Assembly (NCBI RefSeq): GCF_001553115.1
Contig: NZ_KQ960157.1
Span: 1-64,000, forward strand
Direction: 5' to 3'
DNA length: 64,000 nt
Source: Aedoeadaptatus coxii
GTDB lineage: Bacteria; Bacillota; Clostridia; Tissierellales; Peptoniphilaceae
The notes beneath the pieces were generated by a model that searched no databases, was not told where the DNA came from, and saw nothing but the letters and a program-made list of their open reading frames with translations. The stretch's first letter is position 1. The number at the start of each line of letters is the position of its first letter. Shown here piece by piece: positions 1 to 64,000 of this stretch. The position numbers and the translations under genes were made by a program.

Positions 1-3000
1 TCTTTTACTTCAACAGGTTTTTCCGGAGCTTTTAACTCATAAGCAGGTGTTGTATCGTCTTTTTCGATTGTATCGTCCGGTCCCAGTTTAGCTGTTTTTG
101 TCACCTGATTTTTATCAACAGTTTCTGTTACGGTTACGGTTACATTACCCTTGTCATCAACCGTGATTTGATCATCTTTCAATCCCGGGTTAACGGCTTT
201 TACGGCGTCTTTTACTGCTTTTTGTTCTTCTGCTGTTAATTGAGCAGTGTTTTTAACCTTAACTTTTCTTGGTTTATTTAATGTTAACTTGTCAGCGTCG
301 TCTACTACTGTGTCTTTTTGAGACAGGGTTCCTACTTTATCTCCGTCGGTAACGACTACAGAACCGTCTTCAGCAACTTCGATTTTTGCAGTATCTGGTA
401 GTTTAGGATTTGCTTCTTTAACAGCTTCCTTAACTTTTTCTTTTTCTGCTGCCGTTAATTGATCAAGGTTTTGTACCGGTGTTTTGTTCGGTGCAACCAG
501 GTTAATGATCTTATCAGTATCTTCAGCTTTTTTAACCGTCTTGTCGGCTGCGATGGTTTTATTACCGTCCGTTCCCATAGGAACAGTGACTGCACCGTTA
601 TCAGCAACTTGGATTTCGTCGTCTTTGAAGTCTAAGTCCGGGTTTGCTGCCTTGACTGCGTCTCTTACTTTTTGTTTTTCATCTTCTGTAAGTTTCGCAG
701 GGTTGGCAACTGTTGTTACTTCCGGATCGTTTAATGTTTTGCCGGCTCTGTCGAAGGCTTTGACGGTGTCTTTGCCTTCTAATTTGCCTGTCTTCGTGCC
801 GTCTGTAACGGTTACATTACCCTTGCTGTCAACAGTAACTTCTGCATTCGCACTTAATTTGCCTTCGTTAGCCTTTTTAACAGCTTCTGCGACTTTATCT
901 CTTTCCGGTTGGGTTAAGTTTGTAGGATCTTTTACTTCAGTCTTATCGGGGGCTTTCAAATCAAGAATCGTATCTTTTTGGACGACTGTCTTGTCTGCAG
1001 GAATGGTGCCAACTTTACCGCCTTGGTTGATCTTAACAGTACCATCAGGATCAACGGTGATTTCGTCGTCTTTGAAGTTTCTATCCGGGTTGGCTTTCTT
1101 AACGGCATCTTTAACCGCTTGCACTTCTTCAGGCTTTAATTCACCAATTTTATCAACGGGAACCGGTTTTTCCGGAGGATTGAAGTCGTTTTTAACTTCT
1201 TTTTGTTTTACAGTTTGTTCCGGTGTTAATGTGCCGGTCTTGCCGTCTTTCGTAACTGTTACTGTACCATCTTCAGATACTGTTACATCAGCTTCTGTTA
1301 TGCCTTTAGCTTTATTTGCTTCAGCTACTGCCTTCTTAACCTTATCGATTTCATCTGATGTTAATGATTTAGTATCTTTAACTTCAACCGGTGTTGGAGC
1401 AGTTAATTCTAAAGGAGTTTTGTCAGTCTTTTCCCAAACTGCATAAACAGTCTTAGGTGCTGTAACATTATTTAAAATGTTGGCATCTGCTTCTGTTGCA
1501 TTTTTATCTGCTGCCCAGCCTTTGAAAATATAACCAGCTCTTGTTGGGTCAGTTGGCTTTGCTACGCTACCATTATCAACTTTAACTGTAGTTGTGTCCT
1601 TGTCGCCATCAGTAAATTTACCACCATTCGCATCGAATGTTACTGCTGTTTCATCTGAATAAACAGCGTAAACTACTAAATGTTTTGTTACTGGTGTTTC
1701 ATTAGTGAAGATTTCATCTTTTGTTAACTTACCGAATTCATCAGCTGTAACTGTAGTCTTGCCTAACTTAGACTTACCTGCTTCAGTAACCCAACCCAAG
1801 AAGTTCTTTCCTGCTAGTGTTGGTGCTTCCGGGAACTTATCTCCAGTATTTGCTTCAACGTTAGCTCCTTCAAAACCGTTAGCTGCATAGCCTTCTTCTC
1901 CGTAGAATTTAACATTGTCCGGAACGATTTTAACAGCTTTCTTTGTGCTGTCTGCAAATTGACCTTCAGTTGTATCGAACAATACTCTTGCCCTAACTCT
2001 TGTTTCGTAAAGGTCAGATGGAAGTGATGATCCGTCTGATGCAGTTGAAACAAACTTCATATCTTTTAATAAAGTTAATGGTGTTTCTGTCTTATCTTCT
2101 GAATGATAAGGAAGCATCTTTGTAAGGTCTACCTTGTATTCATAGGCCCTATATTCTTTGTTATCTCCTGTAAATTGAGCGTCAAAGATATTTGCCTTGG
2201 GAATAGTGATTTTTTTCCTTACATCTGTTCCCTTTATATTTCCCTTGTCGTCGTAATCATTTTCATCAGCTTGAACCTTGGCAAATAATTTACCAGTCTT
2301 GCCTTCTTCGTAAAGAGTTCTTACCTTACCACCGTCGTACTTAGTGTAGCCGACAAATTCTTTTGTATCTTTGTTAAAGGAAGCATCATCTGCTGGTAAT
2401 TGTCTTGGATCTTGGTAAGCACTTCCTTCAGCGTAATCATTTGTAAACAACAATTGATATGGTGTGTAAAGTGATTTGTTGATTGATAAAACTGATTTCT
2501 TGTCAGAGTGGTCTACCCATGTAAGCTCTTTAACATTGTCAGTAGATTTTTTTAGAGCTTTATACTTGAACCAAGATGTTTGATCTTCTATTTTATTTCC
2601 ATCTGCACCTATAGATTCTACAAAAATATCAGCACCCGGTTCTAATTTTGTTGTGTTGATGTAGAAGTTACCACCAGCACCATCAGTCGCTCTATTTGAT
2701 ACTCCTGTTAAAACTCCATCATTATCTTTGTATTGCCATAAGACTTTAGGAGTGAAAACTATTTCTCCTTCCTTTCCACCTTTTAGCGTATATTTAAGTT
2801 TAAATGTTTCTTTTTTATCCGCTTTATAAAGATGCATATTGATGTTTCTATCTTTTTGTAGCGTTAATTCAGCTGCACCTTCATTATGTTTACTTCCATT
2901 ATGAATTTCAAGGAAGTTGACAGGTTTATCGTGTGAAGATGTGTAAGGCATATAAACTTTTAGCTTCTTATCTTTTAATATTGTTGCTCCTTCACGAAGA

Positions 3001-4538
3001 GTAAACTTGTAAACGCCATTGGCATATTTTTCTATGGCATCATTAGCTCCGTCGCCTGAAACGTATCCGTTGTAGTAACCTTGTGGCTTTCTTAAAATAG
3101 CTTGGTCGCCACCAACTTGGATCATAATTTGTCCGCCTGATGGGTCGTCTCCTGTGTCAATTAGGTAAGACTCCCCTTCTGGAACAACATAAGTGTCGTC
3201 ATAATCTTTTTCGTAGATTACCCAGCCGTCTTTATTAGGATTAGTCCAGCCAGACATAGTAGTGTAATTTAATTTTCTTACTTTGTCACTGCTAAAAGTA
3301 TCTTCAAACTTGCTCTTGTCTACAACGTAGTCGATAGCTGTGATGTAGAAGCCTGACAACATAACGTGTTGGTCAAGTTTTGCTACATTAACTACCCTTA
3401 CACCGTCTTTTGTGAAATCTTTTGTTCCTATAACGATATAAGCTAATTTTCCATCTTTAGAATAATTTATCTTATCTTTTGGAATACCGACGTTTTTAGT
3501 GTAATCGGATAGTTTTCTATCCTTAGTCATAACATTGACATAAGCTACGTTGCCCTTGGAATCAGCCTTCATATACTTAACAAGATTTGCATCAAATACT
3601 TGAGTAAAAGCAAAAGGTTGCCCGCTAACAGTTTCGCTAACAATAGTTTTTGTTTGTCCCATGTATTGAGTTCTAATGATACCTAAGTTTGACTTGTCAG
3701 GATATTGGTCTGGATTGGCAATAAATTCTGACATAAAGAATTCTTGGTTAGTCGCATTATTAAGGTCAGATTGTTTACCACCCTTGATAAATAGAGTGCT
3801 TAACTTATCTACAAGATCAACTGCCGTAGTCTTTGTATAAGTTGAGTAGTCCATGGATGTGCCCTTTGGTGCATAAGCGTAAATTCTTGTATAATCTCCA
3901 TTGGCAACTCTCATTTGGACGATGTAGTTTTCACTACCAAGCTTATCTAAATCTACACCTTCTTTTAAGACTAAGTTAATTGGTAAATTAGCTCTGTTAT
4001 TGGTTCTATCTCCAGCTGCCTTACCTAAGTCAAAGCCTCTGCCTTTAAATTGTGATACTGGATCGAACTTGTATTGAGTCTTCCCATCCTTACCTAAAAC
4101 ATAGGAAAGATCGAAGTCTATAAATTTATCAAGGTCGCCAAAGTTGATTAGGGCTCTATACCAAACACCAGATAATGCTTGTGATTTTTCTTTATATACT
4201 AATCTTATTACGTATCTTCCGTTTGCATCAATGAACATACCATCGTAGTCTATATCGTTCATTTGAAGCGGATCGCTTCCGCCAACTCTAACTAAGTTTT
4301 GATTGTCTTCTACTTTCCAACGAGATTTGTCCTTAATCTTGTTTTCCCAGTTGGCTTTTTTGTAATAAGTTGCACTACTGGTAGCATCCACCGGCGAATT
4401 CGAAGCGCGGGCTACTCGCTCAATAACGGATGTGGCAATATCCCGATTCGCAAATACATTGTAGGGAACGGAGCTGAGAGACATGGCGAGGGCCAAGCCG
4501 ACCGCCATTCCGTTCCTAAGTTTCATTTTTTTATCCAT
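1..4538 (-). CDS. Giant repeat-containing surface protein (3' end outside window)
   Basis: The frame is open from the ATG at 4538 to the left edge, giving 1512 codons so far; AAGGAG lies just upstream. The N-terminus is a signal peptide (basic MDKKMK start, hydrophobic core, likely cleavage after VFA). About 900 residues of unrecognised, lysine/aspartate-rich, cysteine-poor ectodomain follow. Around residues 960-1030 is an InlB/Listeria-Bacteroides-type repeat (VTFDANGG ... GYIFKGW). From about residue 1045 come six full modules of about 76 residues, each with a pattern like LTxxExxKVxxAVKxANP then IxVxxxGxVTV and DTV; a seventh is cut by the edge. Such modules occur in surface proteins of Gram-positive cocci (Rib/alpha-like group), but the family assignment is tentative. 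No cell-wall anchor is visible because the C-terminus is missing. Probable adhesin or surface-layer component. Confidence 0.9.
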   Translation of the reverse strand, partial: MDKKMKLRNGMAVGLALAMSLSSVPYNVFANRDIATSVIERVARASNSPVDATSSATYYKKANWENKIKDKSRWKVEDNQNLVRVGGSDPLQMNDIDYDGMFIDANGRYVIRLVYKEKSQALSGVWYRALINFGDLDKFIDFDLSYVLGKDGKTQYKFDPVSQFKGRGFDLGKAAGDRTNNRANLPINLVLKEGVDLDKLGSENYIVQMRVANGDYTRIYAYAPKGTSMDYSTYTKTTAVDLVDKLSTLFIKGGKQSDLNNATNQEFFMSEFIANPDQYPDKSNLGIIRTQYMGQTKTIVSETVSGQPFAFTQVFDANLVKYMKADSKGNVAYVNVMTKDRKLSDYTKNVGIPKDKINYSKDGKLAYIVIGTKDFTKDGVRVVNVAKLDQHVMLSGFYITAIDYVVDKSKFEDTFSSDKVRKLNYTTMSGWTNPNKDGWVIYEKDYDDTYVVPEGESYLIDTGDDPSGGQIMIQVGGDQAILRKPQGYYNGYVSGDGANDAIEKYANGVYKFTLREGATILKDKKLKVYMPYTSSHDKPVNFLEIHNGSKHNEGAAELTLQKDRNINMHLYKADKKETFKLKYTLKGGKEGEIVFTPKVLWQYKDNDGVLTGVSNRATDGAGGNFYINTTKLEPGADIFVESIGADGNKIEDQTSWFKYKALKKSTDNVKELTWVDHSDKKSVLSINKSLYTPYQLLFTNDYAEGSAYQDPRQLPADDASFNKDTKEFVGYTKYDGGKVRTLYEEGKTGKLFAKVQADENDYDDKGNIKGTDVRKKITIPKANIFDAQFTGDNKEYRAYEYKVDLTKMLPYHSEDKTETPLTLLKDMKFVSTASDGSSLPSDLYETRVRARVLFDTTEGQFADSTKKAVKIVPDNVKFYGEEGYAANGFEGANVEANTGDKFPEAPTLAGKNFLGWVTEAGKSKLGKTTVTADEFGKLTKDEIFTNETPVTKHLVVYAVYSDETAVTFDANGGKFTDGDKDTTTVKVDNGSVAKPTDPTRAGYIFKGWAADKNATEADANILNNVTAPKTVYAVWEKTDKTPLELTAPTPVEVKDTKSLTSDEIDKVKKAVAEANKAKGITEADVTVSEDGTVTVTKDGKTGTLTPEQTVKQKEVKNDFNPPEKPVPVDKIGELKPEEVQAVKDAVKKANPDRNFKDDEITVDPDGTVKINQGGKVGTIPADKTVVQKDTILDLKAPDKTEVKDPTNLTQPERDKVAEAVKKANEGKLSANAEVTVDSKGNVTVTDGTKTGKLEGKDTVKAFDRAGKTLNDPEVTTVANPAKLTEDEKQKVRDAVKAANPDLDFKDDEIQVADNGAVTVPMGTDGNKTIAADKTVKKAEDTDKIINLVAPNKTPVQNLDQLTAAEKEKVKEAVKEANPKLPDTAKIEVAEDGSVVVTDGDKVGTLSQKDTVVDDADKLTLNKPRKVKVKNTAQLTAEEQKAVKDAVKAVNPGLKDDQITVDDKGNVTVTVTETVDKNQVTKTAKLGPDDTIEKDDTTPAYELKAPEKPVEVK

Positions 4539-4579
4539 TATTTCTCCTTTCTCGCTCCTCTCCGTGAGCCTTATCATTT

Positions 4580-4608
4580 AACTTTCGAAGTCCAACGATG
4601 CGAAAGTT
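4580..4608 (-). promoter_or_regulatory. 5'-UTR hairpin upstream of the surface-protein gene
   Basis: AACTTTCG (4580-4587) and CGAAAGTT (4601-4608) form a perfect 8-bp inverted repeat with a 13-nt loop, inside the predicted leader. It has no U-tract and is not a terminator; it may stabilise the mRNA or bind a regulator. Confidence 0.4.
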
Positions 4609-4654
4609 ATTAACTAATGAAAAAACATGAATTTGTCTTGTACTATTCACTAAT

Positions 4655-4681
4655 ATTGTACCACATTTATCTAAAAATCAA
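4655..4681 (-). promoter_or_regulatory. Probable promoter of the giant surface-protein gene
   Basis: On the minus strand TTGATT (4676-4681) is followed after 15 nt by an extended -10, TGGTACAAT (TACAAT at 4655-4660). The spacer is short, but the TGG extension compensates. Transcription would start near 4648, leaving a leader of about 110 nt. Confidence 0.5.
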
Positions 4682-4779
4682 CCCTTTCGCCCTATTGTTT
4701 ATTTCTATTTCACAGGTTTGTACTATTGAAATGCTCTTTCCTTTTTTTATTTATTTAAATGATAATTTATACCACACAA

Positions 4780-4810
4780 AAAACGCCCTCTTGCGAAGGC
4801 GTTTTGTTTT
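4780..4810 (-). terminator. Terminator of the amino-acid ABC operon
   Basis: AAAACGCC/GGCGTTTT stem with an inner TC/GA pair and T-rich flanks on both sides. It lies just after the ATPase stop codon and works as a minus-strand terminator, possibly in both directions. Confidence 0.7.
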
Positions 4811-4824
4811 TGGAAATTGTTTAT

Positions 4825-5481
4825 TTAGGCGCCGGTAATGTGTTCTTCCCGCAGGTTTCCCTCTTCAAAGTGGAGGATGCGATCGCTCACTCGTTTGGCG
4901 AAGGCGCGGTCGTGGGTCACGACGATCATGCCCATGCCTTTGGCTTTAAGCTGCTCCATAATTTGCGCCAGTTTGTCGATGGTGTCGCTATCCAATGCCG
5001 AGGTGGGCTCGTCGAAACAGAGGATGTCCGGCTCGAGCATGCAGGCGCGCACGATGGCGACGCGTTGTTGTTGGCCGCCGGAAAGGTTGCGCGGGTATTT
5101 GTCTTTTTCCTCTTCGATGTCCAGATCTTTTAAAAGTCGAAGGGCGCGCTTTTCCGCCACGCTTTTTTCCACGCCGTGGTAAAGGGGCGCGAGTAGGATA
5201 TTTTCCCACACGGTGAGTTTCGGGAATAGGTGGTATCCCTGAAAGACCATGCCGATTTTTTTCGCGTCGGTTTTGCCCACGGGCATCACTTCGCCGTCAA
5301 AGGAAATGGTACCTGCATCGTAAGTTTCCAAACCGTTTAAGCAACGGAGAAAGGTCGTCTTGCCTTGGCCGCTTTTCCCCGCAATGGAAATGATGGAATC
5401 GGAGGTGAAATCGTAATCGATTCCCTTCCAGATTTCGCGATCGCCAAAGCTTTTCGCTAAGTTTCGTACGCTGATTCTCAT
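4825..5481 (-). CDS. Polar amino-acid ABC transporter ATP-binding protein
   Basis: A 218-residue ABC ATPase of the GlnQ/HisP group that energises amino-acid uptake at the cytoplasmic face. Visible motifs in order: Walker A GKSGQGKTT, Q-loop region VFQGYHLFP, signature LSGGQQQRV, Walker B ILCFDEPTSALD and H-loop VVTHD. It is somewhat shorter than the usual ~240 residues, mostly at the C-terminus, but all catalytic motifs are present. Its ATG overlaps the permease stop by 4 nt (ATGA), so the two are translationally coupled. Last gene of a three-gene operon (binding protein, permease, ATPase). The substrate is not readable from the ATPase. Confidence 0.93.
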   Translation of the reverse strand: MRISVRNLAKSFGDREIWKGIDYDFTSDSIISIAGKSGQGKTTFLRCLNGLETYDAGTISFDGEVMPVGKTDAKKIGMVFQGYHLFPKLTVWENILLAPLYHGVEKSVAEKRALRLLKDLDIEEEKDKYPRNLSGGQQQRVAIVRACMLEPDILCFDEPTSALDSDTIDKLAQIMEQLKAKGMGMIVVTHDRAFAKRVSDRILHFEEGNLREEHITGA

Positions 5482-6122
5482 GACGCTTGAATCTTCCTTT
5501 CCATTTTGTTGAGTATAACGGTTAAAATGCCGACGATAATAAGGTATACGACGCCTACGTAAACATAGGGCAGGATGGAGGACATGGTGTTGGATACGGA
5601 TTTCGCCGCTTTCAATATGTCCATAACCCCTAAGATGTAAACGAGGGAGGTGTCTTTTACGAGGGTAATCACTTCGTTGGAGTAAGCGGGGAAGCTTCTT
5701 TGGATCACCACGGGAAGGATGACTTTAAAGAAGGTGTAGGGTTTGGAGAGGCCCAATACTTTTCCCGCTTCCCATTGCCCGGGATCGACGGATTGAATGC
5801 CTCCTCTTAATATTTCGGCGAAGTATGCCGTGTAGTTTAAGATGAAGGCGATGAAAATGGAGGTGAATCGCCCGAGTTTTAAGGGAATGGGTAAGAGGGG
5901 TAAGCCGAAAAATACAAACATCAGTTGCAACAATAGGGGCGTGGCACGCATAATGTAAATGTAGATTGCCGCAATCTTCGATATAATAAGATGACGGGAT
6001 AATCTCGCCCACGCTACAGGTACGCACAATATGGCCGATACCAGTAGTGTCATTGCAAATACAGATGCCGTTGTCTTCATCCCCTCGTTTAAAAGGGGAA
6101 TTAAGCGTTGTAAAATTTCCAC
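5478..6122 (-). CDS. Polar amino-acid ABC transporter permease
   Basis: A 214-residue membrane protein with about five hydrophobic segments and the EAA-loop signature of the His/Glu/Gln/Arg/opine permease family (QWEAGKVLGLSKPYTFFKVILP), which docks the ATPase. The N-terminal MxxxxSVFAMTLLVSAILCVPVAWARLS stretch fits the family's first membrane segment. It lies 23 nt after the binding-protein gene and overlaps the ATPase gene by 4 nt. As only one permease gene is present, it probably forms a homodimer. Confidence 0.92.
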   Translation of the reverse strand: MEILQRLIPLLNEGMKTTASVFAMTLLVSAILCVPVAWARLSRHLIISKIAAIYIYIMRATPLLLQLMFVFFGLPLLPIPLKLGRFTSIFIAFILNYTAYFAEILRGGIQSVDPGQWEAGKVLGLSKPYTFFKVILPVVIQRSFPAYSNEVITLVKDTSLVYILGVMDILKAAKSVSNTMSSILPYVYVGVVYLIIVGILTVILNKMERKIQAS

Positions 6123-6145
6123 GCTTACCTCCTCAGGTTAATGGA

Positions 6146-6973
6146 TTAGTCGGCGAAATATTTTTGGTAAATTTCGTCGTAGGTTCCGTCGTCTCTTAGT
6201 TCTTTCATAGCCTTGTTGAGCGCATCCATAAGGGCGGTGTCGTCTTTACGCATGCCTACGGCAAATTTTTCTTCGCCGAAGTTGTCGTCCAAGACCTTGT
6301 AGTTTTCTTCGCCGTTTTGCTTCATGTAGTAGCGAGCGAGAACTTCGTCCACGACGATGGCGTCGCAGCGTTTGGCTTCGATATCCTTAAAGCATTCGGT
6401 GTTGGTTGCGTATTCTACCGGCGGTTCTGCCAGGGATTTTACAAATGCTTCGTCTTTATTGACAGCTTCCAGTGCAGAAGATTCGCCTTGTACTGTTACG
6501 CGCTTGCCGGCGAGATCCGCTTTGGAATTGACGGGAGAATCTTTCAGCGTCACGATGATTTGGCGGTTATCCATGTAGGGCTCCGAAAGTAATACTTTCT
6601 TTTCGCGCTCCGGTGTAATGGAGTAGCCGTTCCAGATCATGTCGATGTTGCCGCTTTCAAGTTCGCTTTCTTTCATGGTCCAATCGATGGCTTGACATTC
6701 CACTTTGATGCCGATTTTTTCGGCTACCTTATTGGCGAGGTCGACGTCGAATCCGACGAGATCGCCTTTTTCATCGCGGAAGCCCATGGGAGCGAAGGTA
6801 TCATCCATGCCGATGATGTAGGTTTTGGATTTGTCGATTTCTCCGGCATCGGCCGCTGCCGCGTTGCCGTTGTCTTTTGCGTTGTCGCCCGTGTTCGCTT
6901 TGTTCGCGCCTCCGGAACACGCCGTTAACAGCATGAGCATTAGAAGGGCGAGGCTAAGTATTTTCTTTTTCAT
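6146..6973 (-). CDS. Amino-acid ABC transporter substrate-binding lipoprotein
   Basis: A 275-residue family 3 solute-binding protein. The N-terminus is a lipoprotein signal with lipobox LTAC, lipidated Cys at residue 19, followed by a Gly/Asn/Ala/Asp-rich linker. The mature part starts at YIIGMDDTFAPMGFRDEKG, the hallmark first strand of the SBP_bac_3 fold, and continues with GFDVDLANKVAEKIG and the WNGYSITPEREKKV segment. It would capture a polar amino acid outside the membrane and deliver it to the permease downstream. A strong promoter precedes it. Confidence 0.93.
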   Translation of the reverse strand: MKKKILSLALLMLMLLTACSGGANKANTGDNAKDNGNAAAADAGEIDKSKTYIIGMDDTFAPMGFRDEKGDLVGFDVDLANKVAEKIGIKVECQAIDWTMKESELESGNIDMIWNGYSITPEREKKVLLSEPYMDNRQIIVTLKDSPVNSKADLAGKRVTVQGESSALEAVNKDEAFVKSLAEPPVEYATNTECFKDIEAKRCDAIVVDEVLARYYMKQNGEENYKVLDDNFGEEKFAVGMRKDDTALMDALNKAMKELRDDGTYDEIYQKYFAD

Positions 6974-7026
6974 TGTCTTGTCCTTTCGTTCTTTATCGCT
7001 TTATCTAACTAAATCATCTGTTTATT

Positions 7027-7055
7027 ATAATACCCTCTTCTCTATTTTTTGTAAA
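7027..7055 (-). promoter_or_regulatory. SigA-type promoter of the amino-acid ABC operon
   Basis: Minus strand: -35 TTTACA (7050-7055), 17-nt spacer, -10 TATTAT (7027-7032). Start of transcription expected near 7020, about 47 nt before the binding-protein ATG. Confidence 0.65.
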
Positions 7056-7115
7056 GGGTTATTTTGAATTAATATTGTATTCGTCGTTTTTGTTTGTCTC
7101 CTGAAAGGAGTTTTC

Positions 7116-8633
7116 ATGGACACCCATCAATTAAGTTCTTATCAAACCGGGCGCTTCCGTATTCATTTGGTTTTCGGCGGCGCGTTTGTCGGCTTGGCAT
7201 CGGGAATGATTTCCGTGCTTTACCGCTACACCCTCGGCCGATTGGATACGGTGCGCAATCTCATGTACAGCCACATGACCGTCGAAAAAGGCGCCCTTAT
7301 GCTGGCGGGCTTTTTGCTCCTCGCCTTTTTAATGCATCTCTTGCTCCGTTGGGCGCCCTTCAGCGGCGGCAGCGGCATTCCCCAAATTCGCGGCGAGCTT
7401 TTGGGAAAGGCGGATATCGAATCCACGCCTACGCTGATTTCCAAATTCTTCGGCGGCGCCATGGGCGCTTTTACCGGACTCACCCTCGGTCGGGAAGGCC
7501 CTTCGATTCAATTAGGGGGCACTCTCGCCAAAATGATTTCAAAGGGAATGAAGGCTTCTGAAATGGAGCGGCGCTATTTAATTACCGCCGGCGCATCGGC
7601 AGGACTCGCCGCCGCCTTTAACGCACCCCTCGCAGGCGCCCTCTTTGCCTTGGAAGAATTGCACAAGAGCTTTTCCCACTTTTTCGTCGTGCCTTGTATT
7701 GTGGCGTCGGTCCTCGCGAATTTCGTCAGCTTTTCGATTTTAGGTATGGAACCGGCCTTTTCCTTTCCCATGCACGAAATGCTGCCCATTTCCTTTTTCT
7801 GGGTACCTCTTTCCATCGGCGTTCTCGGCGGCATATTAGGTTCTCTCTTTAATAAGGGGCTGCTCTTTTTCAGCCAAAACATGAAAAAGCTCCCCATTCC
7901 ACGCTACGCTATTATTTTTATCGCCATGATCCTCGCCTTTTGCGTAGGCCTTTACTCCCCTCTTCTCTTAGGCGGCGGCCACGGATTAATCGAGCGTCTG
8001 GCCACCAAGCCCGTGGCGCCGACGGCCCTCGTGGTGTACTTCGCCATTCGCCTCCTTCTCGTGTGGACAGGCTACGGAAGCGGCGCACAAGGCGGTATTT
8101 TCCTTCCCGTACTCACGCTGGGCGCCCTCCTCGGCGCTTTTTGCCACAGCTTTATGATGGGCGGCGACGCATATTACCCGAACTTTTTATATTTAGGCAT
8201 GGCGGCCATTTTATCTTCCGTCGTGCAGGCGCCCCTTCTTTCCATTTTACTCGTATCGGAAATGAGCGGCACCATGATGCAGATGATTTCCGTCACCGCC
8301 ACCGCCGTAGTGGCTTATCTTGTGGCGCAGGTATTGAACAACGGCCCCATTTACGAATCCCTTTACGACAATATGTTTACAAAAGACGATCCCGTCGTAG
8401 ATTCCGGCTACACCATGCAATACTTTTTCGTGCCGGGGGATGCGGATTACGTCAACATTCCCCTGGAACGCCTTACCATTCCCCACCATCCTTTAATCGC
8501 ATCGGTGAAGCGAGAAGATAGGACCTTTACGCCTAATAAAGATACGATTTTGAAAGAAGGAGACGAGCTTCTCGTCCTTTCAAAAGAACAGTATCTTGAA
8601 GATTTAAGTCGGTATTTTGGAGATACGGAATGA
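7116..8633 (+). CDS. ClC-family chloride channel or H+/Cl- antiporter with RCK_C domain
   Basis: A 505-residue protein preceded by AAAGGAG. The ClC fingerprint is clear: GSGIP filter motif (about residue 85), GREGP with the gating glutamate (about residue 125), the FNAPLAGALFALEE helix holding the two acidic residues that match the internal proton-transfer site of exchangers, and GGIFLP near residue 330. The usual tyrosine after the EMTG-type motif is replaced by methionine (EMSGTMMQ). The last ~85 residues look like a TrkA-C/RCK_C ligand-binding domain. Both glutamates favour exchanger activity. It heads a coupled operon; its stop overlaps the next ATG (ATGA). Confidence 0.9.
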   Translation: MDTHQLSSYQTGRFRIHLVFGGAFVGLASGMISVLYRYTLGRLDTVRNLMYSHMTVEKGALMLAGFLLLAFLMHLLLRWAPFSGGSGIPQIRGELLGKADIESTPTLISKFFGGAMGAFTGLTLGREGPSIQLGGTLAKMISKGMKASEMERRYLITAGASAGLAAAFNAPLAGALFALEELHKSFSHFFVVPCIVASVLANFVSFSILGMEPAFSFPMHEMLPISFFWVPLSIGVLGGILGSLFNKGLLFFSQNMKKLPIPRYAIIFIAMILAFCVGLYSPLLLGGGHGLIERLATKPVAPTALVVYFAIRLLLVWTGYGSGAQGGIFLPVLTLGALLGAFCHSFMMGGDAYYPNFLYLGMAAILSSVVQAPLLSILLVSEMSGTMMQMISVTATAVVAYLVAQVLNNGPIYESLYDNMFTKDDPVVDSGYTMQYFFVPGDADYVNIPLERLTIPHHPLIASVKREDRTFTPNKDTILKEGDELLVLSKEQYLEDLSRYFGDTE

Positions 8634-9736
8634 AACGACTGATCCCTTTTTTACTCGCTCTTTTTCTTTTAACGGGCTGCGACGCGATTCAACCTCAATC
8701 GAAAGTTGATCCTTTGGTCTTCGGCATTTTCGAGCCGACCACGGGCATTTTCGGTGAAACCGGAGAGGAAACCCTTCGCGGCGCGAAACTTGCACAGGAT
8801 ATTCGCCCCGTGGCCCTCGGTAAAAAGATCGAGCTGAAACTTTACAACACCAAGAGCCAAAGTTTTGAGGCGGCCAACGGCGTCGCCTATTTAAGCGATC
8901 GGGGCGCCGTCGGGTTGATCGGCACCTTCGGCAGCGACAGCATGCAAATGGCGAGCCCCGTCATTAACGCGGCGAAAATTCCGACGGTCACGGGCTCCAC
9001 TTCGCCGAAACTTAAAGACAATTATTGGATTACCCAAATCAGCGTCAGCGACGACGAGCAGGCGCGGGCCATGGCGCGCTTCGCCGACGAAACGCTCCAC
9101 GTAAAAGATGTCGCCATTATGATCGATTCGGAAACTCTTTATGGCAACGAACTGGCCTATAGTTTTGAGCGGAATTTGCCGGATTACGTCAACGTCTACA
9201 AGGTGTTTTACCACACGGGAGAGAGCCGCTTTCACAACGAAATTCAGCGGCTGAAAAAACTCCCCGTCGATTCCGTTTATTGCCCCGGCAACAGTGCCGC
9301 CAGCGCCTACCTTGTGCGGGCAATTCGCACCGAATACCCGGACATTCCCATTATGGGCGGCGACCGCTGGGAAAATCCTTCCTTTAAAGCCTTAGGTAGA
9401 AAAGCCGTGGAGGGGGTATACTTTACCGCCCACTACGCCCGCTACGAAACCTTTAATATTGCATCGGACACCTTCCTTTCCCTCTATCGGGAAAAATACG
9501 GCAAAGAACCTACGAGCTACGCCGCCATCGGCTACGATGCTTACAATCTCCTTTACGACGCCGTCGTTAAAGGGGGAAAAGACGACCCGGCGGCCATGGC
9601 GCAGTATTTAAGGAAACAAGAATCCTTCGACGGGGCCTTGGGGATTAAAAAGCGGTTTACGACGAGAAGCGTCCCCATTTTACAGCAACAGGGAAGCCGC
9701 GGAAATTATGTGACGAGTGTGGAGGTGAGCCGATGA
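8630..9736 (+). CDS. Liv-type (Peripla_BP_6) ABC substrate-binding lipoprotein, orphan
   Basis: A 368-residue protein with a lipoprotein signal (lipobox LTGC, Cys at residue 17) and a type I periplasmic-binding fold of the Leu/Ile/Val-binding family: FGIFEPTTGIFGETGEETLRGAKLA start, GLIGTFGSDSMQMASPVI, then VTGSTSPKL, and a C-terminal YAAIGYDAYNLLYDAV. These proteins normally feed LivHMGF permeases or act as receptor domains. No such permease or ATPase lies near; it is sandwiched by 4-nt ATGA overlaps between the ClC gene and a small membrane-protein gene, so the three are made together. Function in this setting is unknown. Confidence 0.85.
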   Translation: MKRLIPFLLALFLLTGCDAIQPQSKVDPLVFGIFEPTTGIFGETGEETLRGAKLAQDIRPVALGKKIELKLYNTKSQSFEAANGVAYLSDRGAVGLIGTFGSDSMQMASPVINAAKIPTVTGSTSPKLKDNYWITQISVSDDEQARAMARFADETLHVKDVAIMIDSETLYGNELAYSFERNLPDYVNVYKVFYHTGESRFHNEIQRLKKLPVDSVYCPGNSAASAYLVRAIRTEYPDIPIMGGDRWENPSFKALGRKAVEGVYFTAHYARYETFNIASDTFLSLYREKYGKEPTSYAAIGYDAYNLLYDAVVKGGKDDPAAMAQYLRKQESFDGALGIKKRFTTRSVPILQQQGSRGNYVTSVEVSR

Positions 9737-10272
9737 AACAAAATCGCGACATTTTGCTTTCGGGCTTTAATCTCGCCCTATGGGCAGGGCTTTACGCCGC
9801 GGGAATCGCCCGCCACGAACAGCTTCTCGGCCTCGGACTCGTCCTCGTCGCCTATTTACTGGCGGAGTGGCCGAAAAACAGCAAGGTCTGGATGAAATAC
9901 CTTTTTATTTTGACGGCACACGGCCTGATGGCTTTTAGTCTCCTCGCCTTTCGTACGGGCGGCGAAACGTTATGGCAACATTTAATCGACGGCGGTTTCG
10001 CCGTATGCTACTTTCTCCAATGGAACTGTTTTCGGAAGAGTTTATTCGGTTTATTTAACCGAAGAGGCGAGCGCATCGCCGCCGGCATCCTTTGCGCCCT
10101 CGCCTTCAGTATGTTCTTCACCCTCTTCTATCCGGATTTTTTAGGGATCACCAAAAGGCAAATCATTGCGCTCCCCGAAACCCTCGCCACACATTACAGA
10201 TTCGCTCTTACAGCGGCAGGAGCGTACGGCGCCGCGCTCTTCTTTGTGCCGGTGGTAAGGGTGGGGAAGTAA
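9733..10272 (+). CDS. Small multi-pass membrane protein of unknown function
   Basis: A 179-residue hydrophobic protein with about five predicted membrane segments (near residues 8-25, 28-45, 55-72, 80-97, 115-135 and 150-172). No family is recognised. A tract of basic residues around FNRRGER separates the two halves. Its ATG overlaps the stop of the binding-protein gene (ATGA), making it the third cistron of the ClC operon. It may be an accessory subunit of the ClC protein or a membrane partner of the orphan binding lipoprotein; the sequence does not decide. Confidence 0.75.
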   Translation: MKQNRDILLSGFNLALWAGLYAAGIARHEQLLGLGLVLVAYLLAEWPKNSKVWMKYLFILTAHGLMAFSLLAFRTGGETLWQHLIDGGFAVCYFLQWNCFRKSLFGLFNRRGERIAAGILCALAFSMFFTLFYPDFLGITKRQIIALPETLATHYRFALTAAGAYGAALFFVPVVRVGK

Positions 10273-10351
10273 GTTTATTTCTTTGATCTGCAGAAGATTT
10301 TTTCTTTCAAAAGTTAACTATTCATTCAAAAGTCTTTTTTCGTAACTTAGG

Positions 10352-10394
10352 AGGAGGGAATAGGGCGTTGCGATTCGCCCTCTTTCCCTCCTCT
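10352..10394. repeat. Long GC-rich hairpin
   Basis: Arms 10352-10368 and 10377-10394 pair over about 16 bp with one bulged base and an 8-nt loop (TTGCGATT). It lies about 80 nt downstream of the ClC operon and may terminate it, although no clear U-tract follows. Confidence 0.6.
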
Positions 10395-10433
10395 TAAAAC
10401 CTCCTTCCTTTCCACCCTAACGCTTTTTAGCAG

Positions 10434-10503
10434 TCCGAAGCCCTAACGGGCTTCGATTCCTATTGGGCTGCGTCGCGGAAAGTTATTTTATGAGTTGGGC
10501 GTC
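10434..10503. repeat. 70-nt structured repeat, copy 1
   Basis: Starts GTCCGAAGCCCTAACGGGCT; the cgaagccc/gggcttcg arms (10437-10444, 10449-10456) form a perfect 8-bp stem with a TAAC loop. It then shares ATTGGGCTG, TCGC and a TATTTT-TGAGTTGGGCGT tail with copy 2. Confidence 0.75.
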
Positions 10504-10647
10504 GGCTTTAGCTTTAGGATGCAAAATAGATCCCAGTTCTTTTGAATAAATGTAATGTGTTTTTTACCGCTTGCATGGCATAGGATGGAGAAAATGCCGC
10601 AGGCATTTTCTTCCCATCAAAAAGCCGGCCAGAATGGGGATGGGGCG

Positions 10648-10701
10648 CGCGGGGAAGGGGAAATGCGGCCTTCTCCTCTGAGCCCTTTCCCCTTCCCCGC
10701 G
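10648..10701. repeat. Perfect 16-bp inverted repeat
   Basis: CGCGGGGAAGGGGAAA (10648-10663) and its exact complement (10686-10701) enclose a 22-nt loop. A second perfect hairpin (gaaaatgcc/ggcattttc, 10590-10610) lies just upstream. Neither has a U-tract. Confidence 0.7.
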
Positions 10702-10833
10702 ACAGGGTTTCACAGGTTGTATGAAACCGATTTAAAAAGTAGTTCTGTACGTGAATGTATTTTTTAAATTCATTCGGGAAAATTTTTCTCTTTCAAAAAC
10801 AAACCATTCTACTAAAAATCTTTCAACGGAGAT

Positions 10834-10903
10834 GTCCGAAGTCCTAACGGGCTTCGATTTTTATTGGGCTGTATCGCAAAAGGCTATTTTGTGAGTTGGG
10901 CGT
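10834..10903. repeat. 70-nt structured repeat, copy 2
   Basis: Second copy, offset by exactly 400 nt. The only change in the stem arms is C to T (cgaagtcc), which keeps pairing as G-U in RNA. The tail ATTGGGCTG ... TGAGTTGGGCGT is conserved with scattered transitions. Confidence 0.75.
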
Positions 10904-10961
10904 TTAATGTCGCTCTCGTTCGGCGCGCAGAACCGCCCTCCGACCCTCTTTCTTTCCATAG

Positions 10962-10997
10962 AAAAATCCCCCACATTTTATCATGTGGGGGATTTTT
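10962..10997 (-). terminator. Terminator of the surface protein-sortase operon
   Basis: Perfect 15-bp stem (10962-10976 with 10983-10997) with a 6-nt loop and A/T runs on both sides. It overlaps the sortase stop codon. It could also act on plus-strand transcripts. Confidence 0.85.
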
Positions 10998-11686
10998 TAT
11001 TTGCCGCTGACGGTGACGACCACGAGCCTTACATTGTGCCGTTCGTAACTGCAGGTCACGAGGATCACTAAATGATCCTCTTTTTTTAATTCATAACCCG
11101 TGTCGAACACGGCATCTTGTTTCAGCTTGTGGTAAAATTCCGCTCGCTTATTGAAATCGCCGTAATCTCTCGGATCGATTAAGGTTTCGCCGTCGATCAC
11201 GGCGGCGAGCACGGGCTCTCCCCGGTAATGGCCCTCTCGCTCCGAATATTCGAAGGAGGGCACATCGCCGCCTGCTTTAAAGGCATTCAGAGAGCCGAAC
11301 ATACTGCCGTCTTTCGTCATATGGCCGTAGACCATAACGAAGGGATCGGCGAACCCCGTGTTTCGGTAGTCCATAAAAATACTGCCAAACACATTCTCTT
11401 CCCCGTCGGCTGCGCGGCGAAGATAGGTTTCGTTATCGTCCCCTCGCACCACCGGGTAATCCACCTTCCCGTCGGAGGAGCGAATCCAACCGACAGCATG
11501 AGGGAATTTCGATTTCATGTCGTCCCACGGATTCTCTTCTTTCGAAAAAGATTCCGCCGCGGAGCGATAAAGCGCTTCGGAGGCGTCGCCGTCTCGGCGC
11601 AAGCGAAGATAGGAAAAAGCGTGGTAGGCGAAAAATATCGCCACCAAAAGAATCATTACATTGAGTAGAATTCGTCGCTTTTTCAT
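10997..11686 (-). CDS. Class B-like sortase
   Basis: A 229-residue membrane-anchored transpeptidase that joins surface proteins to the cell wall or to each other. It has an N-terminal membrane anchor (residues 6-25), then the sortase B pattern: AVGWIRSSDGKVDYPVV, SIFMDYRNTG, catalytic His in VYGHMTKDGSMFGSL, catalytic Cys in LVTCSYE and catalytic Arg in HNVRLVV. The class B call rests on the SIFMDYRN and GSMFGSL blocks. It starts 10 nt after the stop of the LPKTG protein, so the two are co-transcribed and that protein is the likely substrate. Class B enzymes more often use NP-type signals. Confidence 0.9.
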   Translation of the reverse strand: MKKRRILLNVMILLVAIFFAYHAFSYLRLRRDGDASEALYRSAAESFSKEENPWDDMKSKFPHAVGWIRSSDGKVDYPVVRGDDNETYLRRAADGEENVFGSIFMDYRNTGFADPFVMVYGHMTKDGSMFGSLNAFKAGGDVPSFEYSEREGHYRGEPVLAAVIDGETLIDPRDYGDFNKRAEFYHKLKQDAVFDTGYELKKEDHLVILVTCSYERHNVRLVVVTVSGK

Positions 11687-11696
11687 AAAACCTCGC

Positions 11697-14600
11697 TTAT
11701 TTTACTGCATATTTTCTCCGATAAGCCAAGAGCGCAAGGAGCAAACCGCCGCTCGCCAATAAGAGCATGCCCTCATCTGCCACGCCGGTCTTGGGAAGGC
11801 CGGGGCGTCCAGGTTTGTTGGGCTTGTTCGGGCGATTGGGTTTGTTCGGTTTGTCCGGTGTGCCGGGCTTATCCGGGGTTTCCGGAGTTTCCGGAGGTGT
11901 ATTGGGTTTTTCCGGCGGAGTCTTAGGTTCTTCCGGAGGATTCTTCGGTTCTTCCGGCGGAGTCTTAGGTTCTTCCGGAGGTGTCTCCGGCGGAGTTTCC
12001 GGTTTCTTGGTGTTCTTCGCCTTAAAGACAAAACCTAATTTGTCGTTTTCGTCGAACTTAAACACCTTGCCGGTGTAACCGTCCATGGCCACTTCTTCCA
12101 CTTCATAAGCGTAAGAAATGGTCTTTACGGTAACCGAACCGTCTTCATTAATCGTTGTAACCTTCTTGAATAAAGGCAGACCGTCCACCTTGCCGACAAA
12201 CTCGTTCTTTTCGTTGAGAACTAATTGCTTGTCTAAGGTCTTTCGTTCGATCACGTTGCCATCTTTATCCTTTACAATTTGAATAATATTGAATTTAACC
12301 TCGGGACGATTTTCTTTAATTTCCGTCGTACCGTCGGCTTCAAAGAATTCCTTGTAAAGCTTAATGAAACGTTCCTTTTCCAAGTAAACGGTAACGGTAT
12401 TGGAGCCTTTCACCGTGTTGGAAGCAGAAAGATCCTTATCCTTAGCGATTAAGTTATCAATATTGAAGAATTCCTTAGCTTCTCCCAGTACATGCTTTTC
12501 ACCGTCGGTGCCGATATAGACGACCTTGCCGTCTTCAATCTTTGCATCGAGCTCGGGAATCATCATGGGAAGGATGAATTCTTTCGATTGGCCGATGGGA
12601 TATCCAAATTTATTATCGATGGTAATACCGTCGACATCGGCAAGTTTAGCTTTTCCCTCTTTAATGAGCGCTTCTAACGCAGTCTTCGAGTAAGATTTTT
12701 CGCCGATTTTATAAGTGACTCTAAAGCCATCTTTTTCTTCGACAAAATCTCTTAAAACCGGGCGAAGACCTCTCTTGATCATCTTTGAAAAGTCATCTGT
12801 TAAGAACCACTTTTGATCGCGATTCGATGAAATATCCGTATCGGTTAGAGATTTCTCCAGCGTGTAATTGATTTTGTAATCGAATTTATCTCCGAAATGA
12901 AGGGTGGTGTTCCCCTTAAACCATTCGCCTGCGTCGGATTCCGTTACGGGATTTCCCTCTTCGTCATAGATCCTCAAATACTTATTGACTTTGCCTTTAT
13001 GGCCGTCGGTAATGGGGATCGTATGATCGCTGTAGAAAAATTCTCCGACATTTCCGAAGACGGCACGGTTCGTATACTTTTGGCCCTTGTTTTGCTTTGC
13101 TTCGCTTTCTTGATATTTCTTCTTGTCCACGAGCAATTTTTCAAGGCTTAAAGTAAACTGAGCTTTATCGCCATGAGGCGCTTCGAATTCGGGCAACCAG
13201 GCCAAGATGGCGCGGGTTAATTTGCCTTTTTCCAGCTTGCCTTCCGCTTCGGCTTTTTTAATGGCCGCTTCTAGGACTGTTTTCTTATCTCCATCTAGCG
13301 TCTTTACATAGTCATAAATATTTTCCACGTAAAGGGGCTTGGCTTTCTTTTGGAACTCTTCCATGTTCAGCGTTTTATTAGCGCCGTTTTGCTTCATGGC
13401 ATCTTCATCGATCTTTAGGGTCAGTTGGCTGCCGGTTTGCAATTGGAAGATGTCCGGTAAGAAGTCGATGATCAAACTGTTTTTGTAAACATAATAACCG
13501 TTTTCGTTATAGTTAGAATTTACAGTCTTGTCGTCCTTCGAAGGCTTCAGAGCTTCTCCGGCAATTTTTTGCGTCGTGTTCAGTTTGTCGACTTTGACTT
13601 TTACCGTAAAGTCTACGGTAATGTCTTTGCCTTTACCTTCCTTATCTTTTCCATCTTTCGAAAGATCGAGTTCCTTCGTTTCGGACGTTTTATCGAATTT
13701 CGGATTTTCTTCTTCCGGTTTGGGAACGGAAGGTTCGTACACGAGCTTGAAGCCTGCGTCGGCAGCGCCGGATGTGCCCTTGCCGTCGGCTCCGTCTTCT
13801 TTTTCAACGCCGGCATCTTCCCCTGCTTTTTCGATACAGTGGCCGAGGCCGATACCCGACGGACAAACCTTGTTCTTCCAGTGGCTATCTTTTTCGAATA
13901 AACCGGGACCTTGACCTGCTAAGGACAGGCGATAATCCGCAAAGTTTTTATAAACATTGCGATCATAGCCTTGATTGCTCATATAATAAGCCGCAAGGTC
14001 GATGGAAGGATTAATAAGATCTTGATAAGCTTGAGATGCTTTAAACTTATCTACATCGATTTTACCTTTGTATTTCTCAAGGTTTGCGTCGATGTTATCG
14101 GCAACTTTCTTAATATCCTTATCTTCGCCGTCGCCGACATGGTAAGGATTAATGGGATTGCCCTTGCTGTCCTTTAAGCTCTTACGATTTTCACCTTCGC
14201 CGGTAGCGAGATCGCCGTAGAAAAGTTCACTGCCTTTTTTAGCAGAGTAAGGTAATTTTTCCTTATAGTCTGCCTTTGAATCAAATGTCGCAAGATCTTT
14301 TATTTCGATTGTCTTCTTGATGATCATAGCATTGACGCTGTCGAATGCTTGTTTCATCACATCGCGATAAGAAGATTCCTGCTTATTCCAATTCTTTTTA
14401 AAGTTGTCATCCTTATCCTTCAAAATCTTTTGAATTTCTTCCTTCACGTACTTGTCTTTGTTGGTGAGGATTTGTCCAAATTCATCGGTAAAGGGAATGT
14501 CCACCATGGGATTGATCACCGAAGTGATGCCGATGATCTTACGCTTCGACGAATCCGTCGCCCCACCGATGGTGGTGCCCGGTTTCAGTTCAAACTGAAT

Positions 14601-17600
14601 GGCGTTAAAACGCATATCGTCGTGGCGGTAGTCGCCCTTTTTGCTATCGAGATAGGAAAGCTTGAGGCGATTTAATTCGCGAATCATGGATGCTTTGATG
14701 ACATCGAGATTCTTATCATCAGCTTTATCGACCATGTCTTTAAATCTGGCGGAAAGTTTTTTGAAGCAAGAAGATGTTGGCGGATAAATTTCTTTAAGCA
14801 TTTCTTCAAAAGAAGATTTTAAATTCTCTTTTGTATCAGACTTTAGCTTATCCGAATCGATCTTACTGCTCATAGCCTTCGTGTAAGCTTCTTGCACGGG
14901 ACTATAGAATTTAAAACTCTTATCTTCAGTATCATTTTCCTTATAGAAGGCCTTTAATACCTTGATGCGAATTTGACCTTTTTCGCTATCGCGGGTGATT
15001 TCGAAATTGACGCCGTTTTTAGTTAAATTCGCCTTTTGATTTTTACCAAGACTATCTTTAATTTCCTTCGCCGTAATTTCAAAGCCGCCTACTGCTACAA
15101 AATAGCTTTCGACGTAATTCGGATTGATGCCGAGGCGAATCTTATCCAGTTGATCTAAGAAGAAATACTCATCGGTTCCTGCAAATTCTTTGCCTTTTTC
15201 TTCCTTTATTCTTTCCCAGTTTTCCTTCGTATCGTTAATGATCACTTCATCGTAAATCAAGCGATTGTCCATGTTGTGATCTTCTACGATAATCGATGCG
15301 CCGGGATATTCCGGGAAGAGACCGCCGCCCTTATTGTTAAACCCTAGAGTCCAACGTAAGCTGCGATCTAAAGCTTTGCCTTCGCCGTCGACGATAGAAA
15401 GAGTTCTATTTTCGCCTTCTCCTTCAACTTTAAACTTAGCCTTGGGATCCAGTTTCTTTAATTCTCTTCTTAAAAGATCTAAGAGTTTCAGCTCTTTTTC
15501 AATCTTTGCTTTTGCTTCGTTCGTTTTCGCCTTAGCTTCTTTATCTAAAAGACCGATAATGTATTGGTCTCTTTGACGATCGCTGCCGTCGCGATAGAAG
15601 ATATTGAAGAAATTATAATCCAGATTTTTCGACAGATCGGAAGGCGCATTCTTAAAGAATAAAGCTTCGCCTGTCGGTTTTTCCTTCAAATAGAAGTAAC
15701 GGTTTACAACTTTTGTGGGTTCTTCCGCATCTTGTTTTCCGTCCTTATCTTTGTCCTTATCTTTAAAGATAGAAACTTCTTCCGTTTCTCCCTTATCATT
15801 AAGGCGTTCATAACTTGCTTGGAATTCGGCAGTTAAAGTATAGCTGATGTCCTTGCCCGTTAAGAAGCCCGGGAAGCGCAAGCCAAACTTGGCGTTATTG
15901 ACGGCATCGAAAATGCTTTCGATGGAGACAATTCTCTCTTCATCGCCCAATTTTTGAACGTAAAAGCTCATGCCTTCTTTAGACAAAATAAGATCATCTT
16001 TTTTGCCGTCGGCGCGAACATAATATTCTTTTGCCTTGTCCCCTTCACCTAGGGTTTTCTTTACATAGTAAGCGTCGCCCACTTTGTAATAATCCTTAGA
16101 ATCTAAACTACCGTAAAGTTTCGTCGCATCGTCGGGAACGAGCGATTCTCCGTAGCTTAACTTGGGATTGAGTTCCAGTTCCTTATAGCCTGCGAAGAAT
16201 TTATCGCCGATCACTTTACCGTCTTTTGCTTCGACGAACTTGTTGTTTTCTTTATCGTAATAATACTTGCCGACGATGGCTTTGTAGCCATCATTTTTTA
16301 CGACATAGTTGTTATTGTTAACAAAGATTCGGTCGATAGTTTCGCTAACATTGAATGTAACATTAGGTGCCTTTCCTTTTTTAGTAAAGGAATAGTTTCC
16401 GTCTTCATTCTTAACAGTGATATCTTCCATTAGGCGACCATATTGATCGACCAGAACTTCTCCCGGTCTGAAAGTGTAGCCGCTCAACAGATAGCCCGCC
16501 TCATTAAACACGGCGTTTTCTTTAATCTTATACTCGACGCCGTCGATGGTTACGGTTTTATTACCTTTATCATCGGTTTTGATATCGGCATCATTGTAAG
16601 TTTTGCCTTCAATCAATTTCCCCGAGGAATCTACAAGAGCTTTCTCAACGCCTACAAAATCCTTATCGGGAATTTGCTTAAAGCGATGGGAAGAATCAAA
16701 GATCGCGCCGTTTTTGCCACCGACGATGGTGCCGCCGAAAGAGGTTTTCTTCTCACCTTCAACAGTTGTTTCAATGGTAACTTGTTTTCCTTTAAGGGTC
16801 GGGGTTACATTCGTATCCGCCTTGTCACCTTTATTGGCCACATTACCTTCGAAAACATCTTCTTCCGATGTGTAGGAGAGCAATTTGTCCCCTTGTAGGA
16901 TATAGGTAGTGCCGTCTTTCGTCAGCTTGCCCTTGTCGTCAAAAGTGCCGACTTCTTTAAAGTTTTCGCCGTCCTTTTTATAAAGGGTCTTGCCGTCCAC
17001 TTTAAAGTCCCCATTTTGAAGAACGTCTTTTACATCGTGAACTTCGCCTTTTTCGTCAACGTATTTTTTACTGGTTCCGTCGTCGAGAAGGAGTTTTTTC
17101 AGTTCGTCCTGAGTTAATTTTTGAGGATCTTTCCCTTTGAGATTTCCTTTAAAATTTCTCTTCTCAATCTCGAGAACGTAAGTGCCATCATCTACTTTGT
17201 GATATTTTAAGCCGGATTTGTGAATATATTCGGCAAATTTATCGTTGTATTTCGGCAACTTCATAGTGATCTTCACATGAGATAAGGGAAGGGATTCCCC
17301 GTTGGAAGAGTTCACGATCACATCGTCGATGTAGCCGTTGCTCTTCTTTAAAAGAGTAAAGATATTGGCTACTTTATCCGTGTCGTCGTTGACATAGCCG
17401 TCGGTGGTGTTGCCACCGTCAAATTCCTTGGGTTTCTTCGGATCGTCGGATCCGATTTCGCCTACTTTCGGATTTTCATCGTATCCTTTTTTCGTGATTA
17501 AGAAATTCTTCTTAATCTCCTTCTCTCCGGCTTTCATTGTTATGGAAAAGCCTTCGTGTAGATTACCGTAAAATCCGGGAATTTGGAATTTTAATTGGGC

Positions 17601-19007
17601 TACGCCGAAATCTTCAGCCGTCGTAAAGGAATAGGATCCATCTTCATTAGCTGTAAGCTCTACTGCTTTACCGTTTAAAAAGACAAGGCTATTTAAATCA
17701 GCCTTGGGATTTTCCCCTAAGGGATTGCCCACTTTATTGGGCGTAATGGTAAGGGTAAGTTCGTTCCCATCATTATTTTTCCCTACCTGGACTAAGAGAT
17801 CCAGGGGGGTATTGTCGGGAACGTAGTAGGTATCGCCTTCCAATTGGCCGCCGACACCGCCGGTAAAGTCGAATGGATAGACGGTGATTCTCGGGTCTCC
17901 ATTTTCCTCTCCGAATGCCGGTGCAATCTTCTTCTTCGGATCCGTAGAGTTAATACCGTCTAAGACTTGCTTGTTGAGATCGTCGAACTTTTTCTTGAGC
18001 TCTTGAAGATCTTTAACCCCGAGGGCGCCCAGCTCTTCCTTGCTTAGTCCGTCTTGATCGGGATTCAGCGCCTTATCCAAGGCATCTTTTACCTTTTTAT
18101 AATCTTCGTAAATCTTCTTACCTTCTTTAGAAGAGTTCTTTTCGTCGATATTAATGTAAGGCTTTGTTGCGAGATCTTTTCGGATCGCCTTTTCCTCGTC
18201 CGTTAATGCACGAGGAGGCTCGAATCCGCCTAAAAGCTTGTTCAATTCATCGACGTCTTTTTGCGTCAACTTGCCGTCGGCGATTTTTTGTTCGATTTCT
18301 TTACGCTTTTCCTTGATTTGATTGTATCGTGCAATCTTTTCTTTATCGGTTAAGCGTTTATCCATGTCCTCCGTCAGTTTATCCGAAGCGGATTTCTCAA
18401 CTTCTTTCAAGTATTTTTCATTGTACTCTTTTTGAAGTTTTTCCTTCTTCTTATCATCTTTCTCGGCTTTTATTTGTTCGCCGAGTTTTTTAAGATCTTC
18501 TGAAGGTTCCACCTGGTTTTTATCTTCGACGGGCTTTTCTTCCTTCGCCTCCGGTTTAGGAGCGTTGGTCGGCTCTTCGGTTTTCGTAGTGCCGTTTTTC
18601 GCCGAGGTTTTCGTTACAGAGTCTGCTTCGGTTACATCGGCAGGTGTTTCCTCCGCCTTGTCCTTAGCGTCCGCTTCCATTACGCCTGCTGCATCTTCCG
18701 CCGATTCGGGGGCGTTTTGTGCCGCCGCCTTCGGTTCGATTGCAGGGTCCTTTTCTTCGGTCGCTGCCTCGGCTTCTGCGGGGCTCGCTTCCGCTACCTC
18801 GGGTTTTGAAGCGGGTTCTGTTTCTGCCGCTTCAACTTCGGTCGGGTTTGATTCATCCTTTCCCTCTGTCGTATCGGGAGAAACTGAAGTTTCCACCGCC
18901 ACCGGGGCATCAGCGCCCGATTCTTTTTCGTCGGCCGCATAAACTGTGCCGTGGGCGAAAAGTGTCAGCATTAAAATCAGCATGAATAGACGTAATTTCC
19001 TGTTCAT
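11697..19007 (-). CDS. 2436-residue LPXTG-anchored surface protein
   Basis: Signal peptide (residues 1-24, cleavage near VYA), then an Ala/Glu/Thr/Pro-rich segment (25-165), a charged Lys/Glu-rich probably helical part (165-350), and a long ectodomain with no named fold. Residues about 1085-1096 (DKDKDGKQDAEE) match a canonical EF-hand calcium loop. Near 2250-2340 is a CnaB/SpaA-like module ending FKAKNTKK. A proline-rich wall-spanning stretch of PPEEPKT and PNKPN units follows, then LPKTG (residues 2404-2408), a hydrophobic segment and the RRKYAVK tail. Only a few cysteines occur, at TSSCFK and in KVCPSGIGLGHC. Likely a covalently anchored adhesin; the adjacent sortase is its presumed enzyme. 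Confidence 0.93.
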   Translation of the reverse strand: MNRKLRLFMLILMLTLFAHGTVYAADEKESGADAPVAVETSVSPDTTEGKDESNPTEVEAAETEPASKPEVAEASPAEAEAATEEKDPAIEPKAAAQNAPESAEDAAGVMEADAKDKAEETPADVTEADSVTKTSAKNGTTKTEEPTNAPKPEAKEEKPVEDKNQVEPSEDLKKLGEQIKAEKDDKKKEKLQKEYNEKYLKEVEKSASDKLTEDMDKRLTDKEKIARYNQIKEKRKEIEQKIADGKLTQKDVDELNKLLGGFEPPRALTDEEKAIRKDLATKPYINIDEKNSSKEGKKIYEDYKKVKDALDKALNPDQDGLSKEELGALGVKDLQELKKKFDDLNKQVLDGINSTDPKKKIAPAFGEENGDPRITVYPFDFTGGVGGQLEGDTYYVPDNTPLDLLVQVGKNNDGNELTLTITPNKVGNPLGENPKADLNSLVFLNGKAVELTANEDGSYSFTTAEDFGVAQLKFQIPGFYGNLHEGFSITMKAGEKEIKKNFLITKKGYDENPKVGEIGSDDPKKPKEFDGGNTTDGYVNDDTDKVANIFTLLKKSNGYIDDVIVNSSNGESLPLSHVKITMKLPKYNDKFAEYIHKSGLKYHKVDDGTYVLEIEKRNFKGNLKGKDPQKLTQDELKKLLLDDGTSKKYVDEKGEVHDVKDVLQNGDFKVDGKTLYKKDGENFKEVGTFDDKGKLTKDGTTYILQGDKLLSYTSEEDVFEGNVANKGDKADTNVTPTLKGKQVTIETTVEGEKKTSFGGTIVGGKNGAIFDSSHRFKQIPDKDFVGVEKALVDSSGKLIEGKTYNDADIKTDDKGNKTVTIDGVEYKIKENAVFNEAGYLLSGYTFRPGEVLVDQYGRLMEDITVKNEDGNYSFTKKGKAPNVTFNVSETIDRIFVNNNNYVVKNDGYKAIVGKYYYDKENNKFVEAKDGKVIGDKFFAGYKELELNPKLSYGESLVPDDATKLYGSLDSKDYYKVGDAYYVKKTLGEGDKAKEYYVRADGKKDDLILSKEGMSFYVQKLGDEERIVSIESIFDAVNNAKFGLRFPGFLTGKDISYTLTAEFQASYERLNDKGETEEVSIFKDKDKDKDGKQDAEEPTKVVNRYFYLKEKPTGEALFFKNAPSDLSKNLDYNFFNIFYRDGSDRQRDQYIIGLLDKEAKAKTNEAKAKIEKELKLLDLLRRELKKLDPKAKFKVEGEGENRTLSIVDGEGKALDRSLRWTLGFNNKGGGLFPEYPGASIIVEDHNMDNRLIYDEVIINDTKENWERIKEEKGKEFAGTDEYFFLDQLDKIRLGINPNYVESYFVAVGGFEITAKEIKDSLGKNQKANLTKNGVNFEITRDSEKGQIRIKVLKAFYKENDTEDKSFKFYSPVQEAYTKAMSSKIDSDKLKSDTKENLKSSFEEMLKEIYPPTSSCFKKLSARFKDMVDKADDKNLDVIKASMIRELNRLKLSYLDSKKGDYRHDDMRFNAIQFELKPGTTIGGATDSSKRKIIGITSVINPMVDIPFTDEFGQILTNKDKYVKEEIQKILKDKDDNFKKNWNKQESSYRDVMKQAFDSVNAMIIKKTIEIKDLATFDSKADYKEKLPYSAKKGSELFYGDLATGEGENRKSLKDSKGNPINPYHVGDGEDKDIKKVADNIDANLEKYKGKIDVDKFKASQAYQDLINPSIDLAAYYMSNQGYDRNVYKNFADYRLSLAGQGPGLFEKDSHWKNKVCPSGIGLGHCIEKAGEDAGVEKEDGADGKGTSGAADAGFKLVYEPSVPKPEEENPKFDKTSETKELDLSKDGKDKEGKGKDITVDFTVKVKVDKLNTTQKIAGEALKPSKDDKTVNSNYNENGYYVYKNSLIIDFLPDIFQLQTGSQLTLKIDEDAMKQNGANKTLNMEEFQKKAKPLYVENIYDYVKTLDGDKKTVLEAAIKKAEAEGKLEKGKLTRAILAWLPEFEAPHGDKAQFTLSLEKLLVDKKKYQESEAKQNKGQKYTNRAVFGNVGEFFYSDHTIPITDGHKGKVNKYLRIYDEEGNPVTESDAGEWFKGNTTLHFGDKFDYKINYTLEKSLTDTDISSNRDQKWFLTDDFSKMIKRGLRPVLRDFVEEKDGFRVTYKIGEKSYSKTALEALIKEGKAKLADVDGITIDNKFGYPIGQSKEFILPMMIPELDAKIEDGKVVYIGTDGEKHVLGEAKEFFNIDNLIAKDKDLSASNTVKGSNTVTVYLEKERFIKLYKEFFEADGTTEIKENRPEVKFNIIQIVKDKDGNVIERKTLDKQLVLNEKNEFVGKVDGLPLFKKVTTINEDGSVTVKTISYAYEVEEVAMDGYTGKVFKFDENDKLGFVFKAKNTKKPETPPETPPEEPKTPPEEPKNPPEEPKTPPEKPNTPPETPETPDKPGTPDKPNKPNRPNKPNKPGRPGLPKTGVADEGMLLLASGGLLLALLAYRRKYAVK

Positions 19008-19033
19008 TTTCTCCCTCCTTTCTTTTTTATATT

Positions 19034-19094
19034 TAAAGAAGCTACGAAAACTTCTTTATCAAACTATTATATAAAAGGTCAGAACAGTATACAA
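19034..19094 (-). promoter_or_regulatory. Promoter and 5'-terminal hairpin of the LPXTG gene
   Basis: Minus strand: -35 TTGTAT (19089-19094), 17-nt spacer, perfect -10 TATAAT (19066-19071). The expected start (about 19059) coincides with a perfect 8-bp hairpin, TAAAGAAG/CTTCTTTA (19034-19058), so the mRNA would begin with a stem, a known way to slow 5' decay. Strong AAGGAGGGAG ribosome binding site before the ATG. Confidence 0.7.
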
Positions 19095-19212
19095 GTTGAA
19101 AGAATATTTTTGTTTTAGTTTCACTGGCCTTTAGTTATAAAATCACTTTATTTGGCCGAAATTTCACAAAATTTTCCTGACGCTACAATGCTAAATTCGC
19201 ATTTTCGCACAA

Positions 19213-19244
19213 AAAAATAAGCCCTCATTTCAGGGCTTATTTTT
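19213..19244 (-). terminator. Terminator of the aminotransferase gene
   Basis: Perfect 13-bp stem, AAAAATAAGCCCT with its complement, 6-nt loop, T-run beyond it. Just past the aminotransferase stop; symmetrical enough to work in both directions. Confidence 0.8.
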
Positions 19245-19250
19245 GTCTTC

Positions 19251-20441
19251 TTATCTTGCTTTGTATGCTTTCAGGCCTTCGTCAAGGATGTGCATTGCTT
19301 TGCGAATGGCATCGTTGTTGAGGACGTAAGCTAAGCGTACTTGGCTCTTGAAGTTTTCGCTGTGTTCGTAGAAACCTGCGGCAGGTGCCATCATAACGGT
19401 TTCGCCGTCGACATCGAATTCTTCGAGCAACCAGCGGCAGAAGTCTTCTGCATCTTCTACGGGAAGATCGGCTACTGTATAGAATGCGCCGCCTGCCATG
19501 TTGCATTTAACGCCTTCGATTTTGTTAAGTTCTTCTACGATCACGTCGCGACGTTCTTGGTAAATGTCGGAGATTTGATCGAGGTAGGAATCGTCCATTT
19601 CGTAAAGTGCTGCAGCACCGATCATGTCGACGGTGGGAGCGGCAAGACGTGCAGTTGCAAGTTTGTTTGCAGCGGCGATGAAGTCTTTGTTCATGGATGC
19701 CAAGTTACCGATACGGGCGCCGCATCCGCTGAAGCGTTTGGAAATGGAGTCTTGTAAGATCAGGCGATCTTGAATGCGTTCGATGGTACCGAAGCTGTGG
19801 AATTTTTTGCCGTCGAAGATGAATTCGCGGTAAAGTTCTTCAGCGATGATCCAAAGGTTGTTGTCGATTGCGATGTCGGCAATAAGTTCGATTTCTTCTT
19901 GTGTATAAACGGCGCCGGTGGGGTTGCCGGGGTTGGCAAGAAGGATAGCTTTGGTTTTATCGGTAATCTTGGATTCGATGACTTCTCTCGAGGGGAGGTG
20001 GAAGTCGTTTTCTACGACCGTCGGGAAAGTGGTAACGGTGGTAGAGGTTTCGATAAAGTAAGAAAGATAGTTGGTGTAGTAGGGTTCGCAGGTAAGGATT
20101 TCATCGCCTACATCGGTAATGGCGAGTAGAGTGAAAAGAAGGGCTTCGGAGCCACCTGCTGTTACGACGATGTCGTCAGCGGTCATAGGAATGTCGCGAC
20201 GTTGGTAGTATTTTGCCATGCCTTCGCGAAGTTCGGGAAGTCCCGGGGAGGGTGCATAGCTTAATACTTTCATGTCGATGTTTTTAATGGCATCAAAGAA
20301 TACTTGGGGCGTTTCAACGTCGGGCGCGCCGATGTTTAAGTGGTACACTTTTTTGCCTGCTTCTTTTGCCTTGTTGGCATAAGGTGTCAGTTTACGAATC
20401 GCACTATAGGGCATGGATTCAATACGGTTAGATAATTTCAT
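19251..20441 (-). CDS. Class I PLP-dependent aminotransferase
   Basis: A 396-residue fold-type I aminotransferase of the aspartate/aromatic group. N-terminal LNIGAPDVETP, central AGGSEALLFTLLA, NPGNPTGAVY and the PLP lysine in SISKRFSGCGARIG with the downstream phosphate-binding arginine. The ATG at 20441 is 7 nt after GAGGAG; a TTG one codon upstream is less well placed. It would exchange an amino group between an amino acid and a 2-oxo acid; the exact substrate cannot be told. Monocistronic, with its own promoter and terminator. Confidence 0.9.
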   Translation of the reverse strand: MKLSNRIESMPYSAIRKLTPYANKAKEAGKKVYHLNIGAPDVETPQVFFDAIKNIDMKVLSYAPSPGLPELREGMAKYYQRRDIPMTADDIVVTAGGSEALLFTLLAITDVGDEILTCEPYYTNYLSYFIETSTTVTTFPTVVENDFHLPSREVIESKITDKTKAILLANPGNPTGAVYTQEEIELIADIAIDNNLWIIAEELYREFIFDGKKFHSFGTIERIQDRLILQDSISKRFSGCGARIGNLASMNKDFIAAANKLATARLAAPTVDMIGAAALYEMDDSYLDQISDIYQERRDVIVEELNKIEGVKCNMAGGAFYTVADLPVEDAEDFCRWLLEEFDVDGETVMMAPAAGFYEHSENFKSQVRLAYVLNNDAIRKAMHILDEGLKAYKAR

Positions 20442-20474
20442 CAAAATTCTCCTCTCTCAACTTTCGATAATTTC

Positions 20475-20503
20475 ATTATAGTAGATATAATTCGAATACT
20501 CAA
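20475..20503 (-). promoter_or_regulatory. SigA-type promoter of the aminotransferase gene
   Basis: Minus strand: -35 TTGAGT (20498-20503), 17-nt spacer, perfect -10 TATAAT (20475-20480); about 30 nt from the predicted start site to the ATG. Confidence 0.8.
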
Positions 20504-20593
20504 TACAATCGGGTGTATAGTTTCTTTTATAACGATGTATTTTCTATATTTTGTGAAATTTGCCCCTTTGATGAGGTTTTTCTTTTGATTGTT

Positions 20594-21577
20594 TTATGGG
20601 CGATCGGCTTCCCAGCGCAGGTCTTCGCCGATAAATTCCATGGGTACGAATTTGTCGAAGATTCTTGAAAATATGCGGTCTCCGTAGACTGCGGATATTT
20701 CTCTCGGGCTTAAATTGGTGCTGATAATGGTTTTTTTGCCTTCGATGAGCCGCGTGTTTAGAATATTAAAAAATTGCGCAATGGTAAAGGCGTTGGCCAT
20801 TTCCGTGCCGAGATCGTCGATAATGAGGAGATCGGACTTAAAGAGGCTGTCGTATGCCATTTCCGCTTCCCGCTCGCCGCTTTTGTTAAAGACTTTGTCT
20901 TCGCAGATGCGAATCATGCCGAAGGCGGTTTCGTAGACCACGGATACGCCCTTGGCCATGATTTCCGCCGCCACGGCGTGGGAAAGGAAGGTTTTGCCCA
21001 GGCCCGTGGCACCGTAAAAGAGGAGGTTCATGTCGTTGGGCTCTTTAAAGGTGTCCATAAAGGTTTCCACGCCCTTTAGAATCTCTTCCATGTTTTGCCG
21101 CGGGGAGATATTTTTTTCGCCGTAGGGCACGTCGGAAAAAATGTCCATGCGGAAATTGCCGAAGTTATTGGTTGCGATTTGCCGCTCGATATGGCTTCCT
21201 CTGTGCAGGTAGGCGGTGAGTTTTCGCTCCAAGCAATGGCAGCGGGTGCCGTCTTCCAGGTAGCCTTTGTCTTTGCAATCGGGGCAAGTGTAAATGGGGT
21301 CTAAGTAATCGGCGGGAAGGCCTGCTTTTAATAGTAGGGAACGGCGAATGCCTTCTAATGTTTGAAGTTCTTTTTGCGCCGATACCGCCACATCTGCGTC
21401 GCCGCTTAAAAGGCCGGCGCGGGCGGCGTCGTAGCCCAGGGAGCGTATGTTGTCTTCCACTTCTTCCAACCCGTCGACCATATGGTAGGCTTCTTCTCGC
21501 CGATCCGATGCCATGCGTTCGTTATCTCGGCGGATTTTGTCGTATTCTCTGCGAATGTCGTCGAAGTAATGGGCCAT
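20594..21577 (-). CDS. DnaI/DnaC-type helicase-loader ATPase
   Basis: A 327-residue AAA+ protein that loads the replicative helicase. The N-terminal ~100 residues are helical and charged, followed by a four-cysteine zinc-binding motif (CPDCKDKGYLEDGTRCHC, about residues 95-112). The ATPase part has Walker A YGATGLGKTF, Walker B LLIIDDLGTE, sensor-type IISTNLSP and the arginine-finger region GDRIFSRIFDKF. It starts directly after the DnaD-domain gene stop, in the primosome gene order common in Firmicutes. Third gene of the GNAT-dnaD-dnaI operon. Confidence 0.9.
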   Translation of the reverse strand: MAHYFDDIRREYDKIRRDNERMASDRREEAYHMVDGLEEVEDNIRSLGYDAARAGLLSGDADVAVSAQKELQTLEGIRRSLLLKAGLPADYLDPIYTCPDCKDKGYLEDGTRCHCLERKLTAYLHRGSHIERQIATNNFGNFRMDIFSDVPYGEKNISPRQNMEEILKGVETFMDTFKEPNDMNLLFYGATGLGKTFLSHAVAAEIMAKGVSVVYETAFGMIRICEDKVFNKSGEREAEMAYDSLFKSDLLIIDDLGTEMANAFTIAQFFNILNTRLIEGKKTIISTNLSPREISAVYGDRIFSRIFDKFVPMEFIGEDLRWEADRP

Positions 21578-22561
21578 TTACTTTCCCCGCCTTTCTTGAA
21601 ACTCTTTCCATTTTCGCTCCGCCATCTTCGCCAAATCGTCGGATGTGTATTTGGCCGTAGCGGAGTTTTGTATGGGTTTTTGGGTACTTCGAACCTGCGG
21701 CTTTTCCTTTGCATCTTTCGGAAGGTCTTCTTTTTTAAGAATGTCTTTCGCCTTCCACGACGCCAGGATGCTTTCAAAGTAACGCCAGTTGGGCTTGGCG
21801 ATGCCGCCGGTGCGTTTGGCCGCTTCTTCCAATAGTTCGAAGCTCATGATCTCCATGTACTCTTCCACTATATCCGATTCTTCGCGAATATAGGGCTTTC
21901 TCGAAAGGCCCATTAGCTCCAGCAGATGACGGTAGCGGTAATAGCTTGCGTCGTGCTCCATAAAGTTTTTCTCGAGATCTTCCGGCGTGCGAATATTATC
22001 GTCCGCCCAGTTTCTTACGATGCCTTCGATATAGGCCACGGAGCGCTTGTTTTTTTCTTCGGTACCGTAGCGGAAGGCTTCGAGAATCATGGCGATGGGC
22101 ATGTTGTAAACTTCTCGCCAGGAGGCGATGTCCAGTTTTTGTTGATAGGGTATTTGTCGGCGCATGTAGTATTCGCAGCGGGTAAACATATCCGCCACTT
22201 CTCTATCTTCCAGACGCTTCACAAAATCGCTTTTGGTTTTATCCGGCGTGTAAATTTCGCGGGTGTAAAGTTCTTTCAGGCGCAAAAAGCGAATGCCGTA
22301 GCTTTCGCCTTCGTAGATTTTTTCTACGATGCCTTCCCCTTCCCAGTAATCCCAGGCGCGAAAAACGTCGCTTTCCAATAAATTAAGGCGAGAAGCGATG
22401 GTTTGATGATCGCCCTCGCCTCCATTGTGTGCCATTTGGATGCCCGCTAAATATACTTTTACAAAATCGCCGTCGGCGCCGGGCATGTAGTCGTTTAAAA
22501 AGATGTTTTCGATCGGCGTGTCGCCGAGGTCTAATTGCAACGGATCGATTTTAAATTCCAC
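21578..22561 (-). CDS. DnaD-domain replication initiation protein
   Basis: A 327-residue protein with the DnaD/DnaB-type architecture of Firmicutes primosomes: an N-terminal winged-helix-like region (IFLNDYMPGADGDFVKVYLAGIQMA, then SRLNLLESDVFRAWDYWEGEGIVEKI) and two C-terminal DnaD-type helical modules containing YNMPIAMILEAFRYG and YIEGIVRNWADDNIRT. It would remodel origin DNA and recruit the downstream helicase loader. Its start overlaps the acetyltransferase gene by 11 nt, and its stop abuts the helicase-loader ATG. Confidence 0.9.
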   Translation of the reverse strand: MEFKIDPLQLDLGDTPIENIFLNDYMPGADGDFVKVYLAGIQMAHNGGEGDHQTIASRLNLLESDVFRAWDYWEGEGIVEKIYEGESYGIRFLRLKELYTREIYTPDKTKSDFVKRLEDREVADMFTRCEYYMRRQIPYQQKLDIASWREVYNMPIAMILEAFRYGTEEKNKRSVAYIEGIVRNWADDNIRTPEDLEKNFMEHDASYYRYRHLLELMGLSRKPYIREESDIVEEYMEIMSFELLEEAAKRTGGIAKPNWRYFESILASWKAKDILKKEDLPKDAKEKPQVRSTQKPIQNSATAKYTSDDLAKMAERKWKEFQERRGK

Positions 22562-23114
22562 GTCGCCACACCCCTTTCGTCAGTTCCATATGATCCACGA
22601 GAACGGCGCCAAAACCCCGCCCCCTTCGAATTTTATGTTCATAGGGCATAAACGCCCGCAAGCTTTCTTCATCTTCGGGCAAATCCATGGGTCTGAAAAT
22701 AGACGCCGTCTTTCGAAAACCCAGTCTCTTATAAAGTTTCATGGCGCGCTCGTTCCACGGCAATACTTCCAGGTATAGGGTCTCCAGCTCCAGGTCTTCA
22801 AATCCCAGGCGGATCAATTCCTCCATGGCCTCTCTGCCGTAGCCTTTGCCCATTTCCGCACAATCGATAATGATGCCCACTTCTCCTTTGCGGGTAATGG
22901 GCGATATATTTTTTAAGCCGATGTAGCCGATGGCGCGACCTTTTTCCATAATGGCATAGTAAAGATCCCGCTTGTCTTCGGTTTTCCAGCGGTACCACTC
23001 ACCAATCGTTTCCGCCGTTTCTTCGAAATTAAACATGGCGTAAAGGGGATCGGTGTGATCCTGCCAATTTAAAAAATCTGCCACATGCCGTTCTTCCAAG
23101 GGAATTAAATTCAC
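22551..23114 (-). CDS. GNAT-family N-acetyltransferase
   Basis: A 187-residue acetyltransferase of the Gcn5/RimJ type. The acetyl-CoA-binding motif A is GKGYGREAMEELI after the GEVGIIID strand, and the C-terminal YLEVLPWNERAMKLYKRLGFRKT block is typical. The start is GTG (23112-23114), preceded by a GAGGGG-type ribosome binding site. The substrate (protein N-terminus, aminoglycoside, polyamine) cannot be told. First gene of the operon with the two primosome genes, which it overlaps by 11 nt; a functional link is not implied. Confidence 0.85.
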   Translation of the reverse strand: MNLIPLEERHVADFLNWQDHTDPLYAMFNFEETAETIGEWYRWKTEDKRDLYYAIMEKGRAIGYIGLKNISPITRKGEVGIIIDCAEMGKGYGREAMEELIRLGFEDLELETLYLEVLPWNERAMKLYKRLGFRKTASIFRPMDLPEDEESLRAFMPYEHKIRRGRGFGAVLVDHMELTKGVWRRGI

Positions 23115-23137
23115 GTGTTCGCCCCTCTCTTTTTATG

Positions 23138-23143
23138 ATTGTA
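23138..23143 (-). promoter_or_regulatory. Extended -10 promoter of the GNAT-dnaD-dnaI operon
   Basis: Minus strand TGGTACAAT (TACAAT at 23138-23143) in the 49-nt gap after the helicase gene; no good -35. Confidence 0.4.
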
Positions 23144-23163
23144 CCACAAGAAAGGGTCTGTGA

Positions 23164-24819
23164 TTAATCGCGGTAAAGGCGCACGTGAATGGATTGGCCC
23201 GCCACTTCTTTGTTTTGCAGCTGATGGATGGCGGCCTTTGCCATATCTTTCGGCACTTCGATGACCGTGTGGTGATCACGGAGTAAAATATTGCCCACGA
23301 TGTCGCGGCCTAAATTGGTTTCGTTATTGAACACGGCGAGGACGACCTTCGGGTTGACGCCGTCTTTTCTGCCCACATTCCAATACAGCTTGGCTTGATT
23401 GGAGAAGCGTTTCTTGCCGCCTTTCTTCTTGCCCTTGACCTCTTTTCTGTTTTCCTTGCGATTATCTTTACGCAAACCTCTCGCGCGGAATTTTTTGCCG
23501 AAGTCCACTTGCTCCAAGGCGTCGTGTTTACGATTTTGTTGGCTGTCGTCTAAAAGCTTCATAAGGGATGCGGCAATTTCCACAGCGCCGTATTCGAGAC
23601 GCAGCAGAGATTCCACCATGGCCTTGTACTCGCCCAATTCCCCCGGGTTTTTCAACCCTTCGATGACTTTGGCCTCGAAATTTTCCCGGTAGTTGTCGTC
23701 CATTTGCTCGATGGTGGGAAGTTCCATGTAGTGGAGATCGGCTTTGGTGTAGCGGGCGATGTCTTCTAATTTATAAATGTCGCGGCCGACGATAAAGGAA
23801 AAGGAAAGGCCCTTTCTTCCTGCCCGTGCCGTTCTGCCGATGCGGTGCACGTAATATTCCTCGTCTTGGGGAAGATCGTAGTTCACCACCATGTCCACGT
23901 CGCCTACGTCGATACCTCGCGCCGCCACATCGGTGGCCACGAGAATGTCGATAGAGGAATTTCTAAAGCGCTTCATAACGGCATCCCGTTGGTTTTGCTT
24001 TAAATCGCCGTGGAGACCGTCCACGGAATAACCGCGGCTCGCCATGTCGGCGACCAGGGCGTCTACCCGCTTTTTCGTGTTGCAGAACACAATGGCCAGA
24101 GTGGGATCGTAAATGTCCACGAGGCGGCTTAAAATTTCAGGCTTCATGGAGGCCTTCATTTCCAAATAATATTGCTTAATGTTTTCCACCGTGAGCTGTT
24201 TATGTTTAATGCGGATAATTTCCGGATCCGATTGGAAGCGGGCGGAAAAATCCATAATGTCTTTTTCCATGGTGGCGGAGAAGAAGCAAGTTTGGCGAGT
24301 CTCAGGGGTCTCCCCTAAAATGGTTTGCATATCGTCGCGAAAGCCCATGGCGAACATTTCGTCGGCTTCGTCTAATACCGCGATGGAAAGATCGTCAAAA
24401 CGCAGGGTTTTTCGGCGCATATGGTCCATAACGCGGCCCGGCGTACCGACGACGATTTGCACGCCGCCTTTTAAGGAGCGAATTTGCCGCTCGATGCTCG
24501 TGCCTCCGTAAATGGGAAGGATCTTAATGCCTTTTTTATATGCGCCAAGTTTCCCCAGTTCTTCGGCCACTTGCAGGCAAAGTTCCCTCGTGGGGCAGAG
24601 CACAAGACCCTGCACCTTTTTTTCCTTCGTCACCGTCTCCAACATGGGTATGCCGTAAGCGGCGGTTTTCCCCGTACCCGTTTGGGCTTGGGCGATCACA
24701 TCGCGCCCGGCGAGCATAGGCTCCATACTTTGGGATTGAATGGGCGACGCCTCTTCAAAACCCATGGCCTCTACGCCCTTTAACAGTTCCGGCGACAAAT
24801 TAAATTCATTAAATTTCAA
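23164..24819 (-). CDS. DEAD-box RNA helicase (DeaD/CshA type with DbpA C-domain)
   Basis: A 551-residue ATP-dependent RNA helicase. All core motifs are visible: Q-motif ASPIQSQSM, AQTGTGKT, PTRELCLQV, GTPGRVMDH, LDEADEM, SAT, VATDVAARGIDVGDVD and YVHRIGRTARAGRKG. A basic linker (about residues 440-475) leads to a C-terminal DbpA-type RNA-binding domain (about 476-551), so ribosome assembly or cold adaptation are likely roles. The start is a TTG (24817-24819) 5 nt after AGGAGG. Its short leader contains a complete terminator (24851-24874), suggesting attenuation. Confidence 0.93.
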   Translation of the reverse strand: MKFNEFNLSPELLKGVEAMGFEEASPIQSQSMEPMLAGRDVIAQAQTGTGKTAAYGIPMLETVTKEKKVQGLVLCPTRELCLQVAEELGKLGAYKKGIKILPIYGGTSIERQIRSLKGGVQIVVGTPGRVMDHMRRKTLRFDDLSIAVLDEADEMFAMGFRDDMQTILGETPETRQTCFFSATMEKDIMDFSARFQSDPEIIRIKHKQLTVENIKQYYLEMKASMKPEILSRLVDIYDPTLAIVFCNTKKRVDALVADMASRGYSVDGLHGDLKQNQRDAVMKRFRNSSIDILVATDVAARGIDVGDVDMVVNYDLPQDEEYYVHRIGRTARAGRKGLSFSFIVGRDIYKLEDIARYTKADLHYMELPTIEQMDDNYRENFEAKVIEGLKNPGELGEYKAMVESLLRLEYGAVEIAASLMKLLDDSQQNRKHDALEQVDFGKKFRARGLRKDNRKENRKEVKGKKKGGKKRFSNQAKLYWNVGRKDGVNPKVVLAVFNNETNLGRDIVGNILLRDHHTVIEVPKDMAKAAIHQLQNKEVAGQSIHVRLYRD

Positions 24820-24850
24820 ACGTTCCTCCTAATATTATAAAGTGTCATAA

Positions 24851-24874
24851 AAAAAGCAGTCCCGAGGACTACTT
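24851..24874 (-). terminator. Terminator inside the helicase leader (attenuator)
   Basis: Read on the minus strand: a 9-bp stem, AAGTAGTCC/GGACTGCTT (one G-U), a TCG loop and then seven T residues. It lies between the predicted transcription start (about 24897) and the helicase start codon (24819), and no minus-strand gene lies upstream that it could serve. Confidence 0.7.
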
Positions 24875-24903
24875 CGCTGGTCGTTAATCGTTGTTCTTTT
24901 TCT

Positions 24904-24932
24904 ATTATCAGGGAAAACATGCGAAAGTGCAA
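24904..24932 (-). promoter_or_regulatory. Promoter of the DEAD-box helicase gene
   Basis: Minus strand: -35 TTGCAC (24927-24932), 17-nt spacer, -10 GATAAT (24904-24909). The transcript would start near 24897 and pass through the leader terminator. Confidence 0.65.
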
Positions 24933-25084
24933 GGGAAACAAAATGTAAGAAACGGCAAACTCCACATGAAGATGTGGTAAACATAAGGCCTTTCCTCCGA
25001 TTTCTCGACGAAGGAAAAGGCCTGTATGTTACAATAAGAAGGAATAAAACATTACATTATGTTTGGGAGAGGAGTTGTAACAGG

Positions 25085-26218
25085 TTGAAAGACGACGGAT
25101 TAAAAGATAAATTAAACCGCGCCCTGCAAGAGGATAATTTTAAAGACGTATCCGACGTAATCGAAAAGAGCGTGGAAAATGCCATTTACTATACAAAAAC
25201 CGGCGCCGGCGCCGTCATGCGGGGCTTTCGCCGTGGAATGAATAAGGAAGAAGTAGCGCTGAAGGTGAACCGGGATCCGTCCAAGGTATCCCAAAAAGCC
25301 AGGACGCCCGGGGCATGGTTTTGGCTTAGAAATACGGCGGCGCTCGGAGTGGTCGGCTCCTGCTTATGCACACTTGCCGGTCTTTTCGAGTGGATACGAT
25401 TTCTCGATGGAGACGATCTTCTCGCCGGCCTCTTTTTTCTCATGACCACGATACTCTTTACCTTCGCCACCTTATACGCCCATCATCAAATGATTCTCGC
25501 AAGGGATTTTTTCCGCATTCGCAGGGAAATCGGCGACAACCCCATTTTAACCACCGACGATATTTCTACCGCCCTCAACAAACCGAAAAATGAGGTGGTA
25601 AAGGAATTAAATGCCATGATTAAAAAAGATCTCTTTCCCCAGGGGCGAGTCGTGGAAAACGGGGAGCTCCTCTTGTTGGATCGCCCATCGTACGACGCCT
25701 ACAAGGCACACTATGAAGGGCATTCCGTTTATGTAGAGGAAACGCCACTCCCTATCGAAAAGGAAGAAGAGCCGGAGGGCATCGAAGACGACCGGGCAAA
25801 GGCCCTTACGGATTACGGCGACAAGCTTTCGGAGTATAAATCCGCCACGACATCCGCCGAACTAAAGGCGCGCATCGAGCGGCTGGAAAAACTCCTCGCC
25901 TCTATCGATCACGCCGTGGAGGGGGATCCCCGCCGCGTGGAAGAACTCAATAAATTTACCGATTACTACGCTCCTACCACCATGAAGCTTATTCACCGCT
26001 ACATTCAATTCGAATCCTCGTCGGTCATTACCGATTCCATACGCTCCACTATGAGCGACATTCTCCATTCCCTGGACACGGTAACCGCCGCCTACGAAAA
26101 GCTTTTGGATACCCTTTATAAAGACGATTTACTGGAACTGAAAGCGGAAATGAATGTGATGCAGACGGTGATGAAACAAGACGGCTTATTCGATCAGGAT
26201 CTTAAAGGAGAATCTTAA
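25085..26218 (+). CDS. xpaC: XpaC-family protein (5-bromo-4-chloroindolyl phosphate hydrolysis family)
   Basis: About 377 residues. The preferred start is the TTG at 25085, 10 nt after AGAGGAG; the frame stays open upstream to a GTG at 24974, but that stretch spans a hairpin (24962-24977) and the promoter zone shared with the divergent helicase gene. Two membrane segments (about residues 70-92 and 104-123) are followed by a long soluble, charged C-terminal half predicted helical. XpaC proteins are regularly found next to TelA, as here (TAATG overlap by 1 nt). Molecular function is unknown; a cell-envelope stress role is suspected from the partnership. Confidence 0.82.
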   Translation: MKDDGLKDKLNRALQEDNFKDVSDVIEKSVENAIYYTKTGAGAVMRGFRRGMNKEEVALKVNRDPSKVSQKARTPGAWFWLRNTAALGVVGSCLCTLAGLFEWIRFLDGDDLLAGLFFLMTTILFTFATLYAHHQMILARDFFRIRREIGDNPILTTDDISTALNKPKNEVVKELNAMIKKDLFPQGRVVENGELLLLDRPSYDAYKAHYEGHSVYVEETPLPIEKEEEPEGIEDDRAKALTDYGDKLSEYKSATTSAELKARIERLEKLLASIDHAVEGDPRRVEELNKFTDYYAPTTMKLIHRYIQFESSSVITDSIRSTMSDILHSLDTVTAAYEKLLDTLYKDDLLELKAEMNVMQTVMKQDGLFDQDLKGES

Positions 26219-27330
26219 TGAGCGACGACATCAAATTAACCTTAGACGGCTTGGACGATACACCTCATGAAGAGGAAAGTATTTTATTGGAAGAAAAGAC
26301 GCCTCAAAAAGAAATTAAACTCACCGAAGCGGAGCAGCGCCAGGTAGACGAATTCGCCAAGACTATCGACTTAACCAATTCTTCGGTGGTGCTTCAATAC
26401 GGCGTCGGCGCCCAAAAAAAGATTTCCACCTTCTCCGAAAAGACGCTGGAATCCGTACGCACAAAGGATCTCGGCGAGGTAGGCAGTCTCCTCTCCGGCG
26501 TGGTCACGGAGCTGAAGAGCTTTGAAAACGAGGACGAAAAAGGCATTAAGGGGCTATTTAAGCGTTCCGCCAATAAAATTACCGCCATGAAGGTAAAATA
26601 CGACAAGGCGGAAAAGAATGTAGACGAAATTGCCCGAGCGCTGGAAAATCATCAAATCACTCTGATGAAAGATATTTCCATGTTGGATCAAATGTACGAG
26701 TTAAACGAAAAATATTTCAAGGAACTCACCATGTATATTATGGCGGGCAATCAAAAGCTGAACGAGGTACGCACCAAGGAACTCCCCGCCCTTATGGCGA
26801 GTACGGAGCCTGGCAGCATCGAAGCGCAAAAGGTGAACGATCTTCAAAACATGGCCAATCGCTTTGAAAAGAAGATCCACGATTTGGAACTGACCCGCAT
26901 GGTAAGCCTTCAAATGGCGCCTCAAATTCGCATGGTGCAGGCGTCGAATACGGTCATGGCAGAAAAGATTCAATCCACTATCGTGAACACCATTCCCATT
27001 TGGAAGAATCAAATGGTTCTTGCCTTAGGCGTGCACCATTCGGAGCAAGCCGCCGAAGCGCAAAAAATGGTGTCCGACCTTACCAATCAACTGTTAAAGA
27101 AAAATGCCGACACCCTGCGCCAAAGCACGGTAAACGTGGCAAAGGAAAGCGAGCGTGGCATCGTGGATGTGGATACTATTCGCCACACCAACGAGCAACT
27201 GATCGCTGCCCTGGACGAGGTGCGCCACATTCAAATGGAAGGCCACGACAATCGAGAAAAGGCGAAGCGAGAACTGGAAATTCTGGAACAGGATTTAAAA
27301 ACCAGATTATTGGCGCGACAAGAACAATAA
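26218..27330 (+). CDS. telA: TelA-family toxic anion resistance protein
   Basis: A 370-residue soluble, mostly helical protein matching the TelA family (tellurite/toxic anion resistance). Recognisable blocks: VDEFAKTIDLTNSSVVLQYG, KISTFSEKTLESVRTKDLGE, FKRSANKITAMKVKYDKAEKNVDEI and the C-terminal NTIPIWKNQMVLALG. It starts inside the stop codon of xpaC (TAATG), so the two are translated in a coupled fashion. TelA proteins have been tied to resistance to tellurite and cell-wall-active compounds; the biochemical activity is not established. A strong terminator follows. Confidence 0.9.
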   Translation: MSDDIKLTLDGLDDTPHEEESILLEEKTPQKEIKLTEAEQRQVDEFAKTIDLTNSSVVLQYGVGAQKKISTFSEKTLESVRTKDLGEVGSLLSGVVTELKSFENEDEKGIKGLFKRSANKITAMKVKYDKAEKNVDEIARALENHQITLMKDISMLDQMYELNEKYFKELTMYIMAGNQKLNEVRTKELPALMASTEPGSIEAQKVNDLQNMANRFEKKIHDLELTRMVSLQMAPQIRMVQASNTVMAEKIQSTIVNTIPIWKNQMVLALGVHHSEQAAEAQKMVSDLTNQLLKKNADTLRQSTVNVAKESERGIVDVDTIRHTNEQLIAALDEVRHIQMEGHDNREKAKRELEILEQDLKTRLLARQEQ

Positions 27331-27346
27331 ACTTAACGCATAAGAG

Positions 27347-27377
27347 AAGCGGCAAGGAAATTCCTCGCCGCTTTTTT
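27347..27377 (+). terminator. Terminator of xpaC-telA
   Basis: Outer stem AAGCGGC/GCCGCTT plus inner AGGAA/TTCCT, followed by a T-run. Confidence 0.8.
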
Positions 27378-27470
27378 ATATCCTATGAAGCCTATGTTTT
27401 CATCCATTACAATTCAAAAAATCTCGCCATATTTTGCCAACACATTCGCCCTCTATAAAATGGGCAGCCC

Positions 27471-27560
27471 TTATTTCTTTATTCTTTCGTAAAGGATCCC
27501 GGCGACGCCGATGAGTAAAATCAAGATGCCGGAATAAAACCATATATTTAAGGGATACAC
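27471..27560 (-). CDS. Putative 29-residue membrane peptide
   Basis: A short frame with GTG start at 27560, placed 9 nt after a good AAAGGAG (27570-27576). The product has one central membrane segment (IWFYSGILILLIGVAGILY) and a basic tail, ERIKK. The same frame is open a further ~22 codons upstream with a basic sequence (KGKRINAKEYLK), so a longer version beginning at a TTG is possible. It lies downstream of the Na/Pi cotransporter terminator. No family is recognised, and a chance open frame cannot be excluded. Confidence 0.4.
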   Translation of the reverse strand: MYPLNIWFYSGILILLIGVAGILYERIKK

Positions 27561-27622
27561 CTTTAAATACTCCTTTGCATTTATGCGCTTCCCCTTCAAT
27601 ATGCGGATTCTGATGCGACACA

Positions 27623-27660
27623 AAAATCCCTTTCCACTCGCAGGAGTAGAAAGGGATTTT
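27623..27660 (-). terminator. Terminator of the Na/Pi cotransporter gene
   Basis: AAAATCCCTTTC (27623-27634) pairs with GAAAGGGATTTT (27649-27660); an inner ACTC/GAGT stem continues it. T-run on the minus strand. Confidence 0.8.
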
Positions 27661-27661
27661 A

Positions 27662-29362
27662 TTATGCCGTTTCTTTTCGATTCACTTCTTCCGCCACCAA
27701 ACTCTTCTCGCCGTGACTCTTGATCGGATCGAAAGTTAAGCGGGCGATGTTGAAGGCGTGGTCACCGATACGTTCCAGCGTACCTAAAATGTCGACATAC
27801 AAGGATGTGGTGACGGTAGCCTCTTCGTGTTGCGAGGTCATCCGTCTAAAGTGGGACGCACGGAGTTGGTATTCCATGTAGTTTAAGTTGTTTTCGTCTT
27901 CTTTCATCATTTCGTAGAGATGGTGATCGCCGCCGTCGAATACGGCCACGCCGTTTGAGAACATATGGAGGAGAAGTTCGTACATGGCCATTAAATCCGC
28001 CATGGCTTCTTCGCTAAATTCCTCTCGGGAATCGTAAATCATTTCGTAATATTCCACCAGGTTCTGCACCAGGTCGCCGATACGCTCGAAATTCTTTTGC
28101 ACCTGCAAATTCGAGGAATATTCGTCGGCCAATTCTTCCGTTAAGGACTGCTTGGAGATTTTCAACAAGTAATCCTCGATTTTCGTATCCAGGGAGTTGA
28201 TCATATCTTCTAACTGATTGACTTCGTGGAAATATTTTTTATCTTTGGTGGTGAGGTAATGTTTGGAGTCTTCCATAGATTCCAATACGATTTCAGATAC
28301 TTGAAGCATAGCGGCTTTGGCTTGTGTTAAAGCGGCTGCCGGGAAAGCTTCCACCAAGGTTTCGTCCAATTGGATTTTGCCCAGTTGCAGGGAAAGATCT
28401 TCTCTGCCCGGCATAATCTTTTCCAAAATTTTAACGCATTGGGGAATAATCGGCAGGAAAATCAGCATCCCTACCAAGTTAAAGGTAAAGTGCGCCAAGG
28501 CGATGGTCATCATCTTGTTCATATGAAAAGTTTCCGCCGCTTTTAATATAAATTTCGAATAGGGCCCGATAATCAGTAAAAACAGAACGGACACCAATAC
28601 ATTAAACAGGAAGTGGAACAGGCAGGTTCTCCGCGCCGCCAAACTTCCCCCAACAGCTGCCAACGCCGCCGTAATGGTAGTACCGATGTTGGCGCCGAAA
28701 ACCAAACCCAGCGCCGCCACAAAGGTAATGGAGTGGGATGCGTAAAGGGATTGCACGATCCCGACGATGGCCGAAGACGATTGGATGACAGCGGTAATCA
28801 CAGCGCCTGCCAATGCCGCCAATGCCGGTTGGGAACTCATGCGCACCACCAGGGATTCAAATCCCGGAATGGATTGTAAATCCTTTAATGCGTCGCCCAT
28901 GGTGTTTAAGCCGATAAAGAGCAAGCCGAAGCCGATAATGATTTCGCCGAGGTAAATGCTCTTTTTCCGCGTGGCCATAAGCACTAAAAACACGCCGATA
29001 AGTAATATAAAGTAGGCGTAATAATCCAGTTGAAAACCGATTAAGATCGAGGTAACCGTCGTCCCGATGTTCGCCCCTAAAATAATGCCGATGGCTTGAG
29101 AAAGGCCCATTAAACCGGAACGCACGAGGGATATGGCGATGACCGTGGCCGCCGATGAGGATTGAATGACCCCCGTCATGACGACGCCGACGATGATGGC
29201 CATGATCGGATTGGACGTATACTTTTCGATATAGTCCCGAATCTTGGTGCCGGCAAACTTGGTTAAGCTGTCGCCCATGATCTTGACGCCGAAGAGGAAT
29301 AGCCCCAATCCGCCGGCGATAAAATGCCAGTTGATATGAGACCAGGAACTAACGTCTGCCAT
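27662..29362 (-). CDS. Na+/phosphate cotransporter family protein with PhoU domain
   Basis: A 566-residue membrane protein of the NptA/YjbB type. Two inverted Na/Pi cotransporter repeats carry the signature QSSSA twice (GVIQSSSAATVIAISL near residue 70 and AVIQSSSAIVGIVQSL near 190), with GANIGTTVT/GANIGTTIT after each. The C-terminal ~210 residues are a PhoU-like helical domain (YSSNLQVQKNFERIGD, TLERIGDHAFNIARL). The start is the ATG at 29362 after AAGGAGAT; an in-frame TTG five codons upstream lies within the ribosome binding site. Likely imports or exports phosphate with Na+. Confidence 0.9.
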   Translation of the reverse strand: MADVSSWSHINWHFIAGGLGLFLFGVKIMGDSLTKFAGTKIRDYIEKYTSNPIMAIIVGVVMTGVIQSSSAATVIAISLVRSGLMGLSQAIGIILGANIGTTVTSILIGFQLDYYAYFILLIGVFLVLMATRKKSIYLGEIIIGFGLLFIGLNTMGDALKDLQSIPGFESLVVRMSSQPALAALAGAVITAVIQSSSAIVGIVQSLYASHSITFVAALGLVFGANIGTTITAALAAVGGSLAARRTCLFHFLFNVLVSVLFLLIIGPYSKFILKAAETFHMNKMMTIALAHFTFNLVGMLIFLPIIPQCVKILEKIMPGREDLSLQLGKIQLDETLVEAFPAAALTQAKAAMLQVSEIVLESMEDSKHYLTTKDKKYFHEVNQLEDMINSLDTKIEDYLLKISKQSLTEELADEYSSNLQVQKNFERIGDLVQNLVEYYEMIYDSREEFSEEAMADLMAMYELLLHMFSNGVAVFDGGDHHLYEMMKEDENNLNYMEYQLRASHFRRMTSQHEEATVTTSLYVDILGTLERIGDHAFNIARLTFDPIKSHGEKSLVAEEVNRKETA

Positions 29363-29403
29363 AACATCTCCTTCCAAAGATTAGAAATCGTTCATACGAA
29401 TCC

Positions 29404-29431
29404 ATTATATCAAAAAGTAAAGAAGTGGTAA
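29404..29431 (-). promoter_or_regulatory. Promoter of the Na/Pi cotransporter gene
   Basis: Minus strand: -35 TTACCA (29426-29431), 16-nt spacer, perfect -10 TATAAT (29404-29409). Confidence 0.6.
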
Positions 29432-29467
29432 GGTTTATGTATTGTTAATTTAAAAACTTAGACACAA

Positions 29468-29496
29468 AAAAAGCCCTCCCCTGCGGGAAGGCTTTT
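29468..29496 (-). terminator. Terminator of the alanine/glycine symporter gene
   Basis: AAAAGCC-TCCC paired with GGGA-GGCTTTT around a short loop, A-run before it on the plus strand (T-run on the minus strand); just past the symporter stop codon. Confidence 0.75.
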
Positions 29497-29499
29497 CGC

Positions 29500-30897
29500 T
29501 TATTTCCAGTAATCTAATTTGCTGTCGTCGATGCCCACGTTTTTGGCGATGAAGTGGGGGTTTTTGCCGGCGTGGCTTTGTTCTTTGTAGTCTTTTAATG
29601 CCGCCAGGGCTTGGTTGCCCAAGAGCAGGATCGCCGGGATGTTGACGAGAACCATAAGGGCCATTAAGAAGTCGGCGATGTTCCATGCCGCTTCCATTTT
29701 AATGCTCGATCCCACAAAGATCAAAAGGATGGCGATGATGCGGTAGCAGAGCATAAAGGTTTTGGATGGCGTTTTTTTATTGAGGTAGGTTAAGCAGTTG
29801 TCTACGTAGTAAAGGTTGCCTAAAAGGGTGGTAAAGGCGAAGAGGGTAAGGGACAGGGTGATAAAGATGTAGCCGCCGTGTCCGAATACGGTCGCCAAGG
29901 ATTCTTGTACGTAGGCTGCGCCCGCCAATTCTTCCGTAGCTTCGATGCCCGATGCCATGGACATAAAGGCCGTCGCCGAGCAGATGACGAGTGTGTCCAA
30001 GAAGACGGAAAACATTTGAACTAAACCTTGTTTTACCGGGTGAGACACATCGGCCGATGCTGCGGCGTTCGGTGCCGAACCCATACCGGCTTCGTTAGAG
30101 TAAAGGCCGCGCTTAACCCCTTGTACGAGGGCGGAGCCTGCCAAGCCGCCGAAGATGGCTCTGAAGTTAAAGGCATCGCTGAAGATGTTTTTGATGACGG
30201 TGGGCATGTAGGAAATGTTTCTGAAGATCATAAACAGCGCCATGGCGACGAAGATGATGCCCATTAAGGGAACGAGTGTGGATGTCGCCTTGATGATGCG
30301 CTTGCCGCCGCCTAGGATGCAGTATCCTGCGACGATGGCGAGTACCCCGCCGATGATCCACGTGGTTTTGCCTTCTTGGAAGAAGTCGTATACGCGGAAG
30401 GAATCGGTCATGTTAAAGGACGCGAGCATGTTAAAGCCTACGGCGTATGTGAGGATGAGGAAGACGGCGAAGATAACGCCGACGGTTCTGGAGCCTAATG
30501 CGGTTTCGATGTAATAGCTGGGGCCGCCGTAGCTCGTGCCGTGCTCGCCGCGTTTTTTATAGATTTGCGCGAGGGTGGATTCGATAAAGGCCGATGCCCC
30601 GCCGATAATGGCGGTAACCCACATCCAGAACACGGCACCGTAGCCGCCGAGGCAAATGGCTTGTGCCACGCCGACGATGTTGCCCGTGCCGACACGGGAT
30701 GCGGTGGAAACCATAAGCGCCTGGAATGAGGAGACCTCGCCTTCGTGGGGTGCTTCCCGAAGGACGCGAAGGGATTCTCCGAACATGGATATTTGCAAAA
30801 ATCCCGTGCGAATCGTAAAGTAAAGGCCAGCGCCGAGTAGGACGATGATCAAAATGGGGTAGTACAGATACCCGTTGATGGTCAATAAAAGTTCCAT
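29500..30897 (-). CDS. Alanine/glycine:cation symporter (AGCS family)
   Basis: A 465-residue protein with about eleven membrane segments. AGCS family signatures are plain: GLYFTIRTGFLQI near the N-terminus, SRVGTGNIVGVAQAICLGGYGAVFWMW, GTSYGGPSYYIETALG and GLYSNEAGMGSAPNAAASA. It imports alanine or glycine with Na+ (or H+), which suits an amino-acid fermenter. The ATG is preceded by GAGGTGA. A possible promoter upstream combines TTTACA and TAAGAT 16 nt apart. Single gene with its own terminator. Confidence 0.93.
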   Translation of the reverse strand: MELLLTINGYLYYPILIIVLLGAGLYFTIRTGFLQISMFGESLRVLREAPHEGEVSSFQALMVSTASRVGTGNIVGVAQAICLGGYGAVFWMWVTAIIGGASAFIESTLAQIYKKRGEHGTSYGGPSYYIETALGSRTVGVIFAVFLILTYAVGFNMLASFNMTDSFRVYDFFQEGKTTWIIGGVLAIVAGYCILGGGKRIIKATSTLVPLMGIIFVAMALFMIFRNISYMPTVIKNIFSDAFNFRAIFGGLAGSALVQGVKRGLYSNEAGMGSAPNAAASADVSHPVKQGLVQMFSVFLDTLVICSATAFMSMASGIEATEELAGAAYVQESLATVFGHGGYIFITLSLTLFAFTTLLGNLYYVDNCLTYLNKKTPSKTFMLCYRIIAILLIFVGSSIKMEAAWNIADFLMALMVLVNIPAILLLGNQALAALKDYKEQSHAGKNPHFIAKNVGIDDSKLDYWK

Positions 30898-31094
30898 AAG
30901 TCACCTCGTTTTTATAATTTATCAAAGTATAGCGTTTTCAGATAAACATATCTTAACACAAAAAACTACATTGTAAAAGATCATTTTGTAATAACACAAG
31001 TTGATGGCGAATCTTGCACGTTCTTTTCTGTAATTTTTTCTGTTTTTTATCGCACTTTCTTATAAAAACGACATAATGTAGCGTATGAAAGTGA

Positions 31095-31595
31095 TTAATC
31101 GCTTAATTTATCGCCAATTTTGGGAAGATAAGTTTTTATTCTCGCGGCCATGGGCGGAGCAAATTCTCCCCGAGCGAGCATATTTTCCAATTCTTCTTTG
31201 CCGACGAATCGATAATCTTCCACTTCGCTCGCCTGCATGGTGATCTTGTCTACGTCCTTTACTAAGAGAAAGATTTTGGAATGTTTTTGTTCTTCTTTCA
31301 GTGTGCCGAGTAAATCCACGTCGTTTTTCGTAACAGAAATGCCTACTTCTTCCGAAAGTTCCCGAAGGGCGCCTTCCAGTGGCGTTTCTTCGCCGACGAC
31401 ACTGCCCATGGTAAATTCCCATTGGTGTTCAAAGGTTTTGCCGGCGGCTCGTTTGGTAATCAACAGTTTTCCCCGGCTCACCACCATGACCCCCGCCACC
31501 ACATAGTATTCTTCCGGCGCTAAGGGTTGGGAGCGCTCTTTCATGTAGCCTTGGTAATTGAAGTTTTCGTCGTAAATGCGTCGCATTTCGCTCAT
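31095..31595 (-). CDS. Nudix hydrolase
   Basis: A 166-residue Nudix-fold pyrophosphohydrolase. The Nudix box is complete and in register (G-x5-E-x7-RELSEEVGI, about residues 64-86). The N-terminal residues 1-30 and the YYVVAGVMVVSRGKLLITKRA strand fit the MutT/IPP-isomerase-like branch that acts on nucleoside diphosphate derivatives. Substrate unknown. AAGGAGG precedes the ATG and follows immediately after the V-ATPase terminator, so the gene probably depends on read-through or a weak local promoter. Confidence 0.88.
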   Translation of the reverse strand: MSEMRRIYDENFNYQGYMKERSQPLAPEEYYVVAGVMVVSRGKLLITKRAAGKTFEHQWEFTMGSVVGEETPLEGALRELSEEVGISVTKNDVDLLGTLKEEQKHSKIFLLVKDVDKITMQASEVEDYRFVGKEELENMLARGEFAPPMAARIKTYLPKIGDKLSD

Positions 31596-31610
31596 TATGT
31601 CCTCCTTATA

Positions 31611-31638
31611 AAAAAAGAGACCGCCTAAGCGGTCTTCT
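31611..31638 (-). terminator. Terminator of the V-ATPase operon
   Basis: AGACCGC/GCGGTCT stem with a CTAA loop and an A-run on the plus strand (T-run on the minus strand). It ends the nine-gene operon just before the Nudix ribosome binding site. Confidence 0.8.
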
Positions 31639-31639
31639 C

Positions 31640-32257
31640 TTATTCCGATACATTGTTTTTGACGCGTTTTAAGCGGAAGAAATCTTCACGCTCTTTTTCC
31701 GCCAAAATGTCTTCGATTTCTTTTTTGGTCTGTTCGTACTTTGGAATTTGTATTTTTTCCAGGGCGTTGGCACGTTTTACCGTCTTTTTTATTTCTTTCG
31801 CCAATCGGTATAGGTCGGTTTCAAGTTCCGCCAGTTCGTAGATTCTCGCCCGCATGTCGTGCATACGAATGTAGGCTTCGTCGAAGGCGAAGTTGCTCTC
31901 GAACATACTGAAGGTGGTGTTCGGCGAAAATTCCTTGTAGTGAATTTCCGGGATTTCCACGCCCATAACGGAGCGGTAGCCGATGGTGTAAGGCTCTTCC
32001 AACGGCATGGATTTGCTCATGTCCACGACGGCTTCCCATCCCATGGTGACCGATGCCATGGTAAAGGCGTCGTAGGAGCGGGTGAAGTCCCCTTCGATTT
32101 CTTTTTGGATGGTTTGGGCTCGTTCGTTAAGGCGCATCATTTCGCGCATTAAGACGGCCCGTTTTTTATCCAAGAGGCCGTAGCCTTTTTTGGCAAATTC
32201 CAAGGCGCTTTTTACTTTTAAAAGATTGGCTTTTGTCGCCGTCACTCGTTTTGCCAT
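31640..32257 (-). CDS. V-type ATP synthase/ATPase subunit D
   Basis: A 205-residue, almost wholly helical protein: the central rotor shaft of the V1 head. N-terminal VTATKANLLKVKSALEFAKKGYGLLDKKR is the typical subunit D start, and the C-terminal arm RVNALEKIQIPKY-type block (here RANALEKIQIPKYEQ) is conserved. Last gene of the operon, 9 nt after subunit B. Couples ATP hydrolysis in A3B3 to c-ring rotation. Confidence 0.93.
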   Translation of the reverse strand: MAKRVTATKANLLKVKSALEFAKKGYGLLDKKRAVLMREMMRLNERAQTIQKEIEGDFTRSYDAFTMASVTMGWEAVVDMSKSMPLEEPYTIGYRSVMGVEIPEIHYKEFSPNTTFSMFESNFAFDEAYIRMHDMRARIYELAELETDLYRLAKEIKKTVKRANALEKIQIPKYEQTKKEIEDILAEKEREDFFRLKRVKNNVSE

Positions 32258-32266
32258 GGCGCACCT

Positions 32267-33643
32267 CTAGTAGTATTCTTCTAAAAGTTTGGGATCGATG
32301 CGAACCAAGCTGTCTTTCGGCAGGATGCGCAAAAGTTCCCATGCTTTATCCAGTGTTTGCCCGATAGTGGACGATTCGTTGAAGCCCTGGCCGATAAATT
32401 CGTTTTCAAAGCGCTTACCGAATGTGAGGATTTTTTGATCGCCTTCGGAAAGTTCTTCTTCGCCGATAATTTGAGCGAGGGACCTTACTTCGATACAACG
32501 GGAATAGGATGCAAAAAGTTGAGCCGATACGTCGGCGTGATCTTTGCGGGTGTATTCTTCGCCGATACCGTCTTTCATTAGACGGGAAAGGGAATCGAGA
32601 ATGTTCACCGGCGGATAAATGCCCTGGCCGTTGAGGTCGCGGGAAAGTACGATTTGCCCTTCGGTAATGTATCCCGTTAAGTCGGGAATCGGGTGGGTAA
32701 TGTCGTCGGATGGCATGGTTAAGATGGGGATCAAGGTAACGGATCCTTCCACGCCGCGAATCATGCCGGCGCGCTCGTAAAGGGCGGCGAGATCGGAGTA
32801 TAAATAGCCGGGGTAGCCTTTACGGGAGGGTACTTCCTGACGTTGAGAGGATACTTCCCGCAAGCTTTCGCCGTAGCTTGTCATGTCTGTCATAATGACG
32901 AGGACGTGTTTGTGTTCTTCAAAGGCTAAATATTCCGCTGCGGTTAAGGCGCATTTCGGCGCAATGATCCGCTCCATAATCGGGTCGTCGGCATAGTTCA
33001 TGTAGATGACGACTTTGTCCATGACGCCGGCTTCCATAAAGCTATCGGTAAAGAAGGATGCCACTTCCCGCTTTAAGCCCATGCCGCAGAAGACGACGGC
33101 GAAATCCGCCCCGTCTTTTCCGCTGTCGGCGATGTTGGCCTGGCGAATGATTTGAGCGGCGAGCTCGTTATGGGGAAGGCCGGAGCCCGAAAAGATCGGG
33201 AGTTTTTGGCCGCGGATCAGCGTCATGACCGAGTCGATGGCGCGAATACCCGTTTGAATAAAGTTACGGGGATATTCCCGTGCCACCGGGTTCATAGGCT
33301 GGCCGTTGACATTGTAAAATTTACCGGAGTAAATGGGGCCTCCGTTGTCGATGGCTTGGCCGATGCCGCTGAAGCGTCTGCCCAATATGGCAGGCGACAG
33401 GGGGATTTCGAAGGGGCGCCCTTCAAAGACGACCCGTAGGTTTTCCGTGGAAACCCCCATGGATTCGCCGAAGATTTGAACGGTGGCTTTATCGTCGGAA
33501 ATGCCGATGACGCGGCCGACTAATTCTTCTTTCGTTTCGGAGTTGGTAATGGATACAATTTCGCCGTATTTTACGTGGTGAAGGCCGGAAAGATCGATGA
33601 GGGATCCGTTGACATTATCTAAGGATAGATATTCTTTTTTCAT
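32267..33643 (-). CDS. V-type ATP synthase/ATPase subunit B
   Basis: A 458-residue non-catalytic nucleotide-binding subunit of the V1 head. The P-loop is degenerate ([10 protein letters not shown]), as is normal for subunit B. Other landmarks are [10 protein letters not shown], the [21 protein letters not shown] segment and [11 protein letters not shown]. Its ATG overlaps the subunit A stop by 4 nt. Forms the A3B3 hexamer with subunit A. Confidence 0.95.
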
Positions 33644-35466
33644 GCCTTAGCCTCCTCTTCTTCTTTCGCCCCTTCCCCTTCGGCGTTGGCCTCCTCGGCG
33701 ATGCCGTATTCGATACGGAGTTCGCGGTAGTGTTCCTGAATATCGTTCATCAGGTGCGTAAAGGGCTTCATGTCGCCGTTAGGGATGTTGTATTTCATGT
33801 TGACGATGTTGGAATAAAGGGCGTCGTTTTTTACTTCCTCAATGGAAATGCCTTGTTCCAATACGGTCTTGCCTTCTTCGTACAAGGTGTCGATGACTTC
33901 CATCATAGCAAATTGTTTTTCCAAGGGAACGTATTGGTCAATGGCATTAAAGGCGTTTTGTTGCAGGAAGGCATCTTTAATGATGCGGGCGATTTGTAAG
34001 AGGAATCGCTCTTTGTCGGGCAGAACGTCTTCCCCGACGAGCATGACGATTTCCTGGAGCCGCGCTTCTTCGTTTAAAATGTTTAGGAATTTTTTCCGAA
34101 GGGTGGGCAAGTCGCCTTCCAATCGGTTGTCGTAATAGTTGGAAAGGGCACCTACGTAGCCCGAATAGCTTTTCAGCCAGTGAATGGCGGGATAGTGACG
34201 GGAGTAGGCCAGGTCTTTATCCAGCGCCAAAAAGACGTTGACGAAACGACGTGTGTTTTCCGTAACGGGCTCGGAGAAATCGCCCCCTGCAGGGGATACG
34301 GCGCCGATGGTGGTGACGGATCCGTTTTTCCCGGAAAGGGTGATAACCGATCCGTTCCGTTCGTAAAAGGATGCGATGCGGGAAGGAAGATAGGCGGGGT
34401 AGCCTTCTTCGGCGGGCATTTCTTCCAGACGTCCGGAAATTTCACGTAAGGCTTCCGCCCAACGGGAAGTGGAATCCGCCATCATGGCCACGTCGTAGCC
34501 TTGATCTCTAAAGTATTCGGCGATGGTGATGCCGGTGTAAATCGACGCTTCCCGCGCCGCTACGGGCATGTTCGACGTGTTGGCGATTAAAATCGTACGC
34601 TCCATAAGGGGTTTGCCCGTGTTCGGGTCGATCAGTTTCGGGAAGTCTTCCAATACTTCCGTCATTTCGTTGCCCCGTTCGCCGCAGCCAATGTAGACAA
34701 TAATGTCCGCGTCGCAGAATTTGGCGATGGAGTGTTGGGTCATGGTTTTGCCCGTGCCGAAACCGCCGGGAATGGCGACGGTGCCGCCTTTGGCGATGGG
34801 GAAAAATACATCCAGTACCCGTTGACCTGTTGTTAACAGTTGATTGGCATCTAAAAATTCATTGACGGGACGGGGGATACGTACGGGCCATCGTTGACTC
34901 ATGGCCACGTCGTGTTCTTCGCCGTTTTCATCTTCTACTTTCAACACGGGCTCGGTGACATTATAGTCTCCCGCACGTGCCACCCACGTGATTTTCCCGG
35001 ATACATTCGGCGGCGTTAAGATGCGGTGTTCGATAATCGACGTTTCGGGAACGGTGCCGATAATGGCGCCGCCTTTGATCTCGTCCCCTTCGTTTACTAT
35101 GGGCTTAAAGGACCATTTTTTCTCCAAATCCAGGTTCATCATGCCGATGCCTTCGGGAATGAAATAGCCGTATTCTTCGTTGATGCGGTTAAGGGGCCGC
35201 TCGATGCCGTCGAACATATTGCCGATAAGGCCGGGGCCCAAGCGAACGGAAAGGGGGCCGCCTGTGGAGATAATATCTTCGTCTCGCTTTAAGCCTTCGG
35301 TTTCTTCGTAGACTTGTACGGTGCCTTCGTCGCCGTGAATGGCGATGACTTCGCCGATCAGTTTTTTGTCGCCGACTTGTACCATTTCCCGCATGGAAAA
35401 ATTGCCCATGGGGCGGCCGATGACGACGGGGCCGTTAATTTTAGCAATTTTCGCTTCTTTACGCAT
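33640..35466 (-). CDS. V-type ATP synthase/ATPase catalytic subunit A
   Basis: A 608-residue catalytic subunit. The start is the ATG at 35466 ([17 protein letters not shown]) after GGAGGGAGATGG; the frame is open further upstream only inside subunit E. Walker A is [17 protein letters not shown], and [32 protein letters not shown] is the diagnostic Walker B/SRW region. The non-homologous bulge domain typical of V-type A subunits lies around residues 110-200. It hydrolyses ATP to pump H+ or Na+, or makes ATP in reverse. Overlaps subunit E by 8 nt. Confidence 0.95.
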
Positions 35467-36085
35467 GCTCCATCTCCCTCCGGAAAAGGCCATAGAGAAG
35501 TTTGCCGATCTCGTAGCGCTTTTCTGTGATTTTTGTGGCCAGGTCATAGTTCAGGCTATAGGTTTTCTTCATATCCATTAGTGTGTGGCCGCCGATACAT
35601 TCCTCGGGCAATACGTAAGGATGAAGTGTAAATCCTTTTTCTTTTGCCGATGTTAAGACGGCGTCTTGGAAAGCGTCTAAATCTTCTTTTACCATGCCGA
35701 TGTGGTATTCCCCAGGTTCCAATGTGTCGAGGGTTTCCATGACGTGGTGCAGGACGTTATCTTTGTACGCTTCGGTTGCCGTGTATTCTTTTACGCGGCT
35801 GCGAATGGCGTCGACGAAATCGTCGCCCAGTTCGTTGATTTTTTTAAGCTCCAACACCCGTTCGTTTTCGCGGGCTTTGGCGATTTCCTCGTTGCCCATG
35901 ACGCGGGCGAGGTTTTCTCTTCGCTCCACGATGTTTTGTTGTTCTTCCGAGAGTTGTTTGTTTTTGCGGGCGATGAGATTTTCCTTTTCATCTTCCCACG
36001 CTTCTCTTCGTTTTTCTAAATCCAATAGACGCCGCTTGTAGACGACATCTTCAAATAGTTCCAGTTTGTTTTCGACTTGCAGCAT
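35459..36085 (-). CDS. V-type ATP synthase/ATPase subunit E (peripheral stalk)
   Basis: A 208-residue, highly charged protein. The N-terminal ~100 residues are a long coiled coil (VYKRRLLDLEKRREAWEDEK onward), and the C-terminal part is a small globular domain with the family's ...YVLPEECIGGHTLMD strand. It forms the peripheral stator stalk with the small H/G-type subunit encoded first in the operon. Assignment rests on position and architecture more than on sharp motifs. Confidence 0.8.
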   Translation of the reverse strand: MLQVENKLELFEDVVYKRRLLDLEKRREAWEDEKENLIARKNKQLSEEQQNIVERRENLARVMGNEEIAKARENERVLELKKINELGDDFVDAIRSRVKEYTATEAYKDNVLHHVMETLDTLEPGEYHIGMVKEDLDAFQDAVLTSAKEKGFTLHPYVLPEECIGGHTLMDMKKTYSLNYDLATKITEKRYEIGKLLYGLFRREMEHA

Positions 36086-36096
36086 TTTCTCACCTA

Positions 36097-36405
36097 CTAA
36101 TCCAATTTCACCCCGATGGCTTCGCGGACGTATTTCAATATAAAGTCGTCTTCGCTATAGCCATCGCGACCGGGTAATGTGCAGATAAAGGGACTGCGCT
36201 TCTTTTCTTTTACGGCGAGCACCTCTTCTTCCAATTCGCGGAAGTCCTTTTCGTTTAATATGATCATGCCGATGTTTTTATCTTCAAGGGCCTTTTGAAA
36301 GGCTTCGTGAAGGTCGGATGCTTCTGCACACCACACGCCTTCAAATCCGCTCATACGAAGGGCGACGAGAAGTTCGTCGTCCCTGGAAATGACTCTTGAA
36401 ATCAT
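36097..36405 (-). CDS. V-type ATP synthase/ATPase subunit F
   Basis: A 102-residue subunit of the central rotor. It has the Rossmann-like F-subunit pattern: start MISRVISRDDELLVALRMSGFEG, middle IGMIILNEKDFRELEEEV, and the loop KKRSPFICTLPGRDG, matching the P-x-I-x-x-I-P-G region. Its start overlaps the subunit K stop by 1 nt (TAATG). Confidence 0.88.
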   Translation of the reverse strand: MISRVISRDDELLVALRMSGFEGVWCAEASDLHEAFQKALEDKNIGMIILNEKDFRELEEEVLAVKEKKRSPFICTLPGRDGYSEDDFILKYVREAIGVKLD

Positions 36406-36824
36406 TAGAGCTTGCCTAGGATCATAATGGAGATAATCAAGCCGTAAATCGCAATACCTTCCGCAAGGCCGACGAAGATCAAGGTCTTACCTAAAATGGA
36501 GTCGTCTTCGCTAACGGCGCCTAATGCCGCGGAACCTACGATTCCTACGGCGTAGCCTGTGCCGATGGTGGCAAGGCCTGTGGAAAGGGCGGCGGCGAGA
36601 AGGCCTAAGCCGTTGACTTCCGTCGTTTGGGTTGCCGCGTTAACGACGCCCGGTACGAGAAGGACATAGGCGGCGACAACGGTGGGAATAAAGACGGTGA
36701 GGTTGGTGCGCATAGCGCGTTTTAATTTCTTACGATCGGCGGAAACGCCTCGTTCCATAAAGACAAAGCCTGCGATAATCGTCGAAAGGACGACGAGGGA
36801 TGCTAAAAATAAAATCTTTTCCAT
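36405..36824 (-). CDS. V-type ATP synthase/ATPase subunit K (rotor c-ring)
   Basis: A 139-residue proteolipid; ATG at 36824, 7 nt after AAGGAG. Four membrane segments: two N-terminal ones (about residues 3-22 and 43-61) with no membrane carboxylate, and a C-terminal c-type hairpin (about 72-104 and 111-137). The ion-binding glutamate is E122 in GLAEGIAIYG, so there is one site per four segments, as in V-type rotors. The first pair lacks the glycine zipper seen in the second (STGLATIGTGYAVGIVG). Whether H+ or Na+ is carried cannot be decided safely. Confidence 0.9.
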   Translation of the reverse strand: MEKILFLASLVVLSTIIAGFVFMERGVSADRKKLKRAMRTNLTVFIPTVVAAYVLLVPGVVNAATQTTEVNGLGLLAAALSTGLATIGTGYAVGIVGSAALGAVSEDDSILGKTLIFVGLAEGIAIYGLIISIMILGKL

Positions 36825-36842
36825 AGTCAATCTCCTTTGATA

Positions 36843-38795
36843 CTATTGATGTTTTTTTAATCGTAAGCTGTCGGATTTAAATTCCCGGCCGCTTCCGCTG
36901 TAATAACGGCTGAAGAGTTCGTAGTATTCCAGGCGCAAGCCTTGAATAAAGACGATCAAACCTTCGAGTCCGATGATTAATATGTTTCCGAGGATGAGGA
37001 TCACCACGCCGCCTGCATCGTGGGGTGCCATTTCCGCCATGGTATGGAAGGCCATAAAGAGCCCCACGTGGTTAATGGCAAAGGCGCCGACACGAATGAA
37101 GGACACGATCCCCGAAAGTGTGGAAATTAAAAGTTCGATCATGGAGAAGGAACTTTCGATAAAGTAGCCGCTTTTTCCGCCTTCGTATTGAACGTCGGTT
37201 TTTTGGATTTTCGCCATAATGGGTTTTTTGAAGATCATGAGAATGATGGACAAAATTAAAATGGCGGCGGCGACGGGCATGGGCACGATGGTGACCACGC
37301 CTGCCACGTCCAGAATCATAAAGAGGAGCATGGCAAAGACTAAGAATCCGAAAAGGCCGTGTTCCCCAAAAAGACCCCTGGCCAAATCTTTGTTTTTAAT
37401 GGCGTTGGCAAAGTTCATGCCGTAGGCAAGCACTAAGAGGATGACCCCAAAGCCGATGGCCACGCCGAGAACTTGCTCGATGTTTTGGAAGGGACGCATC
37501 CAAAGGGCGTCGATAATCTCTTCATTGCCGAAGACCGATCCGTATAAAAAGCCGAAGATCACCGAGGCGCCGCCCATTCGCATCAGGAGGCCGCCCATGT
37601 CTTTTTGCCATTTCTTGGATACGAGCCAACCGACGAGAATGAAGATGGCCCCTTGCCCCACGTCGCCGAACATGGCGCCGAAAAGGAGCAGGTAGGTAAT
37701 GCCGACAAAGACCGTCGGGTCGATTTCATTGTATTTCGGAATCCCGTACATTCTCACAAGGAGCTCGAAGGGCTTAAAGAATTTCGGGTTGGAAAGTTTT
37801 GTCGGCGGCGTAATGCCTTTGGCCGCGGAATCTTCTTCCTGTATGGTCAAGACGACGTCGGGGTATTTCTTCGTGCGGCGACGGACTTCTTCGATGCCCG
37901 CTTCGTCGGTCCAGCCGGTCATTAGGAAGTATTTTTTCGAAACGGCCATGTGTTCCTTGGCCTCTTCCACTCGGCCTAAAAAGAGAATGTGGGCTAATAT
38001 CTTGCGGACTTTGTCTCGATCGTCCTTATAGATTTGTTCCCTTTCGGCTTCGATTTCTTTGAGTCGACGGTGGAGTTTTTCTTCTTCTTCCCTAAATTCC
38101 TGTAGGGTTTCCCGAGGTGTGCCGTTGGCGTAATCCAAAATGGGCACATCGATCCAGTGTAGGGATTTCAAGACCCTGTCGATTTCCTCGCTTACTTCGT
38201 TGGGGTAAGTAATCATGTAAACTTCTTCGTCTTCGAAGGAACCTGTATGGAAAATAAGGGCCAACAGATTCTCGTAGCTGTTTTTCAAGCGAATCCGCGC
38301 CGATTTTTCCAACCGTCCGAAACGGGTGGAGAAGTATTTCATGTCTTTGACCTTGGAAAGATCCACGTCTACATTTTCAAAGAGCGACAGATTCTCTTCA
38401 AACATGTCGATGTTATCCAACCGCTTTAAGATCTCGTCGTATTCCTCTTGCATGGGCCCGAGGCGTTCCATGAGCTTATTATAATAGCCGACGACGTCTG
38501 CATCTTTATCGAAATCGTTTAAATCCAGATCGTCGATTTTAAAGTACTCGAGAAGCTTTTGCGCTTCCTGTGTGCGTTGCCGCACATCGTTATCAATGGG
38601 AAAAGGTGCCAGATTGTTTAAATCCACGACCATTTCCACATTGTCTTCGAGAGAGTAAATATTGCTATTTTCCGATAGCTGCGTCATAGCATCTACCATA
38701 TCGAGGGCGCCCGATTGAAGCACTTCGAATAGAATATCATTCATGTTTTCCAATCGTCCCACGACGCTCAGCATGACCATTCTCTCTACTGCCAT
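36843..38795 (-). CDS. V-type ATP synthase/ATPase subunit I (a-type stator)
   Basis: A 650-residue two-part protein. The N-terminal half (about 1-330) is soluble and charged with coiled-coil arms that contact the peripheral stalks. The C-terminal half has about seven or eight membrane segments, with the family blocks GITYLLLFGAMFGDVGQGAIF and SFIRVGAFAINHVGLFMAF, the latter containing the essential arginine near the ion path, and GLEGLIVFIQGLRLEYYELFSRYY at the end. Forms the ion channel against the c-ring. Overlaps the subunit C gene by 10 nt. Confidence 0.94.
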   Translation of the reverse strand: MAVERMVMLSVVGRLENMNDILFEVLQSGALDMVDAMTQLSENSNIYSLEDNVEMVVDLNNLAPFPIDNDVRQRTQEAQKLLEYFKIDDLDLNDFDKDADVVGYYNKLMERLGPMQEEYDEILKRLDNIDMFEENLSLFENVDVDLSKVKDMKYFSTRFGRLEKSARIRLKNSYENLLALIFHTGSFEDEEVYMITYPNEVSEEIDRVLKSLHWIDVPILDYANGTPRETLQEFREEEEKLHRRLKEIEAEREQIYKDDRDKVRKILAHILFLGRVEEAKEHMAVSKKYFLMTGWTDEAGIEEVRRRTKKYPDVVLTIQEEDSAAKGITPPTKLSNPKFFKPFELLVRMYGIPKYNEIDPTVFVGITYLLLFGAMFGDVGQGAIFILVGWLVSKKWQKDMGGLLMRMGGASVIFGFLYGSVFGNEEIIDALWMRPFQNIEQVLGVAIGFGVILLVLAYGMNFANAIKNKDLARGLFGEHGLFGFLVFAMLLFMILDVAGVVTIVPMPVAAAILILSIILMIFKKPIMAKIQKTDVQYEGGKSGYFIESSFSMIELLISTLSGIVSFIRVGAFAINHVGLFMAFHTMAEMAPHDAGGVVILILGNILIIGLEGLIVFIQGLRLEYYELFSRYYSGSGREFKSDSLRLKKHQ

Positions 38796-39805
38796 ACTTC
38801 ACCTTCTTTCTCGGGAATCGTCAACAGATTCCGTATCATGTCTTTTCCAAAACCTAAACGCAAGCCTTCGAGAGTCGTGGAGACGTCGCGAATGGCAAAC
38901 TCCAGCAAAATGGACAGGGCGACGATTCGCCCTATGGACATGGTTTCTTTTTGATAATACGTCGTATACATTTTCCAAATATCCCGGGAAGCCAGTACGT
39001 CGGTCATGTGATTGTCCCGCTTTTTTTGGAATAAAAACGAGAAACTCGAATGGCGTACCGATTCCACCAGTATCTCCACATTGTCCGAATAGACCCATTG
39101 TTTAATGAGGGGCCTCGGAATGTTACCGCCGCGAATGACGAAGTTTTCCATTTCCGGCTTCAAAATATCGTAATTCTTTTTCGCCCTGTAAATATAGAAG
39201 ATATTTAATAGGTCGATGTGGCGATTGAGCATAGCTAACACCGCTTTACGATCTTTTTTTGACAGATGGTTCGCCTCGCGTACGAGGTTTTCGTAATAGG
39301 ACTGATCCAGTTCCATTTCGATATAAAATAAAATGCGATCCCTCGAAACATCTTTATAGGATGAAAGCAAGCGACCATACTTCGTCGTCTCCAGTATTTT
39401 AAACAAGTCATCCGGCCTTAGTGCCTGATCGCGAGGCAAAAGGGACGGATCGAAGGAAAGGAGACTATTCCTTACAATGTCGATGTTTTCGTCGTGATAA
39501 ACGGCACGAAAAATCCGCTTAATGTCCTGAATGGTGTAGCGCTCCAACATGGAGGCATAAAACGTGCGCGCCGGCCCCTGCAAATAATGCTCGAAACTTT
39601 TTAGTGCCGCAAACACTTTCTGCTCCATTTTCACATTGACCTCGAGCAGATGCGCGTCTTCTGAAAGTTCGATATCCCAATCCTTTGCGACAATGTCCAG
39701 CCCGTCGGTGTAATTGCCTGCCTCCAGGATTTTCAAGGGAACCTGGGGCTTTAAGTAATGGGCGCAAACGGCGACGGCCTTTGTATTTACTGCAGCGTAA
39801 TTCAT
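38786..39805 (-). CDS. V-type ATP synthase/ATPase subunit C (d-type)
   Basis: A 339-residue helical subunit linking the central shaft to the membrane rotor. It shows the three-lobed helical pattern of archaeal/bacterial C (eukaryotic d) subunits, with EANHLSKKDRKAVLAMLNRHIDLLNIFYIYRAKKNYD-type central block (about residues 190-220) and a C-terminal RDVSTTLEGLRLGFGKDMIR. It is placed before subunit I here, whereas the Enterococcus hirae ntp operon has C after E. ATG preceded by AGGAGGG. Confidence 0.87.
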   Translation of the reverse strand: MNYAAVNTKAVAVCAHYLKPQVPLKILEAGNYTDGLDIVAKDWDIELSEDAHLLEVNVKMEQKVFAALKSFEHYLQGPARTFYASMLERYTIQDIKRIFRAVYHDENIDIVRNSLLSFDPSLLPRDQALRPDDLFKILETTKYGRLLSSYKDVSRDRILFYIEMELDQSYYENLVREANHLSKKDRKAVLAMLNRHIDLLNIFYIYRAKKNYDILKPEMENFVIRGGNIPRPLIKQWVYSDNVEILVESVRHSSFSFLFQKKRDNHMTDVLASRDIWKMYTTYYQKETMSIGRIVALSILLEFAIRDVSTTLEGLRLGFGKDMIRNLLTIPEKEGEVWQ

Positions 39806-39814
39806 AACGCCCTC

Positions 39815-40123
39815 CTATAAATCGAGGAGCTGAAAGGCTTGTTCAACCAGTTCTTTTCTATGCTCTTTGTAGACCGCGCTGACCTCTTCGAGCTTTTCGT
39901 AATTGGCTTTTCGAATCTCGTCGACGACTTCCATGGCTTCGCTATAAATTTTATCGTAGCCGGCCTTGGCCGCATCTTTCGATCCTTCCCGCTCGTCCGC
40001 TTCCATTTCCGAGAAATGCTTTTGCAGAGCGGATTTTTCGTCTTCAATGGAGGATTCTTTATCCTGAACCATTTTATCCGTTTTTTCATCTAAGGCGATG
40101 ACGCTTCGAATCAATTGTTCCAC
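39815..40123 (-). CDS. V-type ATPase peripheral-stalk subunit H/G-like (NtpF position)
   Basis: A 102-residue, highly charged coiled-coil protein (KESSIEDEKSALQKHFSEME onward) with GTG start after AAAGGGG. First gene of the operon, where NtpF/AhaH-type stalk subunits sit. It lacks strong motifs, as is usual for this subunit, so the call depends on size, coiled coil and position. Expected to pair with subunit E as the peripheral stator. Confidence 0.78.
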   Translation of the reverse strand: MEQLIRSVIALDEKTDKMVQDKESSIEDEKSALQKHFSEMEADEREGSKDAAKAGYDKIYSEAMEVVDEIRKANYEKLEEVSAVYKEHRKELVEQAFQLLDL

Positions 40124-40154
40124 AGATACGCCCCTTTCTTTTTCTACTCTCGCA

Positions 40155-40173
40155 GGCTTTCTCCCGGAAAGCC
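40155..40173 (-). promoter_or_regulatory. Leader hairpin of the V-ATPase operon
   Basis: Perfect 7-bp stem GGCTTTC/GAAAGCC with a 5-nt loop, in the ~57-nt predicted leader. No U-tract. Confidence 0.4.
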
Positions 40174-40186
40174 CACAATCAGATTC

Positions 40187-40215
40187 ATTCTAGCACTTGA
40201 TGGTTTTTAAAGCAA
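40187..40215 (-). promoter_or_regulatory. Promoter of the V-ATPase operon
   Basis: Minus strand: -35 TTGCTT (40210-40215), 17-nt spacer, extended -10 TGCTAGAAT (TAGAAT at 40187-40192). Predicted start near 40180. Confidence 0.65.
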
Positions 40216-40461
40216 AAAAATGCCTCTGTTAAATAATGGTGATAAAGATTAAAAATAAGACAACATTCGCCACAAAAAAATCATAAACATATAAAAAGAA
40301 AGACAACAATTTCACGCATCTTTTAAATTGCGTACTTTGTTGTATTTTACAGCAAAATACGCTTTGTTATCAATTTCCTTCCGACAAATTTATAGTTTTA
40401 ATTTCACAAGATTATCATTTTTCAGATATTCATTCCCTTTATAAAAATTTTTCATTTTTTA
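40216..40461. other. AT-rich divergent intergenic region
   Basis: About 245 nt between the V-ATPase and Lrp promoters with no coding sequence. It holds a perfect 7-bp inverted repeat, GTATTTT/AAAATAC (40342-40360), flanked by two TTTGTT copies; this could be a binding site for the divergently encoded Lrp protein. Nothing else stands out. Confidence 0.5.
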
Positions 40462-40490
40462 ATGAAATGACGCTATTTTTTTGGTATAAT
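40462..40490 (+). promoter_or_regulatory. Promoter of the Lrp-type regulator gene
   Basis: Extended -10 TGGTATAAT (TATAAT at 40485-40490) with a weak -35 ATGAAA (40462-40467) at 17 nt. Start near 40497. Confidence 0.6.
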
Positions 40491-40531
40491 CTTTCTGAAC
40501 ATATTTGTTTTAATTAAGGGAGGTGCATCTT

Positions 40532-41023
40532 ATGCACATTAATCGTTTTACCGGTGATTCCATCGATACTTATATCCTGTCGCTCCTAAACGAGAACAGC
40601 CGTATGTCGTTGAGCGATATTGCAAAAAAGGTGAGCTTATCCGTTTCCGCAACCCGCAACCGTATCCACCGCCTGGAAGATGCAGGAGTGATTGCAGGTT
40701 ACACTATTTTGCTCGGCGGCGAAGAAGATGATTCCTACATCCATTCGTTCTGCCTCATCGATATCTCGGAAGAAGATAACACCATCGAGGAATTCATCAA
40801 TTACGTTCAATCGTCACCTGAAGTCACCGATTGCTGGAAATTAATGGGAGAATATCAATTCCTGATCCGCATTAAATCCACTTCTTCCAAATCACTGGAC
40901 GACTTCCTTATGCGCTTAAGAGATATGATCTCCATTAAACGCACCAACACCATCGGCGCTTTGAATCAAGTCAAGGGCAAAGATATTAGAGAACATAATT
41001 CTATTCGTATTCACGAAAAATAA
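40532..41023 (+). CDS. Lrp/AsnC-family transcriptional regulator
   Basis: A 163-residue feast/famine regulator. The N-terminal helix-turn-helix is clear (IDTYILSLLNENSRMSLSDIAKKVSLSVSATRNRIHRLEDAGVIAGYT), and the C-terminal RAM/AsnC ligand-binding domain shows HSFCLIDISEEDNTIEEF and SSPEVTDCWKLMGEYQFLIRI. The ATG at 40532 fits AAGGGAGG; a GTG three codons earlier lies within the ribosome binding site. Such proteins sense amino acids and form octamers. Its gene lies between the V-ATPase operon and hom, so either could be a target; that is a guess. Confidence 0.9.
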   Translation: MHINRFTGDSIDTYILSLLNENSRMSLSDIAKKVSLSVSATRNRIHRLEDAGVIAGYTILLGGEEDDSYIHSFCLIDISEEDNTIEEFINYVQSSPEVTDCWKLMGEYQFLIRIKSTSSKSLDDFLMRLRDMISIKRTNTIGALNQVKGKDIREHNSIRIHEK

Positions 41024-41024
41024 T

Positions 41025-41054
41025 AAGGCGAGTATCTACTCGCTTTATTTTTTT
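41025..41054 (+). terminator. Terminator of the Lrp-type regulator gene
   Basis: AAGGCGAG/CTCGCTTT stem (one G-U) with a 6-nt loop and a following T-run. Confidence 0.75.
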
Positions 41055-41057
41055 GCG

Positions 41058-41082
41058 CGAAAAAAGAGCCCCGAAGGGCTCT
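41058..41082 (-). terminator. Terminator of hom
   Basis: AGAGCCC/GGGCTCT stem with a tetraloop; T-run on the minus strand. Just past the hom stop. Confidence 0.8.
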
Positions 41083-41085
41083 CTT

Positions 41086-42234
41086 CTATAATGTGTCCGA
41101 CTCGATACGTGCAAAGAATGTGTCCTTGTCGATTAAGTCTAAAAGTGTTTCCCGCGGAATTTCTTTTGTAATGGTGAACTCCCCTTCTTCCCGTTCCGCC
41201 ACGTCGCCGGAAAGTTTTTTCGCCACAAGGTAACGGCCTTTCACCGGGGCGAGTTTTTTTCCTCCCCGTTTCAGCAAAGGCATGGCGCTTTTTGTCGCCG
41301 CGGAAATAATATCGGCGACGACGGCGTTGCCCGTAGGTTCTTTGCCTGCGCCGGGTCCTGTAAAGGCGAGATCGCCGACGAAGGATCCCTTTACATTCAC
41401 CTGATTAATGGCATCGGGCAAAATGGCCAGGCTGTCCGCCTCATCTAAAATCACCGGTTCCACCACGGCTTCGATGCCGTCTTTAGCAGGTTTTGCCGAG
41501 GCCACGAGTTTTACTTTTTGGCCTTTGCTCTTTAAAAAGCTGACGATGTCGCCGTTTAATTGGGCGATGCCGCGAGTGGGAATGGCGTCGCCGTCCACGT
41601 GGCCGAAGGCCATTTCGATAAGCAGGTGCAGTTTACGGCGGGTATCGAAACCTTCCACATCGTCTGTCGGATCTTGTTCGGCATATCCCAGTTCCTGACA
41701 GAGTTTTAAGGTGGCGTCATATTCCGCCCCTTCTTTAAACATGGCATTGATTAAATAGTTACAGGTGCCGTTTAAAATGCCCTGTACCTTTTCGATTTCA
41801 TTTTCGAGACAGAGCCCGCGAAGGGGCGTTAAGACGGGAATACCGCCGCCTACCGCCGCTTCAAACAAGAAGGGAACTTCTTCTTTTTCGGCGATAGCGT
41901 TCAGCTCTTCAAAATGAGCGCTCACCGCCGCTTTATTGGCGGTTACTACGGCGACGCCCGCTTCCAGGGCGCGCTTCATGTAGTCGTAGGCCATGTCCAT
42001 GGCGCCGGTAGCTTCGGCGACGATGTCCACTTCTTTTAAAACGGCGTCGTAATCTTTCGCCGTCACTACTTTTTCGGGAAGTTCTTTTCCCAGGCGTTCG
42101 GCGCTGCGATCGCTGGCCACGATATAGGCGATGTCCATTTCGCCGACGGTTTCTTTTAAAATGTTGTGACGTGCTTTTAAAATATCGTAGGCGCCTCGCC
42201 CGACAGTTCCGAATCCGATAAGTGCAATTTTCAT
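41086..42234 (-). CDS. hom: Homoserine dehydrogenase
   Basis: A 382-residue NAD(P)-dependent enzyme that reduces aspartate semialdehyde to homoserine on the way to threonine and methionine. GFGTVGRG is the nucleotide-binding loop, VVTANKAAVS carries a catalytic lysine, GILNGTCNYLI and GYAEQDPTDDVEGFDTRRKL are diagnostic. It ends without the C-terminal ACT regulatory domain common in Gram-positive homologues of about 430 residues, so threonine feedback through that domain is not expected. Divergent from asd, which makes its substrate. Confidence 0.94.
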   Translation of the reverse strand: MKIALIGFGTVGRGAYDILKARHNILKETVGEMDIAYIVASDRSAERLGKELPEKVVTAKDYDAVLKEVDIVAEATGAMDMAYDYMKRALEAGVAVVTANKAAVSAHFEELNAIAEKEEVPFLFEAAVGGGIPVLTPLRGLCLENEIEKVQGILNGTCNYLINAMFKEGAEYDATLKLCQELGYAEQDPTDDVEGFDTRRKLHLLIEMAFGHVDGDAIPTRGIAQLNGDIVSFLKSKGQKVKLVASAKPAKDGIEAVVEPVILDEADSLAILPDAINQVNVKGSFVGDLAFTGPGAGKEPTGNAVVADIISAATKSAMPLLKRGGKKLAPVKGRYLVAKKLSGDVAEREEGEFTITKEIPRETLLDLIDKDTFFARIESDTL

Positions 42235-42272
42235 AATTCCCCCTTTTCTTTTGTCCTTTAACGTATTATGAA

Positions 42273-42305
42273 TTGACTATACTAGAGAGTTTTTGTTATA
42301 GTCAA
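42273..42305. promoter_or_regulatory. Overlapping palindromic divergent promoters for hom and asd
   Basis: A perfect 9-bp inverted repeat, TTGACTATA (42273-42281) and TATAGTCAA (42297-42305). On the plus strand it reads -35 TTGACT, 18-nt spacer, -10 TATAGT (42297-42302) towards asd. On the minus strand the same bases read -35 TTGACT (42300-42305), 18 nt, -10 TATAGT (42276-42281) towards hom. Confidence 0.8.
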
Positions 42306-42341
42306 GAAAAACTATTTGGTATATGAAAGAAGGTACATATT

Positions 42342-43331
42342 ATGGTCTATCGTTTAGCAATCTTAGGCGCCACCGGTCTTGTAGGACAAACAATGCGCAG
42401 CATTTTGGAAGAAAAGGATCTTCCCTTGGATCTTACCATGTTCGCATCGGCAAACAGCGCCGGCAAAACTTTTTCGTTCAAGGGCGAGGAACACACCATT
42501 CAAGAACTGACAGAAGACGCTTTAAGAGAAGGTAAATTTGATTTTGTCTTAAGCGCATTGGATGGCAATTTAGCTGCCAAGTTCTGCCCCGTCGCCGCCG
42601 AAGCGGGAAGCGTGGTCATCGACAACAGCTCCCATTTCCGCATGAAGGAAGATATTCCTTTGGTCGTGCCGGAAATTAACGCTCAAGACGGCCTCGAAGC
42701 CAAGGGCATTATCGCCAACCCCAATTGCTCCACGATTCAATCGGTTGTGGCGCTGAAACCTGTGGAAGATTTGTTTAAAATTAAGCGCATCGTCTACACC
42801 ACTTTCCAAGCGGTTAGCGGCTCCGGCGTGAACGGCATCGCCGATTTGGAACGGGGCATCGAAGGAGGCGCACCGGAATTTTATCCCCATCCCATTGCCT
42901 ACAACTGTCTTCCCCATATTGACGATTTCTTAGAAGACGGTTACACCAAAGAAGAAATGAAGATGGTGAACGAATCTCGCAAAATTTTCCACCGCCCGGA
43001 TCTCGCCGTAACAGCTACGGCTGTGCGCGTGCCCGTTAAAGGCGCCCACGCCATTTCCATTAATGTTACCTGCGAAAATCCCGTGGATTTGGATAAGCTT
43101 CGCAAGGCGTACGAGGCAATGGACGACGTCGTCTTACAAGACGATGTGAAAAATCTGGTCTATCCCCTTCAAATTGAAGCCGAAGGAAAGGACGAGGTGT
43201 TCGTCGGTCGTATTCGTAAAGATGATTCCTGCGAAAACACCATTAATCTTTGGGTCGTCGCCGATAATATTCGCAAAGGCGCCGCACTGAACGCCATTCA
43301 AATTTTAGAACAACTTTTGGCCGATCGCTAA
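42342..43331 (+). CDS. asd: Aspartate-semialdehyde dehydrogenase
   Basis: A 329-residue NADP-dependent enzyme making aspartate semialdehyde, the branch point to lysine/diaminopimelate, threonine and methionine. GATGLVGQTM is the nucleotide-binding loop, the catalytic cysteine is in NPNCSTIQ (about residue 128), substrate-binding FQAVSGSG follows, and the catalytic histidine is in VKGAHAIS. AAGAAGG precedes the ATG. Its stop overlaps the next start (TAATG). Expressed from the symmetrical hom/asd promoter. Confidence 0.95.
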   Translation: MVYRLAILGATGLVGQTMRSILEEKDLPLDLTMFASANSAGKTFSFKGEEHTIQELTEDALREGKFDFVLSALDGNLAAKFCPVAAEAGSVVIDNSSHFRMKEDIPLVVPEINAQDGLEAKGIIANPNCSTIQSVVALKPVEDLFKIKRIVYTTFQAVSGSGVNGIADLERGIEGGAPEFYPHPIAYNCLPHIDDFLEDGYTKEEMKMVNESRKIFHRPDLAVTATAVRVPVKGAHAISINVTCENPVDLDKLRKAYEAMDDVVLQDDVKNLVYPLQIEAEGKDEVFVGRIRKDDSCENTINLWVVADNIRKGAALNAIQILEQLLADR

Positions 43332-44125
43332 TGAAAGTTTCCATCGTACAAGCGGGCATCGGCCCCATGACCCTTTCGGAAAATCGAAAGGTTATTTTCG
43401 ACGACATGGACGAAGCCCTTTCATCGAATCCCGACGTCATCGTCTTGCCGGAAATGTGGAATTCGGGCTTCTACCCGGAAAAGTTTACGGATCACGACGA
43501 TTATAAAGAAAGTGAGCTGCAACAAGCCCTTTCGGATTTTGCCCGCAGCCACAACGTCAATCTCGTCGCCGGTTCCATCACCGTTCGCGAAGGCGAGGGA
43601 CGGGCCAATCGAAGCTTTATTTACGATCGGGAGGGACATCTTTTAGGCACTTACGACAAGGCCCATTTATTTCCCGTAGGCGAAGAGAAAAACCTCTTTA
43701 CTCCCGGCGATCACAATCTTTCCTTTGCTCTCGACGGCATCGACTGCGGCATTATTACCTGTTTCGAACTGCGTATGCCCGAGTGGGTACGCCTCGCCGT
43801 ATCGGGCAAGGCGAAGGTCCTCTTCGTGCCCATGGCATGGGGACTTTCCCGCGTACCTCATATGCATTTATTTGCAAAAGCGCGAGCCGTGGAAAATCAA
43901 TGTTTCGTCGTGGCGGTGAACTGCACGAAAATGGGCGATTACCACGCCATGGGCGGCGGCGGAAGCTGCATTTATGGCCCGGCCGGCGAGGAAATCCTCA
44001 TGACGGGAACGGAAGAAGCCGTTAAAACCGTCACCCTCGATTTGATGCGCATCGAAAAGGAAAAATCCTTCTTCGATCTCTATCACGAACGCCGCCCCGA
44101 ACTTTACAAGGGGCTCATTCAATAG
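43331..44125 (+). CDS. Carbon-nitrogen hydrolase (nitrilase superfamily, omega-amidase-like)
   Basis: A 264-residue enzyme with the nitrilase-fold catalytic triad visible: Glu in VVLPEMWNSGFY (written VLPEMWNSG), Lys in GTYDKAHLF and Cys in GIITCFELRMPEW. This arrangement is typical of omega-amidase/carbamoylase-like members that cleave amides of 2-oxo acids or N-carbamoyl compounds. Substrate unknown. Co-transcribed with asd (1-nt overlap) and the M20 gene (8-nt gap). Confidence 0.88.
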   Translation: MKVSIVQAGIGPMTLSENRKVIFDDMDEALSSNPDVIVLPEMWNSGFYPEKFTDHDDYKESELQQALSDFARSHNVNLVAGSITVREGEGRANRSFIYDREGHLLGTYDKAHLFPVGEEKNLFTPGDHNLSFALDGIDCGIITCFELRMPEWVRLAVSGKAKVLFVPMAWGLSRVPHMHLFAKARAVENQCFVVAVNCTKMGDYHAMGGGGSCIYGPAGEEILMTGTEEAVKTVTLDLMRIEKEKSFFDLYHERRPELYKGLIQ

Positions 44126-44133
44126 GAGCACAC

Positions 44134-45294
44134 ATGGATCTCGAAAAAATAAAAGCTATAGCCGACGACGTTAAAACACTTTATCGCCATCTTCACGCCC
44201 ACCCGGAAATCAGCGGCGAAGAAAGAGAAACTTCCCGTTTTTTACAGGAACAAATGAAAGCTTTAGGCTACGACCTTACGGTTTACGATAATTTCGGCTT
44301 TCACGGCGACTTAAAAGGCGACGAGAAGGGGCCGACGGTGGCCCTTCGTGCCGACATGGATGCCCTTCCCATTACAGAAGCCACCCAACTTCCCTTTTGT
44401 TCCGAAAACCCCGGGCTTATGCACGCCTGCGGCCACGACATGCACATGGCCTGCCTTTTAGGCACGGCGCGGTATTTTTCCGAGCATCGCCATTTCCCGG
44501 GAAACCTTCGCCTGATTTTTCAGCCCAATGAAGAAAAAGACGGCGGCGCCGAACCTATGGTAAAGGAAGGGGTCATGAAGGGCGTGGATTACGTCATGGG
44601 CCTTCACGTTTCCCCCGATCTTTTAACGGGAACCTTCGGCGTGTTGCCGGGCTTTATGTACGCAAGCGTGGAAGATTTTAAAATCACGCTAAAGGGCAAG
44701 GGCGGCCACGCCGCCAATCCCGAGCGCGCCGTGGATCCCATCGTCTGCGGGGGACATGTGATCGTCGCCCTTCAAACCATTGTCGCCCGTCGCTTTTCGC
44801 CCTTTACGCCGGCGGTGGTCACCATCGGCTCCGTTCACGGAGGCAACAAGCACAATATTATTCCAAGCGACATGACCATCGAAGGCACGATCCGCGCCAA
44901 CACGAAGGAAAATCGCGACAAGCTTCGCGCCCATCTTACAGAAATTGCCGAATGCACGGCAAAAGCCCACGGATGCACGTGTACTGTTGACATCGTAAAA
45001 GGCTATGTGCCCTTGATTAACGACGAAAAGGCCACGGCATCTGTAAAACAAACTCTGGAAGAAACTTTCGGCAAAGACGCCGTCATTACCTTGCCCACGC
45101 CGACCATGGCGGCGGAAGACTTCGCCTATTATTTAGAAGAGGCGCCCGGAACCTTTATTAATCTGGGCGTCGGTCGCCCCGGGGAAAAAGCGGCCATTCA
45201 CACGGCGACCTTTTATCCGGAAGAAGACGCCCTCTACTACGGCATCGCCGCGGAAGTGGCATCGGCACTCCATTTTATGAACGAAGGAAAATAA
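44134..45294 (+). CDS. M20 family metal-dependent amidohydrolase
   Basis: A 386-residue di-metal amidohydrolase of the hippurate/N-acyl-amino-acid deacylase branch. Metal ligands appear in LRADMDALPI, HACGHDMHMA, the catalytic pair in QPNEEKDGGAEPM and GLHVSPDL. The dimerisation domain follows around residues 175-290. The homology group includes N-acetyl-diaminopimelate deacetylases and aminoacyl hydrolases; with asd upstream, a role in the acetylated diaminopimelate route is possible but not shown. Third gene of the operon. Confidence 0.9.
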   Translation: MDLEKIKAIADDVKTLYRHLHAHPEISGEERETSRFLQEQMKALGYDLTVYDNFGFHGDLKGDEKGPTVALRADMDALPITEATQLPFCSENPGLMHACGHDMHMACLLGTARYFSEHRHFPGNLRLIFQPNEEKDGGAEPMVKEGVMKGVDYVMGLHVSPDLLTGTFGVLPGFMYASVEDFKITLKGKGGHAANPERAVDPIVCGGHVIVALQTIVARRFSPFTPAVVTIGSVHGGNKHNIIPSDMTIEGTIRANTKENRDKLRAHLTEIAECTAKAHGCTCTVDIVKGYVPLINDEKATASVKQTLEETFGKDAVITLPTPTMAAEDFAYYLEEAPGTFINLGVGRPGEKAAIHTATFYPEEDALYYGIAAEVASALHFMNEGK

Positions 45295-45295
45295 T

Positions 45296-45328
45296 AACCT
45301 CCCCAAGTTAAGTCTTGGGGAGGTTTTT
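45296..45328 (+). terminator. Terminator of the asd operon
   Basis: Perfect 12-bp stem AACCTCCCCAAG with its complement, 6-nt loop, T-run. Confidence 0.88.
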
Positions 45329-45476
45329 CCTCATTTAATGGACGGGGCGGGAAAAAACCTTTGGTTTTACAAATGCATTTTCCCATAGTTTCGCCGCCTT
45401 TTTCTCATTGAATTAAAGTCTTCTCGTTCCCTAAATTAGGGGCTTTGTTTGTCTCTATCTTAGCAAACTACCTGTA

Positions 45477-45505
45477 TTGACTTTAATCCGAACACGATAT
45501 ACAAT
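45477..45505 (+). promoter_or_regulatory. Strong SigA promoter of the aminotransferase gene
   Basis: -35 TTGACT (45477-45482), 17-nt spacer, -10 TACAAT (45500-45505). Start near 45512, leader about 46 nt. The remainder of 45329-45476 shows no coding or structured element. Confidence 0.8.
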
Positions 45506-45557
45506 AAACACGTAAACGTTTCCCTACTATCTTATGACGATACGAAAGGAGTTCCTA

Positions 45558-46742
45558 ATGCCTAAATTTGCAAAAAGAATGGACAACCTAAAAGCATCTG
45601 AAATCCGCGAGCTTTTAGCTTTAACAGCTGACCCCAGCATTATCTCGTTCGCAGGTGGACTTCCCGCCGCCGAACTTTTCCCCATCGACAAATGGATTGA
45701 AGCGTCCAACAAAGTCATGAAAAATAACGGCGCCGCCGCCCTTCAATACGGCCCCACCGACGGTTACGCTCGTTTAAGAGAACACTGTGTTACCCGCATG
45801 GAAAAAGTCGGCTGCAAGGATGTGAAACCTGAAGATATTCAAATTCTTTCCGGTTCCCAACAAGGTCTCGACTTCGTTCCCAGAATCTTTATCGATCCGG
45901 GTGATTACATCGTCGTCGAAAGCCCCACCTACTTAGGCGCTCTTAACGCTTTTAAGGCTTACGAACCGAGATTCCTTCAAGTTGCCCTCGACGAAGACGG
46001 CATGATTCTGGAAGATTTGGAAAAACAACTTAAATCCCACGACAATGTGAAATTTATCTACGTTATTTCCGATTTCCAAAACCCCTCCGGCAAAACTTGG
46101 ACGTTGGAAAGAAGAAAAGGCCTTATCGAACTCGCCAATAAATATGATGTCATGATTCTCGAAGACAATCCCTACGGCGAATTACGTTTCGAAGGCGAAA
46201 TTCAACCTTCTCTTCGCAGCTTAGATACTGAAAACCGCGTCATCTTCATGGGTACTTTCTCCAAGATCTTCAGCCCCGGCATCCGCGTCGGTTGGTTTAA
46301 TGCCGCTCCTAAAGTGCTCGAAAAGTTCAACATGGTTAAACAAGGTGCCGACCTTCAAACGTCTACCACCACCCAAATGATCTTGTCGCAATTCTTAGAC
46401 GACAACGATTTGGAAGCCCACATCGATAAGATCATCGAAGTTTACGGCAAACGTAAAAATGTCATGGTCGACGCCATGAAGAAATATTTCCCCGAAAAAG
46501 TTACCTACACTAACCCCGAAGGCGGCTTATTCCTCTGGGTTACCCTTCCCGAAGGCTTAAACGCTCGCGATATTGCAGTGAAAGCCATCGAAAAGAAAGT
46601 TGCCTTCGTACCCGGCGGCGCTTTCTATCCCGATAGTCCGGAAGAAAACCACTTCCGCTTGAACTACAGCTGCATGCCTGAAGATAAAATTGAAGAAGGC
46701 ATTAAGCGCTTAGGCGAAGTATTACACGAAGTTGTTAAATAA
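45558..46742 (+). CDS. PLP-dependent aminotransferase, 2-aminoadipate/aromatic type
   Basis: A 394-residue fold-type I aminotransferase of the LysN/MocR-catalytic-domain group: ISFAGGLPAAELFP and LQYGPTDGYARLREH at the N-terminus, SGSQQGLDFVPRIFIDPGD, FQNPSGKTW, PLP lysine in GTFSKIFSPGIRVGW. The ATG at 45558 has AAAGGAG at 7 nt; an in-frame upstream ATG has no ribosome binding site. Members accept leucine, aromatic amino acids or 2-aminoadipate with 2-oxoglutarate. It faces the acd-etf operon and might supply 2-oxo acids to the Had pathway. Confidence 0.9.
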   Translation: MPKFAKRMDNLKASEIRELLALTADPSIISFAGGLPAAELFPIDKWIEASNKVMKNNGAAALQYGPTDGYARLREHCVTRMEKVGCKDVKPEDIQILSGSQQGLDFVPRIFIDPGDYIVVESPTYLGALNAFKAYEPRFLQVALDEDGMILEDLEKQLKSHDNVKFIYVISDFQNPSGKTWTLERRKGLIELANKYDVMILEDNPYGELRFEGEIQPSLRSLDTENRVIFMGTFSKIFSPGIRVGWFNAAPKVLEKFNMVKQGADLQTSTTTQMILSQFLDDNDLEAHIDKIIEVYGKRKNVMVDAMKKYFPEKVTYTNPEGGLFLWVTLPEGLNARDIAVKAIEKKVAFVPGGAFYPDSPEENHFRLNYSCMPEDKIEEGIKRLGEVLHEVVK

Positions 46743-46750
46743 GATCGAAA

Positions 46751-46828
46751 CAGTCCTTTCTTCGGAAAGGGCTGTTTTTTTGAATCCATTGATTGTTTGG
46801 AGAGCCCTCTTTATCGGGCTCTCTTTTT
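46751..46828 (+). terminator. Two tandem terminators after the aminotransferase gene
   Basis: First: CAGTCCTTTC/GAAAGGGCTG with a UUCG loop and T-run (46751-46780). Second: GAGAGCCC/GGGCTCTC with T-run (46800-46828). Both read on the plus strand. Confidence 0.8.
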
Positions 46829-46890
46829 GTGCGCAGATGGTTTCCACTATTGCATCACTTTCGCTTATCCTTCCTCCTATTCTTCATAGA

Positions 46891-46918
46891 AAAAAGACCT
46901 CCCGAAGGAGGCCTTTTT
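46891..46918 (-). terminator. Terminator of acd-etfB-etfA (bidirectional)
   Basis: CCTCC/GGAGG core with a CGAA loop, extended by A/T runs on both sides; 15 nt past the etfA stop. Confidence 0.8.
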
Positions 46919-46932
46919 GTTCGTTGTAAGGT

Positions 46933-47937
46933 TTAGAGTTGTTCGCTGAGTTCTCTTTCTTTGCGAACGAGTTCTTCAAGCTTGGGCACGATGGCGTTCA
47001 AGTCGCCGACGACGCCGAGGTCTGCAACATCGAAGATGGGTGCGCCATCGTCTTTGTTGACGGCGATGATGAGGTCGGAATCTTCCATACCTGCCAAGTG
47101 TTGGATGGCTCCGGAAATACCCAGTGCCAAGTAAAGTTCGGGACGTACGGTTTTACCGGTTTGTCCGACTTGTTGGGATTTTTCGATCCAGCCGGAGTCG
47201 ACGGCAGCTCTCGACGATGCGATTTCTGCGCCGAGTTCTTTTGCAAGGCCGTTTAATGCGTCGAAACCTTCCGGGCCGCCCATGCCGCGACCGCCGGAAA
47301 TAAGGATGTTGGCTTCGGTAATATCTTTTTTGGTGCTTTCAATTTTAAGCACTTCTCTTAAGTGAACGATAGGTTCTTTGTGAGAGAATTCAAATTTATC
47401 TTCGATGACTTCGCCGTCAGCCTTGTCAACTTCGATGCTGGGCATAACGCCGGGACGTACCGTCGCCATTTGGGGACGGAAGTTTTCGCAGACGATGGTG
47501 GCCATTAAGTTGCCGCCAAATGCCGGACGGGTCATCATAAGAAGTTTGCTTTCCGGGTCGATTTCAAGTTTTGTACAGTCGGCAGTAAGACCGGTGTGTA
47601 CGCGAGCGGCAAGGTTCGGCGCGAGGTCGCGACCGATGGAGGTAGCACCGAATAATACGATTTCAGGTTCGTATTTTTCGATGATGCCGTATACCATGTC
47701 GGCGTAATCTTCGCTTAAGTATTCTTTAAGTCTCGGATCTTCTACGACGATGACTTTATCAGCGCCGTGGCGGAATAGGATATTCGCTTCGCCTTTTACG
47801 TTTTCGCCGATTAACATGCCCACTACTTCTTGACCGAGGTCATCGGCAAGTTCACGTGCCTTACCGAGTAGTTCGATACCTACTTTTTCAAGTTTGTTAT
47901 CTCTTTGTTCGATAAATACGTATATATCTTTACTCAT
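46933..47937 (-). CDS. etfA: Electron transfer flavoprotein, alpha subunit
   Basis: A 334-residue Etf alpha subunit. The C-terminal FAD-binding domain is intact: SGGRGMGGPEGFDAL, GQTGKTVRPELYLALGISGAIQH and AVNKDDGAPIFDVADLGVVGDL. With EtfB and the adjacent acyl-CoA dehydrogenase it should carry electrons between NADH, ferredoxin and enoyl-CoA; homologous Acd/EtfAB complexes in amino-acid-fermenting clostridia bifurcate electrons to ferredoxin. Third gene of acd-etfB-etfA, 12 nt after etfB. Confidence 0.94.
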   Translation of the reverse strand: MSKDIYVFIEQRDNKLEKVGIELLGKARELADDLGQEVVGMLIGENVKGEANILFRHGADKVIVVEDPRLKEYLSEDYADMVYGIIEKYEPEIVLFGATSIGRDLAPNLAARVHTGLTADCTKLEIDPESKLLMMTRPAFGGNLMATIVCENFRPQMATVRPGVMPSIEVDKADGEVIEDKFEFSHKEPIVHLREVLKIESTKKDITEANILISGGRGMGGPEGFDALNGLAKELGAEIASSRAAVDSGWIEKSQQVGQTGKTVRPELYLALGISGAIQHLAGMEDSDLIIAVNKDDGAPIFDVADLGVVGDLNAIVPKLEELVRKERELSEQL

Positions 47938-47949
47938 TTGGTCCTCCCC

Positions 47950-48744
47950 TTAAATGATGTATTTTTCTTTTAATTTAGCAAGAATAGCTTGTGCAGCTTC
48001 ATCAGCGGATAAGTCTTTGAGTAATACGCCGGCAGCTTTTCCTTCTTTCGGGAAGGATTTTTTAACGCGGGTCGGCGATCCTTTTAGACCGATGTTCGAC
48101 AGGTCGAGTTTGTCTTCAATGTCTTTGAGGCCCCAAACGGTAATGTCTTTTTCTTGTGCTTCGTAAATGCCGCGAACGGTCATGTAACGAGGTTTAGCGC
48201 ATTCGGCAAGGGTCGTGATCAAAATCGGCATTTTTGCTTCTAAGATATGGTAACGATCTTCGAATTGACGTTTAACGATAACCTTGTCGCCTTCTACATC
48301 AACATCTTCAGCATAGGAGATGGCGGGAATTTCCAAGTGTCTTGCAATTTGAGGACCGACTTGTGCGGTGTCGCCGTCGATTGCTTGACGTCCTGCGATG
48401 ACCAAATCGTAGTCGATGTGTTCGATGGCGGCTGTAATCGTACAGGAAGTAGCCCACGTATCGGCACCACCGAAGGCTCTGTCACTTACGAGAATGGCTT
48501 CGTCTGCGCCCATGGCGAGGGCTTCGCGAAGTGCGTATTCCGCTTGGTTCGGACCCATGGAAAGAGCGTATACTTTTACGTTTTCGGGATCTTTATCCTT
48601 AATGCGAAGAGCAACTTCCAAGCCGGATAAGTCGTCCGGGTTGATAATACTGGGTACGCCTTCGCGGATCAATGTGTTGGTTTTCGGATCCAAGCGAACT
48701 TCGGTTGTGTCAGGTACTTGTTTAATACATACCACTATGTTCAT
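47950..48744 (-). CDS. etfB: Electron transfer flavoprotein, beta subunit
   Basis: A 264-residue Etf beta subunit: MNIVVCIKQVPDTTEVRLDP start, GADEAILVSDRAFGGADT and the AGRQAIDGDTAQVGPQIA nucleotide-binding motif. In bifurcating Etfs this subunit binds the second FAD that receives hydride from NADH. It lies between acd and etfA with short gaps, in the same order as in clostridial acd-etfBA clusters. Confidence 0.95.
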   Translation of the reverse strand: MNIVVCIKQVPDTTEVRLDPKTNTLIREGVPSIINPDDLSGLEVALRIKDKDPENVKVYALSMGPNQAEYALREALAMGADEAILVSDRAFGGADTWATSCTITAAIEHIDYDLVIAGRQAIDGDTAQVGPQIARHLEIPAISYAEDVDVEGDKVIVKRQFEDRYHILEAKMPILITTLAECAKPRYMTVRGIYEAQEKDITVWGLKDIEDKLDLSNIGLKGSPTRVKKSFPKEGKAAGVLLKDLSADEAAQAILAKLKEKYII

Positions 48745-48763
48745 GATGACCTCCTGATTCCTC

Positions 48764-49903
48764 TTATTTCAAAAGTTGACTGCCGATAACGAGAAGTTGA
48801 ATTTCGCTGGTACCTTCGTAAATAGAGGTAATGCGTGCATCTCTGTAAAGGCGTTCGATTTTGTAGTCTTTAATGTAGCCGTAGCCGCCGTGTACTTGAA
48901 GGGCGTCGTAGACGATTTCGTTACAGGTTTCGGAGCAGAAGTATTTTGCCATGGAGCAAATCTTCGATGCGTCTTCGCCTCTGTCTTTAGCAGCAGCTGC
49001 TTCGTAAACGAGGAGCTTGGCGGCTTCTAATTTAGCGGCCATTCTTGCAATTTTAAAGCTGATGCCTTGAAGTTTTGCAATGGGGCGACCGAATTGAACA
49101 CGTTCTTTAGCGAATTTAACAGCTTCATCGAGGGCAGCTTGTGCAATACCGATGGATTGAGCGGCAATACCGATACGGCCGACGTCTAAGGTCTTCATCG
49201 CGTTGGTAAAGCCCTTGCCTTCTTTGCCGAGCATGTTTTCTTTCGGTACGCGAACATTTTCGAGTACGATGTCGGAGGTGGGGCAGCCGATAATACCCAT
49301 TTTTTCTTCCGGTTTACCAAAGGAAACGCCTTCGCTCTTTAAGTCGACGATAAAGGCGGTAATGCCTGCGCTGCCTTTTGCGGTAAGGTCGGTTTTAGCG
49401 TAAATAATGCTGTAGTCTGCAATGGGTGCACCGGTAATGAAGGTTTTACGGCCGTTAAGAACCCATTCGTCTCCGTCTAATACAGCTGTAGTCTTGGTGC
49501 CGCCGGCATCGGAACCTGCACCCGGTTCGGTTAAGCCGAAGCAGAAGGTAAGTTCGCCGGTTGCGATCTTGCTTAAGTACTTTTCTTTTTGGTCGGGGGT
49601 ACCGCTTAGTTGAATCGGTGCCCCGCAAAGGGAGTTCGGGCTCGAAACGAAGACGCTGGCTACTGCGCTGCGTTTTGCGATTTCTTCCATGACGATAACG
49701 TAGGATACGTGATCCCCGCCTGCACCGCCGTATTCCTTCGGTGTCTTAATGCCGAAGAAACCCGCTTCGCCCATTTTACGAACGATGTCTAAATCGAGAC
49801 AACCCGTTTCTTCTGCTGCATCGAGTACGTCGTCGGTTAATTCTTGATCTGCAAATTTAGCAGCGAGATCGCGAATTAATTTGTGCTCTTGCTTAAATTC
49901 CAT
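48764..49903 (-). CDS. Acyl-CoA dehydrogenase (2-enoyl-CoA reductase direction)
   Basis: A 379-residue flavoenzyme. Signatures: FGLTEPGAGSDAGG (FAD/substrate region), FKIARMAAKLEAAK, QVHGGYGYIKDY and catalytic glutamate in SIYEGTSEIQ near the C-terminus. In this context it should reduce the 2-enoyl-CoA made by HadBC to the saturated acyl-CoA, with EtfAB as partner (the role of AcdB in C. difficile leucine fermentation). First gene of acd-etfB-etfA, with its own promoter and a GntR-type operator 170 nt upstream. Confidence 0.93.
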   Translation of the reverse strand: MEFKQEHKLIRDLAAKFADQELTDDVLDAAEETGCLDLDIVRKMGEAGFFGIKTPKEYGGAGGDHVSYVIVMEEIAKRSAVASVFVSSPNSLCGAPIQLSGTPDQKEKYLSKIATGELTFCFGLTEPGAGSDAGGTKTTAVLDGDEWVLNGRKTFITGAPIADYSIIYAKTDLTAKGSAGITAFIVDLKSEGVSFGKPEEKMGIIGCPTSDIVLENVRVPKENMLGKEGKGFTNAMKTLDVGRIGIAAQSIGIAQAALDEAVKFAKERVQFGRPIAKLQGISFKIARMAAKLEAAKLLVYEAAAAKDRGEDASKICSMAKYFCSETCNEIVYDALQVHGGYGYIKDYKIERLYRDARITSIYEGTSEIQLLVIGSQLLK

Positions 49904-49927
49904 GTTTTCCTCCTATTTGTAGGTTAT

Positions 49928-49942
49928 GTACGCCTTGCGTAC
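49928..49942 (-). promoter_or_regulatory. Small inverted repeat in the acd leader
   Basis: GTACGC (49928-49933) and GCGTAC (49937-49942) separated by CTT; in the long acd leader close to the ribosome binding site. Role unknown. Confidence 0.35.
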
Positions 49943-50070
49943 GCCTGGCGACGGCACATGAATATAATACGTTTTCCTTTTCTCGAAAAATTTTTCACAT
50001 TCAAGTAATCCTATCGCTAAAAACTACTGTCTACTATAGATTTGGTCACAGCGAAGGAAATGAAAACCTT

Positions 50071-50109
50071 CTTGTATACCAGTATAACGCAAAAGTATTA
50101 ACTTAACAA
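50071..50109 (-). promoter_or_regulatory. Promoter of acd-etfBA with overlapping GntR-type operator
   Basis: Minus strand: -35 TTGTTA (50104-50109), 17-nt spacer, -10 TATACT (50081-50086). The palindrome CTTGTATACCAG (50071-50082) overlaps the -10 and start point, a position suited to repression. A GTCTACTAT motif at 50029-50037 recurs next to the operator before gntR. Confidence 0.75.
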
Positions 50110-50122
50110 GCAATAAATGCAA

Positions 50123-50153
50123 AAATCCGGACTTTTTAAGTGGGTCCGGATTT
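50123..50153 (-). terminator. Terminator of the gntR-had-brnQ-aminotransferase operon
   Basis: Perfect 10-bp stem AAATCCGGAC/GTCCGGATTT with an 11-nt loop and T-rich minus-strand exit. It separates the long Had operon from acd-etfBA. Confidence 0.8.
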
Positions 50154-50188
50154 GCATTTATCAATACTTACAGACTCTTTTTATGGAA

Positions 50189-51376
50189 TTAGCTGTAGTA
50201 TTTTTCCATCATTTCTTTGAAGACGGGGATGGATTTTTTGCAGGTTTCCGTATCGACGCAGTAGCTCAAACGCATGAATGCTTTGGAGCCGAATCCCGTG
50301 CCGGGTACGACGAGCATGTCGTATTCTTTTGCGCGATCGGAGAACGTTTCGCTGTCTCCGTCCGGAGATTTAATGAACAGGTAGAAAGCGCCTGCCGGTT
50401 TAGCGACTTGGTAGCCGATTTCGGTTAATGCGTCGAAGAGAAGGTCTCTGTTATTTTTGTAAACTTCTACGTCGGGTTCGACGTCGACGCAACGTTCGAT
50501 GACTTTTTGCATTAAGGTCGGTGCACATACATAGCCTAAGGAGCGGCCTGCACCACCGATAGCGGGCATTAAGTCTTTATCTTCTACGGAGCCGGGAACG
50601 AGGATGTAACCGATGCGTTCGCCGGGGAGAGATAAGGATTTCGACCAGCTGTAGCAAACGACGGTGTTGGCGTAAAGGCTGGGTACCCATGCTACTTCGG
50701 CATCGTCAACTAATACGAGTTCACGATAGGGTTCGTCACTTAAGATGTAAATGGGACGGCCGATTTCTTTGCTCTTCTTTTCGAGAACGGCTGCGAGTTC
50801 TTTTAATGCTTCTTTGGAGTAAATAACGCCTGCCGGATTGTTCGGAGTGTTGATCAAGACGGCACGTGTGTTTTTGGTAAGCACTTTTTCAACGTCTTCT
50901 GCGTGAAGTTGCATATCATCGCGCGCTTCGACGAGTACCATTTTTCCGCCTTGGCTTTCGATGAAGACGGTGTATTCGGGGAAGAAGGGAGCCAATACGA
51001 CGATTTCGTCGGTCGGTTCTTCGATAAGGGCTGCAAGGGAAATGCTCAAGGATGCAGCTGCACCGCAGGTCATGTAAAGGTTGCTTGCATCGTAATCGGT
51101 GCCGTAGCGTTTGTTTAGGTTATCGGCAATGGCTTGACGTGTAGATTCAAAACCGTTACCTGCCGAGTAGCTGTGAACTGCTTGAGGTGCTTGATTTTGG
51201 GTTAAATCGACGATAGCGTCTTGTACTGCTTTCGGTGCGGGAACGCTGGGGTTACCGATGGAGAAGTTTAATACATTTTCAGGTCCTACAACTTTTGCAC
51301 GTTCTGCGCCAAATCCTGCGAGTTCGCGAATAATGGATTTTTGTTTGCCGAGGGATGTCATTCTTTTGTTCGCCAT
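50189..51376 (-). CDS. Class I/II PLP-dependent aminotransferase of the Had operon
   Basis: A 395-residue aminotransferase related to aspartate/aromatic enzymes: VLNFSIGNPSVPAPKAV, TCGAAASLSISLAAL, INTPNNPAGVIYSKEAL and PLP lysine in YSWSKSLSLPGERIGYI. As the last gene of the Had operon it most likely performs the first step, turning the fermented amino acid into its 2-oxo acid. Separated from brnQ by a 33-nt gap and followed by a terminator. Confidence 0.9.
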   Translation of the reverse strand: MANKRMTSLGKQKSIIRELAGFGAERAKVVGPENVLNFSIGNPSVPAPKAVQDAIVDLTQNQAPQAVHSYSAGNGFESTRQAIADNLNKRYGTDYDASNLYMTCGAAASLSISLAALIEEPTDEIVVLAPFFPEYTVFIESQGGKMVLVEARDDMQLHAEDVEKVLTKNTRAVLINTPNNPAGVIYSKEALKELAAVLEKKSKEIGRPIYILSDEPYRELVLVDDAEVAWVPSLYANTVVCYSWSKSLSLPGERIGYILVPGSVEDKDLMPAIGGAGRSLGYVCAPTLMQKVIERCVDVEPDVEVYKNNRDLLFDALTEIGYQVAKPAGAFYLFIKSPDGDSETFSDRAKEYDMLVVPGTGFGSKAFMRLSYCVDTETCKKSIPVFKEMMEKYYS

Positions 51377-51409
51377 AATAGATACTCCTTTTGTTAGATT
51401 GTTTGGGTT

Positions 51410-52786
51410 CTATGCGTTCTCTTGAAGTTCTTTTGCACGTTTTTCTTCGCGGATAGCTTGTTCGCGATAAACATCGTCGCGGGTGCCGCCGAAGTTTGCA
51501 AATTTACCGAGTAGGCCACCGATTACAGCACAGATAAGTGCGGGGATGAGCCATTCAAATGCAAAGTTTCCTAAGGGGAATGCGGAGACTGTTTTTGCGA
51601 GGCTTCCCAATGCGTCGCCGCCTTGCATTTGAGAGAAGAGGTTGATCGCTTCGATAATGCCGATGACACCTGCGCCGAAGACGCCGCCGATGAATACGCC
51701 ATTGTACTTGATCTTTTTGTCAAAGATGGAGAAGAGAATTAAGCAGATGACGATGGGGAATACGGCTGTCAGTACGGGGACTGCAATTTTAATGATGCCT
51801 TCTACGCCGAGTAGGGAGATGGCAAAAGCGACGAGAGTAGCGACGATAACCACATTGCGATAGGAAAGTTTTCCGTTGGTAACATCACTAAAGAAGTTGC
51901 CGCAAGTGGAGATGAGACCTGTGGATGTCGTCAAGCATGCGAGGGCAACGCCTAAGCCGAGTAAGAAGCGGCCTACATTGCCGAGTAATGTTTCGACGGT
52001 GCCGAGTAAGATGGCGGTACGGTCCATATCCGGTGTAAACATGGAGCTTACAGTGGATCCGACATAGGTTAAGGAGCCGTATACAAGTGCCAAGCAGATG
52101 AAGGCGATGATACCGATCATAATGCTTGCTTTAACTTGTGTCGCTTCGTCGTGATAACCTCTACGAATAAGGTCGGTTAAGACGATACCACTCATTAGGG
52201 ATGCGCCGAGGGCGTCCATGGTTTGATAACCTTCTTTAAAACTCATTTTAAAGAGTTCCGGTGTGTCAGTTGTAATAGCGGCTGCCGGCGGATTGACGAC
52301 GGCAACGACGGTAATAACGGCCAAGATAATGAGTAGGCCCGGTGTTAAGAATTGACCGATGTAGTCGAGTACTTTACCGGGATTCAATACGAGGTAAAGA
52401 GTAAGTCCGAAGAATACAACGGATGTAACGATAACGGGAACGGCGGGAAGGTTCGGTGCCACGAACATTTCGTGGGTCGTTGCGCCTGTTCTCGGTACGG
52501 CAAAGAAGGGGCCGATAATCAAGATACAAATGGCGGAGATGACCGCTGAGAATTTCCAGCCGACCCGTTTACCGAGGTCGATGGCGCGTCCACCGAGTTG
52601 TGCCGTTACGATAACACCCAAAATGGGAAGTACGGGGTCGGACATGAGGAATCCGAATGCCGCTGTAAACCAACGGTCGCCGGAGAGTACGCCCAGGTAG
52701 GGCGGGAAGATCATATTGCCTGCGCCGAAGAAAATGGCGAACAGAGCAAAACCACAGACGATGATATCTTTTCTTTTAATTTCCAT
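51410..52786 (-). CDS. brnQ: Branched-chain amino acid carrier (BrnQ/LIVCS family)
   Basis: A 458-residue permease with about twelve membrane segments. LIVCS hallmarks are GFALFAIFFGAGNMIFPPYLG at the N-terminus and IGPFFAVPRTGATTHEMF near residue 85. It imports leucine, isoleucine or valine with Na+ or H+. The ATG at 52786 follows AAGGAG by 5 nt; a GTG two codons upstream falls within that site. Its place in the Had operon is the main hint that a branched-chain amino acid is fermented. Confidence 0.93.
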   Translation of the reverse strand: MEIKRKDIIVCGFALFAIFFGAGNMIFPPYLGVLSGDRWFTAAFGFLMSDPVLPILGVIVTAQLGGRAIDLGKRVGWKFSAVISAICILIIGPFFAVPRTGATTHEMFVAPNLPAVPVIVTSVVFFGLTLYLVLNPGKVLDYIGQFLTPGLLIILAVITVVAVVNPPAAAITTDTPELFKMSFKEGYQTMDALGASLMSGIVLTDLIRRGYHDEATQVKASIMIGIIAFICLALVYGSLTYVGSTVSSMFTPDMDRTAILLGTVETLLGNVGRFLLGLGVALACLTTSTGLISTCGNFFSDVTNGKLSYRNVVIVATLVAFAISLLGVEGIIKIAVPVLTAVFPIVICLILFSIFDKKIKYNGVFIGGVFGAGVIGIIEAINLFSQMQGGDALGSLAKTVSAFPLGNFAFEWLIPALICAVIGGLLGKFANFGGTRDDVYREQAIREEKRAKELQENA

Positions 52787-52834
52787 AAGCACTCCTTCGT
52801 CCTTTCGGACGTTTGTGACTAGTCTTTAGTTGGA

Positions 52835-53824
52835 TTAGAGACCGTTTACGATGTTAATGGGTTTTTCTCCATCTTCGATGCGCTTCATGTTGTCGTAAGA
52901 CCATTGGCTCATACGCATGAAGGAGTCGTCGGTGGTGCCGGCAATGTGAGGCGTAATGGAGAAACGTGCCAAGCCGGTTTCGTTTAAGTGGAACAAGGGA
53001 TCGTCATCCTTCGGGGGTTCCGGAGCGATAACGTCTATTGCGGCGAAGATCTTGCCGGCATTCAATGCGTCCGCTACATCGGCGTTGTTCATTAAGTCGC
53101 CGCGAGCGACGTTGACGATAATAGCGTCTTGTTGCATTTTGTCGATGGCTTCTTTATTGATCATGCCGCGTGTGGAATCGAGTACGGGGACGTGGTAGGA
53201 AATAATATTGCATTTTTCGTAAATTTCGTCGAGGCTTGCGTATTCAACGTTGAATTCTTTTTCGAAAGCTTCTTGACGAACGACGTCATAGTAGTACATT
53301 TTGCAGTCAAAGGGTTGTAAGAGTTTGGCAGCTTCGTGGCCGATGGCGCCGAGACCGATGAGGCCGATGACGCGGGAACCCATTTCGGTTTGTCCTTTTT
53401 CGGTAAATTCTTTGTAGCTTTCTTTAAAGCCTTCAGCGCCTTTTTCTTTGATCTTCATATCGGCTTCGGGCATTCTGCGAAGACTGGTTAACATGTGGGC
53501 AACGGCAAGTTCCGCTACGGGGCGAGCGTTTACGCCGCGGTTATTACATACGTAGATTCCTTTGGCTTTTGCTGCTTCAAGGTCGATTTTGTCGAAGCCT
53601 ACGCCTAAAGATTGGATAAGTTTTACATTTTCCAATTTGTCGATAACGTCTTTACGGATAAAGTCTACGGGGCCACAGTGGATAACGTCTGCATCTTTGC
53701 ATTGTTCGACTAATTCTTCGTCGCTGCAAGGATAGTTGATGTATTGGTAATCCCATTCAGCCGGTCTTTCCACGCCGAATTTTTCAACATAGTTCTTGTT
53801 ACAGGTACTTCTGATTTTTAACAT
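52835..53824 (-). CDS. D-2-hydroxyacid dehydrogenase
   Basis: A 329-residue NAD-dependent dehydrogenase. GLIGLGAIGHEAAKLL is the nucleotide-binding loop; catalytic Arg in VNVARGDL, Glu in DVIAPEPP and His in TPHIAGTT are all present. In this operon it should reduce the 2-oxo acid to the (R)-2-hydroxy acid, the substrate of HadA. Its N-terminal and central blocks look more like phosphoglycerate/glycerate-type dehydrogenases than the D-lactate dehydrogenase-type LdhA of C. difficile, so it may be a non-orthologous replacement. Confidence 0.9.
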   Translation of the reverse strand: MLKIRSTCNKNYVEKFGVERPAEWDYQYINYPCSDEELVEQCKDADVIHCGPVDFIRKDVIDKLENVKLIQSLGVGFDKIDLEAAKAKGIYVCNNRGVNARPVAELAVAHMLTSLRRMPEADMKIKEKGAEGFKESYKEFTEKGQTEMGSRVIGLIGLGAIGHEAAKLLQPFDCKMYYYDVVRQEAFEKEFNVEYASLDEIYEKCNIISYHVPVLDSTRGMINKEAIDKMQQDAIIVNVARGDLMNNADVADALNAGKIFAAIDVIAPEPPKDDDPLFHLNETGLARFSITPHIAGTTDDSFMRMSQWSYDNMKRIEDGEKPINIVNGL

Positions 53825-53898
53825 TTCGTCCTCCTTTTTTCAGAACCCTTCCTCTTTTCAAATGAAATAGTTTTCCTACATCGTACAGTTTAACCGAT

Positions 53899-53949
53899 CC
53901 CCCTTTCGGGGGCGGCTAAACAATTTATATACACGGACCTCCGTATATA
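53899..53949 (-). repeat. Two hairpins between hadC and the dehydrogenase gene
   Basis: CCCCC/GGGGG with a TTTC loop (53899-53912), and a TATA-CACGG/CCG-TATATA stem (53928-53949) just past the hadC stop. Neither has a strong U-tract; they may protect or process the long operon mRNA rather than end it. Confidence 0.5.
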
Positions 53950-53951
53950 GC

Positions 53952-55070
53952 TTAGATCATGTCTGCAAAAGTTTGTAATGCAGTTTTGGCTTGTTCGAAG
54001 CTGACCATTTGTTGGTCGACTTCCACCATGTTCATGGGGATGTGTTCTTTTTGAAGATCGTCGCGAAGGATCGGGTAATCGAACTCGTCGGTGTCGCTGA
54101 ATTTGGTCATTAAGTAAATGACGCCGGCGGCTCCCGATTCTTTTACTTTCTTCGCAATAATCGGTCCTCTTAATTTCTTTTCATCGAATACGAAGGTATT
54201 GCCTTCGATATCGGCGAAAACTTGTGCCAATGCGCGGAGGGGATTGCCCGTTCCTTCTTTGGCTTGAACTTCATATTGTAAACTTTCGTGTAGTACATTG
54301 TCATCGACGATGCCGAAGCCGAATTCTTCGAAGATCTTTAGAATGTCTTCGCTGTTGACGAGAATACCGGTGGTGACGACTTTTTTACCTTTGAAGTCTT
54401 CTTCCGGCATGGCTTTCAATGCTTCGTTGATTTCCTTTACTTTTGCAAGGTGTTCGTCTTTTGCGTAGCAATATGCACTGGAGAAGACGCGGTTGCGAAG
54501 TAGAGGCGTTACGGTGTTTAAGTGTTTGGCAGCCAAGGCGCTAAATTCGAGCATGGCTTTTCTATGTTCGTTATAAAGCTTAATGGCTTCTTCGATCGCG
54601 TCGTCGGAAATATCGTTTCCGGCGATTTTGGCCAGGTTATCTCTTAAGTGAGCGAATTGACGCGCATTGTATTCGATACCCGCTTCGATCTTACGGTTTT
54701 GACCGTAGGGAATGTAGAGCATGGGTACTTGAGGAATGGCGCGTTTCCAGTTTTGACTGAAACCTTTTAAGCCGTCGCTTAAATTGGTAATGAGCATGCC
54801 GGAAAGTTTATCTAATTTGCCTTGAAGACCCAAGTCCATGGTTCTCAAGATAATGGATGCGTAGAATGCCGGGAAGTATTCCTTCGCTTCTACAACTTCG
54901 CCTTCGGCGCCCCAAATGGTAACGGGTACGAGGCCTGCTGCGTGAATAATTTCTTCGGGTACGACGCCCGGAGCGGAAATACCGATTACTTTTTTGCCTT
55001 CATCCACATAGTGATCGATGGCTTTTAATACATCTGTATTTAATGCTTGAATAAGATCTACCGCTGTCAC
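53952..55070 (-). CDS. hadC: 2-hydroxyacyl-CoA dehydratase, HadC-like subunit without cluster cysteines
   Basis: A 372-residue HgdB/HadC-family subunit: VVPEEIIHAAGLVPVTIWG, FSQNWKRAIPQVPMLYI, QNRKIEAGIEY, EHRKAMLEF, EVDQQMVSFEQAKTALQTFADMI. Relatives in this family carry conserved cysteines in the PEEIIHAAG strand, in FPAF-C-S, in CDTL before the QNW motif and in MMKFCDP. Here these positions are Val, Ala, Ser (LSDGLKG) and Ser (MTKFSDT); the whole protein has a single cysteine (AYCYAKDEH), which is not at a ligand site. The frame is uninterrupted and the length normal. It should pair with HadB, encoded 2 nt upstream. Confidence 0.92.
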   Translation of the reverse strand: MTAVDLIQALNTDVLKAIDHYVDEGKKVIGISAPGVVPEEIIHAAGLVPVTIWGAEGEVVEAKEYFPAFYASIILRTMDLGLQGKLDKLSGMLITNLSDGLKGFSQNWKRAIPQVPMLYIPYGQNRKIEAGIEYNARQFAHLRDNLAKIAGNDISDDAIEEAIKLYNEHRKAMLEFSALAAKHLNTVTPLLRNRVFSSAYCYAKDEHLAKVKEINEALKAMPEEDFKGKKVVTTGILVNSEDILKIFEEFGFGIVDDNVLHESLQYEVQAKEGTGNPLRALAQVFADIEGNTFVFDEKKLRGPIIAKKVKESGAAGVIYLMTKFSDTDEFDYPILRDDLQKEHIPMNMVEVDQQMVSFEQAKTALQTFADMI

Positions 55071-55072
55071 TT

Positions 55073-56335
55073 TTATGCCTCCTTAGATTTCTTTTGTTTG
55101 TTGGCTTCCATAACTTCGATAAGGCCTTGAACACGGGTGTCGTATTGTGCCTCGGAGAAGTTTCTCGGGTCGGCTTGGTCGCCGTCGAAGGTTGCCGTCG
55201 GGAGGCCGGTCTTTTCTCTGAAATCTCTTTCCATTTCGTAGGAAATAGCACTCCATTGTTTGCAGGAACGGTTAATGTGAACGAGCATGCCGTCGACATT
55301 GTTGTTTTCCGCAAGTTTCAAGCGCATATCGAGGGCGCGTTCGTAGCTGATGGCATTGGGTGTTGCACAGTAAGCTTCCATGAGCTCTCTCGTGTTGTTG
55401 TAAACATAACCGAATGCATCGGCATAAACGGTGCCGACGACGTTGACGCCTTGGCCTTGAAGGCCTTTATAGGTGTGACGAAGGTGGGGCCAGCAAGCGA
55501 TACCTTCGAAGATGATGCGGTATTTTTCTTCGCCTTTAAATCCGGATTCGCCTCTTTTAACTTTTTCGTCGAATTCTTCGGCTAAGCGTTCAAACGCGAT
55601 GGCCGATTCCAATTTACCTCTCGCACAAACGGCAACGGCCATGTGGTTGAAAATATCAAATCCACTGAAGGGAGAGGGGGTGTATTTGGAATAAGACGTA
55701 GCGTCGAGCCAGGCTCTACCGGTTCTATCGGAGATTTCCATGACTTCTTCGAATTTGTCTTGATCCCATTTTTTGCCGGAAATTTCTTCCAGTTGTTTAA
55801 TGGCAACGTCGAATTGTCCCTTTAAATAGTCGACGCGGTCTTGGCCGGCATCGTATTCGTTGTTATAGGGAACGTCGATCATAATAAAGGGTACGTTTAA
55901 ATCTCTCGCGAGATTTTCATACCATTTGATCATGCAGTTACAGATATTGTTGCAGCAAGCGACAAAATCCGGTTGGGGCATGTTGAGTTCGGGGATGTCG
56001 GTTTCTTCCGTGTACGCCATGGAAATTCTCGCATAGGCGCAGATGTCGTTGGAATAACCGCTATCTTCCGCTACATTACACATTCTTTCCCCGCCGCCTT
56101 TAGCCGATACGGCTGCCGCGTGGTTTTCCGGATAGACGACCTTAATGTCCAATGTTTCCAGAATTTCTTGGGGGAAGTTCGATGCACACCAACCTACAGG
56201 TTCGCCGGCTTCTTTTGCCGCCATGGCATCTTTATAGCCTTGGCCGGCAATCATGCCGATCATTTTAGCAGGGGGCACATCTTTGTATTGCTCTCTTATT
56301 TGGGCTTCTCTTTCTTTTAACGATTCTTTAGACAT
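55073..56335 (-). CDS. hadB: 2-hydroxyacyl-CoA dehydratase, HadB-like (cluster-bearing) subunit
   Basis: A 420-residue subunit; ATG at 56335 after AAGGAAGG, although the frame is open 22 codons further. Cysteine-rich, as expected for the catalytic [4Fe-4S] subunit: GWCASNFPQEIL, RMCNVAEDSGYSNDICAYAR, ACCNNICNCMIKWYE, GIACWPHLRH and NRSCKQWS. Binds the 2-hydroxyacyl-CoA and performs the radical (ketyl) dehydration after one-electron activation by HadI. Encoded between hadI (13-nt gap) and hadC (2-nt gap). Confidence 0.93.
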   Translation of the reverse strand: MSKESLKEREAQIREQYKDVPPAKMIGMIAGQGYKDAMAAKEAGEPVGWCASNFPQEILETLDIKVVYPENHAAAVSAKGGGERMCNVAEDSGYSNDICAYARISMAYTEETDIPELNMPQPDFVACCNNICNCMIKWYENLARDLNVPFIMIDVPYNNEYDAGQDRVDYLKGQFDVAIKQLEEISGKKWDQDKFEEVMEISDRTGRAWLDATSYSKYTPSPFSGFDIFNHMAVAVCARGKLESAIAFERLAEEFDEKVKRGESGFKGEEKYRIIFEGIACWPHLRHTYKGLQGQGVNVVGTVYADAFGYVYNNTRELMEAYCATPNAISYERALDMRLKLAENNNVDGMLVHINRSCKQWSAISYEMERDFREKTGLPTATFDGDQADPRNFSEAQYDTRVQGLIEVMEANKQKKSKEA

Positions 56336-56348
56336 ACTCAATCCTTCC

Positions 56349-57134
56349 TTAACTCTGTTTTTTGCATTCTTCAAAGGCATAGAGTGCGGCGCCGAAGGCA
56401 CCTGCTAATTGGGAATCCTTTGAAACTTTAATTTCGCAGTCCAACTCGTTTTCCAATGCCCGTACAATGCCGGGATTTTTAGAAACACCGCCGGTCATGG
56501 CGACGGGCTTTTTCAAGCCGACCCGCCGTGCAAGACCTGCGACTTTAGTAGCGACGGAAGCGTGAATACCGCGCACGATGTTTGGAATCGAAATATCTTT
56601 CGCCAGGGCCGAAATAACCTCCGACTCGGCGAAGACCGTACAAGTCGAACTGATGGAGGCTTTTTCCGTCGCCTGTGCATCCAGCGTTCCTAAATCATCA
56701 ATGCTCACATCTAATACATTGGCCATAACTTCGAGAAAGCGTCCGGTGCCTGCGGCACATTTGTCGTTCATTAGGAAGTTTTGCAGCATACCGTCTCGAA
56801 TAGCTAATGCCTTAATATCTTGGCCGCCGATATCCACAATGGTTCCAATGTCGCCGAAGAGATAAACTCCACCCTTTGCGTGACAACTTAACTCGCTCAT
56901 GGTTTTGTCGGCATCTTTAAAAGAATTTCTGCCGTAACCCGTCGCGACAATATAGTCGATCTCCTCGCGCTTGATGCCGGTTTTATCGAGTACTAACTCG
57001 ATGACCTGTTTGGCACCTGTCGTGCCGGCGCCAAGACTTACCACTTCTTTTGCCAAGACATCTACTCCGTTTTTCAAAATTACGGCCTTTGAAGACGTGG
57101 AGCCGATGTCGATGCCCATGGTTATAATATCCAC
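56349..57134 (-). CDS. hadI: 2-hydroxyacyl-CoA dehydratase activator (archerase ATPase)
   Basis: A 261-residue ASKHA-fold ATPase that injects one electron into the dehydratase with ATP hydrolysis. Phosphate-binding GIDIGSTSSKAVIL, VDIGGQDIKALAI, and both cysteines that bridge the dimer [4Fe-4S] cluster: NDKCAAGTGRFLE and SSTCTVFAESEV. C-terminal GGVSKNPGIVRALE completes the fold. Of normal length for the family; between hadA and hadB as in C. difficile. Confidence 0.95.
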   Translation of the reverse strand: MDIITMGIDIGSTSSKAVILKNGVDVLAKEVVSLGAGTTGAKQVIELVLDKTGIKREEIDYIVATGYGRNSFKDADKTMSELSCHAKGGVYLFGDIGTIVDIGGQDIKALAIRDGMLQNFLMNDKCAAGTGRFLEVMANVLDVSIDDLGTLDAQATEKASISSTCTVFAESEVISALAKDISIPNIVRGIHASVATKVAGLARRVGLKKPVAMTGGVSKNPGIVRALENELDCEIKVSKDSQLAGAFGAALYAFEECKKQS

Positions 57135-57164
57135 ATTTCCATCCTTACTAATTGATTCTAAAAA

Positions 57165-58403
57165 CTATTTTTCTTCCCATTCGTAGGCAATTTTGTTTTC
57201 GTACAGTTCGCCGATCTTCTTGTCGTCGTAGCCGAGTTCTTTGAGAATTTCGGTGGTGTGTTCGCCGATGAGCGGGCCCTTTTCGTAAGGCGTCTTGCCC
57301 ATTTCGGTGTAGCGAACCGGTTGATTGACGAGAATACGTTCGCCACTGGGGTATTCCATCTTGCGGAAGCAGTCGTTAGCCCAAGCTTGTTCGTCTTCGA
57401 GAATTTCTTCCCAGTTTTGAGCGAGTGCGAAGGGGATGTCCGCTTCTGTTAAGATTTCTTTCCATTCGGCGTAATCTTTGGTTCCGAAACGTTCCATGAT
57501 GACGTCGTAAAGGTGAGAACCTAATTTGTTTTCAATTAAGTTTTGAACCGGGAAATAACGATCGTCGTTTAAATACTCCGTAAGACCGAGTGCCGTCATG
57601 AATTTTTCGAAATACGTGTTGTAGTCCGGCATACAGGTTTGAACGTAGCGTTCATCTTTACTTCTCCAGCAAGCCAAGAAGGGATTCGGAGATTCTTTAA
57701 TGTTGATCGGGTATTTTTCACCGTGATCGGTGTATTGAGCAGCTTGAACCATCATGCCCATGTTGAAAATAGCAGTTTCAAACAAGCTGGTTTCAACTTT
57801 TTCGCCTTTGCCCGTCATTTTTGCGTGGTAAAGAGCAGCTAAAATACCGGCTGCAAGGTTCATACCGACGTTGTGGTCGCCTACGCCAGGAACGACGTTC
57901 ATGGGTACGCCGTCACGTTGTCTCAAGGTTTCGAGGTAACCGCCCCGTGCAAAGAACGAGGTAAAGTCAAAACCGGGAAGGTTTTTGTCCGGTCCGAATT
58001 CGCCGTAACCTGTACACATACCGTAAACAAGTTTCGGGAATTTTTCCTTTAACGTATCGTAATCGAGTCCTGCTTTTTCGAGGGCCTTCGTACGCCAGTT
58101 TGTAATTAAGACATCGGCATCTTCAAGTAACTTAAAGAGGATTTCTTTTCCTTCTTCACCGCGGGTGTCGATGGAGATACATCTCTTGTTTCCGTTTTCA
58201 AGTTCCCACGTCGTGTTTTCATACATGTCCAAAGGTCTTCCTTCGGAAGGAGCAGTGTAACGCAAGGGGTCGCCGCCGGAACGTTCAACCTTAATAACGT
58301 CTGCGCCCAAGTCGGCTAAGAAACGTCCGGTTGTAGCAGCTGCAATAAATGTAGCCAACTCGACAACCTTTACACCTTCCAAAAGTTTTCTGCTTTCTGT
58401 CAT
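57165..58403 (-). CDS. hadA: 2-hydroxyacyl-CoA transferase (class III, CaiB/BaiF family)
   Basis: A 412-residue class III CoA-transferase that moves CoA from the product acyl-CoA to the (R)-2-hydroxy acid. Typical blocks: KVVELATFIAAATTGRFLADLGADVIKVE, GNKRCISIDTRGEEGKEILFKLL, NWRTKALEKAGLDY, MCTGYGEFGPDKNLPGFDFTSF (the aspartate of GFD lies in the catalytic region). ATG after GAAAGGATGG. Follows gntR by 74 nt with no terminator, so gntR and hadA are probably co-transcribed. Confidence 0.93.
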   Translation of the reverse strand: MTESRKLLEGVKVVELATFIAAATTGRFLADLGADVIKVERSGGDPLRYTAPSEGRPLDMYENTTWELENGNKRCISIDTRGEEGKEILFKLLEDADVLITNWRTKALEKAGLDYDTLKEKFPKLVYGMCTGYGEFGPDKNLPGFDFTSFFARGGYLETLRQRDGVPMNVVPGVGDHNVGMNLAAGILAALYHAKMTGKGEKVETSLFETAIFNMGMMVQAAQYTDHGEKYPINIKESPNPFLACWRSKDERYVQTCMPDYNTYFEKFMTALGLTEYLNDDRYFPVQNLIENKLGSHLYDVIMERFGTKDYAEWKEILTEADIPFALAQNWEEILEDEQAWANDCFRKMEYPSGERILVNQPVRYTEMGKTPYEKGPLIGEHTTEILKELGYDDKKIGELYENKIAYEWEEK

Positions 58404-58477
58404 CTAATCCATCCTTTCAAGTCACACTCTGCCTTTGCAGAAGAAATGTTTGACAAAACTAATACTTAACAATATAG

Positions 58478-59143
58478 CTACTCGAAAAAATTTGTAAACT
58501 CCGGATCATCCACGACCATTCCGTGCACCGTATTAATGTGAACATCTGTCGCCAATAATGCGGCGTCGAGATCGTTGGATTTCACGGCCTCCAAAATTTT
58601 TTCGTGCTGCTCGACAAGCGTCGCCAGATAGACGCCGCTGTCCACGTAAATATTACGCCAACGCGCAATATGAAGAAGATGCTGATCCAGTAAATGAAGA
58701 ATGTCTTCGGAATCATTGCCCGCGAGAATATAATTGTGAAACTGCTCGTCTAAGAGACGAAACTTTTCCACGTATTTTTTCTCGCCCTCAAACTGACGCT
58801 GCTTTTGAAGATTCAGTTCCATCTTCCCGATCGTGTCCTCTTTTAAAATAGGCCCCGCCATAAAACGTCTCAGAACTTCTTTTTCTACTGCTGCACGGAT
58901 GAATAATGCCTTTTGTATGTAGTTTAAGTTCACGAGACTGACGTAGGTGCCCCTTTGGGGATACACTTTCAAGAGATTACTTTCAACTAATCGAGCAAAA
59001 GCTCCGCGAACGACGGATCTCGATACATTATACTCGGCGCTGACAGCGTTTTCGCTAAGCTGCATGCCCGGATATAGGGACAGATCAATTATTCGTCGGA
59101 GCAAGTCGTCATATAAAGCATAAGAATTCATCTTCATTTCCAC
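58478..59143 (-). CDS. GntR-family regulator with FCD domain
   Basis: About 221 residues. The start is taken as GTG (59141-59143), 6 nt after AAGGAG; an ATG two codons later is possible, and the frame is open another 17 codons upstream through the operator. N-terminal winged helix-turn-helix (LLRRIIDLSLYPGMQLSENAVSAEYNVSRSVVRGAFARLVESNLLKVYPQRGTYVS); C-terminal FCD domain with the metal-ligand pattern DEQFHNYIL, VEQHEKILEAV and DVHINT. Such regulators sense organic acids or CoA-pathway intermediates. The same 12-bp palindrome lies at its own promoter, at the divergent ligase and at acd, so it probably autoregulates and controls the Had pathway. Confidence 0.9.
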   Translation of the reverse strand: MEMKMNSYALYDDLLRRIIDLSLYPGMQLSENAVSAEYNVSRSVVRGAFARLVESNLLKVYPQRGTYVSLVNLNYIQKALFIRAAVEKEVLRRFMAGPILKEDTIGKMELNLQKQRQFEGEKKYVEKFRLLDEQFHNYILAGNDSEDILHLLDQHLLHIARWRNIYVDSGVYLATLVEQHEKILEAVKSNDLDAALLATDVHINTVHGMVVDDPEFTNFFE

Positions 59144-59155
59144 ACCCGTCTCCTT

Positions 59156-59175
59156 CTTGTGTACTAGTCTACTAT
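59156..59175 (-). promoter_or_regulatory. GntR-type operator before gntR-had
   Basis: CTTGTGTACTAG (59156-59167) directly upstream of the gntR ribosome binding site, continued by GTCTACTAT (59167-59175). A weak promoter (TTCTTG, 17 nt, TAGTAG) would place the start inside it. Confidence 0.7.
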
Positions 59176-59409
59176 TTCGTAAAAACAATTGCAAGAAGAT
59201 TTTCTAAAAATTAACAAACAAGGATTTTCTTAAGTTATACTTTATATGTGTCTTTCTAATCCCTAAAATTACAACTTTATATAGGTTTTTAATCTTTCAG
59301 AATAAAATCTCCTTCACGGGTTGATCTGTGAAATGCTTTTCCTCGTTTTGTTATTATTTTATTTCATTTTCTTTTTTTTCGCAAATTTCCTCGTTTGTTT
59401 TTTTACATT
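59176..59409. other. AT-rich divergent intergenic region
   Basis: About 235 nt between the gntR operator and the ligase promoter; very AT-rich, no coding frame and no strong inverted repeat. Probably upstream promoter sequence only. Confidence 0.5.
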
Positions 59410-59458
59410 TTTACTTGATATTTTTTTATTTTATAGTAAAGTAGTTCTTGTATACTAG
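59410..59458 (+). promoter_or_regulatory. Promoter and GntR-type operator of the acyl-CoA ligase gene
   Basis: Candidate pairs TTTACT (59410-59415)/TATAGT (59432-59437) with 16 nt, or TTGATA (59415-59420)/TAAAGT (59437-59442) with 16 nt. The palindrome CTTGTATACTAG (59447-59458) covers the expected start point. Confidence 0.7.
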
Positions 59459-59519
59459 TACTTATCGCCATGTGCAGCATAATGAAAATGGTTTCTGCGT
59501 TCCTATGTTGGGAGGTTTC

Positions 59520-61031
59520 ATGGACTATTATAAGACGATCGGTTGCATGCCTTTTGAGTGGAAAAAGAAGCACCCGCAAAATGTCGCCATTATTCACAAA
59601 AATAAATCCTATACTTACGAGGATCTACATAATATTTCTCTTTCCTTCGCCGCCTATTTTGCAACAAGCGGCGTAAAGCGGGGAGATCACGTTTTGATCA
59701 TGGGCAAAAATTCCGCCGATTGGCTCTTTGCCTTTTTCGGCTTGCAAATGCTCGGCGCCGTTACCGTTCCCGTCAACCCCTCGTACACGACGGCGGAAAT
59801 CGCACAGATCATGAACATCGTCGGCGCCAAATACGTGGTCACTAACGAATTTCACGATTATGCTCAGCAAATTAAAAACATCCACAAGATTTCAAAAGAT
59901 TACACCATACTCTATACCAATCGCGGATACCAATATTCCCATTTGCTCACCCTTAAAATTCATAATCAGCCGGAAGATGTTGCCTGTATTCTCTTAACCT
60001 CCGGAACCACAGGCGTCCCCAAAGGCGTACAGCTCACCCACATTAATCTTTTGCACAACGCCGCGAAAGTTTCCGAGATTACCGGCTGGAATGACGGGGA
60101 TAATTTCTTGTTGAGCGTGCCCCTCTTCCACTGTTTCGGTCTATCCGCCACCACTCTTTGCGCCTTAATGGCGGGCGCAAAGCTTACGATTTTGGACAGC
60201 ACGAAATCTTCCCATTTACTGGCCAGCATCGCCCAATACCACATTACGGTCTTTAACGGCGTGCCCGCCCTTTACCTCGTCGCCATGCGCCACAACGATC
60301 TCCGCCACTACGATCTTTCGTCTCTGCGCTCCGGCATTATTGCAGGTTCCCCCCTTACCTCGCGGGAATACATGGCCATTAAGAAAAATTTCGGCATCAA
60401 ATACCTGATTCAATCCTACGGCCAAACGGAAACTTCTCCCGCCATTACGGTGGTGCGCCCCGACGAAGACGACGACATCGCGTCGGTAAGTGTCGGCACG
60501 GTCATCGACGACTGCGAAATCGCCATCGTCGACGACGACCTCAAGCCGCTTCCCGTGGGAAAAGCCGGCAACATCGTCGTGCGGGGAAAAAATGTGATGC
60601 GGGGTTATATTAACGGAAAGAATACTTACACGGAAAAAGATTGGCTCTGCACCGGCGACATCGGCTTGGTGGATGAAAAAGGCCATCTCTTTATTTCCGG
60701 CCGCACGAAAGATATTATTATTCGCGGCGGCGAAAATATATCCGCCCTGGAAATCGAAAACGTCGTAAAAGAACTGGATTATGTAGAGCAAGCGCGGGCT
60801 TTAGCTCAAAAAGATCCTATGATGGGCGAAGAAGTTTGCCTAAATGTATCCCTTACCGACGACAGAGATCCAAAAGAAGCGGAAGAAGCCATTCGCGAGC
60901 ACTTGGCGGAAAGACTCGTGCGCTACAAAATGCCGAAATACATCATCATTCACCACGCCCTTCCCGCCAACGGAACGGGCAAAATCGACGACAAAGCGCT
61001 GCTCTGTTGGATGAAACAACACTTAGGCTAA
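59520..61031 (+). CDS. AMP-forming acyl-CoA synthetase
   Basis: A 503-residue ANL-superfamily ligase that activates a carboxylic acid with ATP and CoA. ATG at 59520 after GGGAGG; the frame is open upstream through the operator, which is not a start. Motifs: ILLTSGTTGVPKGVQLTH (P-loop), YGQTETSPAITVV, WLCTGDIGLVDEKGHLFISG, RTKDIIIRGGENIS and the catalytic lysine in NGTGKIDDKAL. Substrate unknown; a medium- or branched-chain acid is likely from its shared operator with the Had genes, where it could prime the HadA CoA cycle. Confidence 0.92.
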   Translation: MDYYKTIGCMPFEWKKKHPQNVAIIHKNKSYTYEDLHNISLSFAAYFATSGVKRGDHVLIMGKNSADWLFAFFGLQMLGAVTVPVNPSYTTAEIAQIMNIVGAKYVVTNEFHDYAQQIKNIHKISKDYTILYTNRGYQYSHLLTLKIHNQPEDVACILLTSGTTGVPKGVQLTHINLLHNAAKVSEITGWNDGDNFLLSVPLFHCFGLSATTLCALMAGAKLTILDSTKSSHLLASIAQYHITVFNGVPALYLVAMRHNDLRHYDLSSLRSGIIAGSPLTSREYMAIKKNFGIKYLIQSYGQTETSPAITVVRPDEDDDIASVSVGTVIDDCEIAIVDDDLKPLPVGKAGNIVVRGKNVMRGYINGKNTYTEKDWLCTGDIGLVDEKGHLFISGRTKDIIIRGGENISALEIENVVKELDYVEQARALAQKDPMMGEEVCLNVSLTDDRDPKEAEEAIREHLAERLVRYKMPKYIIIHHALPANGTGKIDDKALLCWMKQHLG

Positions 61032-61053
61032 TTATCTTTCAACCGAAGGAGAA

Positions 61054-61081
61054 GGCTCGGGCATACACCCGAGTCTTTTTT
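61054..61081 (+). terminator. Terminator of the acyl-CoA ligase gene
   Basis: GGCTCGGG/CCCGAGTC stem (one G-U), 6-nt loop, T-run. Confidence 0.85.
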
Positions 61082-61111
61082 GCGCCTTTGATTTGGAAAT
61101 GCTGTTTTTAT

Positions 61112-61146
61112 TTTTTCTAATTGATGTATAATATCAATTAGAAAAA
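61112..61146 (+). promoter_or_regulatory. Promoter inside a perfect 14-bp inverted repeat
   Basis: TTTTTCTAATTGAT (61112-61125) and its exact complement (61133-61146) enclose GTATAAT, which is the -10 box (TATAAT, 61127-61132). No good -35 is present. The right arm runs into the ribosome binding site of the DUF438 gene. Confidence 0.75.
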
Positions 61147-61156
61147 GGAGATGCAT

Positions 61157-62503
61157 ATGAAAACTATTAATTTAGATTTACCCGTTGCCAAATTAGTCGA
61201 ACAATACGCGGAATTGAAACCCATTTTAAAGGATTTAGGTTTCACTGAAATCGTCAATCCCGTAGCCCTTTCCACTGTGGGAAACATCGTCTCTCTGAAA
61301 AAAGGTGCTCAGATTAAAACGATCGACCTTAAATCCATCGTGAAACGATTGGAGGATGAGGGCTTTGAAGTCGTCGATCCTGCAAAACACGAGGAAAAAG
61401 AAGAAGCTAAAGAAGATCGCCTCGAGCTTTTGAAATCTTATATTCAAAGGCTCAGCCAAGGGGAGGATCTCGACGAGGTGCGAAAAGATTTTGTGGAAAA
61501 CTTTCAAAATGTTTCGTCCAATGAAATCGTCGAAGCGGAACAATCCCTGATTTTAGGTGGCGTTCCCCTGGAAAAAGTGCAAAAACTCTGCGACATTCAC
61601 TCCGCTCTTTTCCACGATCAGGACATTGTAGATGGGAGCGGCAAAGAGTTGGAACATGAGGTCGGCCATCCCCTGTATATTCTCGCCTTGGAAAATAAAA
61701 AAATCGGCGAACTCGTCAAATGTGTAAGGGAAAGTGAAGATAAACTTTCCGCCGTGGAAAAGCTCCTCGCCCTTCGTTCTCACTACGGGAAAAAAGCGGG
61801 GTTGATTTACCCTCTTTTAAAGACAAAGTATAAGATCAACGGACCGAGCGATGTTATGTGGGGGGTAGACGATGAAATACGTCAATCCCTTAGCCATATA
61901 GCGAAGACAAAAACCTACACGGAAGAAGAATTAATGGCCGTCTTGAACCGTGTGGAGGAAATGATTTACAAAGAGGAAAATATCCTCTTCCCCCTTTTGA
62001 AAGATCACTTTACCGACGAGGAGTGGAACAAAATTTACGGCGATCTGGCGGAATATGGTTTGGATCTCATCGGCGAATGTCCGGACTGGAAAGATTACGT
62101 GCCGGAAAAGGAAACCGCAGATAGCGACGCCGGGAAATTGCAGTTTGAAACCGGGTCTTTGACGGCGAAAGAGGCCGTGCAAATTTTTAGAACCTTGGAT
62201 GCGGAGCTTACTTTTATCGACAAAGAGGACATCGTCCGCTACTATTCCGAAGGGGACGATAAAATCTTTCCTCGGCCGAAATCCTGTTTGGGACGCGATG
62301 TTGCATCATGCCATCCTCCCAAAATTGTTCCCATTGTAAAAAATCTTCTCGACGATTTTAAAAATAAGAAGCGGGATCGACTCGTCATGTGCCGAAAAAT
62401 TAAAAATCGAGATATTTTGGTAAAATACCTTGCCGTCTATGACGATGGCGACTACATTGGCACTTTGGAAACCGTCGAAGATATTAGCGATTATAAAAAT
62501 TAA
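61157..62503 (+). CDS. DUF1858/DUF438/hemerythrin-like/PAS protein
   Basis: A 448-residue multidomain protein; ATG at 61157, 6 nt after AAGGAG. Domain order: DUF1858 (about 3-65), DUF438 (about 75-150), a hemerythrin-like helical bundle (about 155-300) and a PAS-like C-terminus (about 345-445, KSCLGRDVASCHPPKIVP). This is the architecture of ScdA/Ric-related redox or nitric-oxide stress proteins. Several expected iron ligands are changed: the HDE motif after MWG is VDDE, and the KEN after SHYGK is KAG, while LEHEVGHPL and KEENILFPLL are kept. Diiron binding is therefore doubtful. Confidence 0.88.
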   Translation: MKTINLDLPVAKLVEQYAELKPILKDLGFTEIVNPVALSTVGNIVSLKKGAQIKTIDLKSIVKRLEDEGFEVVDPAKHEEKEEAKEDRLELLKSYIQRLSQGEDLDEVRKDFVENFQNVSSNEIVEAEQSLILGGVPLEKVQKLCDIHSALFHDQDIVDGSGKELEHEVGHPLYILALENKKIGELVKCVRESEDKLSAVEKLLALRSHYGKKAGLIYPLLKTKYKINGPSDVMWGVDDEIRQSLSHIAKTKTYTEEELMAVLNRVEEMIYKEENILFPLLKDHFTDEEWNKIYGDLAEYGLDLIGECPDWKDYVPEKETADSDAGKLQFETGSLTAKEAVQIFRTLDAELTFIDKEDIVRYYSEGDDKIFPRPKSCLGRDVASCHPPKIVPIVKNLLDDFKNKKRDRLVMCRKIKNRDILVKYLAVYDDGDYIGTLETVEDISDYKN

Positions 62504-62504
62504 A

Positions 62505-62526
62505 AAAGCAGGCCGACGCCTGCTTT
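62505..62526. terminator. Bidirectional terminator between the convergent genes
   Basis: Perfect 9-bp stem AAAGCAGGC/GCCTGCTTT with a CGAC loop; A-run on the left gives a T-run for the minus-strand CoA-transferase gene. Confidence 0.8.
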
Positions 62527-62530
62527 CCAC

Positions 62531-62558
62531 AAGAGATCCTCTCGAGGGATCTCTTTTT
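62531..62558 (+). terminator. Second terminator of the DUF438 gene
   Basis: AAGAGATCC/GGATCTCTT stem, 7-nt loop, TTTTT on the plus strand; abuts the stop codon of the opposite gene. Confidence 0.75.
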
Positions 62559-64000
62559 ATGCTCTTAAATTCATAACCTCATCTTTAAAAATACGGGGAT
62601 CCATTTCGATCATATGCTCACTTACGAGGGGCGTAAAGCCCATTTGATCCAAAATATCGCGTTGAAGATCGATTCCCGGTGCGATTTCTGTAATCATCAG
62701 CCCCTTTTCCGTGGGCTTCATGACGCAGCGATCGGTGATAAAGGTAATGTCCTGCCCGTTCTTTAAACCGTAGGCGGCGTTAAAGGTCGTTTGGCCGATG
62801 GAAGGGATGAATTTCTTTTGGGATCCCTCCTGCTCGATGACGAGTTTTCCGTCCTGCACCGATTCTTTTAAACCGCCTGCCGTTAGGGTGCCTACGAAAA
62901 ATACCCGATTCGTGGGCTGAGAAATATCGATAAAGCCGCCGCAGCCGGCGAAGCGCCCGCCGAAATGGCTCACATTAATGTCGCCCATGGGGTTCACTTC
63001 GGCGAAACCTAAGAAGGCGCAGTCCAAACCGCCGCCGTTATAAAAATCAAACATTTGGTTCATAGGCAAATTGGCATCGGCATTCAGAGCCGATCCGAAG
63101 TTCGCGCCCCCTAAGGGAATGCCGCCTAAAATGCCGCATTCCAACGTCAAGGTAATCTCCTCGCCCATGCCCTCTTCGTTGGCGACGATGCCCACTACTT
63201 CGGGCACGCCGTAGCCTAAATTCACCACATCTCCCGGATGAATTTCCATGGCCGCGCGGCGGGCGATGATCTTTCGCTCGTTTAAGGGAAATTGGCTTTC
63301 GGGCTCGGCCGACACCTTTACGTGGCCGGCAATGGCCGGATCGTAGTAATTCGCCACCGTTTGGCGATGGGTCTTTTCAGGGTCATCACATAAAACGACG
63401 TAATCTACCAAAATTCCCGGAATCACCACGTCGTTTCGATCCAAGGATTTGGAATCTGCCAAGTATTTTACCTGAACGATCACTTTGCCGCCACAAGCCT
63501 TCGCCGCCATGGCGATTTCACGGGCGTCGATCATATTGGATTCTTCCTCCATGGTAATATTGCCCTTTTCATCAGCGGTGGTGCCGCGAATAATGGCCAC
63601 GTCCAGGGAGGGCGCCTTATAAAATAAATACTCTTCCCCTGCCACTTCCGTCAGTTCCACCAAATCTTCCGTGGTAATATCGGTAAGTTTTCCGCCGCCC
63701 CGGCGGGGATCGCAGAAAGTATGGAGACCGATAGTGGTGAGCACGCCCTTTTGCCCGGCGGAAAGCGCCCTGTACATTTTCGACAAAACCCCTTGGGGAA
63801 AATTATACGCCTCGATACTGTGATCCAACGCCTGAGCTTCCAATCTGCGGTTTCGCGCAAAGTGCCCGGTCATGTAGCGCTTCACCATGCCCGGATGGGA
63901 AATTTCCATAATGCCCTCGTCGCCGTTATTTCCCGTACCCGCTGCCTGGAGAAGAGTCATATTCCGCGGCGCGCCCTCTTCCAAAAATCGCTCGCCGATA
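62557..64000 (-). CDS. Acetate/propionate-type CoA-transferase (5' end outside window)
   Basis: A class I CoA-transferase of the PCT/YdiF type, open from the right edge for 480 codons; the first complete codons encode IGERFLEEGAPRNMT, so roughly the first 40 residues are missing. The TTG at 63984 is internal. The second half carries the catalytic glutamate in LTLECGILGGIPLGG and the GGGLDCAFLG and HFGGRFAGCGGF motifs. It exchanges CoA between short acyl-CoAs and acetate, a typical last step in acid-forming fermentations. Could convert the acyl-CoA product of the Had pathway to free acid. Confidence 0.9.
   Translation of the reverse strand, partial: IGERFLEEGAPRNMTLLQAAGTGNNGDEGIMEISHPGMVKRYMTGHFARNRRLEAQALDHSIEAYNFPQGVLSKMYRALSAGQKGVLTTIGLHTFCDPRRGGGKLTDITTEDLVELTEVAGEEYLFYKAPSLDVAIIRGTTADEKGNITMEEESNMIDAREIAMAAKACGGKVIVQVKYLADSKSLDRNDVVIPGILVDYVVLCDDPEKTHRQTVANYYDPAIAGHVKVSAEPESQFPLNERKIIARRAAMEIHPGDVVNLGYGVPEVVGIVANEEGMGEEITLTLECGILGGIPLGGANFGSALNADANLPMNQMFDFYNGGGLDCAFLGFAEVNPMGDINVSHFGGRFAGCGGFIDISQPTNRVFFVGTLTAGGLKESVQDGKLVIEQEGSQKKFIPSIGQTTFNAAYGLKNGQDITFITDRCVMKPTEKGLMITEIAPGIDLQRDILDQMGFTPLVSEHMIEMDPRIFKDEVMNLRA

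Follow-up and report, generated by a model that had tools for sequence, protein, structure and literature searches.

Loss of the beta-cluster cysteines in a HadC-type 2-hydroxyacyl-CoA dehydratase subunit of Aedoeadaptatus coxii and in its relatives

A had-type operon and its beta subunit

The window, the 64,000-nucleotide stretch of Aedoeadaptatus coxii contig NZ_KQ960157.1 analysed here, carries on its minus strand an operon in the order GntR regulator, hadA-like, hadI, hadB, hadC, D-2-hydroxyacid dehydrogenase, brnQ, aminotransferase, acdB-like, etfB and etfA. It begins with a GntR/FCD-family regulator (58478-59194; PF00392, PF07729) and a family III CoA-transferase in the hadA role (57165-58403; PF02515). 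These are followed by a hadI-like activase (56349-57134; over the TIGR00241 cut-off), a hadB-like gene for the alpha subunit (55073-56401) and a hadC-like gene for the beta subunit of a 2-hydroxyacyl-CoA dehydratase (53952-55070). Beyond hadC lie a D-2-hydroxyacid dehydrogenase in the ldhA role (52835-53824; PF02826, PF00389), a BrnQ-type branched-chain amino acid carrier (51410-52792; over the TIGR00796 cut-off), a PLP-dependent aminotransferase (50189-51376; over the NF005305 cut-off), a member of the acyl-CoA dehydrogenase/enoyl-CoA reductase family in the acdB role (48764-49903; PF00441, PF02770, PF02771) and the electron-transfer flavoproteins EtfB (47950-48744; PF01012) and EtfA (46933-47937; PF01012, PF00766). 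Judged from BrnQ and the operon, the dehydratase is probably of a branched-chain amino acid type. As called, hadB starts at GTG 56401 and shares about 50 bases (56349-56401) with the end of hadI; its true start likely lies further inside, at MSKESLKE.

The hadC reading frame is intact from its GTG start at 55070 to its stop at 53952. As a reading made from the sequence alone had reported, the 372-residue product holds a single cysteine (Cys201), within AYCYAKDEH. It scores 230 bits against PF06050 (2-hydroxyacyl-CoA dehydratase, D component; curated cut-off 28.4), and its best solved relative by phmmer is C. difficile HadC (3o3m_B, E 1.6e-90, query 18-371). The AlphaFold2 model, with a mean pLDDT of 96.5, superposes on 3o3n_B with a Z of 54.2 and 1.1 Å over 368 residues at 41% identity, so that on the predicted structure the protein has the HadC/HgdB fold. 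The C. difficile (R)-2-hydroxyisocaproyl-CoA dehydratase HadBC and its activase HadI (3o3m, 3o3n and 3o3o) share fold and partners with the window system, and a C. difficile-type HadBC locus (L083) has a similar operon, although the window differs in placing ldhA, brnQ and the aminotransferase between hadC and acdB.

Narrower family models describe the window protein less well. Against the HadC equivalog NF052456 it reaches 377.1 bits, below the curated 700; L083 scores 727.3, and L088, which bears all three cluster cysteines, also stays under the cut-off at 611. The double-cubane cluster protein (NF040772) and the class I benzoyl-CoA reductases BzdNO and MbdNO are predicted to share the fold (7yzm_A and 6eno, and 8s02_B and 9g87_B, respectively), and the latter also have an alpha-type subunit with one catalytic [4Fe-4S] cluster. 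Double-cubane proteins carry double-cubane clusters, however, whereas window HadC has one cysteine and, at 94.7 bits, stays below the 350-bit cut-off. For the benzoyl-CoA reductase models it scores 123.8 against 421.15 bits (TIGR02263) and 67.5 against 453.8 (TIGR03190), and at the six cysteine positions that hold the [8Fe-9S] cluster of BzdN (PMC11971306) the alignment finds none of the six in window HadC.

To place the cluster ligands we used those given for BzdN (Cys36, 73, 100, 263, 293 and 327) and BzdO (Cys95, 128 and 380) in PMC11971306. C. difficile HadC Cys72, Cys99 and Cys325 align with BzdN Cys73, Cys100 and Cys327 and are for this reason taken as ligand positions, while HadB residues 84, 117 and 346 align with the three BzdO ligands (printed residue counts in this alignment run a few too low past inserts, where extra letters are dropped). 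Aligned with C. difficile HadC, the window protein has Ala71 (codon GCA, 54858-54860) for Cys72, Ser98 (AGC, 54777-54779) for Cys99 and Ser325 (AGC, 54096-54098) for Cys325, all on the minus strand, as is Gly123 (GGT, 54702-54704), which stands in place of C. difficile Pro124. All three beta-cluster cysteines required of a standard beta subunit are absent, and we therefore class HadC, on these residues, as a variant of the dehydratase beta subunit and not as the standard subunit of a two-cluster enzyme. It very probably carries no [4Fe-4S] cluster. The sequence-only reading had proposed four lost ligands, of which these three stand; the fourth, in the PEEIIHAAG strand (Val37, Cys38 in C. difficile), is rejected as a conserved ligand: of 108 HadC-like proteins, 66 retain the complete triad but just 9 have cysteine at that position.

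The partners tell a different story, as that reading had also held. HadB keeps Cys121, Cys154 and Cys380 (numbered from GTG 56401), and HadI keeps Cys126 and Cys165, the pair that is invariant among HadI-like proteins. Window HadC is accordingly encoded beside an alpha subunit with three cluster cysteines and an activase with both of its invariant ones.

The gene is under purifying selection and is not decaying, which confirms the earlier view of it: dN/dS of hadC is 0.06-0.17 over 15 pairs within the genus, synonymous differences being large in many of them. In the four pairs shared by both genes, dN of HadC is about twice that of HadB.

A second hadC paralogue supplying the subunit had been named as grounds for abandoning the reading. 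The genome (1.84 Mb, 99% complete) encodes three PF06050 proteins, namely HadB, HadC and a double-cubane protein, and the PF06050 scan found no cysteine-bearing paralogue of HadC type. The third member, on another contig and beside a BadF-type activase gene, scores 490 bits against NF040772 (cut-off 350); rescue by a HadC paralogue is rejected on this ground. At its locus (L139, G000:C2:10000-20000) the protein occupies ORF 3961-5127 on the minus strand, with the activase-type gene adjoining. Elsewhere in the genome (L140, G000:C30:31000-42000), ORF 4450-8742 encodes a fused activase-type protein of 1431 aa with two BadF/BcrA ATPase stretches and a DUF2229.

The cysteine triad among relatives

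The window locus is 94% identical to that of P. nemausensis and 76% to that of A. ivorii. Six of the eight genomes of the genus contain hadC, all with Ala/Ser/Ser; the other two (G004 and G006) gave no match to HadC at E 1e-20, and the system is therefore not essential to the genus. The same three residues thus recur in five further hadC-bearing genomes of the genus and in another family, which refutes a sequencing or assembly error; an alignment error hiding the cysteines elsewhere is countered by the whole of window HadC containing one cysteine. We give artefacts of either kind next to no chance.

HadC-like proteins turned up in 49, 34 and 19 genomes of overlapping samples from the family (130 genomes), the class (391) and the phylum (398), respectively (E limits 1e-40, 1e-40 and 1e-60). 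Among the 108 proteins fetched, the triad reads Cys/Cys/Cys in 66, Tyr/Asp/Asn in 27, Ala/Ser/Ser in 13, and Pro/Thr/Ser and Pro/Ser/Ser in one each. Replacement is all-or-nothing, with 42 proteins fully replaced and none partially. The 66 include remote relatives such as the double-cubane protein of the window genome. The count sets aside L026-L030 (same genomes as L077-L081), L123 (a cut contig) and ORFs of at most 300 aa or with low scores; eight weak places of the class sample, with E of 1e-41 to 1e-46, were left unfetched (G183, G206, G303, G326, G420, G511 and the second hits of G270 and G356).

The partner proteins are uniform across these loci. The ligand columns of HadB-like proteins are cysteine in 100/100, 100/100 and 99/100 rows (one gap), and both cysteines of the HadI-like pair are kept in 100/100. 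At the 42 loss-type loci the alpha gene is present in all 42 and the HadI gene in 40.

By genome (n = 90), 50 hold Cys/Cys/Cys proteins only, 32 replaced ones only and eight both; the window genome counts among the eight, its Cys/Cys/Cys entry being the double-cubane protein. A cluster-free beta subunit occurs in 34 of the 49 family genomes with a match, in 13 of 25 class genomes at E 1e-60 or better, and in 1 of the 19 phylum-sample genomes with a match, namely the window genome itself, so that in these samples some families show the state often and genomes outside them rarely. Besides the window genome, 39 have a cluster-free beta subunit, and 17 of these were scanned for PF06050. In 12 the cluster-free pair or pairs were the sole members above the cut-off. 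The remaining five (G002, G003, G007, G133 and G317) have one or two further members scoring 375-419 bits, close to the window double-cubane protein (380).

The three ligand columns were left out of tree building. In a quick tree of 100 rows, from which nine remote or cut loci were left out (L127, L128, L131-L134, L138, L139 and L141), the lost/kept label needs four changes and the starred branches alone force four, with long branches flagged, L072 and L099 among them. A more careful tree of 45 rows, hand-chosen from 109 with long branches left out, gave no long-branch warning and again needs four changes (5-95% range 4-4 over 200 bootstrap trees). Since three cysteines are presumably much harder to regain than to lose, we read the four changes as losses. 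The first (i) unites the window genus, a second genus (L062) and five genomes (L082 and L084-L087, perhaps Peptostreptococcus) of the family of L083, whose own HadC is 97.5% identical to the C. difficile PDB chain. The second (ii) comprises L063 and L072, the third (iii) is L099, and the fourth (iv) is the Tyr/Asp/Asn clade. Whether relatives share the loss had been posed as a check on the window enzyme; they do, but what had been taken for a trait of one enzyme recurs across whole clades and arose four times on these trees.

Outside the window's family, four of the five clade (i) loci are ordered hadA-hadI-hadB-hadC-acdB-etfB-etfA-ldhA; in L085 HadI was not detected and brnQ takes the place of ldhA. 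Peptostreptococcus anaerobius makes isocaproate (PMC9241533), and a cluster-free enzyme may be its source; four of these five genomes also contain a second locus with Cys/Cys/Cys, and that second dehydratase could account for the product.

Two observations concern single genomes. G013 has two different dehydratase operons (L062 and L063), both with cluster-free beta subunits and in separate loss clades. G138, of the window's family, contains broken hadC-like copies with internal stops (L124, G138:C36; L123, G138:C8) beside intact ones, reflecting either duplication or an assembly artefact.

Tyr/Asp/Asn subunits and glutamate fermentation

Clade (iv) differs from the others in its gene neighbourhood. 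In 26 of 27 Tyr/Asp/Asn loci hadI-hadB-hadC has a carboxyl-transferase gene nearby, the exception (L124) being a short contig; the gene is absent from all 15 loss-type loci of other kinds and present in 11 of 63 triad-bearing loci. In the three such loci tested with Pfam (L042, L039 and L051) PF01039 was confirmed; the nearest NCBIfam model, mmdA, scores far under its cut-off, and we take the gene to encode the alpha subunit of glutaconyl-CoA decarboxylase (gcdA-like), and the beta subunits of clade (iv) to be the HgdB of glutamate fermentation. The 27 Tyr/Asp/Asn rows and 11 triad-bearing rows form one starred group of 38 in the 100-row tree. As 11 triad-bearing loci have the carboxyl-transferase, not every such HgdB has lost its cluster.

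By tblastn the same type was reached in Fusobacterium vincentii (NZ_CP084075.1) at 76% identity. Its operon encodes two CoA-transferase subunits, the carboxyl-transferase, a glutamate symporter, an activase, HgdA and HgdB; HgdB reads Tyr/Asp/Asn, HgdA has all three cysteines, and the whole record holds no PF06050 protein beyond these two. Proteus mirabilis NZ_OL790811.1, found in the same search, keeps Cys/Cys/Cys. The F. vincentii record (L142) is labelled as plasmid pSB055A of strain SB055, yet it spans 2.1 Mb with a core fermentation operon and is almost surely a chromosome mislabelled in the plasmid collection; the P. mirabilis records NZ_OL790811/812 (4.1 Mb) look likewise mislabelled.

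HgdAB of this kind parallels the window enzyme in that F. vincentii HgdB and the 27 beta rows in the window's family lack the triad while the alpha cysteines are kept, and differs from it in being a separate loss, to Tyr/Asp/Asn and not to Ala/Ser/Ser. F. nucleatum and P. asaccharolyticus are named as users of the 2-hydroxyglutarate pathway (PMC8473912), and an F. nucleatum strain presumably has the same HgdB as F. vincentii. Because the F. vincentii record encodes no other beta subunit of this kind and F. nucleatum runs the pathway, cluster-free beta subunits probably work, and the Fusobacterium case is, as we see it, the strongest sign that they are active.

This evidence bears on the reading of window HadC as a relic, or as a protein with another function, dehydration then falling to HadB, either unaided or paired with a different beta subunit. 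Its twofold nonsynonymous rate relative to HadB and the two genus genomes without a match would suit a relic. Against it we set the dN/dS of 0.06-0.17, the alpha gene at every loss-type locus and the HadI gene at nearly all, the lack of any other HadC-type protein in the window genome and of an alternative PF06050 protein in F. vincentii, and we hold it to be very improbable.

A probable one-cluster dehydratase

In two reviews, which letter the subunits differently, the activase shoots an electron into the cluster of one subunit and the electron then moves on to the catalytic cluster; the first, non-catalytic cluster stores the electron between turnovers, the two lying 12 Å apart (PMC8473912, PMC11574389). 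We consider that the window enzyme is probably a working 2-hydroxyacyl-CoA dehydratase with one cluster in place of two, its HadB being loaded without a beta relay. HadI would take an electron from reduced ferredoxin, dock on the HadB-HadC dimer, as we suppose, and, driven by ATP, deliver the electron to the HadB [4Fe-4S] cluster with no stop on a HadC cluster; HadB would then form the ketyl radical, expel water and regain the electron. HadC would keep its fold, build the dimer and supply half of the surface on which HadI docks, while ceasing to hold the electron between turnovers. On the same reading the window HadBC is presumably catalytically active. Direct passage from HadI to the HadB cluster is the simplest route because the relay cluster is missing, and a good deal speaks for its being the one used; the beta cluster, described as the electron relay of the enzyme, seems dispensable.

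HgdAB of A. fermentans carries one cluster and that of C. symbiosum two. The one-cluster A. fermentans enzyme would be a biochemical precedent.

Several points run counter to the one-cluster reading. Both reviews place electron entry and rest on the non-catalytic cluster, and one gives 2-hydroxyglutaryl-CoA dehydratase a [4Fe-4S] cluster on three cysteines per subunit (PMC8473912); that statement names no species, and taken for Fusobacterium it contradicts the reading of the Tyr/Asp/Asn HgdB. Cys-to-Ala variants of the related BzdNO, aimed at removing single clusters, were unstable (PMC11971306), and cluster loss is therefore not free. The loss appears in just 1 of the 19 phylum-sample genomes.

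Serine and aspartate can ligate iron, if more rarely (PMC11574389), and a weakly held cluster would also speak against one-cluster chemistry. HadC might on this basis still bind [4Fe-4S] through oxygen ligands, Ser98 and Ser325, together with non-protein ligands: two of its three positions are serine, and the review that puts a cluster in each 2-hydroxyglutaryl-CoA dehydratase subunit (PMC8473912) would agree. Across the losses, however, Ala, Tyr or Pro occupies position 72, and 27 rows have Asn at position 325, which leaves few plausible ligands, and the triad goes as a whole, never singly. We judge an oxygen-ligated cluster decidedly unlikely.

The sequence-only reading made HadC purely structural, which goes further than these data. 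The site may instead have taken on a new role, as the replacing residues are fixed in two large clades: the triads are invariant in 12/12 rows of the main Ala/Ser/Ser clade and in 28/28 Tyr/Asp/Asn rows including Fusobacterium. The position of C. difficile Pro124 is proline in 67/67 triad-bearing rows, the C. difficile reference included (58/58 of tree rows), and Gly or Ala in 39 of 42 lost rows, a change that covers both large loss clades and amounts to two tree events; L063, L072 and L099 keep the proline. Pro327 is changed in 41/42 lost rows, as against 3/58 kept tree rows (9/67 kept in the wider set). For P124, P327, R265, D259 and C291 all independent pairs that differ do so in one direction with respect to the loss, although four pairs are too few. 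Fixed residues and proline changes would fit either a repacked empty site or a new ligand in it.

In the second case the HadC site would hold another redox cofactor, for example a flavin, and the electron would still pass through HadC, with the fixed Ala/Ser/Ser or Tyr/Asp/Asn and the Pro-to-Gly/Ala change lining the pocket. The invariant triads and the Pro124 change, seen in both large loss clades and in 0/58 triad-bearing tree rows, are consistent with this; so are the title of Klees et al. 1992, cited in PMC7033586, which calls the F. nucleatum dehydratase an iron-sulfur flavoprotein, and the flavin reported in some dehydratases (PMC11574389). Yet 158 and 162 of 348 columns (45-47%) are invariant in those clades anyway, which makes three fixed columns weak evidence; the Pro124 link is two events (sign test p 0.5), three loss-type proteins keep the proline, and the review assigns the flavin to HgdA, the other subunit (PMC11574389). 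A replacement cofactor is thus possible but unlikely.

Returning to the one-cluster reading and to the family as a whole, we lean towards the view that the beta cluster is not core to the family and has been discarded at least four times, the whole triad each time, and that one-cluster archerase dehydratases run leucine-type and glutamate fermentations, the electron passing directly or via a replacement group. If so, electron storage on the beta cluster, a view drawn from two-cluster enzymes, would be an optional elaboration, and natural enzymes without the non-catalytic cluster make the storage claim testable. The family has been proposed to derive from a double-cubane ancestor by sub-cluster loss (PMC11971306), a series in which loss of the beta cluster would be a further step, and natural cluster-free HadC/HgdB proteins could supply the single-cluster material that the unstable BzdNO variants could not. 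Among the literature matches listed, whose coverage leaves out most subscription papers, no description of lost HadC/HgdB cysteines or of their repeated origin appears; such absence is no proof of their being unpublished.

The alpha subunits were compared column by column between loss-type and triad-bearing loci. No compensating change in HadB was found among these columns, none of those at least 85% conserved in triad-bearing loci dropping below 20% in any loss group; this counts against the one-cluster reading. An extra set of HadB cysteines for a second cluster is rejected, there being no column common to all loss clades and absent elsewhere. Several alpha columns do carry cysteine preferentially in a single loss clade, for example 35 and 119 in the Ala/Ser/Ser clade and 315 in the Tyr/Asp/Asn clade.
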